Source of the DNA: Runella sp.
GTDB taxonomy: Bacteria; Bacteroidota; Bacteroidia; Cytophagales; Spirosomataceae
Length of the DNA stretch: 38,016 nt
Direction of reading: 5' to 3'
Assembly: GCA_023254175.1 (NCBI GenBank)
Contig: JALQYJ010000145.1
Coordinates: 1 to 38,016, forward strand
Shown: in pieces, positions 1-38,016 of the stretch
Numbering within the stretch: position 1 is the stretch's first letter
Layout of the letters: each line of letters opens with the position of its first letter
Translations under genes and position numbers: made by a program
Notes under the pieces: model-generated
Database searches by the model: none
The model's input: only the letters and a program-made list of their open reading frames with translations
Told to the model about the DNA's origin: nothing

Positions 1-1783
1 GGTTTTGCGTGTCAAGAGCAAACCATTCTACTTCTACCAAATCTTGGTCAACAGGCTCTACACCGTAGAACCACCCTTTCCAGAACCAATCCAAATCCAC
101 GCCCGAGGCATCTTCCATCGTACGGAAGAAATCCGCTGGAGTTGGGTTTTTAAACGCCCAACGACGTGCGTATTCTTTGAAGGCATAATCAAACAATTCG
201 CGTCCCATGACAGTTTCGCGCAAAATGTTTAAGCCCGTTGCAGGTTTAGCGTAGGCGTTAGGCCCGTATTGCATGATGTTGTCTGAGCTGGTCATAATAG
301 GCACTAAGTTCTCCGTTCCTTGCTTCATATAATCAGTAATGTACTGAGGTTCACCGCGACGTGTTGGATAGTCTTTGTCCCATTCTTTTTCAGTCAAGTA
401 TTGTACGAATGTATTCAAACCTTCGTCCATCCATCCCCACTGACGCTCATCAGAGTTGACAATCATTGGGAAAAAGTTATGGCCTACCTCATGGATAATT
501 ACCCCAATCATACCATACTTAACACCTTCCGAATACGTACCATCAGGTTCAGGACGGCCACCGTTGAAGGAAATCATCGGATACTCCATTCCACCGCCAC
601 TTGCGTGGCACGAGTAAGCTACTGGATATGGGTAATTAATCGTATATTTTGAATACGACTTAATCGTATGTGCTACAACCATGGTAGAATATTTACCCCA
701 AAGTGGGTTTCCTTCTTTCGAATAAAGCGACATACACATTACTTTCTTACCCGCTTGATCGATTTGCATTGCATCCCAAATGAATTTGCGACTCGTAGCA
801 AACGCAAAATCACGAACGTTATCAGCCTTGAAAATCCACGTTTTTTTACCCGTTGGCTTGCCTTTTTCAGCTTTTTCAGCTTCTTCTTGGCTTACAATTA
901 ATACAGGGCGAGTCGCTGTTTTAGCTTGCTCCAAACGTTTTTGTTGCTCCGACGTCAAGACTTGGGCCGCATTTTGCAATTCTCCCGTAGCTCCTACGAT
1001 ATGGTCGTTAGGCACCGTCAATGCCACTTTGTAGTTGCCGAAAGTCAGGGTAAATTCTCCTTGCCCCAAAAACTGCTTGTGCTGCCAACCGTTTACGTCG
1101 TCATAGACGCACATACGAGGGAACCAGTGCGCAATGAAGTAGTTAGAGTTTCCATCTTTTGGAAAAAACTCGTAACCTGCACGGCCATAGTATTCGTTGA
1201 TAAAATAGTTCCAATCTACCGAAAATGCGTACGATTGGCCTGTTTTGATGCTCGCAGGCAACTCTACGCGCATCATGGTATTATTGATGGTATATGACAA
1301 CGGCTTACCCGTTTTTGCATCCTTTACGGCCGTGATTTTGAAATCATATTCTTTATCACCAGTAATGCTCGTACGTACCGAACTTGGGGCATTTAAACCA
1401 CGCACAGCATTCGACGACATTTGCGGTTGGATACTGTTGTGCTGTGAAAGGGCATTGATTGAACCTTTAGCAAACAAATTTTGGTCAAGTTGCAACCACA
1501 CAAACTTCAACTCATCGGGTGAATAGTTGTAGTAAGTGATTGTCTCAGTTCCCGTGATTTTACGTTGTTCATCGTCCAGCTCCGCTTTGATGTCGTAATC
1601 GGCACGTTGTTGCCAAAAATCTTTACCAGGAGCCCCCGAAGCCGTGCGAGTCGTATTTGGAGTAGGGAGTTGAGCGCCTAATTGTTCAAAACGTGAATTG
1701 GCGTGATAATTGGCCGCTGGAGGTTGTGCAAATAACAAACCTGTGCTGAGCAGAAGCCAGTAAAAAATAAACTGTTTTCTCAT
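1..1783 (-). CDS. M1-family zinc aminopeptidase, C-terminus beyond window
   Basis: A secreted or periplasmic zinc metallopeptidase of the gluzincin M1 family. The frame is open from ATG at 1783 down to base 1, so the C-terminal part lies outside the window. It begins with a signal peptide (MRKQFIFYWLLLSTGLLFAQ). The zinc site HEVGH falls at residues 431-435, and the third ligand follows after exactly 18 residues in WMDEGLN (Glu454), giving HExxH-x18-E. Upstream of it GGGMEYP matches the exopeptidase GxMEN position, with Tyr for Asn. M1 enzymes remove N-terminal residues from peptides; the natural substrate cannot be told here. It follows the HupE-like gene on the same strand after a gap of about 90 bases. 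The family assignment is firm; the exact subfamily is not. Confidence 0.93.
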   Translation of the reverse strand, partial: MRKQFIFYWLLLSTGLLFAQPPAANYHANSRFEQLGAQLPTPNTTRTASGAPGKDFWQQRADYDIKAELDDEQRKITGTETITYYNYSPDELKFVWLQLDQNLFAKGSINALSQHNSIQPQMSSNAVRGLNAPSSVRTSITGDKEYDFKITAVKDAKTGKPLSYTINNTMMRVELPASIKTGQSYAFSVDWNYFINEYYGRAGYEFFPKDGNSNYFIAHWFPRMCVYDDVNGWQHKQFLGQGEFTLTFGNYKVALTVPNDHIVGATGELQNAAQVLTSEQQKRLEQAKTATRPVLIVSQEEAEKAEKGKPTGKKTWIFKADNVRDFAFATSRKFIWDAMQIDQAGKKVMCMSLYSKEGNPLWGKYSTMVVAHTIKSYSKYTINYPYPVAYSCHASGGGMEYPMISFNGGRPEPDGTYSEGVKYGMIGVIIHEVGHNFFPMIVNSDERQWGWMDEGLNTFVQYLTEKEWDKDYPTRRGEPQYITDYMKQGTENLVPIMTSSDNIMQYGPNAYAKPATGLNILRETVMGRELFDYAFKEYARRWAFKNPTPADFFRTMEDASGVDLDWFWKGWFYGVEPVDQDLVEVEWFALDTQN

Positions 1784-1873
1784 TGGTATTTGGTGATTAG
1801 TTTAGTGGTAAAAATAGTGTAAAACGTTCAAAATTAGGTGAGAGGATAGACGCGTACGGCGTTTTTTGCGACA

Positions 1874-2482
1874 TTATTCCACTGGAAGCCCCACAAGCGT
1901 ACGAAACAGCTCATTGTTAAGAATCAGCGATAGAGCCATTCCCGCCACAATCCCCGAAATCAAGTGGTTCCAAGTAAGGCGTTGTAACTTGATGATTTCA
2001 ATAAACAAAGAGGCTATTCCCAATGCAATGGCTACAATTACCAATTGCCCCAACTCTAAGCCCAGATTGAACGAAAATAAAGGCATAATGATGCTATCTT
2101 GTTCGCCCAAGAGGCTTCGTAAATAGTTGGAAAATCCCATGCCGTGAATTAAACCAAAACAAGCCGCGAAGATGTACCGCAGTTTGGGGGATTTTGGCTC
2201 ACCTGTACTCGTATCTGAAAAATTCGAAACCGCCGTGGCCAAAATTGTGATAGGAATCAACAGTTCAATAATATCGGAACGGTACGTAATCAACTTTAAA
2301 GTTGCCAACGCCAACGTCACAGAATGCCCCAAAGTAAACGCCGTAATTAGTACCAGTACTTTTTTCCAATCGCGAAAAGCATAAATAGCGCACAAAGCCA
2401 CTACAAATAAAATGTGATCGTAACCATTAGGATCAGTGATGTGGTCAAACCCCAATCCAAGATAAATTTGGAAATCAGACAT
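1874..2482 (-). CDS. HupE/UreJ-like integral membrane protein
   Basis: A 202-residue polytopic membrane protein with about six hydrophobic segments. It carries the conserved blocks of the HupE/UreJ_2 family: GFDHITDPNGYDHILF near the N-terminus, FTLGHSVTLAL, FGLIHGMGFSNYL and FNLGLELGQL. Characterised HupE and UreJ proteins are linked to nickel supply for hydrogenase or urease, but many Bacteroidota carry this version with no nickel enzyme nearby, and none is visible here. The conserved His and Asp residues in the membrane segments fit metal binding or transport, which is inference. It lies between hpt and the M1 peptidase on the same strand, 53 bases after hpt, so the three may be co-transcribed. 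Confidence 0.85.
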   Translation of the reverse strand: MSDFQIYLGLGFDHITDPNGYDHILFVVALCAIYAFRDWKKVLVLITAFTLGHSVTLALATLKLITYRSDIIELLIPITILATAVSNFSDTSTGEPKSPKLRYIFAACFGLIHGMGFSNYLRSLLGEQDSIIMPLFSFNLGLELGQLVIVAIALGIASLFIEIIKLQRLTWNHLISGIVAGMALSLILNNELFRTLVGLPVE

Positions 2483-2535
2483 AAAGAAGATGGTTGGTTA
2501 GGTGTTGATAAAGGAACTATTTTTTATAAAAAGGG

Positions 2536-3066
2536 CTAAGGAGCCAATACGTACACGCAATCCACATTTCGACCATATCCCTCATAATCAAGGCCATAGC
2601 CAAGTACAAAACAGTTTTCGATTTCAAAAGCAGCATATTTGACGCTCAAAGGCGTTTTGAGGGCTTTAGGTTTAAAGAGCATCGTAGTTACCTGAATCGA
2701 CTCAGGGCGCTGAGCTGAGAGCTGGAAAAGAAGTTTGTTCATTGTAAGTCCCGTATCGACAATATCTTCCACAATAATCACGTGGCGGTCGCGAATTGGC
2801 TCTTTCAATCCAAGAACCTCAGTTACTTCGCCCGTCGATTGCATTTTGGAATACGAAGAAACCCGCACGAAGGTTATCTCACACGGAATCGTCACGCTTT
2901 TCATTAGCTCAGCGGCAAACATAAATGCTCCATTGAGGACGACCACAAAAAGAGGGTTCTTGTCTCGGTAATCTTCGTTAATTTCGCGCCCTAACTCAGC
3001 AATTCGCTCCTCGAGTGGTTGTTTTTCGATAAATGGAACAAACTTTTTGTCTTTGACCGTCAGCAT
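2536..3066 (-). CDS. hpt: Hypoxanthine phosphoribosyltransferase
   Basis: A cytoplasmic purine-salvage enzyme that transfers phosphoribose from PRPP to hypoxanthine and/or guanine, giving IMP or GMP. The 176-residue length is typical. The PRPP-binding signature is clear in VIIVEDIVDTGLTM (about residues 96-109), with the acidic pair Glu100-Asp101 followed by the DTGLT loop. The flexible-loop Ser-Tyr appears in VSSYSKMQSTG (about 69-79), and LNGAFMFAAEL supplies the N-terminal PPi loop. The start ATG at 3066 gives the expected N-terminus. It is divergent from the TPR gene at 3162, and the 95 bases between must hold both promoters; on the minus strand TATCTTTG at 3154-3147 is a possible -7 element. 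Confidence 0.95.
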   Translation of the reverse strand: MLTVKDKKFVPFIEKQPLEERIAELGREINEDYRDKNPLFVVVLNGAFMFAAELMKSVTIPCEITFVRVSSYSKMQSTGEVTEVLGLKEPIRDRHVIIVEDIVDTGLTMNKLLFQLSAQRPESIQVTTMLFKPKALKTPLSVKYAAFEIENCFVLGYGLDYEGYGRNVDCVYVLAP

Positions 3067-3161
3067 GATGAAAAAATATTAAAAAAAACTTAAAAAATGG
3101 CAACCTTGATAAACTGTAACGAGAAGTTGTACGTTAATATCCACAGCAAAGATAATAGACC

Positions 3162-4400
3162 ATGAAAAAGAACATCTTAAAATATTGGATATTCGGTATC
3201 ATTAGCTGGGTACTTTTAGGTACTACTACAGCCAATGCCCAACTTTATGCCTCCTCCAACTTTGATGGCAAGTACGATATGTTGCTCTCCAATCCTGGCG
3301 TGCAAATCGAAGCTACCGAGGCCATTAACAAACTCTATAACTTCAAATTTGCAGAAGCCGACGCCGAATTTCGTTGGCTGCGCTATCGCTACCCCTATCA
3401 CCCTATGCCTTATTTTTTGATGGGGCTAGCGGAATGGTGGAAAATTGTTCCCAATACGGAAGATACCCGCTACGACGACCGCTGTTTGGCGTTGATGGAT
3501 ACCTGCATTACGCTGGCCGAAAAACTGTACGATGCGCGGGAAAACAAAATCGAACCTTCGTTCTTTTTGGCCGCGGCTTACGCCTTCAAAGGGCGGATTC
3601 ATTCGGAACGGAAACACTGGTCAAGGGCTACGTTTGCGGGAAAAAACGCACTGAAATACATGGAAAAATGTGAAGGGAAAAGTGAACTAAGCCCCGAATT
3701 ACTCTTTGGCGACGGACTATTCAACTACTTTGCGCAATGGATTCCTGACAACTATCCACTGCTAAAACCCATCCTTTGGCTTTTTCCCAAAGGAAACAAA
3801 CAGCTTGGTATTCAGCAACTTGAAAAAGTAGGGAACAACGCCTTTTACACCCGAACCGAAGCTCGGTATTTCTTACTACAGATTTACAGCTACGAAAATC
3901 AATACGCCAAAGCATACGATTTAGCAAAGTACTCGTGGGAAACTTATCCTGATAACCCCTATTTTGAGCGCTATTACCTCCGCTCGGCTTTTGTGCGTGG
4001 AAATACAGCCGAAGCGGAAAAAGCCGCAAGAAGTATTTTGACCAAAATAGACAAAGGAATGGTGGGCTACGAAGCCGTAAGTGGGCGAAATGCGGCCTAC
4101 GTTTTGGCCTACTACTACTACAATTATTACCGTGATATTCTAAAAGCTAAAGAGTATTACTTACAAGCTGTCAATTACTCAATTCAGGCCAAGGCGTTTA
4201 CTTCTGGCTACTATTTGTCTTCATTGATTACATTGGGTAAAATAGCCGAAACTGCCAAAGACTACGAAGCGGCGCGTGAGTATTATAAAACGGTGATAGA
4301 CCGAGGAGAGAAAAAATCGAGTCAAGTCAAAGAAGCCAAAGACGCCATTAGTCAACTTAACAAGTCGCGAAGGGAAGAACGAAGAAAGCGGAGGGATTAA
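3162..4400 (+). CDS. Secreted TPR-repeat protein
   Basis: A 412-residue exported protein of unknown specific role. The N-terminus is a signal peptide (cleavage likely after TTANAQ, about residue 27). The rest is largely helical, with tetratricopeptide-like units such as INKLYNFKFAEADAEFRWL, EARYFLLQIYSYENQYAKAYDL and LGKIAETAKDYEAAREYY. TPRs usually mediate protein-protein contacts; Bacteroidota encode many periplasmic examples. The C-terminus is very basic (LNKSRREERRKRRD). The gene stands alone: hpt is divergent upstream and the DeoR gene is convergent downstream. An intrinsic terminator overlaps its last codons. No catalytic motif was recognised. Confidence 0.85.
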   Translation: MKKNILKYWIFGIISWVLLGTTTANAQLYASSNFDGKYDMLLSNPGVQIEATEAINKLYNFKFAEADAEFRWLRYRYPYHPMPYFLMGLAEWWKIVPNTEDTRYDDRCLALMDTCITLAEKLYDARENKIEPSFFLAAAYAFKGRIHSERKHWSRATFAGKNALKYMEKCEGKSELSPELLFGDGLFNYFAQWIPDNYPLLKPILWLFPKGNKQLGIQQLEKVGNNAFYTRTEARYFLLQIYSYENQYAKAYDLAKYSWETYPDNPYFERYYLRSAFVRGNTAEAEKAARSILTKIDKGMVGYEAVSGRNAAYVLAYYYYNYYRDILKAKEYYLQAVNYSIQAKAFTSGYYLSSLITLGKIAETAKDYEAAREYYKTVIDRGEKKSSQVKEAKDAISQLNKSRREERRKRRD

Positions 4401-4414
4401 CCTCCGCTTTTTTT
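4385..4414. terminator. Intrinsic terminator overlapping TPR gene stop
   Basis: A perfect 10-bp stem: AAAGCGGAGG (4385-4394) pairs with CCTCCGCTTT (4401-4410) around a six-base loop that contains the TAA stop codon at 4398-4400, followed by T residues to 4414. It ends the TPR transcript. The A-run on the other side could also let it act on the convergent DeoR gene, whose stop is at 4421. Confidence 0.85.
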
Positions 4415-4420
4415 ATATTG

Positions 4421-5185
4421 TTACAATACCACTAATCCTTCGCGGCGGTAGCCTACAAACTGCGGTGCATCGGCAGGTAAATCGGTGATTAAGTAATCAA
4501 TATCCGATAATTCACACACTTGAAGTTTTTGGGTACTGCCTAGTTTTTCACTAATCGTAACCACCGCGCTTCGTTTAGACGCTTTTATCATGGCTTTTTT
4601 CACCTGAACTGCCTCTAAATCCGTATCCGTAATACATTCGGTATCAATGGCATTGGTACCCATAATGCACAAATCTGCTTTGATTTCATTGAGTCGGCTA
4701 ATAACTTCACCTCCCACGCTAATCTGCGAATTTTTGACCAACGTTCCCCCCAAAAATATCACATCAATCGTCGGATGATCGCACAATTGAAGAGCTGTTG
4801 TAAGACTTACAGTAAAAAAAGTAGCTTTCAAATCAAGAGGAAGTAAGCGCGCCAGCTCCCTAACGGTCGTTCCTCCTCCTAGAATAACAAACATTCTATC
4901 TTCGATAAGGGTTGCGGCTTTTTGCGCAATTACCGTTTTTTCTGACAAGGCATAGGTCGTACTTGGGGCATAGTCATAGTGATATGACTTTGACAAAGCC
5001 CCTCCGTGTACCTTTACTAACTCACCCGCCTCCGCCAGTTCATTAAGATCACGACGAACAGTATCCTCCGAAACATTCAACATTAGCCCCAAATCGGCAG
5101 ATAAAACCCGATTGTGAAGGTTGATTTGTTTCATAATAAACGCTTGTCGCTCTCGCTTTAGCAGTTGCGTTTGAATTGGATGCAT
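4421..5185 (-). CDS. DeoR/GlpR-family transcriptional regulator
   Basis: A 254-residue sugar-metabolism-type repressor. The N-terminal winged helix-turn-helix is seen in LSADLGLMLNVSEDTVRRDL (about residues 29-48). It is followed by the DeoR sensor domain with the phosphosugar-binding pattern FVILGGGTTVRELARLL, VIFLGGTLVKNSQISVGGE and the CIMGTNAID block. DeoR-family proteins bind phosphorylated sugar intermediates and repress nearby catabolic operons. Here the divergent neighbour is a decayed SusC-type outer-membrane receptor gene, so the regulator may have lost its original local target; that is inference. The start at 5185 gives the usual family N-terminus. Confidence 0.9.
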   Translation of the reverse strand: MHPIQTQLLKRERQAFIMKQINLHNRVLSADLGLMLNVSEDTVRRDLNELAEAGELVKVHGGALSKSYHYDYAPSTTYALSEKTVIAQKAATLIEDRMFVILGGGTTVRELARLLPLDLKATFFTVSLTTALQLCDHPTIDVIFLGGTLVKNSQISVGGEVISRLNEIKADLCIMGTNAIDTECITDTDLEAVQVKKAMIKASKRSAVVTISEKLGSTQKLQVCELSDIDYLITDLPADAPQFVGYRREGLVVL

Positions 5186-5406
5186 AGTGGTTTAGAAAGA
5201 TATAAAATCAAATCCGCAAAAAGTTGCACTAAAATTAGAGACATTTTTTGATTCTACTCGAATTTTCACCAAAATCTTATATTTTTTCCATTTTATTCTA
5301 CTACTAAAAATATTTTTACCAAACAAATGACGGAATTTGCTGTTTTTATTATTTATTTATTGCGGTTTTGTGCCGATTTAAAAAATAAACCTTTAAGTAA
5401 TAAGCT

Positions 5407-6296
5407 ATGCATCACAATAACTACGGCCAAATCGTTCAGAACCGTTTTCGTTCTGGACTTATGTGGACGATTGTGGCTTTATTAGCAATTTGTCTGTCGC
5501 TACCGCTGCTGCCGTTCAATACGGTTCTATAGCCGCCAACGAGGTGGTTATTATTACGACCAAACGCGGAAAATCTGGCGCACCAAAAATCAATTCTACG
5601 ACCAGTTTTTCTTCCAACGAGCTTCGCAAAGGGGTTTTTATTTCTACATTGGGTAAACAGTTTGGATTCAGAGACTTACGTCTTCACACCATTGGGGTAA
5701 TTAGCGCGGCTCAAAGTGCCGCTAACCCTACTATGACGACCACGGGTATCGTTCGCAACGGAGCTACTTCTTTGTTAGCCTCTAACTTGGTGGATGTAAC
5801 TCGCTATAATTATTTTGACCAAATCTTCCGTACAGGTTTTGGCAACGACAATACGCTTTCGATTTCGGGCGGAACTGACCGTACGCAAGTATTTTGTGTC
5901 GGCTTCTTACATGAAAAACGAAGGGATTGTCAAAAATATAGATTGTCGTCGGGCGAGTTTGCGGACACGCGTTGACCAACGCCTTACCAATTAGGCTAAA
6001 TTATGGGCGGGCTTGAAAATTATTCAAATAGCTTTTCCAACGAAAAAGCCAACGGAAACGTGTTTTACAACCCGATTAACTCGGTAACTATCACCAACAA
6101 CATCTACGACATCACCCAGTTAGAAAAATAGCAGTTTGGCCAACATTTGTTGGGACGTTTTTAAAGTACGTGCGTCGTATGGCTCCCGTTGCAGGTAATG
6201 CCGCATCTCAAGTAGAGCGTACTCGCACGTTTTATCCGTATCGATTGATTGAGAAAGATAATAACCGCGCAAACACTCCCGCCGACCCTGCTATAT
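5407..6296 (+). pseudogene. Decayed SusC/RagA-type TonB-dependent receptor
   Basis: Remnant of an outer-membrane glycan or nutrient receptor. ATG at 5407 opens a signal-anchor-like peptide (MHHNNYGQIVQNRFRSGLMW) that stops at TAG 5530-5532. In another frame the plug-domain hallmark appears: AAAVQYGSIAANEVVIITT at about 5494-5550, then the barrel start through about 5975. Later SusC-like pieces occur in shifting frames, for example the codons for NSFSNEKANGNVFY and ITNNIYDITQ near 6024-6120. After about 6130 the match is weak; VAGNAASQVERTRTFYPYRL may be from the same gene or a SusD partner. The carboxypeptidase-regulatory domain and early plug appear deleted, and there are several frameshifts and stops. 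At about 0.9 kb it is far shorter than an intact gene (about 3 kb). Confidence 0.85.
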
Positions 6297-6337
6297 AGAA
6301 CAGTCACTTGTTAATGGTTATCTGTTAACTAGTATAC

Positions 6338-6370
6338 AAAAAGCCCTGACTCATCATCAGGGCTTTTTGT
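6338..6370. terminator. Bidirectional intrinsic terminator
   Basis: AAAAAGCCCTGA (6338-6349) and TCAGGGCTTTTT (6357-6368) form a perfect 12-bp stem with a seven-base loop. A-runs and T-runs on both sides allow termination in either direction. It separates the SusC pseudogene from prfB, which is transcribed toward it from the right. Confidence 0.85.
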
Positions 6371-6449
6371 ATTTTTGTGTAGAGGGTTGCTCACAACCCG
6401 ACAAATCTGAGAAGAAGTAAATCAATAGTTTAGACGAATAACTACTCCA

Positions 6450-7527
6450 CTACTGCAACATCAAATAAGCTTTGATAAACTCGTCCAAGTCACCGTCCAT
6501 TACTCCCTGAACATCAGAGGTTTCTACGCCTGTTCGGACGTCTTTCACCAATTTGTAAGGGTGCATAACGTAGTTTCGAATTTGAGAGCCCCACTCAATT
6601 TTCTTCTTGGAAGCTTCCACTTCGGCACGAGCTGCATTTCGTTTTTCAACCTCAATTTGATACAATTTCGATTTCAACAAACGCATAGCTAAATCGCGGT
6701 TGAGGTGCTGACTTCGTTCTTGTTGACACTCAATCATCAAGCCCGAAGGTTTGTGACGAAGCCGAACGGCGGTTTCCACTTTGTTGACGTTCTGTCCACC
6801 AGCGCCGCCCGAACGATACGTATCCCATTCAATATCGGCGGGGTTTACTTCGATTTCAATGCTATCGTCAATCAACGGATACGCATACACTGAAGCAAAC
6901 GAAGTGTGACGGCGGGCGTTGGAGTCAAACGGAGAAATACGCACCAAACGATGTACACCATTTTCGGATTGCAAATAGCCATAGGCTTGCGGCCCATCTA
7001 TTTGAATCGACGCCGATTTTATACCTGCCCCGTCTCCCTCTTGGTAGTCGATTTGGGTTACTTTATAGCCGTGTTTTTCGGCCCAACGAACGTACATCCG
7101 ATACAGCATATCTGCCCAATCTTGGCTTTCGGTACCGCCTGCACCGGAGTTAATTTCTAAAACTGCGTTGAGCTGATCTTCTTCGTTGGAAAGCATTTTT
7201 TTGAGCTCAACCTCTTCCAATACCTTCAACAAGGCTTGAAATTCGGCCTCTACCTCCGTTTCGGTGGCTTCGCCCAACTCAAAAAACTCCTGAAGCGTTT
7301 CTAAGTCACCAAGACGTCCTTCCACCGATTCGTACCCTTCGGTCCACCCTTTCAAACCCCGAACTTCCTTCATAGTTTGCTCGGCCTTAGTATTGTCATT
7401 CCAAAATTCAGGTTGGTTCTGAATTTGTTCTAATTCGGTCAATTGTTCTTTTTTAGTATCGTAGTCAAAGATACCCCCTCAAAGCCGAAACGCGGGCTTT
7501 CAAGTCTTTCAACTGTTCTGTGGTCAT
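6450..7527 (-). CDS. prfB: Peptide chain release factor 2 (programmed +1 frameshift)
   Basis: RF2 recognises UGA and UAA stop codons and triggers peptide release. The main frame runs from 7466 to 6450 and contains the stop-codon-reading region and the catalytic motif [19 protein letters not shown] short first frame starts at ATG 7527 ([20 protein letters not shown]) and ends at an in-frame TGA (7467-7465) at codon 21. A +1 shift there continues as [16 protein letters not shown], giving about 358 residues, normal for RF2. This is the classic autoregulatory frameshift: low RF2 makes the ribosome pause at UGA and slip. Gene callers that ignore it give a protein starting at 7442 and missing 28 residues. 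Confidence 0.97.
7464..7479 (-). promoter_or_regulatory. RF2 programmed frameshift site
   Basis: Read on the minus strand, 7479-7464 is AGGGGGTATCTTTGAC. This has the Shine-Dalgarno-like AGGGGG, the slippery CTT codon and the UGA-C stop context, and is the canonical bacterial RF2 recoding signal. It is notable that the internal SD-like element is preserved in a genome whose genes otherwise show little SD sequence. Confidence 0.95.
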
Positions 7528-7568
7528 CGAATTATTTATTTCAAAAGTTAAATGGATTGCAAAAGTAC

Positions 7569-7609
7569 AAATAAAAAGCGGTCAGTCGGCTAACCACCGA
7601 CTGACCGCT
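7569..7609 (-). terminator. Intrinsic terminator after DUF4920 gene
   Basis: AGCGGTCAGTCGG (7577-7589) pairs perfectly with CCGACTGACCGCT (7597-7609) over 13 bp with a seven-base loop. On the minus strand the stem is followed by a T-rich tract (plus-strand AAATAAAAA just left of 7577). It lies 17 bases past the DUF4920 stop and isolates that gene from prfB. Confidence 0.85.
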
Positions 7610-7626
7610 CTGGAGAATTTGGTTTA

Positions 7627-8079
7627 TTATTTTTTCACGATAACCCCATCCGCCACAAACGTCAATTCGAGCTTAGGTTCGGTAATTTTCGCAATTTCTT
7701 CTTTGCTTTTACCTGCATCTTCGGCGTAGTGTTGCAATTCAGCTACGGAGGTAGTTTTCATTTTAGCCTCACCGTCAATGACAACGGTTTTACCCGCAAT
7801 ATCTTTAGGTACAAAGAAGCCATAATCTTTGAACGACACGCGCATGGTCTGTCCCTCTGCGGTTTTTACTTTCATCCAGCAGCCCTTTGCTTGACACACC
7901 GACTCCACCGTACCAGTTACTTTGGCCGTCATTTTTTCTTTGCTTCCCATTTTCCTAGGAAGTTCAGTAGCAGCTACGGCTCCTTTATCGTTGATTTTTT
8001 CGCCAAAATAGCTATCACTTTGTGCAAATGCTCCTAAAGCAAAAACGGCAAACAAGGTTGTTAAGAGTACTTTTTTCAT
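7627..8079 (-). CDS. DUF4920 secreted protein
   Basis: A 150-residue exported protein of the DUF4920 family, found mainly in Bacteroidota and of unknown function. I place the start at ATG 8079 because it gives a clean signal peptide (MKKVLLTTLFAVFALGAFAQ); the longer open frame to 8172 would add 31 residues and run into the upstream gene. The mature part has the family block VTGTVESVCQAKGCWMKVKT, with two Cys separated by four residues (CQAKGC), then MRVSFKDYGFFVPKDIAGKTVVIDGEA, an OB-like beta-rich fold. The paired Cys could bind metal or form a disulfide; this is inference. A strong terminator follows. Confidence 0.85.
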   Translation of the reverse strand: MKKVLLTTLFAVFALGAFAQSDSYFGEKINDKGAVAATELPRKMGSKEKMTAKVTGTVESVCQAKGCWMKVKTAEGQTMRVSFKDYGFFVPKDIAGKTVVIDGEAKMKTTSVAELQHYAEDAGKSKEEIAKITEPKLELTFVADGVIVKK

Positions 8080-8155
8080 GGTAATGCTAGTCAATAAAAT
8101 AATTGATGAAATAACAAATTTTTCTTCAAAACTATACAATTTTTGGTGATGTTGG

Positions 8156-9280
8156 TTAAAAAACCCCTTCAAAAAAGTCGATATCTTTCTCTGCCTTAGG
8201 AATTTTATAGCTTTTCAAAAATTCTTTCAGAAACAATTGACTTCCAAACACTTTTACGTCATTTTTAATACTTTTAGCCGCACTTTTAAATTCTTTAATA
8301 TCCTGCTCAAGCGATAGACGGAGTCGGTGGATATTGCTCACAATGTAGTCAGGCTTACCGCTCATTTGAGCAACTTGCGAAACCATATTTTCTAGCTCAT
8401 AACTCAACTCTTCGGCCTGCTCTCGCAGGAGTTTATTATAATTTTTCAGGTGGCTTTCGGCTATATTTTCAATGTGATTTTGGTCAATTCGGTCAAACTC
8501 CAACTGCAAACGCAGCAGCCCCAATAAATCATTTTTCTCGTAGGCTTCTGTCACTCGCTGCATGATTTGCGTTTTACGCTCACGTTCTTCCTCGTTCGGC
8601 TCACGATCAGGGTGAAAAGCTTTGACCAAATCCATGTAAATAGTCCGCACCGATTTGGTAACATTGCGGGCTTCCAACTCTTTCTTTTCTTCTTTTTCTT
8701 GCTGCTTTTTACTTTTCGGACGTTTGTCTTTTCGTTCTTCTGCTTGGCGCTGCTCCGAATCGTATTTTTCTTGCTTTTCTGCTAGTTTTTTTGCCATCTG
8801 CTCCTGAAAAACTTCAGGATTTTTCGTATCCACATCATCATCGAATTCGATGCCAAACATTGAAAAAATTCCTTTTAACTGTTCGGCCGCTAGTTCATTG
8901 GCTTGTTCGTTTTCTTCTTCGTACGATGTCTCGTTATATTTATCGTAAATCGGTATCAACTCTTCCATGCCTCCGTATTCAATCACATCGTACGCAAGTT
9001 CACAAATGAGGTACGTGAGTTTCTTCTGTTCCCTTTTTTTGAAATAACCAGAGTCGTATGCGCGGTCAAAACACTTCACCAATTCCGCCTTCTGGACATA
9101 ATATTCTTTCCGAGCGGGGGTCAGTGTGCCTTGAAGACGTTGGTTTACTTCATCCAAACCAGCACGATACTCGGCAATTTCTTGTTCCAGCTTTTCAATC
9201 TTTTTGATGAGTCGATTAAAGTCTTTCTGAACTTTTGATTGTTCAGCTTTTTCTTTGGTGATTTGGATAATCTTTGCCAT
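8156..9280 (-). CDS. J-domain (DnaJ-like) coiled-coil protein
   Basis: A 374-residue cytoplasmic protein. A long N-terminal charged helical region (strong coiled coil at about residues 10-60 and 160-205, very rich in Lys and Glu) is followed by a J domain at about 210-265. The J domain has the diagnostic HPD tripeptide at residues 223-225 in YMDLVKAFHPDRE. J domains stimulate the ATPase of DnaK/Hsp70. The arrangement differs from DnaJ itself: there is no Gly/Phe region and no zinc finger, and the J domain is C-terminal to the coiled coil, so it is a specialised co-chaperone or scaffold. The C-terminal part is again helical. It is followed by the DUF4920 gene on the same strand. Confidence 0.8.
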   Translation of the reverse strand: MAKIIQITKEKAEQSKVQKDFNRLIKKIEKLEQEIAEYRAGLDEVNQRLQGTLTPARKEYYVQKAELVKCFDRAYDSGYFKKREQKKLTYLICELAYDVIEYGGMEELIPIYDKYNETSYEEENEQANELAAEQLKGIFSMFGIEFDDDVDTKNPEVFQEQMAKKLAEKQEKYDSEQRQAEERKDKRPKSKKQQEKEEKKELEARNVTKSVRTIYMDLVKAFHPDREPNEEERERKTQIMQRVTEAYEKNDLLGLLRLQLEFDRIDQNHIENIAESHLKNYNKLLREQAEELSYELENMVSQVAQMSGKPDYIVSNIHRLRLSLEQDIKEFKSAAKSIKNDVKVFGSQLFLKEFLKSYKIPKAEKDIDFFEGVF

Positions 9281-9306
9281 CAGTCAGAGAATAATGGGAT
9301 AAATTT

Positions 9307-9855
9307 TTAACGACTCAAACTATTAGGGTTTTGTTTACGAAGCATCAATGCAATCAATAAGATAGGCATCACGACGAGCATCAACGTAAACCGAAACTCA
9401 TCGAAAATAAAACTCGAAGGAACGAGTTTATCAATATCCGAAAGCTTTTGTTGAAAACTTTCGTTGCCCCATACTTTGATGGCCTCCGCTTTATTGACCA
9501 ACAACGACTGACGCAACATTTCTTGGTAGTGTGCCAATGCTTTAGGAAAGAAGTAGAAATACAAACTTGATAAATAGCCACACACCAGCGCCCCCGTAAT
9601 CCACACCACGTAGCCAATCGAAATTCCTTCCCACATGTGGAGGTAACCTTTACCCACTTTTTTACGATAGTACCAAGTAGCTCCCGTGATGATAATGGCA
9701 AAAAAACCAACATCAAGCGCTCGGCTTGTACTTGAGAATTTTTCAAGGCTCTGAACGAGCAAAAAGAACAAAAAGCAAACCACACCAGCAATCACCCCGA
9801 AGAATAACGGGAGCTTGAGCAATGGCTTCTTGAAGAAGTTAATCACACTTTGCAT
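9307..9855 (-). CDS. DUF4199 membrane protein
   Basis: A 182-residue integral membrane protein matching the DUF4199 pattern common in Bacteroidota. It has four hydrophobic segments (about residues 15-35, 45-62, 78-102 and 155-172), the motif KVGKGYLHMWEGISIGYVVW after the second segment, and an extracytoplasmic helical stretch before the last. The function is unknown. It follows the dihydroorotase homologue by 15 bases, a gap that holds one DnaA-box-like sequence. The two genes are probably co-transcribed. Confidence 0.8.
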   Translation of the reverse strand: MQSVINFFKKPLLKLPLFFGVIAGVVCFLFFLLVQSLEKFSSTSRALDVGFFAIIITGATWYYRKKVGKGYLHMWEGISIGYVVWITGALVCGYLSSLYFYFFPKALAHYQEMLRQSLLVNKAEAIKVWGNESFQQKLSDIDKLVPSSFIFDEFRFTLMLVVMPILLIALMLRKQNPNSLSR

Positions 9856-9858
9856 AGG

Positions 9859-9879
9859 TTATCCACAAAGTTATCCACA
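9859..9879 (+). promoter_or_regulatory. Pair of perfect DnaA-box sequences
   Basis: TTATCCACA occurs at 9859-9867 and again at 9871-9879, with starts 12 bases apart and in the same orientation. The second overlaps the stop codon of the dihydroorotase homologue. A weaker TTTTCCACC follows. Two perfect 9-mers this close are unlikely by chance, but the second is partly coding and function is unproven. Confidence 0.5.
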
Positions 9880-11142
9880 TTTTTCCACCATTCCACGGTT
9901 GATAACACAGACGGCTTTGCCTTTAAATTGGGTTCCAAAAAATGGCGAATTCTTTGATTTAGAACGAGTTTTCTTAAAAATCCATTCCAAATCAGGGTTA
10001 AAAATGGTAAAGTTGGCCACTTCTCCTTCTGAGACGGTCACCGAAGGCAGCCTCAAAATAGTACGTGGTTGATGAGTCAGTTTTTCTACCAAATGAGCAA
10101 GTGACAAGTGTTTGTTGTGCGTGTTGAGTAACGCAAAAACAGTTTCTAGACCGATAACTCCAAATTCGGCCAAATCAAACTCCAAATTTTTAGACTCTTC
10201 ATCCTGAGGGTTATGATCGGACACCACGGCGTCGATAGTACCATCAGCCAATCCTTTCCAAATTGCTTCCATATCAGCTTGTGCTCTAAAAGGTGGGTTG
10301 ACTTTATAATTGGTTTCAAAATTCAGCAAGGCCGAATCGTCAAACGCAATTTGGTGCGCTGCCACGTCACAAGAAACGGGATAACCCTTGGCTTTTGCTG
10401 CCCGAATCAGTTCCACCGTCTTTGCCGTTGAAATTGTCGAGAAATGGAGGAGGGGAACTTCACTTTTAATGCCCATGTACTCGAGCATTTTAAGATCGCG
10501 CATCACCATGAGTTCTTCCGCAATGGTCGGGATTCCTCTCATACCGAGCAATGTGCTCATTTCTCCCTCATTCATTTGTCCAAACACGGTCAAATCGTAG
10601 TCTTCGGGGCGATTCATCAACACTCGGTCAACCTGTTGCAGGTATTGTAACGATTTCAACAGAATGTGCGTGTTGTAAATGGGGTGTGAACCATCCGAAA
10701 AGGCCACCGCACCCGCGTACGAGAGGTCAATCATTTCGGTGAAATCTTTACCTTCACAGCTTTTTGTAACTGCCCCAATCGGGTGTACATTCACCGCTTG
10801 CCCTTTTGCCTTGTGCTTTACATAGACAAGAGTATCTTTTGAGTCGAGTGCAGGTTTGGTATTGGGTAGAATCGCTATTTCAGTAAAACCACCTGCAACG
10901 GCCGCTACACAAGCAGAACCTAAGTCTTCTTTGTGTTCATACCCTGGGTCATACGCATGAACGCGCATATCCACCCAACCAGGTGAAATATGCCAGTTGT
11001 CGCCTTCAAGTACTTGGGCGTTAGAAGCCTCAATGTGGTCAGCAATCTGAGAAATATGGTCATTTTCGACCAAAATATCTTTTACTTGCCCATTGTAAGG
11101 CGAACGAATGTCGGTAATTTTTACAGAACGAATCAGTAACAT
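9871..11142 (-). CDS. Dihydroorotase homologue, probably catalytically inactive
   Basis: A 423-residue amidohydrolase-fold protein matching the long (class I type) dihydroorotases of pyrimidine synthesis throughout: SPGWVDMRVHAYDPG, LPNTKPALDS, FGQMNEGEMSTLLGMRGIP, LLHFSTIST and SDHNPQDEESK, ending with the GLET block. Active enzymes have DxHxHxR near the N-terminus. Here the first metal-ligand His is Arg60, the substrate-binding Arg is Tyr64, the His of the usual HPED/HCED motif is Arg178, and the distal HAPH His is Gln313. His62, Asp150, His233 and Asp309 remain. Loss of two metal-ligand His positions suggests a non-catalytic PyrC'/PyrX-type subunit that supports aspartate carbamoyltransferase, as known in Pseudomonas. 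The family call is firm; loss of activity is inference. Confidence 0.87.
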   Translation of the reverse strand: MLLIRSVKITDIRSPYNGQVKDILVENDHISQIADHIEASNAQVLEGDNWHISPGWVDMRVHAYDPGYEHKEDLGSACVAAVAGGFTEIAILPNTKPALDSKDTLVYVKHKAKGQAVNVHPIGAVTKSCEGKDFTEMIDLSYAGAVAFSDGSHPIYNTHILLKSLQYLQQVDRVLMNRPEDYDLTVFGQMNEGEMSTLLGMRGIPTIAEELMVMRDLKMLEYMGIKSEVPLLHFSTISTAKTVELIRAAKAKGYPVSCDVAAHQIAFDDSALLNFETNYKVNPPFRAQADMEAIWKGLADGTIDAVVSDHNPQDEESKNLEFDLAEFGVIGLETVFALLNTHNKHLSLAHLVEKLTHQPRTILRLPSVTVSEGEVANFTIFNPDLEWIFKKTRSKSKNSPFFGTQFKGKAVCVINRGMVEKCG

Positions 11143-11189
11143 TTTTTTATCAACTTTCTTGGCTTCCCGTTGTTGGGATTAGGGCTAAA

Positions 11190-11211
11190 AAAAGCCCCTT
11201 TCGGAGCTTTT
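11190..11211 (-). terminator. Intrinsic terminator after gcvH
   Basis: AAAAGCCCC (11190-11198) pairs with GGAGCTTTT (11203-11211), with one C-A mismatch and a TTTC loop. On the minus strand it is followed by T residues. An alternative hairpin, GGGCT (11182-11186) with AGCCC (11193-11197), overlaps it. It lies directly after the gcvH stop. Confidence 0.65.
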
Positions 11212-11212
11212 C

Positions 11213-11590
11213 TTATTCGCCAATCAATTCTTTATAGGCTTTTACAGAGAGTAAGGCATCGGTTGAGCCAGTTATTTTAACACGAACCATCCAACCTTCG
11301 CCATATGGATCAGAGTTGACCAAATCGGGGTCAGCTTCCAATGCTGCATTAAATTCAAGAATTTCTCCTGAAACGGGCAAATAAAGGTCAGAAACGGTTT
11401 TTACAGCTTCTACGGTTCCAAATAATTCACCTTCGCTGATGGTTTCGCCGACGGTGTTAATGTCAACATAAACAATATCACCCAATTCTCTTTGGGCAAA
11501 ATCAGTAATGCCTACAACGGCAGTACCGTCGCTTTCAAGGCGAATCCACTCGTGGTCTTTGGTGTACTTAAGCTCTGCTGGAAATGTCAT
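11213..11590 (-). CDS. gcvH: Glycine cleavage system H protein
   Basis: The 125-residue lipoyl carrier of the glycine cleavage system; it shuttles the aminomethyl group between the P, T and L proteins. The lipoylated lysine is Lys64 in [20 protein letters not shown], the standard motif. The N-terminal [12 protein letters not shown] and [18 protein letters not shown] and the C-terminal [15 protein letters not shown] blocks are complete. It is a single gene here with its own terminator, and the gcvT and gcvP partners are not in the window. It is transcribed toward the dihydroorotase homologue but separated from it by the terminator. Confidence 0.96.
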
Positions 11591-11632
11591 GGTTTGTTGA
11601 GGCTTTTCGTTTTGGCTGCTAAATTAGGGGAT

Positions 11633-11842
11633 TCACCTTATTAAATCAAAAATCATTCTTAATATGCCACCAATAAAGCATGACCAAAAATTACAAAGTC
11701 TTCTTAGTATCTCAGCTTCAGTCATACCAGGCGCTAACAATTGTAGTAGTTGAGCTAATGTAAATCGCATGTTACGAATCGTCGGACGTCCGTTGTTACA
11801 GGCGGCAGGATTTATTGTAATTCTTTCCAGACGCGTTTCCAT
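11633..11842 (-). CDS. DUF433-domain small protein, altered C-terminus
   Basis: A 69-residue protein whose first 47 residues match DUF433, a VapB45-type antitoxin-like helix-turn-helix family: ITINPAACNNGRPTIRNMRF and TLAQLLQLLAPGMTEAEILR. Family members then continue with an acidic stretch such as DFPxLxxEDIxAxLxYA. Here the tail is instead hydrophobic and Cys/Trp-containing (RLCNFWSCFIGGILRMIFDL), which suggests an indel has replaced or shifted the last third. No toxin gene adjoins: gcvH lies downstream, and upstream is a tandem repeat and the divergent glycosidase-like gene. The start at ATG 11842 suits the family. It may be a decaying solitary gene. Confidence 0.6.
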   Translation of the reverse strand: METRLERITINPAACNNGRPTIRNMRFTLAQLLQLLAPGMTEAEILRRLCNFWSCFIGGILRMIFDLIR

Positions 11843-11887
11843 AGATTTGTTTGTTTTTCAATAAGTCTAAACATACAACAACACATT

Positions 11888-11929
11888 TATATTCAATTAG
11901 GGTATTAGTATATTCAATTAGGGTATTAG
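11888..11929. repeat. Perfect tandem repeat, 2 x 21 bp
   Basis: The unit starting TATATTCAATTAGGGTATTA occupies 11888-11908 and is repeated exactly at 11909-11929. It lies in the region between the DUF433 gene (minus) and the glycosidase-like gene (plus). A 21-bp period is two helical turns, which would place repeats on the same DNA face, as in operators; slippage duplication is the alternative. Confidence 0.85.
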
Positions 11930-12084
11930 CTCACTTTGTTTAAAGTTTTACGCAGAACAATGATTTTATGAGGTCCTTTTTCGGCGAACATCTGCGCTTG
12001 AATTATTCAGTGACATCTGCGGGAAAAATAGAGAATAGCCCACTCCTTGTCTTTGTTAGTATGGCTACTAAATTCCTTTTTCTA

Positions 12085-14073
12085 ATGAAACGGTTATACA
12101 TCCTCCTATTCGGGCTGCTTTCGTATACAGCCCTTGCCCAAACGCCTTTGCGCCGCTCCGAAAGTTATTTCGGCTTGCATTTTGATTTTCATGCCACTTT
12201 GCAAGACACACTCATCGGTAAAACCTGCACCGATAAGATGATAGACTCGCTTTTAATAAAGGTGAAGCCCGATTTTATTCAGGTAGATTGCAAGGGACAC
12301 TCAGGGGTGACGAGCTACCCGACCAAGGTGGGAAACCCTCCCAAGCGGGTCGAAAAAGACATCTTAAAACTCTTTCGAGAAGTTACCCTGCGCCGAGGCG
12401 TGGCGTTGTACGTTCATTACTCAGGTGTGTGGGACGACGAAGCCGTCAAACACCATCCCAATTGGTCGCGGATTGATTCAGAAGGCAAACCAGATCGCCA
12501 AAAAGCCTCGCTCTGGAGCGCTTACACCGATAGTTTGCTTATTCCACAGTTGAAAGAAATTAGCGATTATGGCGTCAACGGAGTATGGGTTGATGGCGAC
12601 TGCTGGGCAACCAACCCCGATTATTGCCAAGCCGCCATCGACGAGTTTCGGTTTATCACTGGAATAAAAGAAGTTCCCCGCAAAAAAACCGACCCAAATT
12701 ACGACAAGTGGTTGGAATTTCACCGCGATGCCTTCCGTCGGTACGTCCGCAAATACACCGATGCCCTCCACGCTTACAACCCTCGTTTTCAGGTAGCAAG
12801 CAATTGGTCTTTTTCGGCCATGATGCCCGAAAAAGTGGACATCAACGTTGATTTTTTATCGGGCGATACCGAACCCCTCAACGGCGCCAACCAATCGGCT
12901 TTTCAAGCGCGTTGTCTGGCTCCTCAGGGCAAACCCTGGGACTTAATGTCGTGGAGTTTTGGGTACGGATGGGAAGATCAAGTAAAATCACCCAAGAACG
13001 CACTTCAACTTTCACAAGAAGCCGCCCAAGTGATTTCTATGGGAGGTGGTTTTCAAGCCTATTGGACCCAAGAACGAGACGGAAGTTTGCCCACTTTTTC
13101 GTACCAAACCATGAGCGACTTGGCAAAATTTTGCCGCCAACGGCAGCCTTTTACCCAGCAAACCAACCCTATCCCACAGGTAGCCTTACTTTACTCCAAC
13201 GTGGGATACAAAAGTCAGCTAACGACTGTTTACAACACTGGAGATGGTAAACAACAACCCATGATTGGAACCCTCAATGCGCTACTGTACAGCCAATTAC
13301 CCACCGAAATTTTGCAAGAGCATCACCTCCGTGGTCGTACCCAAGCCTATCCACTCATCGTCATTCCTGAATGGAAAAAAATCGACGAAACCCTCAAAGA
13401 TGAGTTAATCGAGTACGTGCGCCAAGGTGGAAATTTGTTGGTTATTGGCAGTGAAACGGTGAAATTGTTTGAAGCCCAATTGGGCGTTCGTCTCGGTACT
13501 TCCACCCAAACCATTTCCAATTGGGGATTTGGTCAACTTCTAACAGGCAGCAAAGCTACGTTTCGGCCTTTTGAAGCGCTTTCGGGGACTCAAACGTTTG
13601 GACAGTGGTTTTCGGGAGGCGACCTCCGTTTTGGGGAAGGTGCTGTTGCTTCCATTGCCTCATTTGGAAAGGGCAAAATCGCGGGCATTTATTTTAATTT
13701 TGGCGAACAACATTACAAGCGCGAAACCTACGTCGGAAGAGATTTTTTAGGTACATTGGCCAAACAATTGTTTCAACCCAAAGTAACTGTTAGTGGGTCT
13801 AAGTTAGTAAATGTAGCTTTAAACCAAAAAAAGGGACTTACCTACATCAACATTATCAATATGTCTGGTAATCATGCAAATAAATCTATTCACGCCTCCG
13901 ACGAAATACCTCCGCTTTATAATCTCCAAGTAGCCGTCAAAGTAGCCCAGCGCCCTAAACAAGTGGTGCTCCAGCCCGAAAATAAGCCCCTCCCTTTTGC
14001 GTATAAAAACGGAGAAATTACCTTTACTGTAAGCAAATTAGACATTCACTCCATCGTCGCCATCAAACCATGA
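12085..14073 (+). CDS. Secreted glycosidase-like protein (TIM-barrel, fucosidase-like)
   Basis: A 662-residue exported protein. I choose ATG 12085 because it gives a signal peptide (MKRLYILLFGLLSYTALAQ); the longer frame from 11968 adds 39 residues without signal character. The N-terminal half looks like a glycoside-hydrolase TIM barrel: SYFGLHFDFHA (27-37), ALYVHYSGVWDD (107-118) and YGVNGVWVDGDCW (162-174). The last resembles the GH29 fucosidase nucleophile motif, making Asp170 a candidate. From about residue 365 (VALLYSNVGY, then PLIVIPEWKKIDETLKDELI and GGNLLVIGSE) it resembles the beta-galactosidase trimerisation or glutamine-amidotransferase-like domain. It is close to the hypothetical glycosyl hydrolase 6 group; substrate unknown. 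Its stop overlaps the next start by ATGA, so the two are translationally coupled. Confidence 0.7.
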   Translation: MKRLYILLFGLLSYTALAQTPLRRSESYFGLHFDFHATLQDTLIGKTCTDKMIDSLLIKVKPDFIQVDCKGHSGVTSYPTKVGNPPKRVEKDILKLFREVTLRRGVALYVHYSGVWDDEAVKHHPNWSRIDSEGKPDRQKASLWSAYTDSLLIPQLKEISDYGVNGVWVDGDCWATNPDYCQAAIDEFRFITGIKEVPRKKTDPNYDKWLEFHRDAFRRYVRKYTDALHAYNPRFQVASNWSFSAMMPEKVDINVDFLSGDTEPLNGANQSAFQARCLAPQGKPWDLMSWSFGYGWEDQVKSPKNALQLSQEAAQVISMGGGFQAYWTQERDGSLPTFSYQTMSDLAKFCRQRQPFTQQTNPIPQVALLYSNVGYKSQLTTVYNTGDGKQQPMIGTLNALLYSQLPTEILQEHHLRGRTQAYPLIVIPEWKKIDETLKDELIEYVRQGGNLLVIGSETVKLFEAQLGVRLGTSTQTISNWGFGQLLTGSKATFRPFEALSGTQTFGQWFSGGDLRFGEGAVASIASFGKGKIAGIYFNFGEQHYKRETYVGRDFLGTLAKQLFQPKVTVSGSKLVNVALNQKKGLTYINIINMSGNHANKSIHASDEIPPLYNLQVAVKVAQRPKQVVLQPENKPLPFAYKNGEITFTVSKLDIHSIVAIKP

Positions 14074-15575
14074 TTTTATTACAAGCTTCTTCCGATTGGG
14101 CCGCTTTTATTGGACGTTTTCACCCTGTATTGGTACACTTACCCATTGGATTTTTACTCCTAGCGGGGCTGCTCGAACTGGGGCGCTTGACCAATAGGGT
14201 AGAAGTAAAAGATTCGACGATTTCATTTATCTTGTTTTGGTCAGCTATTGGAGCCACCGCATCGTGCATTGCAGGCTACCTGCTGTCGTTGGGCGGGGGC
14301 TATGAAACCAAACTACTCGAAGAACACAAATGGCAAGGGATTTGGGTGGCCGTCGCTTCATGGATTGCATGGATCTCTAAGACCGATTTATTGTTTCAAA
14401 AATTCAAATTAGGAAGCCTTTTATACGTTCCTGCATTGGCTGTAGGCGGACTTTTTACAATGGTAGCAGGGCATCATGGCGGTTCTCTTACGCACGGAGA
14501 GAGGTATCTCACCCAAGAAACACCCGAACCCTTTCGGACGTGGATGGGCATGGAACCCAAAACAGAAAAAGAGGGCGATGAAATTAAGCCCATTGCCGAC
14601 GTCAACAACGCTTTGGTGTACCAAGACATCGTCAGCCCCATTCTAAAAGCACGATGTGTTCAATGCCATAATGCAAAGAAGTCCAAAGGTGGTTTGCGAA
14701 TGGACGAAATAGAGCTGTTAAAAAAAGGCGGAGAAAATGGTCCTGTCTTTATTGCAGAAAAATCCGATGAAAGCGAGCTCATTAAACGTTGCTTGCTCCC
14801 ACTAGAAGACGAAAACCACATGCCCCCCAAGGGTAAAACCCAACTTTCGGAAGGGCAAGTGGCCATTTTATCTTGGTGGATTGACCAGGGGGCACCCGTG
14901 GATAAAAAAGTGGCAGAACTCAAAACAGCCGACGCCGTTAAACCTGCGTTGGCGGCCCTTGGTAAACCGCAGTCTGCTGAAGGTAACGTATCTGCTTCTA
15001 TCCCAAAAGATGAATTAGCTTCTCTTAACGTTTCGGCTCCCAATGCCAGCGACATCGAAGCCCTCAAAAAAGTAGGTGTTTTGGTTACTCCTATTGCCAC
15101 AAGCAGCCATTTATTGGACATCAACGCCGTCAACGCAAGTAGCCTAACGGATAGACAACTTATGCTTTTAGAACCTCTTAGCGAACAAATTGTTTGGCTA
15201 AAATTAAACAATACTCGTATCACTGACCAAGCAGCAAACACCCTCAGCCAACTCAAAAATTTGCAAAAATTACATTTAGAAAATACTGCTATTTCAGACG
15301 TTTCACTCGAAAAAATCAAGGACTTACCTCGCCTAACGTACCTCAATTTAGTGGGCACAAAAATCACCGACCAAGGACTTAAAGAACTCGCAGCTGCTAA
15401 AAAATTGACCCGCCTTCACCTTTGGAAAACCAACGTAACTGAAACGGGCGTAAGTGCTTTGAAACAAGCTAATTCTGCTTTAGAAATCACTACAGGCATT
15501 ACCGAGCAACAAATTGCTGAGTTTGTTAAAGTGGGTCAAAACGCTACTAAACCCGAAGATGCGAAGAAAAAGTAG
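14070..15575 (+). CDS. DUF2231 membrane / planctomycete-type cytochrome c / LRR protein
   Basis: A 501-residue three-part protein. Residues 1-140 are a DUF2231-like membrane domain with four hydrophobic segments and conserved His (FHPVLVHLPIGFLL, then VAGHHGGSLTHGE). Residues 180-275 are a planctomycete-type c-type cytochrome domain: haem-binding CVQCH at 196-200 and probable distal Met in HMPPKG (Met251). Residues about 370-475 are leucine-rich repeats (LKLNNTRITDQAANTLSQL, LHLENTAISDVSLEKI, LNLVGTKITDQGLKEL). It is probably inner-membrane anchored with haem and LRRs in the periplasm. Start codon 14070 lies inside the stop of the glycosidase-like gene. Haem binding implies electron transfer, perhaps for oxidative sugar breakdown; partner and substrate unknown. 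Confidence 0.85.
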   Translation: MILLQASSDWAAFIGRFHPVLVHLPIGFLLLAGLLELGRLTNRVEVKDSTISFILFWSAIGATASCIAGYLLSLGGGYETKLLEEHKWQGIWVAVASWIAWISKTDLLFQKFKLGSLLYVPALAVGGLFTMVAGHHGGSLTHGERYLTQETPEPFRTWMGMEPKTEKEGDEIKPIADVNNALVYQDIVSPILKARCVQCHNAKKSKGGLRMDEIELLKKGGENGPVFIAEKSDESELIKRCLLPLEDENHMPPKGKTQLSEGQVAILSWWIDQGAPVDKKVAELKTADAVKPALAALGKPQSAEGNVSASIPKDELASLNVSAPNASDIEALKKVGVLVTPIATSSHLLDINAVNASSLTDRQLMLLEPLSEQIVWLKLNNTRITDQAANTLSQLKNLQKLHLENTAISDVSLEKIKDLPRLTYLNLVGTKITDQGLKELAAAKKLTRLHLWKTNVTETGVSALKQANSALEITTGITEQQIAEFVKVGQNATKPEDAKKK

Positions 15576-15689
15576 CTAATCATTCACAATTACCACGTGT
15601 GTAGTAGCATGAACACCCATATGTTTGATAGTGTCATCAGCCCAACCCACAAAATCATTAGAGAACAGCTGGAAAGGTAAGCCTAAGAA
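15576..15689 (-). pseudogene. Orphan C-terminal coding fragment
   Basis: On the minus strand an open stretch of 37 codons ending at TAG 15578-15576 encodes a protein-like tail (SNDFVGWADDTIKHMGVHAT then THVVIVND) but has no start codon and is closed upstream by a stop at 15692-15690. I do not recognise the family. It ends convergent with and directly abutting the cytochrome/LRR gene, and looks like the surviving 3' end of a deleted gene. It fills part of the 371-base gap (15576-15946) before murD; the rest of that gap shows only the hairpin and promoter listed separately. Confidence 0.35.
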
Positions 15690-15731
15690 TCAACCACTGA
15701 GCCGCTTTATGAGGTTTAATTTTTATTCACA

Positions 15732-15769
15732 CAAACCAAGGGTCTTCGACATGAAATCGAATTGGTTTG
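15732..15769. other. Bulged hairpin upstream of murD
   Basis: CAAACCAA (15732-15739) pairs with TTGGTTTG (15762-15769), and inside it TTCGA (15745-15749) pairs with TCGAA (15757-15761) around a seven-base loop, with a one-sided five-base bulge GGGTC. The 13 pairs form a compact hairpin in an otherwise gene-free stretch. It could be an operator, an RNA structure or chance. Confidence 0.4.
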
Positions 15770-15872
15770 GAAAGGTTCATAATTCGTGGCATATCAGTGA
15801 GAAACGTGTTTTTTGGGGGTTCGATATTAAGCATATTTAAGTTTTTTTTAAAAGGTTAGGCATTTTTATTTC

Positions 15873-15904
15873 TTTGCAATTTCCTGTAAAAAAGCCTTAT
15901 TTTG
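15873..15904 (+). promoter_or_regulatory. Candidate Bacteroidota promoter for the murD operon
   Basis: TTTG at 15873-15876, then 20 bases, then TTATTTTG at 15897-15904, which matches the -7 pattern TAnnTTTG at all but one position. The implied start, about 15910, is some 35 bases before the murD ATG. It is the best candidate in the gap for driving the division cluster. Confidence 0.4.
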
Positions 15905-15946
15905 GCTTTAGTTTTATACTTTGCTTTACCCTCTTACGTTTTTTTT

Positions 15947-17302
15947 ATGAACCCCCAAGATTCGTCCAAGATTGTCGTCTTAGGTGGCGGCGAAAGTGGC
16001 GTTGGTGCTGCTTTGTTGGCTCAGGCCAAAGGTTTTGACGTCTTTTTATCGGATAAGGGTGTACTTTCCGATGAATATAGGGGTATACTCCATGCACACA
16101 ATATACCATTTGAGGAGGGAAAACATACCGAAACTATTATTCTTTCGGCCAAAGAAGTGATAAAAAGTCCAGGTATTCCTGACCAAGTGCCGTTGATTAA
16201 ACAATTATATGAACAAGGCACACCCGTTATTTCCGAAATTGAGTTTGCTTCGCGCTACACCAAAGCGAAGACGATTGCTATTACGGGAAGCAATGGTAAA
16301 ACAACAACAACCCTATTGACGTACCATCTGCTTAAATCAGCGGGAGTAAATGTAGGCTTGGCTGGAAACATTGGAGAGAGTTTTGCCAAACAAGTTATTA
16401 ATGACACTTTCGACTGGTTTGTGTTAGAAATCAGCAGCTTTCAGTTGGATAACATGTACGGGTTTAAAGCGGATGTAGCTATTTTACTCAATATTACCCC
16501 CGACCACCTCGACCGCTACGAATACACATTCCAAAAATACGTTGATTCAAAATTCCGTTTGCTACAAAACCTTCAGCCTACCGACGACTTTATTTATTTT
16601 GTTGACAACAAACCAATTGCTTTTGAGTTAGCAAAGAAATCGTTCAAAGTCAATCATTTACCTATTTCTTTCTTAAAAAAGGGGAAGAATGGAGGTTTTT
16701 TTAAAGCAGAAAGTTTGCATTTGACCCGTAATACCCGTACTTTTGACTTAGACGCAAACGAATTGCCCATCAAAGGACCTCATAACGCCATCAATGCCAT
16801 GGCGGCTATTTTAGCTTCGATGGCAGTTGGGTTAAGTGATGAGCAAATCAAAAATGGATTAATGACGTTCCAAAATGCGGCTCACCGATTGGAACCTGTA
16901 GCCCAAATCAACAAAATTAATTTCGTCAATGATTCAAAAGCTACCAATGTCGATTCCGTTTTTTATGCGTTAAGTAGTTTTAATACCCCTATAATTTGGA
17001 TAGCTGGCGGACTTGACAAAGGGAACGATTATACCCCAATCGAACCTTTGGTACGCCAAAAAGTAAAAGCCCTTATCTGTCTGGGCAAAGATAACAGCAA
17101 ACTTCTCTCGTTTTTCGCCTCTATTGTCCCCGTAGTCATTGAGACACAGGACGTCACAGAAGCGGTAAGGCATGCGCTGTCATTGGGTCAGCCTAATGAT
17201 ATCGCGCTTCTATCTCCAGCATGTGCAAGTTTTGATTTGTTCAAAAACTACGAAGACCGTGGTGAACAATTCAAAGCGGCTGTACGAAGTTTTATTTCCT
17301 AA
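15947..17302 (+). CDS. murD: UDP-N-acetylmuramoylalanine-D-glutamate ligase
   Basis: Cytoplasmic Mur ligase that adds D-glutamate to UDP-MurNAc-L-Ala in peptidoglycan synthesis. The N-terminal domain has the nucleotide-binding VVLGGGESGVGAALLA, the ATP P-loop is GSNGKTTT (residues 114-121), and LNITPDHLDRY and HRLEPVAQINKINFVNDSKATN are the characteristic Mur ligase and MurD motifs. I take ATG 15947 (451 residues); the open frame can be extended to a TTG at 15902 but that adds a non-conserved hydrophobic leader. It heads a plus-strand run murD-ftsW-murG-murC-ftsQ-ftsA-ftsZ, but the usual upstream mraY/murF/murE are absent here. The gap to ftsW is 16 bases. Confidence 0.96.
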   Translation: MNPQDSSKIVVLGGGESGVGAALLAQAKGFDVFLSDKGVLSDEYRGILHAHNIPFEEGKHTETIILSAKEVIKSPGIPDQVPLIKQLYEQGTPVISEIEFASRYTKAKTIAITGSNGKTTTTLLTYHLLKSAGVNVGLAGNIGESFAKQVINDTFDWFVLEISSFQLDNMYGFKADVAILLNITPDHLDRYEYTFQKYVDSKFRLLQNLQPTDDFIYFVDNKPIAFELAKKSFKVNHLPISFLKKGKNGGFFKAESLHLTRNTRTFDLDANELPIKGPHNAINAMAAILASMAVGLSDEQIKNGLMTFQNAAHRLEPVAQINKINFVNDSKATNVDSVFYALSSFNTPIIWIAGGLDKGNDYTPIEPLVRQKVKALICLGKDNSKLLSFFASIVPVVIETQDVTEAVRHALSLGQPNDIALLSPACASFDLFKNYEDRGEQFKAAVRSFIS

Positions 17303-17318
17303 CTCACCATTAGTAAAG

Positions 17319-18500
17319 ATGAACAACCACGAGATGAATTCTGCTGCCTCCAATAATTTACGACCGTCTGCCCAAGAGAGATGGGACAATATCAAAAATT
17401 GGCTGGGAACAAACCTCCAAGGAGATGTTATTATTTGGATAATTGTTGCGATTTTATCCCTCACTAGTTTACTTATTGTATACAGCGCAACTGGAACACT
17501 TGCTTATCAGCGCGGCGGAGGCTACCCCGAAGTTTTCTTGTTTAAGCACATTTTCTATACAAGTATTGGGTTGTTTGTGATGTGGTGGGTTCACCGCATC
17601 AATTACATTTATTTTTCTCGTCTTTCGCGAGCTGCTCTGCTCATTTCAATTCCTTTACTCATCTTGGTAAAAGTAGCAGGAGTTACCATCAACGGTGCCA
17701 CCCGCTGGATAGCTATTCCAGGGACTGGTTTTACCTTTCAGCCCGCCGATTTTGCCCGTTTGGCTCTTATTGCCAACCTTGCCGCCATGCTCGCCAAACG
17801 CCAACGAGTAGAGTACAGTTGGAAAATATTTGGTAAAATGATTTTGTGGGTAGGTATCATTTGCTTCTTCATTGCCCTCACGAGTACCTCTACGGCGGTT
17901 TTGATTGGTTTATCTTGTTTTTTGATGTTCTACATCGGGCGGGTACCTTCTAAGTACTTGGTGGTGATGATAGTAGCCATTGCAATAACGGGAGGATTAG
18001 GATTAGTGGCAGGTCAACGCCTCGAAACCGCCAAAGGCCGTATCGAGCGTTTTTTTAAAGACGAAGAATTTCAAGCCAAACAAGGTTTTATTGCCATTGC
18101 CAATGGCGGAACGTTAGGTCAAGGACTTGGCAACAGCCACCAAAGAAATTATCTCACCCAAGCCTATTCGGATTTTATTTATGCCATCATCGTCGAGGAA
18201 TATGGGCTTATCGGAGGAGTTTTTATCATGCTCCTTTATGCCATTTTACTCGTTCGAGGAGTACAAAATATTGGTTCTACTAACCGAGCCTTTGGTGGTT
18301 TATTGTCAGCAGGACTCACATTAAGTATTGGTTTACAAGCATTTACAAATATGGCGGTAGCTGTAGGAATTTTTCCTGTTACGGGTCAGCCGTTGCCTCT
18401 ACTTAGTATGGGGGGCACATCCGTATTTTTTACTTGTGTCTCACTCGGAATCATCCTTAGTGTAAGCAGAGGTGAAGCTGACGAAAGTGCCTTATTTTAA
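17319..18500 (+). CDS. ftsW: Septal peptidoglycan glycosyltransferase FtsW (SEDS)
   Basis: Integral membrane SEDS-family polymerase that builds glycan strands at the septum, working with a class B PBP. About 393 residues from ATG 17319; a longer frame to 17172 would overlap murD and is rejected. The start could also be ATG 17334. About ten membrane segments begin with DVIIWIIVAILSLTSLLIVY. SEDS hallmarks are present: TINGATRWIAIPGTGFTFQPADFARL, SDFIYAIIVEEYGLIGG (the region of the catalytic Asp loop) and VGIFPVTGQPLPLLSMGGTS. It lies between murD and murG as in most division clusters; the gap to murG is six bases. Confidence 0.96.
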   Translation: MNNHEMNSAASNNLRPSAQERWDNIKNWLGTNLQGDVIIWIIVAILSLTSLLIVYSATGTLAYQRGGGYPEVFLFKHIFYTSIGLFVMWWVHRINYIYFSRLSRAALLISIPLLILVKVAGVTINGATRWIAIPGTGFTFQPADFARLALIANLAAMLAKRQRVEYSWKIFGKMILWVGIICFFIALTSTSTAVLIGLSCFLMFYIGRVPSKYLVVMIVAIAITGGLGLVAGQRLETAKGRIERFFKDEEFQAKQGFIAIANGGTLGQGLGNSHQRNYLTQAYSDFIYAIIVEEYGLIGGVFIMLLYAILLVRGVQNIGSTNRAFGGLLSAGLTLSIGLQAFTNMAVAVGIFPVTGQPLPLLSMGGTSVFFTCVSLGIILSVSRGEADESALF

Positions 18501-18506
18501 AAAAAC

Positions 18507-19598
18507 ATGAAGAAAATAATCATAAGCGGCGGAGGCACTGGCGGGCATATTTACCCTGCTATTGCCATTGCAAACGCACTCAAATCTATTGACCCATCCA
18601 TCCAAATTTTATTTGTGGGAGCATTAGATAAAATGGAAATGGAAAAAGTACCCAAAGCAGGGTACGAAATTATTGGATTGCCTATTTCAGGGATTAAGCG
18701 AGAGCTTTCGGCAGATAACCTTTTATTTCCCTTCAAACTGACTCGAAGCTTGTTGAAGGCGCGAAGTATCATTAAAAGTTTTCAGCCTGACATTGCCATT
18801 GGAGTAGGAGGGTTTGCCAGCGGACCATTGCTAATGGTAGCTTCCCTAATGGGAATACCAACGCTCATTCAGGAGCAAAACTCATACGCAGGCATCACCA
18901 ATAAGCTTTTGGCGAAACGAGCTAAAGCCATTTGTGTTGCTTACCCAAACATGGAGGCTTTTTTTCCAAAAAACAAACTCAAACTGACTGGTAACCCCGT
19001 TAGAAGTGACATTTTGGACAGTTCTAGTAAACGTGCGGAAGCCTACAAACATTTTGGACTACAGCCTAATCATAAAACATTGCTAGTGATTGGAGGTAGT
19101 TTGGGTGCTAAAACCATCAACGAAAGTATAGAAGCGGGACTCAAAACAATTATTGATTCAGGCTATCAGGTGCTTTGGCAGACGGGAAAACCCTATGCTG
19201 AACGTGCCAAAGCAGCCGTTGAACACCTAAAAACCCCTTACGCAAAGGCATCTGATTTTATTTATGAAATGGATTTGGCTTATGCGTTGGCCGATGTAGT
19301 CGTTTCAAGAGCAGGTGCGTTGTCTGTTTCAGAATTGTGTTTAGTGGAAAAACCTGCGATTTTGGTTCCTTTTCCTTATGCTTCCGAAGACCACCAAACA
19401 AAAAATGCCATGAGCCTAGTTGAGCAAAATGCGGCTCTTTTAGTGAAAGACAAAGACGCAAAAGAGGAATTGGTGCAAACAACATTACGCTTATTACAAG
19501 ACAGTGGTAAGCAACAAGAATTGAGTAAAAATATAAAAAAAATAGCGAAACCAAACGCGGCAAAAGAAATTGCTGAAACCGTTTTAAGCTTGATTTAA
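18507..19598 (+). CDS. murG: UDP-GlcNAc transferase to lipid I
   Basis: Peripheral inner-membrane glycosyltransferase (GT28) that adds GlcNAc to lipid I, forming lipid II. 363 residues. The N-terminal glycine-rich loop GGGTGGHIYPA is at residues 8-18, a second loop is VIGGSLGAKTINE, and the donor site is VVSRAGALSVSELCLVEKPAILVPFPYASEDHQTKNA. The G-loop sequence IGVGGFASGP is also present. It is complete, with six bases between the ftsW stop and its ATG, so it is surely in the same transcript. Confidence 0.97.
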   Translation: MKKIIISGGGTGGHIYPAIAIANALKSIDPSIQILFVGALDKMEMEKVPKAGYEIIGLPISGIKRELSADNLLFPFKLTRSLLKARSIIKSFQPDIAIGVGGFASGPLLMVASLMGIPTLIQEQNSYAGITNKLLAKRAKAICVAYPNMEAFFPKNKLKLTGNPVRSDILDSSSKRAEAYKHFGLQPNHKTLLVIGGSLGAKTINESIEAGLKTIIDSGYQVLWQTGKPYAERAKAAVEHLKTPYAKASDFIYEMDLAYALADVVVSRAGALSVSELCLVEKPAILVPFPYASEDHQTKNAMSLVEQNAALLVKDKDAKEELVQTTLRLLQDSGKQQELSKNIKKIAKPNAAKEIAETVLSLI

Positions 19599-19654
19599 TC
19601 TCAACGAACTCTTGTCCATAGAAAGCAGATAAGAGATTGGTAACCAAACTAATA

Positions 19655-21037
19655 ATGAGCATCAACGATTTTAAATACGTCTATTTTCTTGGCATCGGAG
19701 GCATCGGCATGAGTGCGTTGGCTCGTTGGTTTGCCATCAATGGCTTTGCCGTTGCGGGTTATGACCGCACAGCTACTGCCTTGACGGACACTTTAGCCAA
19801 AGAAGGAATCTATGTTCACTTCGACGACGACGTGGCTTTGATTCCAACTGCATTTTTGCAAGATAGCTCTCAAACATTGGTTGTTTTTACCCCTGCAATT
19901 CCCGCTGACCATGTAGAATATAATTACCTTAAAAACAATGGATTTACGATTCAGAAACGATCTCAGGTGCTAGGACTGATTACAAGTGGAATGTTTACCA
20001 TTGGCGTAGCAGGTACTCACGGAAAGACCACAACCTCTTCCATGACGGCTCATCTTTTGCGCCATTCGGGAGTCAACTGTGCTGCATTTTTGGGGGGAAT
20101 TACCCAAAACTACGGCACGAACATGCTTTTAAATGCCCCCACAGACAACCTTAAGCAAGTGCCTTGTGTTGTCGAAGCCGATGAGTTTGACCGTTCATTT
20201 TTAACGCTTTTTCCTGAAATCGCCATCGTCACCTCTACAGATGCCGACCACCTAGATATTTATGGTAGTCATGATTCTGTTTTAGCTTCTTTTTCCGCTT
20301 ACGTGGGTCAAATTAAGCCCAGTGGACGACTTTTTATGCAAAAGGGGCTTCAGTTAGCCGAAAAAACCCAAGCTAGTGTATTCGAGTACTCCATTGATGC
20401 AGGAGATTACCACGCCGAAAACGTTCGAATTGAGGAGGCATGTTTTATATTCGATGCCGTTCATCCTAAAGGAATTATTAAGGGACTCAAGTTACACGTA
20501 CCTGGTTTTCATAATGTTGAAAATGCCATTGCCGCCATTGCAGTAGGCCTAGAAATAGGTTTAACGGATGAACAAATTCGTGCAGCAATTGAGTCATTTG
20601 GTGGCGTAAAACGTCGTTTTGAATATTACCTTAAAACTAATAAACACGTTTTAGTTGACGATTATGCCCACCATCCAGCCGAGGTAGCAGCATTTTTAAC
20701 ATCAGTCAAAGCACTTTATCCCAACAGAAAAGTAACTGCGATTTTTCAGCCTCATTTATATAGTCGTACCCGAGACTTTGCAGTTGAATTTGCTAAAAGT
20801 TTATCATTGGCAGATAGTATTATCTTATTGGATATTTATCCTGCCCGTGAGCTACCAATTGAAGGGGTAAGTTCCGATTTAATATTCCAAAACATAACAT
20901 GTGATAAAGTTCAATGTTTGAAGTCGGAGTTGATAGATATACTAAAAAAACGTACTTGTGATGTTGTTGCAACCATTGGTGCTGGCGATATAGATAGGTA
21001 CATTTTATCAATAAAAGAAGTTTTACAGACTACTTGA
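19655..21037 (+). CDS. murC: UDP-N-acetylmuramate-L-alanine ligase
   Basis: Cytoplasmic Mur ligase that attaches the first amino acid, L-alanine, to UDP-MurNAc. 460 residues from ATG 19655 (MSINDFKYVYFLGIGGIGMS); a longer reading from 19637 adds six residues and is less likely. The N-terminal GIGGIGMSALA is the nucleotide-binding loop, the P-loop is GTHGKTTTSS (from residue 120), and VEADEFDRSFL, STDADHLDIYGS and DDYAHHPAEV are MurC signatures. It lies between murG and ftsQ. Confidence 0.97.
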   Translation: MSINDFKYVYFLGIGGIGMSALARWFAINGFAVAGYDRTATALTDTLAKEGIYVHFDDDVALIPTAFLQDSSQTLVVFTPAIPADHVEYNYLKNNGFTIQKRSQVLGLITSGMFTIGVAGTHGKTTTSSMTAHLLRHSGVNCAAFLGGITQNYGTNMLLNAPTDNLKQVPCVVEADEFDRSFLTLFPEIAIVTSTDADHLDIYGSHDSVLASFSAYVGQIKPSGRLFMQKGLQLAEKTQASVFEYSIDAGDYHAENVRIEEACFIFDAVHPKGIIKGLKLHVPGFHNVENAIAAIAVGLEIGLTDEQIRAAIESFGGVKRRFEYYLKTNKHVLVDDYAHHPAEVAAFLTSVKALYPNRKVTAIFQPHLYSRTRDFAVEFAKSLSLADSIILLDIYPARELPIEGVSSDLIFQNITCDKVQCLKSELIDILKKRTCDVVATIGAGDIDRYILSIKEVLQTT

Positions 21038-21042
21038 AAAGC

Positions 21043-21807
21043 ATGAAGCGTTGGGTGTGGGTTATTTTAGGAGGATTAATAATAATATCGTCTGTCTTTT
21101 TTGTTGAACTTCAGCAAAATAGCAAACGCTGTAAGAATGTAGTTGTACAACTTGATAATAAAGCCGAGTACCCATTTTTTACTGAGAAAGATATCAAAAA
21201 TTCCATTACCTTACAAGGAGCAGATGTAATTGAAGGCATGAGTTTTTCAAATATCAATTTTAAAGGGCTAGAAAAAAGGGTCTTAAAAAACCGTTTGATA
21301 AAAAAATGTGATGTTTTTCGAGATTTATCTGGAAATTTGGTTGTGAAAATCGAACAACAACGTCCGATTGGACGTATTTTAGGAGGTTTGTCTAACAAAA
21401 ATCAGTCTATAACCGGTGAAATAGGGGGATACTTAACTGAACAAGGGGATATTATTCCATTATCTGGACGATTTGCTGCTCGCGTTGTAATTCTTTCTGG
21501 TGGTTTTTTTAAAAAATCAAAAAATATAAAATCCTCTACAGGTAAAAGTCTAATAGAGTTTTTAAAAAATCTCCAGCAAAATTCCTTTTGGAGGGCTCAA
21601 ATTACTGAAGTAGTAGTTGCCGAAGATGGGGAACTAACCCTTATCCCTCAGGTCGGGCAGCACCAAATTGATTTCGGACTACCCGAAGACGCTGAAATTA
21701 AGTTTGAAAAATTAAAAGTCTTTTATAAAACGGTACTTCCTGTTTCTGGATGGGAAAAGTACCACCGAGTAAGTGTAAAATTTAAGAATCAAATTGTGTG
21801 CGAATAA
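21043..21807 (+). CDS. ftsQ: Cell division protein FtsQ
   Basis: Bitopic division protein that links cytoplasmic ring and periplasmic synthesis proteins through FtsB/FtsL. 254 residues from ATG 21043; a TTG five codons earlier in register at 21034 overlaps murC and is less likely. It has one N-terminal membrane helix (VWVILGGLIIISSVFFVEL) followed by a POTRA-like segment (YPFFTEKDIKNSITL... RLIKKCDVFRDLSGNLVVKI) and the FtsQ beta domain. Sequence identity in FtsQ is low across phyla, so the call leans on position between murC and ftsA and on this topology. Base use is more AT-rich than in its neighbours. Confidence 0.9.
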   Translation: MKRWVWVILGGLIIISSVFFVELQQNSKRCKNVVVQLDNKAEYPFFTEKDIKNSITLQGADVIEGMSFSNINFKGLEKRVLKNRLIKKCDVFRDLSGNLVVKIEQQRPIGRILGGLSNKNQSITGEIGGYLTEQGDIIPLSGRFAARVVILSGGFFKKSKNIKSSTGKSLIEFLKNLQQNSFWRAQITEVVVAEDGELTLIPQVGQHQIDFGLPEDAEIKFEKLKVFYKTVLPVSGWEKYHRVSVKFKNQIVCE

Positions 21808-21839
21808 ATACTCAACACCATCAACCTATCCATAGCACC

Positions 21840-23204
21840 ATGTCAGAGCACGAATTTTATTTAGGAATAGACATTGGCAGTACCAAAGTAGCTGCAGTTT
21901 TAGCGAAGCCAAAAAGGTTAAGTAATCAAACTATGCTTCAAGTAATAGGAATGGGCTCGGCACGTAATGATGGTGTACACCGGGGTAACATAAATAACCC
22001 TATCAAAACCAAAGAAGCAATTCGACAAGCCCTTGAAATGGCTGCAAAAAAAGCCGAACGAACTGATTTACTCGCGCATACTCTGTCGGCAACAGTCAAT
22101 GTAAGTGGTACACATCTAGAAACCTCCTCTGAAACGGGCTCCGTTACCTGCCGTACCGCGTCCGTAAAAGGCGAAGATGTCGGATCCTTATTCGAAAATA
22201 TGCAGCAAACATTTGATTCTGATATGAATCAAATTATTCATTTACTTCCTTTGAAGTTTTCTGTTGGTGAGCAACACGAAATAGTTGATCCTGTTGGACA
22301 CATTGGCCTTAAACTTAGTGGTGATTTTAAGATTGTTACAGCAAAAAAATCAGCTTTGCATCAAATTAAAGATTCACTTCAAAAAGCCAATATTGAAGTT
22401 GACGAAGACGACGGTTTTGCAGCATCTCCGCTTGCGTCTGGGCTAGCCGTTTTGTCTGAAGACCATAAAAACTTAGGTGTCGTGCTTGTTGATATTGGCG
22501 GCGGAACAACAGACATTGCAATTTATCACGACGGGTTACTTCGGCACACGGTAGTATTGCCCTTTGGCGGAAATCACATTACAAATGACATCCGTGAAGG
22601 CTGCCACCTTACTATAGAAAGTGCCGAAGAAGCCAAAACAACACTAAGTGAAACTAACCCAGAAGCTTGTAGTTTGAACACGTTACTGGTAATTCCTACC
22701 GCTGAGGGTATTCCACCGATTGAAATTGTAGCACGAAACGTAGTCCTCATTGCTCGCGCTCGTTTACGTGAAATTGCCGCCCTCGTGTTAGCCGAAATCA
22801 AAAAAGCAGGTTTTGAACATAAACTGCGGGCCGGAATTGTATTAACGGGTGGTACTGCCAAAATCAATGGAATTGAAAATATTTTCCGTGAAGTAACGCA
22901 AATGTATGTTCAAATCGGTCGCCCTAAAAATTTAGAACGCAGCAATAGCGCTCTTGATACTCTCATTAGCGACCCCTCTTATACAACAGCTCTAGGATTG
23001 GCCTGGTCTAGTATAAAACCATTAGATAAGCGCGTGTCCAAATCGAAGCCAATACAAGAGCCAGAGAGAAAGAAAATGAGCAGTGGCTGGTCATTACCTG
23101 TTTTTGGGAAAACAGTTGTCAAAGATTTTAACATCAAAGAAATAGGTACTTTTATTTGGAATGGGCTTACTCAAGACGACATCAAAGGGCATGATAGTTA
23201 CTAA
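21840..23204 (+). CDS. ftsA: Cell division protein FtsA
   Basis: Actin-like ATPase that tethers FtsZ filaments to the membrane. 454 residues from ATG 21840, after the ftsQ stop; a GTG at 21798 would overlap ftsQ and is unlikely. Actin-fold motifs: phosphate 1 FYLGIDIGSTKVAAVLA, phosphate 2 VVLVDIGGGTTDIAIYHDG, and the adenosine motif GIVLTGGTAKINGIENIF. The 1C subdomain covers roughly residues 85-165. The C-terminus (IGTFIWNGLTQDD) could be the membrane-targeting helix but is short and acidic compared with E. coli. It precedes ftsZ by 45 bases. Confidence 0.95.
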   Translation: MSEHEFYLGIDIGSTKVAAVLAKPKRLSNQTMLQVIGMGSARNDGVHRGNINNPIKTKEAIRQALEMAAKKAERTDLLAHTLSATVNVSGTHLETSSETGSVTCRTASVKGEDVGSLFENMQQTFDSDMNQIIHLLPLKFSVGEQHEIVDPVGHIGLKLSGDFKIVTAKKSALHQIKDSLQKANIEVDEDDGFAASPLASGLAVLSEDHKNLGVVLVDIGGGTTDIAIYHDGLLRHTVVLPFGGNHITNDIREGCHLTIESAEEAKTTLSETNPEACSLNTLLVIPTAEGIPPIEIVARNVVLIARARLREIAALVLAEIKKAGFEHKLRAGIVLTGGTAKINGIENIFREVTQMYVQIGRPKNLERSNSALDTLISDPSYTTALGLAWSSIKPLDKRVSKSKPIQEPERKKMSSGWSLPVFGKTVVKDFNIKEIGTFIWNGLTQDDIKGHDSY

Positions 23205-23249
23205 CACAAACTAAAATATCCGTACCGATTTGTTTATATTTAATAAAAT

Positions 23250-24758
23250 ATGGTTTTTGCACGAAAAAACGTTTTTGAGCACGACTACGAGTTTGTTATG
23301 GAAGAGTCAACCCACTTAGACGATACCCCTATCATCAAAGTAATTGGTGTCGGAGGGGGTGGTAGCAATGCCGTCAACCACATGTATAAGAAAGGGATCA
23401 AGGATGTGGTGTTTGTGGTATGTAATACCGACAAACAGGCATTGATGCGTAGCCCTATCAATAACAAAATCCAATTAGGGGCTGAAAGTCTAAAAGGCTT
23501 AGGAGCTGGTACGGACTCCAACACTGGTCGCAGCGCTGCTGAAGAAAGTATTGAGTACATTCGCCAATTAATGCAGCCACCTACCCAAATGGTGTTTATC
23601 ACTGCGGGTATGGGAGGGGGCACAGGTACAGGAGCTGCTCCTGTGATTGCAAAAGTGGCAAAAGAAATGGGAATGCTGACTGTAGCTGTTGTTACTGCTC
23701 CTTATAGTTATGAAGGCCGCATCAAGAAAAATCAAGCGTTGGATGGTATTAATGACCTAAAAGAGCATTGTGATACTGTGTTGGTAATTCTTAACGATGA
23801 ACTGGCAAAATTGTATGGAAAATTACCCATTCTTCGTGCCTATGAACACGCCGACAATGTCTTATCTAACGCCGTAAAAAGTATCGCTGAAATTATTACG
23901 GTTCATGGAAGCGTAAACTCCGATTTCATGGACGTGAAAAAAGTACTTCAAGATGCAGGTACTTCTGTCATGAGTTCGGCGGTTTCAGCAGGAGAACATA
24001 GAGCTGAATTGGCGATTGAAGCAGCCCTCAATTCTCCTCTTCTCAACAACCGTGATATTCGTGGTGCTAAACGCATTCTTGTTACTCTGGCTTCGAGTAC
24101 CCAGGAAGAACATATGGCTACTCTCGACGAACAAATGATTATTACGGATTATATTGAAAATCTGATTGGAGACGAAGCCGACATGTGTAAAGTAGGTATT
24201 ATTTTTGACGATGCCCTTGGTGATCAATTGCTTGTCACTGTAATAGCGGCGGGTTTTGAGGATTCCCATTTGCCTTTTAACTACGATACTACCATAAAGT
24301 CACGAAGAGAACCTCTATCTTCTCCACTCCCACAAAATCAATCAATTGAACTGGCGCAAAATCTTAAAATTGGATTTGATTCAAAACAAACAACTGCGAC
24401 TAGTAGTAACTCACCTATTTCGATAACCCCCTCTAAACCCGTACCTACAGATGCTAAAATCGAAGTGAGGTCACCAATGAAGGAGCCCCCTAAAGTAATA
24501 ATACCTGAACCTCCGAAACCTTTTTTTGAGGAACTACCGCAACCATCCCCTCCGCCTACAATACAACAAAATACCGTTGAACCTCAGGAGGATCCTGAAA
24601 TTTTACGTCGGCTCGTTCATGAAATTTCTTACGGTAAGTACTCGGCAAATGAGCTTGATAAACCTGCGTTTTTACGTCAAAATGTAGTTTTATACCAAAA
24701 GCCTAATTTACCAGAAGAGGCATTTATTCCAATTCGTTTAGACAAGCATAAAAGATAA
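23250..24758 (+). CDS. ftsZ: Cell division GTPase FtsZ
   Basis: Tubulin-like GTPase that forms the division ring. 502 residues, longer than the roughly 380 of E. coli. The GTP-binding G-box is GGGTGTGAAP (from residue 122) and the N-terminal VIGVGGGGSNAVNHM is complete. The synergy loop region reads SVNSDFMDVKKVL, keeping the Asp. After the globular part (about residue 345) comes a Pro-rich linker with repeated EPPKP/PSPPP patterns. The conserved C-terminal peptide is recognisable as ELDKPAFLRQ but is followed by about 30 more residues, ending RLDKHKR. A second in-frame Met (17) could be the start. The AlkD-like gene begins three bases after its stop. Confidence 0.96.
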   Translation: MVFARKNVFEHDYEFVMEESTHLDDTPIIKVIGVGGGGSNAVNHMYKKGIKDVVFVVCNTDKQALMRSPINNKIQLGAESLKGLGAGTDSNTGRSAAEESIEYIRQLMQPPTQMVFITAGMGGGTGTGAAPVIAKVAKEMGMLTVAVVTAPYSYEGRIKKNQALDGINDLKEHCDTVLVILNDELAKLYGKLPILRAYEHADNVLSNAVKSIAEIITVHGSVNSDFMDVKKVLQDAGTSVMSSAVSAGEHRAELAIEAALNSPLLNNRDIRGAKRILVTLASSTQEEHMATLDEQMIITDYIENLIGDEADMCKVGIIFDDALGDQLLVTVIAAGFEDSHLPFNYDTTIKSRREPLSSPLPQNQSIELAQNLKIGFDSKQTTATSSNSPISITPSKPVPTDAKIEVRSPMKEPPKVIIPEPPKPFFEELPQPSPPPTIQQNTVEPQEDPEILRRLVHEISYGKYSANELDKPAFLRQNVVLYQKPNLPEEAFIPIRLDKHKR

Positions 24759-24760
24759 AG

Positions 24761-25468
24761 ATGAAAGGAATTGACCTCCTTCAGAAAGAGTTACATTCCC
24801 TAGGCAGCCCCGAAAAGGCTGCCTTTCTTTCTCGTTTTTTTAAAACAGGAAAAGGGCAATATGGCGAGGGCGACCTTTTTTTAGGAGTTACAATGCCCGA
24901 AATTAGAACGGTCGTAGGTCAATATTCACACCTTTCTCCTAAAGAATGGCAATTATTGCTTCACAATCCTTACCACGAGATTCGAATGACTTCGCTGATT
25001 GGGTTGATGAAGTGTTTTCAAAAAGCAAAAAAATTTCCTGAAATTCAACGTCAAATCTTTGAGTTCTACCTCGCTAATCTTGATTACATCAACAATTGGG
25101 ATTTAGTGGACGTTACATGTCGCAATATTGTAGGAGCGTATTTATTCAAACGAGACCGTGACATTTTGTACGAACTCGCCCAACACCCCCACCTTTGGGC
25201 GCAGCGAGTTGCTATAGTGTCTACATGGTATTTTATCAAAAATAACCAGTTTAGCGATACACTGAAAATTGCCGAACTTTTATTAACTCATTCTCACGAC
25301 CTTATTCACAAAGCAGTAGGATGGATGCTACGCGAGGTAGGAAAACGTGACGACCTCGTCTTAGAAGAGTTTTTGGACACCTATACTCTACAAATGCCAC
25401 GCACTACTTTACGATACGCCATTGAGCGGTTTCCTGAGTCAAAACGTAAGTATTATCTATCACTTTGA
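24761..25468 (+). CDS. AlkD-like DNA alkylation repair protein
   Basis: A 235-residue all-helical HEAT-like repeat protein of the DNA alkylation repair (AlkD) family, which excises N3- and N7-alkylated purines. The characteristic block is LDYINNWDLVDVTCRNIVGAYL, with Trp118 and Asp119 at the positions of the catalytic WD region, followed by WAQRVAIVSTWYFIK and HDLIHKAVGWMLREVGKRD. It begins three bases after ftsZ and so is co-transcribed with the division cluster, though its role is unrelated. A promoter for accD lies just past its stop. The family call is firm; substrate range is not. Confidence 0.9.
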   Translation: MKGIDLLQKELHSLGSPEKAAFLSRFFKTGKGQYGEGDLFLGVTMPEIRTVVGQYSHLSPKEWQLLLHNPYHEIRMTSLIGLMKCFQKAKKFPEIQRQIFEFYLANLDYINNWDLVDVTCRNIVGAYLFKRDRDILYELAQHPHLWAQRVAIVSTWYFIKNNQFSDTLKIAELLLTHSHDLIHKAVGWMLREVGKRDDLVLEEFLDTYTLQMPRTTLRYAIERFPESKRKYYLSL

Positions 25469-25497
25469 CACTCGGATTAATTTCTTACGTATCTTTG
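25464..25497 (+). promoter_or_regulatory. Candidate promoter for accD
   Basis: TTTGACA begins at 25464 and TATCTTTG at 25490-25497 matches TAnnTTTG exactly, 22 bases after TTTG. The implied start near 25504 leaves a leader of about 85 bases before the accD ATG at 25592. This is one of the better Bacteroidota-type promoter matches in the window. Confidence 0.5.
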
Positions 25498-25591
25498 GCG
25501 CGTCTTAAAAAAGCCGATAAATGCTATTGAGTTTGATTATCAGCGTCTTATCAAAACTCAAAGAACACAAATCAAAACTCGAATCTAACTC

Positions 25592-26434
25592 ATGTCTTGG
25601 TTTACTAGAAAAGAAAGGGGCATTCAGACGCCCACCGAAATGAAACGCGAAGCTCCCGATGGGCTTTGGTATCAGTGCCCCAGCTGCAAGCATGTCATGC
25701 ACACACGTGAACACAAAATAAATGCGTACACGTGCGTAAAGTGTAACTACCACGAAAAAATTGGTTCGGAAGCCTATTTTAGTATCCTTTTTGATAACGC
25801 CGAATATACCGAACTCGATGCCAATATGCTCTCGGGGAATCCTCTCAATTTTGAAGATACAAAAAAGTACCCCGACCGTATCCGTGACACGATAAAGAAA
25901 ACAGGTCTTAAAGATGCCGTTCGAACCGCGTATGGAAAAATGGATGAACTCGACCTTGTCGTAAGTTGCATGGATTTCAACTTCATCGGAGGTTCAATGG
26001 GGTCGGTGGTGGGAGAAAAGATAGCTCGTGGTATTGACCACGCACTACAAAACCGTAAACCATTTTTGATGATATCTCGCTCGGGTGGAGCTCGTATGAT
26101 GGAAGCAGGATATTCGCTTATGCAAATGGCGAAAACATCCGCAAAATTAGCGCTATTGTCAGAAGCTCAAATCCCTTACATTTCATTGCTAACCGATCCT
26201 ACCACGGGGGGGGTGACTGCTTCCTACGCTATGCTTGGTGATTTTAACATTGCTGAACCAGGTGCTCTTATTGGTTTTGCTGGGCCTCGAGTTATTAGAG
26301 AAACCATTGGTAAGGATTTACCAAAAGGCTTTCAAAGTGCTGAGTTCGTTCTAGAGCACGGCTTTCTTGATTTTATAGTTGATCGTAAAGATTTGAAAGA
26401 TAAACTAGCTAGTTTACTTCGAATGCTCCAATAA
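25592..26434 (+). CDS. accD: Acetyl-CoA carboxylase carboxyltransferase beta subunit
   Basis: Cytoplasmic subunit that, with AccA, moves the carboxyl group from biotin to acetyl-CoA, forming malonyl-CoA for fatty acid synthesis. 280 residues, normal length. The N-terminal four-Cys zinc ribbon is intact: CPSC at 29-32 and CVKC at 48-51. The crotonase-fold core shows [56 protein letters not shown] and [12 protein letters not shown]. It has its own promoter candidate and a terminator directly after, so is probably monocistronic. Confidence 0.97.
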
Positions 26435-26441
26435 TTTATTC

Positions 26442-26478
26442 ACTTTCTGGAGGGTAATCTACTTTCCAGAAAGTTTTT
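26442..26478 (+). terminator. Intrinsic terminator after accD, abutting next start
   Basis: ACTTTCTGGA (26442-26451) and TCCAGAAAGT (26465-26474) form a perfect 10-bp stem with a 13-base loop, followed by TTTTC. It ends the accD transcript, but the start codon of the radical SAM gene is only 11 bases past the stem, so it may also act as a leader attenuator for that gene. Confidence 0.8.
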
Positions 26479-26485
26479 CTTCTCT

Positions 26486-27457
26486 ATGCGTCTTGTATCC
26501 CATCCTGTCTTATGTAATTACTACGTAACGTACCGTTGTAACGCCAGTTGTAGTTTTTGTGATATTTGGGAACGCCCTTCTCCTTATATAACTCTTGAGC
26601 AAGCCAAGGCAAACCTTGCAGATTTAAAAAAACTCGGTGTAAAAGTCGTTGACTTTACGGGAGGAGAGCCATTATTACATCGCCAACTCGACGAGCTCCT
26701 CAAAGAATGTAAACGACTCAGGCTTTTAACCACAGTTACGACGAACGGGCTTTTGTACCCTAAATACGCTCATCGCTTACGAGGCTTAGTGGATATGCTT
26801 CACTTTTCACTTGATTCCCCCGACCGCGATGAACATGACACCTCTCGCGGAGTAAAATGTTTTGATAAGGTAATGGAATCTATTAAAGTAGCAGCGTCCT
26901 TAGGGGAGCGTCCAGACATACTTTTTACCGTCTTTGAATCGAATATTCACCAGATAGAAAGGGTTTGGCAAGAAATATGCAAACCTCACGGCCTTGTTCT
27001 TATTCTAAATCCCGTTTTTGAGTATAATAATGTGGGTTCTCAGCTATCTCCAGAGGCATTAAAACAGTTGAGACAGTGGGGAAAAAAAAGCAATGTCTAT
27101 CTCAACGATGCCTTTATTCAACTTCGTCTTGATGGCGGAAATCATATCGATTCCCCCGTTTGTTTGGCAGGAAGCACCACCATTGTCATCTCCCCTGAAA
27201 ACAAACTGGTATTACCCTGTTACCATTTAGGGTTAAAGGAATTCCCAATTAACAACCAATTGTACTCTTTATATTTATCTGAAGAAGTTCAAAAATTAGC
27301 AGCTCTTGAGGGTCGTTTACCTGCTTGTGAAGGATGTGCTATCAATTGCTACATGCAACCTTCTTTTGCTGTAACTATAAATAAATACTGGTGGAAAGCA
27401 CTTCCAAGTACGCTCAAATACAATCGTATCAAAGGTACTTGGAAACAACTCTTTTGA
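26486..27457 (+). CDS. Radical SAM protein with C-terminal Cys cluster
   Basis: A 323-residue radical S-adenosylmethionine enzyme. The [4Fe-4S] motif is CNASCSFC (Cys18, 22, 25), followed by the glycine-rich DFTGGEPLLH and TVTTNGLL. The C-terminus has further cysteines (VCLAGSTT, LPCYHLGL and ACEGCAINCYMQP), the arrangement of SPASM or twitch domains that hold extra clusters. Such enzymes often modify peptides or lipids; no precursor peptide or partner is evident, so the substrate is unknown. The start is fixed: no other Met precedes the cluster and no in-frame start exists just upstream. A 247-base AT-rich gap (27458-27704) with no gene follows. Confidence 0.88.
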   Translation: MRLVSHPVLCNYYVTYRCNASCSFCDIWERPSPYITLEQAKANLADLKKLGVKVVDFTGGEPLLHRQLDELLKECKRLRLLTTVTTNGLLYPKYAHRLRGLVDMLHFSLDSPDRDEHDTSRGVKCFDKVMESIKVAASLGERPDILFTVFESNIHQIERVWQEICKPHGLVLILNPVFEYNNVGSQLSPEALKQLRQWGKKSNVYLNDAFIQLRLDGGNHIDSPVCLAGSTTIVISPENKLVLPCYHLGLKEFPINNQLYSLYLSEEVQKLAALEGRLPACEGCAINCYMQPSFAVTINKYWWKALPSTLKYNRIKGTWKQLF

Positions 27458-27704
27458 TACTTCACTGATTCTTCCTTAATTTTATGGCATAATTTTAAAA
27501 GCTAACTCATTAATTTTGAGGAAGTAAGCTATTTATTGTACTCTCTTTCCAATGATTTAATGTATTGTTTACTAGCTCATTTTTATGTCAATTATTGAGC
27601 CCTAACAAAAAGTTAAAACACGCTGATTTTCAGTAATTTACAAATCAAAAAATGCTTATTGTCGAGCATAAAGTTATTTTTCTACTACCCCTATTTTTAC
27701 TCCA

Positions 27705-28130
27705 ATGATTCAATTTTTCAACGAAGACGTAGAGTTCAAAGTCCCTAATCCTCGTAAGACCAAGCTCTGGCTCAAAAATATTATCGAGTCAGAAGGATTT
27801 GGGTTGAACCAAATAAATTACATTTTTTGTTCAGACGAATATTTACTAAGTATAAATCAACAATATCTGAACCACGATTTTTATACCGATATTATCACTT
27901 TTGATAATTCTGACGAAGAACAGACTATTGAAGGTGATATCTTTATTAGTATAGATCGAATCAAGGAAAATGCTGAGCAGTTATCAAAAGTATTTAATGA
28001 GGAATTATTACGGGTATTAGTTCATGGCGTCCTTCATTTAGTTGGATATGATGACCATGAAGATAAAGACGAATTATTGATGAGAGAAAAAGAAGATTCT
28101 TATATTTCGCTTTTTCAATTCATTAAATAA
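27705..28130 (+). CDS. ybeY: Endoribonuclease / rRNA maturation factor YbeY
   Basis: Single-strand-specific metallo-endoribonuclease used in 16S rRNA 3'-end maturation and ribosome quality control. 141 residues. The core is LNHDFYTDIITFDN, IEGDIFISIDRI and the metal motif HGVLHLVGYDDHED (from residue 107). Proteobacterial YbeY reads HGxLHLxGYDH; here the position of the third His is Asp117, with a His one further on. Bacteroidota homologues, as I recall, also have Asp there, so this is probably normal for the lineage. The 91 bases between it and mnmG contain the parS-like palindrome. Confidence 0.92.
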   Translation: MIQFFNEDVEFKVPNPRKTKLWLKNIIESEGFGLNQINYIFCSDEYLLSINQQYLNHDFYTDIITFDNSDEEQTIEGDIFISIDRIKENAEQLSKVFNEELLRVLVHGVLHLVGYDDHEDKDELLMREKEDSYISLFQFIK

Positions 28131-28140
28131 GGCGTACTAC

Positions 28141-28164
28141 AAAATGTTTCATGTGAAACATTTT
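28141..28164. promoter_or_regulatory. parS-like ParB-binding palindrome
   Basis: Bases 28145-28160 read TGTTTCATGTGAAACA, one base from the parS consensus TGTTTCACGTGAAACA. The symmetry extends outward to 24 bases (four A before, four T after), broken only at the two central bases. It lies in the 91-base gap between ybeY and mnmG. ParB-parS complexes normally mark the origin region and recruit ParA and SMC. Confidence 0.75.
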
Positions 28165-28221
28165 TAAATTTCTCTACAAAACAAAAATTTTTACGACTTT
28201 TAAATTTTCAAAATAAAAAAT

Positions 28222-30084
28222 ATGTTTCCAAAATATGATGTGATTGTAGTAGGAGCTGGGCATGCAGGATGCGAAGCAGCGGCGGCAGCGGCCAATATGG
28301 GCTCCAAGGTTTTACTCATCACCATGAATATGCATACCATAGCTCAAATGTCTTGCAACCCTGCAATGGGAGGCGTTGCGAAAGGACAAATTGTAAGAGA
28401 AATAGATGCACTCGGAGGACAGTCAGGCATTATTAGTGACAAAACGATGATTCAATTCCGAATGTTAAATCGCTCCAAGGGGCCTGCAATGTGGTCACCT
28501 CGATGCCAAAGTGACCGAATGCGATTTGCAGAAGAATGGAGAATAACCTTGGAACAAACGCCCAACGTTGATTTTTGGCAGGATACGGCAAAAGAAATTA
28601 TAGTAAAAAACAAAAAAGCCGTAGGAGTAAAAACCTCATTGGGAATAGAAATTTCGGCAAAAGCGGTTGTACTAACCAACGGCACATTTCTTAATGGTTT
28701 AATTCATATTGGAGAAAAACAATTCGGAGGAGGTAGAGTAGGAGAGAAGGCAGCGACTGGAATTACCGAGCAACTGATTGAACTGGGTTTTGAATCAGGA
28801 CGAATGAAGACAGGAACACCTCCAAGAGTAGATGGGCGTTCGCTGGATTATACAAAGATGGAAGAACAACCTGGGGATGAAATTCCAAGTAAATTTTCCT
28901 ACACCGACACACCAAAACTAGCACAACAAAGAAGCTGCTGGATAACTTATACCAATGAAAAGGTACACGAAGTTTTAAGAACAGGGTTTAACAAGTCACC
29001 CATGTTTACAGGGCGTATCAAAGGGCTTGGGCCTAGATACTGCCCATCAGTGGAAGACAAAATCAATCGTTTTGCAGATAAAGATAGTCACCAGATATTT
29101 GTTGAACCCGAAGGATGGGTCACTGTTGAAATGTATATCAATGGTTTTTCAACTTCGCTTCCAGAAGAGGTACAGTACAAAGCTATGAGGCTAATTCCTG
29201 GATTTGAAAACGCCAAAATGTTCCGACCAGGTTATGCTATTGAGTACGACTATTTCCCACCTACTCAATTAAAGCTTACCTTAGAAACTCACTTGATTGA
29301 GAATTTATTCTTCGCAGGACAAATCAACGGAACCACTGGATACGAAGAAGCCGCTTGTCAAGGACTCATCGCAGGAATCAATGCCCACCAAAATGCGCAC
29401 GAATTAGACACCTTCATTTTAAAAAGGTCAGAAGCATATATTGGGGTTTTGATTGATGATCTAGTTAACAAAGGGACGGAAGAGCCATACCGAATGTTTA
29501 CATCGAGAGCCGAGTACCGAACCCTGCTTCGTCAAGATAATGCAGATATTCGACTTACAGCACTTGGACACCAAATAGGCTTAGCAAGTGACGCTCGTTT
29601 AGAAAGAGTCCAAAAGAAAGTGGCGAATACAGAAAAAATTTTAGAAGAACTTGAGAAAGTAAAAGTTACGCCCAATGACGTAAATTCAATATTGACTGAA
29701 ATAGGTACATCTCCAATCAGAGAGAAACAACCACTTTACCAATTGTTAAAACGGCCAGATATTGAGATTGAAGACGTAAAAAAACTCAATGAAACATTTG
29801 CTGAATTCCTCAATAGATTTGACGAAGAATCGGCCGAGCAGGCTATGATTAAAGTGAAATACGAAAGCTACATTGAGAAAGAGCGCCTAATGGTTGAAAA
29901 AATGAATAAGCTAGAAGACCTAGAAATTATTCCAACGTTTGACTATGATAAAGTACCTGCGCTCTCTTTTGAAGGACGACAAAAATTGAAAACTATTCGC
30001 CCACATACTCTCGGGCAAGCATCGCGCATCAGCGGAGTAAGCCCTTCGGATATTTCAGTACTACTAATTCACTTAGGTCGATAA
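28222..30084 (+). CDS. mnmG: tRNA uridine 5-carboxymethylaminomethyl modification enzyme
   Basis: FAD-dependent subunit (GidA) that with MnmE installs the cmnm5 group on the wobble uridine of several tRNAs. 620 residues, normal length. The Rossmann FAD site is VIVVGAGHAGCEAA (residues 7-20). MnmG signatures include MSCNPAMGGVAKGQIVREIDALGG, RMLNRSKGPAMWSPRCQSDR, GRMKTGTPPR, GRIKGLGPRYCPSVEDK and FFAGQINGTTGYEEAACQGL, with RTLLRQDNADIRLT near the C-terminal third. It is preceded by the parS-like site; gidA is a frequent neighbour of replication origins. A strong terminator follows. Confidence 0.98.
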   Translation: MFPKYDVIVVGAGHAGCEAAAAAANMGSKVLLITMNMHTIAQMSCNPAMGGVAKGQIVREIDALGGQSGIISDKTMIQFRMLNRSKGPAMWSPRCQSDRMRFAEEWRITLEQTPNVDFWQDTAKEIIVKNKKAVGVKTSLGIEISAKAVVLTNGTFLNGLIHIGEKQFGGGRVGEKAATGITEQLIELGFESGRMKTGTPPRVDGRSLDYTKMEEQPGDEIPSKFSYTDTPKLAQQRSCWITYTNEKVHEVLRTGFNKSPMFTGRIKGLGPRYCPSVEDKINRFADKDSHQIFVEPEGWVTVEMYINGFSTSLPEEVQYKAMRLIPGFENAKMFRPGYAIEYDYFPPTQLKLTLETHLIENLFFAGQINGTTGYEEAACQGLIAGINAHQNAHELDTFILKRSEAYIGVLIDDLVNKGTEEPYRMFTSRAEYRTLLRQDNADIRLTALGHQIGLASDARLERVQKKVANTEKILEELEKVKVTPNDVNSILTEIGTSPIREKQPLYQLLKRPDIEIEDVKKLNETFAEFLNRFDEESAEQAMIKVKYESYIEKERLMVEKMNKLEDLEIIPTFDYDKVPALSFEGRQKLKTIRPHTLGQASRISGVSPSDISVLLIHLGR

Positions 30085-30107
30085 ATTTTTTTCTAAGAAT
30101 AATATAC

Positions 30108-30139
30108 AAAAGGGGCTCAATTTGAAGCCCCTTTATTTT
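30108..30139 (+). terminator. Intrinsic terminator after mnmG
   Basis: AAAGGGGCT (30109-30117) pairs with AGCCCCTTT (30126-30134), a perfect 9-bp stem with an eight-base loop, followed by ATTTTTG. It is 25 bases past the mnmG stop. Confidence 0.85.
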
Positions 30140-30191
30140 TGCCTAACCAGACTGTAGGCAATAAACTCATTTTAAAAGATGTTAATTTGTG

Positions 30192-30219
30192 AGGGCTAAC
30201 AAAAGCCCTTTTTATTTTT
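30192..30219 (+). terminator. Second terminator-like hairpin before lipoprotein gene
   Basis: AGGGCT (30192-30197) pairs with AGCCCT (30204-30209) and is followed by TTTTATTTTTG. The T-run contains TATTTTTG at 30213-30220, an exact TAnnTTTG -7 match, 20 bases before the ATG of the lipoprotein gene, so the site could serve as promoter as well as terminator. TTTG at 30186-30189 is a possible -33 element, 23 bases upstream. Confidence 0.55.
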
Positions 30220-30240
30220 GTTAAAAATTTCGCCCAATAC

Positions 30241-31902
30241 ATGAGCTCATTTAATATAAAACAATCAGTAAATCTTCTTTTTACCTTCAGCTTACTGGCT
30301 ACGGTTTATTGCTTCTTATTGTTAGGCTGCTCTCAGCCCATTTCGCCAACGGGAGGAAAGCGTGATATAACTCCCCCAAAACTGATAAAGAGCATACCTA
30401 AAAATAAGCAAACCAATTACAAAGGAAAATTCATCGAACTTGAGTTTGACGAATATATTGTTGCAGAAAACTTACAACAAAAACTATTGATTACTCCCGA
30501 CCCAGGCGAGTACGAATCCAAGGCAAAACCTACGAGTGTTCGTCTTACTTTTAAAAAAACGTTAGATACAGATAAGACATTCTCGTTTTCGTTTGGCGAT
30601 GCCATCAAAGATTTTAGCGAGAAAAATCCTGCTAAGAATTTACGTCTTGTTTTTAGTACTGGAGTCGGAATTGATTCGGCACTCGTTAGGGGAGAGGTTA
30701 TCGACTTACAAACAAATAAGCCGCTGTTAGACGTACTAGTTGGGCTATACCCACATTCAGATACCCTCAACATTGAAAAAATAAAGCCCATTTATTTTAC
30801 AAGGTCAGATAGCTCAGGGAGATTTAGTATCGAAAATATTCAACCCAATATCTATCGCCTCGTTGCATTTGATGACAAAAACCGCTCTTTAACCTATAAT
30901 ATAAAAAGCGAGAGAGTTGCATATTTAAGGGACAGTCTGGTGATAAAAGATTCTACGCAATTCTCAGTCGCTTCACTTAAGCTGTTTTTTTCTAATCTTA
31001 CACCCCCCAAAGTAAAAAATACCCTTCCAAGAACCTACTATTATTCTGTCAATTATGATAAAGGGTTTGTCGATTATAAAGTAAAGTTTGACAATCCAAA
31101 TGACTCAATTCCTTACTTTCAAAATAGCCCGACAGAGCTAAAGTTTTTTAATACAAAAAATCGTAAGGATACATTGGTCGTTAAAATAAGCCTCAGAGAC
31201 TCTATTGGTTTAACGTTTGAGCATGTTCAAAAAATCAAATTTCGAGAAGTTCGAAGTACTGGAAAAAATAACGATGGTAATAAAGAACCCTTTGAAATGA
31301 AGACCAACTTACAGGAGGGTAATGAAATTGAGCCTCGTCAATTTACATTAAAACTTACTTTTAATAAACCATTAGCAGAAAGTCGCCTTAGCCAAATCCA
31401 GCTCATTAGCGATAGTGTAAAAACAGAGAAATTACAACCCAGTGATTTTTTGTGGAGCAATAACCGTACGGTTTTAACCTTAACTCATCCTATTACAGCT
31501 AGAAAGTTGTTAAAAGTTATGATTCCTAAAAGTACATTTTTCAGCGTTGAAAATGATACTATTGCTGAACGAATCTACCAATTGCCCATTATGGAGGAAG
31601 AAAATTATGGCGTACTAGAAGGCGAAATCAAAGGAGCAAGCCAATCTTTTATCGTCGAACTTCTCGACGATAAATTCGAAGTAGTCAAGTCATCAATCAA
31701 AACACCGTTTCAGTTCAACTACCTCAAACCAGCAGTGTATAATCTTCGGATAGTTGTGGATGAAAATAAAAATGGGAAATGGGATACAGGAGACTTCAAG
31801 ACTCGAAAACTACCAGAACCTATCATTTTTTACCCAGATACAATCAAAGTGAAGAAGAATTTTGTATTAAGTGGGCTAGACATAGACTTATCCACAAAAT
31901 AA
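30241..31902 (+). CDS. Ig-like-domain lipoprotein
   Basis: A 553-residue probable surface or periplasmic lipoprotein. After a hydrophobic leader the lipobox is LLLGC, followed by SQPISPTGGKRDITPPKLIK, the standard opening of a Bacteroidota family with an N-terminal Big_5-type Ig-like domain (FIELEFDEYIVAENLQQ... VRLTFKKTLDTDKTFSFSFG). A middle part (about residues 165-240) resembles a carboxypeptidase-regulatory-like fold (SSGRFSIENIQPNIYRLVAF). A second Ig-like copy lies around 360-430 and a beta domain at the end contains VDENKNGKWDTGDF, a Ca-binding-like loop. Function unknown. The last codons include a perfect DnaA box (31888-31896), so the gene runs into the origin-like region. Confidence 0.85.
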   Translation: MSSFNIKQSVNLLFTFSLLATVYCFLLLGCSQPISPTGGKRDITPPKLIKSIPKNKQTNYKGKFIELEFDEYIVAENLQQKLLITPDPGEYESKAKPTSVRLTFKKTLDTDKTFSFSFGDAIKDFSEKNPAKNLRLVFSTGVGIDSALVRGEVIDLQTNKPLLDVLVGLYPHSDTLNIEKIKPIYFTRSDSSGRFSIENIQPNIYRLVAFDDKNRSLTYNIKSERVAYLRDSLVIKDSTQFSVASLKLFFSNLTPPKVKNTLPRTYYYSVNYDKGFVDYKVKFDNPNDSIPYFQNSPTELKFFNTKNRKDTLVVKISLRDSIGLTFEHVQKIKFREVRSTGKNNDGNKEPFEMKTNLQEGNEIEPRQFTLKLTFNKPLAESRLSQIQLISDSVKTEKLQPSDFLWSNNRTVLTLTHPITARKLLKVMIPKSTFFSVENDTIAERIYQLPIMEEENYGVLEGEIKGASQSFIVELLDDKFEVVKSSIKTPFQFNYLKPAVYNLRIVVDENKNGKWDTGDFKTRKLPEPIIFYPDTIKVKKNFVLSGLDIDLSTK

Positions 31903-32460
31903 TTCACAATTCACACATGATGTGGAGAAGCTAATACGCCTATTGGCTCATTTTTTGTAAGTTTATAAAAAAGCCGAGGTAAGTTTTAAATTGTGAAACG
32001 TCGTTTTCACAATTGAGAGATATGGAGGATAAAATGTGTACAAAGTTGTGGATAACTGTTTTTCATTCACATAAGTTAGTGGATAACCCGGGGATAAAGG
32101 TGTCGACAACCTTTTTAAAATGTGGAGAAATATTTGTCCATAATCATCATGTGGGAATCCACATACGTTTTACACATTCTTTCAAGGCATTTTTCACACT
32201 GTATTTTGTGGAAAAAAAATCATCCACAACGTTGATAACACTATCCACAATCCACTTTATAATGTGAATAATTGTTTATTTACTTGAAAAACAGTAATTT
32301 CAGTTGTAAAAAAAAATAAAATAAAGTGGATAACCTTATATTTTATTCACAAATACGTTTTAGAAAAAAGTGGATAACCCGTGAATAAGTTATTTTTCCA
32401 CTTTTCCACGGCTCTAATGAATTTTAATAGTTTTAAAAAAATATTATTTATTGTTTTATA
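31888..32460. other. oriC: Probable chromosomal replication origin (oriC)
   Basis: A 558-base gene-free stretch crowded with DnaA-box sequences (consensus TTATCCACA). Perfect: 31888-31896 (+) and 32047-32055 (-). One mismatch: 31921-31929 (-), 32078-32086 (-), 32121-32129 (-), 32207-32215 (-), 32220-32228 (+), 32241-32249 (+), 32325-32333 (-), 32343-32351 (+), 32369-32377 (-). There is a 26-base palindrome at 31989-32014 and a 19-base one at 32096-32114. AT-rich unwinding-type tracts lie at about 32258-32325 and 32412-32460. Two further perfect boxes follow at 34107-34115 and 34309-34317. A parS-like site lies 3.7 kb upstream. dnaA itself is not in the window. This is inferred from sequence alone. 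Confidence 0.75.
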
Positions 32461-34299
32461 ATGGGAACAGAAAAAGTGTGTATAACCCCAAACCAGGTGT
32501 GGATACTACTTGTGGGGCTAGTAATGTTATTGTTCGTCGATACTAGCTATGCTCAAAGCGATGCAGATTTAGCAGATGCGTATTTTCAAAAAGGAGAATG
32601 TGACAAGGTCGTATCGCTTTATCAAAAAGTCTTACGAAAAGACTTTAACAAAATTTATTTGAGACGTTACGTCAATTGTTCAATTAAACTGAAGGATTTT
32701 GAAGATGCTGAAAAGTTTTTTAAACGTCAGCAAAAATCAGATGCCCGATTTGGGTATTTATACACATTGTACTGGGGACGTATGCTTGAGCAAACAGGAC
32801 AGATGCCTCAAGCAATGCAGAAGTACGAAGAAAGCCTAGCACAAATCCCCTCTAAAGACATCAATGCCTATAAAGAACTATCTGATGAGTTTAGGGAAAT
32901 AGACAATACAGACGCAGCAATTGCAGCCTTACTGAAGGGGAGACAGGTTGTAGGAAATGAAACCATTTTCAAAATGGAACTAGCTTCGCTTTATGCCCAA
33001 ACTGGTAAAATAGAACAAATGATTGAAGAATTGTTGAGTTTGGGAATAGCAATTCAAAATAAGGAAGTCATTCAAAATTATTTGCAGGATTTTCTGAAAG
33101 ATGAAAAAGACCAAGCAAAGTTTGAAAAGGTTTTGTATGAGAAAATTCAACGGCAACCAAACGAAACTTTTTATGCAGAAATGCTTATTTGGTTTTTTAC
33201 ACAAAAAAAGCATTTCGGAAAAGCATTCATCCAAGAACGAGCACTTGACAGAAGACTAAAATACAACGGAACCAAAGTGTTTGATTTGGGAAATTTGGCC
33301 TTGCAAAACAAGGACTACAACGCAGCGGTTCAATCATTTGATTACCTAATCAAAGAATATCCACAAGGGCAATTGTATCCATATGCTCGCCGAATGGTCA
33401 TTGTAGCCCGTGAAGAACAAGTTAAAAATACATTTCCGATTGAAAAAATGAGTGTAAGAAAATTAATTGAAGATTATAGGAAGTTATTGAGTGAACTTGG
33501 GCAAAACAATCGGACACTTGAAGCGATGCGTAGTATGGCCAATTTATACGCCTTCTACATTGATGACAAAGATTCGGCCATTGTGATTCTTCAAGAGGCT
33601 GTAAAGATTGGGCGTGCCGAAAGCGATTTTATTGATAAATGTAAATTGGATTTAGGGGACATCTATTTATTGAAAAATGAGCCTTGGGAATCCACATTGT
33701 TATACTCACAAGTGGAAAAATCACAAAAAGAGACACCACTAGGGTATGAGGCTAAACTCAGAAACGCGCGACAGTATTACTATACGGGGGATTTTGAACT
33801 GTCAAAAGCATTACTTGATATATTGAAAATGGCGACTTCAAGAGAAATCGCCAATGATGCAGGCTCATTAAGTTTATTAATTCAAGATAATACGGGTTTA
33901 GATACGTCAGAAGACGCGATGAAAGAATATGCGGCAATTGACCTGCTTTTGTATCAAAATCAAACAGAGCTAGCGCTAGGCCTCTTAAATGAGATGCTGA
34001 AAAAATATAAAGACCATCCACTGACTGATGAAATACTATGGCTAAAGGCAAAAACATACGCCAAAATAGGAGACAACGCAAAAGCAGTGGAAAACCTGCA
34101 GGAGATTGTGGATAAGTTTTCGGTAGATATACATGGGGATGATGCACTGTACATGATGGCAGATTTGTACCAAAATAGATTAAAGGATAAAGATAAGTCA
34201 ATGGAACTTTACCAAAAACTTCTCGAAAAATACCCAGCAAGTATCTATGCCGCCGATGCAAGAAAAAGGTTTAGGCAGTTAAGAGGCGATAGTCTTTAA
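32461..34299 (+). CDS. Secreted TPR-repeat protein
   Basis: A 612-residue exported protein rich in tetratricopeptide repeats. The signal peptide runs to about residue 32 (VWILLVGLVMLLFVDTSYAQ). Repeats are spread throughout, for example LADAYFQKGECDKVVSLYQK near the start, NLALQNKDYNAAVQSFDYLI, ILWLKAKTYAKIGDNAKAVE and DALYMMADLYQNRLKDKDKS near the end, where the pattern resembles BamD/YbgF-type outer-membrane-assembly scaffolds. The specific role is unknown. Its ATG directly follows the AT-rich end of the origin-like region, and it is read away from it, co-directional with the fork. It contains a perfect DnaA-box sequence at 34107-34115 and may be co-transcribed with the phosphatase gene. 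Confidence 0.85.
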   Translation: MGTEKVCITPNQVWILLVGLVMLLFVDTSYAQSDADLADAYFQKGECDKVVSLYQKVLRKDFNKIYLRRYVNCSIKLKDFEDAEKFFKRQQKSDARFGYLYTLYWGRMLEQTGQMPQAMQKYEESLAQIPSKDINAYKELSDEFREIDNTDAAIAALLKGRQVVGNETIFKMELASLYAQTGKIEQMIEELLSLGIAIQNKEVIQNYLQDFLKDEKDQAKFEKVLYEKIQRQPNETFYAEMLIWFFTQKKHFGKAFIQERALDRRLKYNGTKVFDLGNLALQNKDYNAAVQSFDYLIKEYPQGQLYPYARRMVIVAREEQVKNTFPIEKMSVRKLIEDYRKLLSELGQNNRTLEAMRSMANLYAFYIDDKDSAIVILQEAVKIGRAESDFIDKCKLDLGDIYLLKNEPWESTLLYSQVEKSQKETPLGYEAKLRNARQYYYTGDFELSKALLDILKMATSREIANDAGSLSLLIQDNTGLDTSEDAMKEYAAIDLLLYQNQTELALGLLNEMLKKYKDHPLTDEILWLKAKTYAKIGDNAKAVENLQEIVDKFSVDIHGDDALYMMADLYQNRLKDKDKSMELYQKLLEKYPASIYAADARKRFRQLRGDSL

Positions 34300-34334
34300 A
34301 AAATTGAGTTATCCACAAAAAACAAGTTTAAAAA

Positions 34335-34850
34335 GTGAATAAGTTGATAAAAATGTTTGTAGGTGTAGCTATTGGTTATAGCATGACTTCGTGCTACACT
34401 TCAAAAATTTATGTTGTTAGGCATGCTGAGCGACTAGACCAAAGTACGGATACACCATTGTCAGCAGCAGGGTTGCAGCGAGCACAAGCATTGGCAGATA
34501 ATTTGAAAAACAACAACATTGACCGAATTTTTGGGACGAAATACCAGAGAAATCGGCAAACTGCTCAAGTACTATGTGAAGTAATAGGAAAGCCTTACGA
34601 AGTGTATGAACCACATCCGACCAAAATCATTGTAAAAACGGTGGAAAAAATAAAGAATCAAAATGTGTTAGTGGTAGGTCATAGCGACACTGTATTAGAA
34701 ATTGTCAAAGGGTTGGGGGGAAGTCCTACAAAAACCAAAATAGAATCTTCCGACTATGATAATTTGTTTGTAATTACAGTAAAAAAGACATTAGGGAAAA
34801 CACAAAAAAAATTGGACGAAAAAACTTACGGTGTTTTAACATTGCCATAA
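34335..34850 (+). CDS. Histidine-phosphatase-family (SixA/PGM-like) protein
   Basis: A 171-residue protein of the histidine phosphatase superfamily. The catalytic motif VVRHAERLDQS (His near residue 30) is followed by DTPLSAAGLQRAQALADNL, IFGTKYQRNRQTAQVL and the second catalytic His in VLVVGHSDTVLEI, so all active-site elements are present. The N-terminus (about 20 hydrophobic residues ending MTSC) suggests a lipoprotein in the cell envelope. The start is GTG 34335; ATG 34353 is an alternative that shortens the leader. A perfect DnaA box sits just upstream at 34309-34317. The phosphorylated substrate is unknown. A strong terminator follows. Confidence 0.85.
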   Translation: MNKLIKMFVGVAIGYSMTSCYTSKIYVVRHAERLDQSTDTPLSAAGLQRAQALADNLKNNNIDRIFGTKYQRNRQTAQVLCEVIGKPYEVYEPHPTKIIVKTVEKIKNQNVLVVGHSDTVLEIVKGLGGSPTKTKIESSDYDNLFVITVKKTLGKTQKKLDEKTYGVLTLP

Positions 34851-34872
34851 TTGGCATCAGAAGGGAAATAAA

Positions 34873-34899
34873 AAAAGCGTAACAAACTGTTACGCTTTT
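34873..34899. terminator. Strong bidirectional terminator
   Basis: AAAAGCGTAACA (34873-34884) and TGTTACGCTTTT (34888-34899) form a perfect 12-bp stem with a three-base loop. It ends the phosphatase transcript. It also sits just past a mutated tRNA 3' end (34906-34926) as seen from the minus strand, so it may originally have been that tRNA's terminator. Confidence 0.9.
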
Positions 34900-34905
34900 A
34901 CCTTG

Positions 34906-34926
34906 TAGTAAGAACAGGACTCTAAT
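34906..34926 (-). repeat. Mutated tRNA 3'-end copy (candidate att remnant)
   Basis: On the minus strand these bases match the tRNA 3' end at 37996-38016 at 16 of 21 positions; the two extra bases on the far side (34904-34905) also match. The T-stem half CCTGT and most of the T-loop are kept, while the acceptor strand has three changes. The rest of a tRNA is absent to its right. Same orientation and displaced position fit an old integration into a tRNA gene. Confidence 0.5.
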
Positions 34927-34972
34927 CTAATTTATGATAGAATTATGGACAAAACATTTTTTATAAAAATAG

Positions 34973-35134
34973 GGTAAAAAATGTACGTGGCGATTCATAC
35001 ACTATGCGTCCCTCCCACATGTGTTGTGGCCTATTTCTCGTCCTGCTACTGCTATTTTGGCAAACAATTTAGGACAAATCAACCAAAACATTGGCTATGC
35101 TGGTAGCGAAACAAATAAGCTGGCACTAGATTAA
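34973..35134 (+). pseudogene. Orphan C-terminal coding fragment
   Basis: An open stretch of 53 codons ends at TAA 35132-35134 and has no start codon near its 5' end. It encodes a protein-like tail (PATAILANNLGQINQNIGYA followed by GSETNKLALD). I do not recognise the family. A perfect 13-bp terminator follows 33 bases later, as expected for the genuine end of a gene whose 5' part is lost. Apart from this fragment, the terminators and the tRNA remnant, 34851-35308 shows nothing coding. Confidence 0.35.
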
Positions 35135-35167
35135 ATTCCAAATTAGTATATCCTCCCTTAAAAATGG

Positions 35168-35216
35168 AAAGGTTTAGAATTTCACCAAAGATTTTGGGCT
35201 ATTCTAAACCTTTTTT
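35168..35216. terminator. Intrinsic terminator, long loop
   Basis: AAAGGTTTAGAAT (35168-35180) pairs perfectly with ATTCTAAACCTTT (35201-35213), 13 bp with a 20-base loop, and T residues to 35216. It points rightward after the orphan fragment and could also serve the minus-strand lipoprotein gene ending at 35309. Confidence 0.8.
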
Positions 35217-35308
35217 GTTGTTCTTAACAACGGTTATTCTTCAAAAGCTTTTTTTAACAAAAGTATCAATACCCAAAAGTATTCAAAAACTGAATCGTCG
35301 TTAGATGG

Positions 35309-35923
35309 TTACTGTGCCAAGAGTTTAATGGCTTTGATCTGATTTTGGGTACGTTCTTCATAATAACCTACGACTTTGGTACCATTGGCTTCTACCATTG
35401 CTTTGGTTACAAAAAACTCAAAACTCAAAGTCCCAATAGTGATTTTGCTTGGCAGATCGCCTGCTGTTTCTTGATTGGCTCCTTCAAGTATTCCTACAAT
35501 CTTGCTCATTTCAGGAGTCACTTCTACAGCATACTCACCCATCATAGACTTACCATTTTTTTGAATATCCAAGAGTGCGTTGGTGATTTGGCTTGTATAT
35601 CGAAAAGAAACATACTTCCCCTTCCACTTATTGAGTACAGATGGATTTACAACACTTCTCACTTCTTCAAAATTGAGCGTAAAAGTTTCACTGAACTTTC
35701 GTTCTGGAAACTCAATAGTAAGCGTAGCAAACGGATAACCGCTATCTTCTATTTCTTTCAGAATACCTCTCTCCTGAATTTCGTCATCGGAGATTACAGA
35801 CTCTTCAGAGGGCGAGTTGACAATTTGGCTACTGGAATCTTTTGTTTCGGTAGCAGCAGATTGGGTGTTGCTGAATGTACAAGACATCAACAAAAACAAT
35901 GGAATAGCAAGGGTAAATTTCAT
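35309..35923 (-). CDS. Hypothetical lipoprotein
   Basis: A 204-residue probable lipoprotein of unrecognised family. The leader MKFTLAIPLFLLMSC ends in a lipobox (LMSC), followed by a Ser/Thr/Glu-rich linker (residues about 17-45) and a folded part of mixed alpha/beta character (YPFATLTIEFPERKFSETFT, KWKGKYVSFRYTSQI, KITIGTLSFEFFVT). No catalytic motif was seen. It is the only intact-looking gene in the degraded stretch between the two tRNA 3'-end copies. Upstream, 35924-36135 holds no gene I can support. Confidence 0.7.
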   Translation of the reverse strand: MKFTLAIPLFLLMSCTFSNTQSAATETKDSSSQIVNSPSEESVISDDEIQERGILKEIEDSGYPFATLTIEFPERKFSETFTLNFEEVRSVVNPSVLNKWKGKYVSFRYTSQITNALLDIQKNGKSMMGEYAVEVTPEMSKIVGILEGANQETAGDLPSKITIGTLSFEFFVTKAMVEANGTKVVGYYEERTQNQIKAIKLLAQ

Positions 35924-36135
35924 GTAAAGATTTGGTTAAAGTTAAATTCAAAAGTATGATGAGAAGATAAAGATATGGGTTCTATGTAAAATTTCTGGGA
36001 CAGCTTGGTTTAAATTATCTTTGGCACCAAAAAATCAATGTAAACCTCATACTTATTCACTCATTTATTGGGGTTGAGTTACCCCTATCAGGTAATAAGC
36101 ATTGAAACAGTATTAGATATATCCAACAACAAACA

Positions 36136-36930
36136 GTGGTCATCATCATCGAAATAGATAAAACCGACCATCCCCAAGCAAATCTTTGGTTACAAGGTTA
36201 CTATGAGCGAGAATGGCGCCATCTAAATCTATTTCAATACTCGTGTTATCTACGTTGTAAAGTGCCGTCTTATTTTGACAAAGATACCCAAAAGAGCTTC
36301 ACCTTGGACGTTCCTTAATCTCGTCAAGGGCCTGGTTTTAGCTTGGTCTTTGAACAATACATTTTGGCATTAATCAAATTAAGCCATCAAGTCGGTGAGG
36401 CTCTGAGGCAATAAAGCAAATTGCTCAAAAACTACCTGCTCCCCAAGAGGTCAAACAAATCAGTCTAGATATGTCACCTACTTTTATCAAAGGAGTTAAG
36501 GATTATTTGCCCAATGCAGCCATCACCTTTGATAAATTTCACGTTGTCAAACATCTCAATGACACCATTGATGAGTTAGAAGCCAAAAACTTCGGCCATT
36601 TGGTAATGGCATTGTCACTTACTTTCCAAACTTTGGCATTAACCTGACGCTGAATCTGCTGGTGCTTTTTTATACTTCTGGGCCGATTTCGCCAAAGAAA
36701 ATCTCAATGGCGAAAAAATAGCTAAAAGCATTTTTGCCCATTTTAAGGGAATTATCAATTACTTTAACACTAAACTTAATAACGCTCTTTTGAAAGGCAT
36801 TAATAACAAGGTGCAGCTTATCAAAAGAACAGCAAGAGGTTACAAGTACAAAAAAACTTCGCCACCATGATACGCTTTTGTTTTGGTAGCCTTACTTTAG
36901 CCAACTTTCATAGTCCCAGACAAATCATAT
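36136..36930 (+). pseudogene. ISL3-family transposase, broken
   Basis: Remnant of a DDE transposase of the ISL3 type. Pieces in order: EREWRHLNLFQYSCYLRCKV and SYFDKDTQKSFTLDVP, a stop where the family has Trp, then SRQGPGFSLVFEQYILALIK in the same frame to TAA at about 36414. After a frame change comes the catalytic block ISLDMSPTFIKGVKDYLP and AAITFDKFHVVKHLND (Asp codons at 36468 and 36531). After another break comes INYFNTKLNNALLKGINNKV with QLIKRTARGYKYKK. In active members the last block has Glu (LLEGIN); here it is Lys, so the catalytic Glu is lost. The N-terminal zinc-finger part is missing. I found no convincing terminal inverted repeats. Confidence 0.8.
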
Positions 36931-36964
36931 AGAACCAACTTATTGAATGGCACAAATACCCGCA

Positions 36965-37487
36965 CTACCAGTCTTTTTTAGATACAGGTTTTAATGCAAA
37001 TAGACTCAACATTTTCTCGTTAAACTTTTCGTGAGTTTTAAGCGCACGATTATTGGAGACAAGAGTGCCGTCCTTTTTCACAAAACTCTCGCTCATTGTG
37101 ATTCTCATAGGAGCTAACTGCATTTTTGAGGTCACTATATCGTAGTACATATCTGAAACCTCAACCCTGTATTTTTCGGGCTTAATATTTACTTCGACTT
37201 TTGCGTAAAACTCATACAGTCCCACTAAAGCCACCATAGTCGGGTCTTGCCTGTTTAGTTCATATTTTTCAAACGCGCCAAAAATTACCCCTTTTTGTTC
37301 TCCTATTATTTTAACCCCGCTTCTACTAAGTTGCAATTTTACTATCTGTTGGAGACTATCAGCGGGTACACCATGTACTTCAAATACCTTCCGCCAAAAT
37401 AAATTTTCGCCTTCAATCTCGTAATTAAAGCGTTCGGATTGCCCTACACCCCAATGGCAACAACAAAGTAAGTAAAATCTTTTTCAT
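36965..37487 (-). pseudogene. Small secreted protein (DUF4468-like), single frameshift
   Basis: The open frame 37336-36965 gives 123 residues starting inside the protein. ATG 37487 opens a signal peptide in another frame (MKKILLTLLLPLG) that would stop early. The two frames join if one G is removed from the GGGG run at 37449-37452, giving ...LLPLGVGQSERFNYEIEG and then continuous sequence of about 173 residues. The mature part (IIGEQKGVIFGAFEKY, YAKVEVNIKPEKYRVEVSDM) resembles DUF4468 (TBP-like fold) proteins of Bacteroidota, a tentative match. A homopolymer indel could be a real mutation or a sequencing error. Codon use and context (next to the dead transposase) fit accessory DNA. Confidence 0.6.
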
Positions 37488-37578
37488 AGAGTTTTTTTGC
37501 AATATAATAAAAGGCATACTACACAGCAAAAAAGTTATTAAGTGGTATAGACACAAGTTTTGTAAGAAAACAACATTT

Positions 37579-37743
37579 TTAGGATTGCGAGACATTTCGA
37601 TAAAAAAACCATTTCGAGTTTAATGTTTTATGGCAATTTTCTGCCATTTCTTTACTATTTATGTGATGCTGAAGAACATCGCCAATGGCTTGTATTAAAT
37701 AGGTTTCGGGGTTCAATTCGTTATTGGTCTTATTATAAGCCAA
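37579..37743 (-). other. Short unrecognised ORF fragment
   Basis: A 54-codon open stretch with only TTG as a possible start: LAYNKTNNELNPETYLIQAI, then GDVLQHHINSKEMAENCHKT and a tail. It is protein-like in composition but I recognise no family, and it may be the 3' end of a lost gene. The rest of 37488-37940 shows no supported gene. Confidence 0.25.
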
Positions 37744-37940
37744 TCAGCATTTAATTTCGCCACAATCTCAAAAGTTGTGGCGTTTGTGGTATGCTTACAA
37801 AACAGAAACCCCGCTTGCAGTATAGGCGGTTTTTTTGTCGTTTGTCTAAAACTTCACCTTTCGGCAAAGGATTGACAATACTACAAAATGAAGTGTGATT
37901 GAACCTAAGAATGTAGCAAACAAAAAATTCCGTCCCCCGT

Positions 37941-37985
37941 GTAAAAAGATAAAAGCCTAACTATCTGATACTTAGATAATTAGGC
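37941..37985 (-). terminator. Terminator downstream of the tRNA gene
   Basis: GCCTAA-C-TATCT (37955-37966) pairs with AGATA-A-TTAGGC (37974-37985), 11 pairs with one mismatch and a seven-base loop. On the minus strand it is followed by TTTTATCTTTTTAC. It lies 10 bases past the tRNA 3' end and so terminates that tRNA transcript. Confidence 0.75.
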
Positions 37986-37995
37986 TCTTAAAATG

Positions 37996-38016
37996 TAGCG
38001 GGAACAGGACTCGAAC
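37996..38016 (-). tRNA. tRNA gene, 3' end only (partial)
   Basis: Read on the minus strand from the window edge: G53, T-loop TTCGAGT, T-stem half CCTGT, acceptor half TCCCGCT and discriminator A, followed by CA and then T residues, so the full CCA is not encoded. The anticodon lies beyond the window and the amino acid cannot be assigned. Confidence 0.75.

Follow-up and report, generated by a model that had tools for sequence, protein, structure and literature searches.

Where on its main chromosome does Runella start replication, and could that place be an AT-rich stretch crowded with DnaA boxes that lies apart from dnaA? The question is raised by the 38,016 nucleotides analysed here (the window; contig C49 in a draft genome of 4.85 Mb and 199 contigs), where the interval 31888–32460 had been marked by an initial annotation, made from the letters alone, as a probable replication origin. 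We find that this interval is very probably the oriC from which the main chromosome of a Runella species, or of its near kin, is replicated in both directions, and that the annotation is borne out by a conserved box cluster, a skew switch in two relatives (G010 and G016), an adjacent parS-like site and the lack of any box cluster at 13 dnaA loci.

Within these 573 bases, which are single copy in the genome, we counted 12 DnaA boxes (sites that differ from TTATCCACA at no more than one position), of which 2 are perfect (31888–31896 on the plus strand and 32047–32055 on the minus strand) and 10 carry one mismatch. Dinucleotide-preserving shuffles of the same bases (n = 2,000) gave a mean of 0.29 boxes and a maximum of 4, so that the cluster stands well above chance, as expected of a DnaA-dependent oriC. 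The earlier count of two perfect and at least nine one-mismatch boxes is therefore sound, but their placement in gene-free DNA needs a small correction: the first box overlaps the final codons of the preceding gene, which encodes a Big_5/DUF2141 protein according to a domain scan (30241–31902, plus strand), and the gap between the flanking genes spans 31903–32460 (558 bp). The gap itself contains a mechanically called TTG frame of 84 aa. The GC content of 31888–32460 is 29%, compared with 41% for the whole window. On the other side follows a gene for a TPR-repeat protein (32461–34299, plus strand), with two extra one-mismatch boxes just inside it (32477 and 32498), and the two outlying perfect boxes that had been annotated were found again, one within this gene (34107–34115, minus strand) and one between it and a His_Phos gene (34309–34317, plus strand).

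Nothing comparable exists elsewhere in the window, as had been proposed: 573-base stretches away from the locus, started every 100 bases, hold at most 3 boxes each. The pair of perfect boxes singled out as next best (9859 and 9871, plus strand) was also recovered; the two lie 12 bp apart at 9859–9879, just upstream of a DUF4199 gene (9307–9855, minus strand) and followed by more TTCCAC words, a placement from which that gene is possibly DnaA-regulated. At the level of the genome, the contig carries 6 of the 63 perfect boxes on 0.8% of the sequence (a control pattern totals 47), and in DNA without the locus from seven relatives (115 stretches of 20 kb, a few of them partly overlapping) no 600 bp contain more than 4 boxes. 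Scans of the window for Rfam families (gathering threshold) and tRNAs returned no match.

To place the cluster among relatives, we used the adjoining TPR gene, identified by domain scan and synteny, as a marker. It was matched in 55 of 59 genomes (the window's own included), and a protein search in named genomes gave 13 loci, 8 of them at 80–92% identity, all Runella records, which assigns the window to that genus or to a very close neighbour. Boxes upstream of the gene were counted in the best 30 of the 55 loci, one of which, with only 13 bp of upstream sequence, was left out; all 29 usable loci, the window among them, have 5–21 boxes within 750 bp, compared with shuffle means of 0.18–0.44. 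A second collection comprised the window and 40 fetched loci, 41 in all (G010 and other genomes are not among them); mnmG is found at most 7.5 kb upstream of the TPR gene in 34, and 30 of these 34 have at least 5 boxes in 600 bp (G031, G039, G045 and G050 have only 1–3). The remaining seven are order-level loci without mnmG within 7.5 kb, six of which have 0–1 boxes and one, G049, has 12. As box counts follow the presence of mnmG (30/34 versus 1/7), the cluster mostly goes with the mnmG-to-TPR locus. The exceptional cluster of G049 (locus L197) is found roughly 640 bp upstream of the match to the TPR gene.

Conservation extends to single bases. In an alignment of 14 sequences (13 of the genus plus G018), 65 of 99 columns inside the window's boxes are invariant, compared with 132 of 459 outside; the perfect box at 31888 is kept in 13 of the 14 (not in L014), and that at 32047 is identical in 12. 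The mnmG gene itself (gidA; 28222–30084, plus strand; Pfam GIDA, E value 2.8e-166) is indeed close to the cluster, although it does not stand directly next to it as annotated, with the Big_5/DUF2141 gene intervening. On the far side, the TPR gene is followed by 3.7 kb before the window's contig ends (38016), and in seven relatives (G014, G020, G023, G027, G028, G030 and G036) the contig likewise stops 3.4–3.7 kb beyond the gene, a shared position that suggests a long repeat there, for example an rRNA operon.

The GC skew of the 38-kb window alone is not decisive. The genes ftsW, murG, ftsA, ftsZ, ybeY and mnmG (17172–31902) all read toward the origin and would, if the origin is right, be head-on to the leftward fork; this orientation of the division and mnmG genes probably flattens the skew of the window. 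Longer sequences of relatives are more informative. In G010, a member of the same genus with a 7.43-Mb contig, 19 of 19 spaced stretches have the sign expected for an origin at the cluster, and in a contiguous 400 kb the cumulative G−C minimum falls at 5,863,323, about 15 kb from the start of the orthologous cluster (5,848,097) and separated from it by a nearly flat stretch. Across these 400 kb, the skew is negative in each of the ten 20-kb windows as far as 5,848,000, stands at +0.002 in the one that follows and remains positive in the other nine. In G016, from the same family, 19 of 19 stretches likewise fit at a coarser spacing (one of them at −0.000), with the sign switch only bracketed between about −325 kb (the stretch with skew −0.000) and +185 kb.

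An origin at the skew minimum is thus seen in G010 and G016, and the pattern is weaker or unclear in five other relatives: 8 of 10 stretches fit in G013 (misses at −2651 and −2111 kb), in G015 (−134 and +3246 kb) and in G040 (−961 and −131 kb), 6 of 10 in G033, and 12 of 19, without a clear pattern, in the complete order-level genome G045, which has 2 boxes and no cluster. The wrong signs on the near side come from G015 (−134 kb) and G040 (−131 and −961 kb). Rearrangement could be the cause of the weaker fits in the distant genomes, and we infer that the window's own genome behaves like G010 and G016. Two further features were observed close to the origin of G010, a 107-bp unit repeated 17 times with 97% matches (L047, 2079–3913; about 8 kb away) and a match to the Rfam c4-2 sRNA (RF02944; L113, 9424–9522; about 11 kb away).

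The absence of dnaA from the window, from which a separate origin had been deduced, is confirmed, as the gene is on contig C95. Its product carries the N-terminal, ATPase and C-terminal domains of DnaA, the box-binding one included. The locus does not adjoin dnaA in seven relatives either, where the two are 0.8–2.9 Mb apart (2906 kb in G010, 1325 in G016, 1692 in G013, 1774 in G015, 1219 in G033, 2786 in G040 and 761 in G045), and at 13 dnaA loci of 2.5–3.5 kb each we found no box cluster, with at most 2 boxes per 600 bp. The record of G003 is numbered from dnaA: on its main contig the gene begins at base 540, some 2 Mb from the origin. The origin is thereby placed for a genus with at least one record numbered from dnaA, and its position matters for coverage-based growth-rate estimates, assembly orientation and replicating vectors.

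A parS-like site lies 3.7 kb from the cluster, between ybeY and mnmG and upstream of the latter (28145–28160, plus strand). It differs at one position from TGTTTCACGTGAAACA, which we take to be the parS consensus, and is the only match to it with at most two mismatches in the 4.85-Mb genome. A control pattern searched at the same stringency also matches 1–5 times per genome, so that the evidence for parS is the position of the match. In a genome-wide search of nine genomes, a match lies no more than about 5 kb from the locus in five (G000, G010, G003, G033 and G040), with matches elsewhere too in G003, G010 and G040; the sole match in G009 is away from the locus, and none was found in G013, G015 and G016. 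Restricting the search to the 700 bp upstream of mnmG, we found a parS-like match with at most four mismatches in 33 of 34 loci (15 with at most two; G013 has five mismatches), whereas 200 shuffled palindromes match in about 1.2 loci on average, and in most loci the site is 25–120 bp from mnmG. Each of the four genomes searched has one ParB gene. A nearby parS-like sequence and a ParB gene in the genome point to a parS-linked origin, with 28145–28160 as the predicted ParB site.

The end of the cluster beside the TPR gene has the layout of an unwinding edge. In the genus alignment, a tandem pair of degenerate DnaA boxes, TTTTCCAC TTTTCCACG (32394–32410, plus strand), is followed by a GC-rich step, TAAT, TAATAGTTT and then AT-rich DNA; the pair reads TTATCCACTTATCCACG in G003 and G007. 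The 50 bp adjoining this last conserved pair (32412–32461) are the least stable of the whole window (mean −0.967 versus −1.315 kcal/mol per step), and judged by this predicted stability an easily opened AT-rich element stands next to the boxes, making 32411–32461 the probable DNA unwinding element. A similar layout is kept in relatives of the family, and of 41 loci, 23 show a pattern describing it close to the TPR gene, a count that is descriptive only because the pattern was written after the alignment had been inspected; it has 29 background matches in 1.94 Mb, both strands. The BUS rules (box, spacer, DnaA-trios) ask for three or more trios no further than 16 bp from a box (PMC8287927). Applied to the window, they yield a two-mismatch box in the tandem pair, a spacer of 10 and five trios, a number that 604 of 2,000 shuffled tails also reach; the arrangement is present in 13 of 16 hand-picked genomes.

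Besides the boxes, the cluster contains two palindromic elements, neither of them a DnaA box: TGTGAAAC-N5-TTTCACA (31992–32011) and the imperfect palindrome TTGAAAAACAGTAATTTCAG (32284–32303). Each is present in 12 of the 14 aligned sequences, the former missing from G011 and G005 and the latter from G005 and G018, which leaves G005, a member of the same genus, without both. Searching both strands of the whole genomes G000, G010 and G003, we found TGTGAAAC-N5-TTTCACA (at most one mismatch) and TTGAAAAACAGTAATTTCAG (exact) at the origin only; at two mismatches, TTGAAAAACAGTAATTTCAG has six matches outside the origin in the three genomes combined. Among 41 loci, neither element was found at the origin of other family members (the first is loosely matched in G015, and 12 bases of the second are matched in G031, both far from the origin), and the 1.94 Mb of background, scanned on a single strand, contain neither. 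Tentatively, and with the odds rather against it, the two may be docking sites of an origin protein peculiar to this lineage, which would govern initiation instead of the regulators familiar from E. coli or Bacillus; they offer a tangible starting point for studying how origins are controlled in Bacteroidota.

Dense DnaA boxes alone are no proof of initiation, and loci that titrate or regulate DnaA, of which datA and DARS of E. coli are examples, would carry them with the true origin elsewhere. The sampled skew of G015 and G040, with no switch at the locus, would fit such a role. Against it stand the skew switch, which is no more than some 15 kb away from the cluster in G010 and brackets it in G016, the adjoining parS-like site, the coincidence of the cluster's end with the window's least stable 50 bp and the dnaA loci, which hold no rival cluster; with these in hand, we consider a titrating or regulating locus very improbable.

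Still less probable, hardly worth a serious wager, is that the boxes belong to a promoter region through which DnaA controls the TPR gene. The cluster does reach the start codon and boxes continue into the gene, but a regulated promoter needs fewer than twelve boxes over 558 bp, the skew switch would be left unexplained, and the cluster is absent from six of the seven order-level loci without mnmG within 7.5 kb (G049 being the exception). Equally slim is the chance that a genome drafted in 199 contigs has here the origin of a replicon, integrated or separate, that brings its own initiator: the window holds core chromosome genes (ftsW, murG, ftsA, ftsZ, ybeY and mnmG), the 20 window proteins scanned include no plasmid initiator, and the orthologous locus sits on the 7.43-Mb contig of G010 and on the single 7.03-Mb contig of G016.

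If the interval is the chromosomal origin, initiation would most likely proceed as follows. DnaA made from the gene on C95 would bind the perfect and near-perfect boxes and fill the weaker ones, then extend through the tandem pair at 32394–32410 onto one strand of the AT-rich 32411–32461, which would thereby be opened from the box side for helicase loading. ParB would capture the new origins at the parS-like site beside mnmG for segregation.

How does this compare with origins described elsewhere? That of B. subtilis adjoins dnaA, unlike the Runella locus. With the DnaA-trio origins of B. subtilis and H. pylori, as described in PMC8287927 and PMC8235120, the window shares a box pair, a GC-rich step and an AT-rich unwinding edge. 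The edge of G015 and G029 has the sequence box-GGCC-TAAT, GGCC being given for B. subtilis in PMC8235120. It differs from those systems in that its trio run is not above chance by itself. In E. coli, oriC is away from dnaA, as is the Runella locus. Origins usually adjoin dnaA, and that of Yersinia lies between gidA and mioC, as in E. coli, according to PMC10225481; the enterobacterial oriC described there is likewise near gidA/mnmG and has TTATCCACA-type boxes. Unlike it, the Runella origin is separated from mnmG by one gene, has the TPR gene and not mioC on its other side, and features a parS-like site.

Closer to home, Prevotella intermedia is a distant relative of Runella within the phylum. 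Its oriC, and those of Bacteroidetes more widely, likewise have multiple DnaA boxes at a skew transition with dnaA not nearby, and DoriC commonly places Bacteroidetes origins far from dnaA, as stated in PMC4755523. A DoriC prediction for the Runella origin may well exist already. The Runella locus thus very probably is an ordinary DnaA-type origin far from dnaA and, since dnaA-distant Bacteroidetes origins are already in print (PMC4755523), a further case of a known kind.
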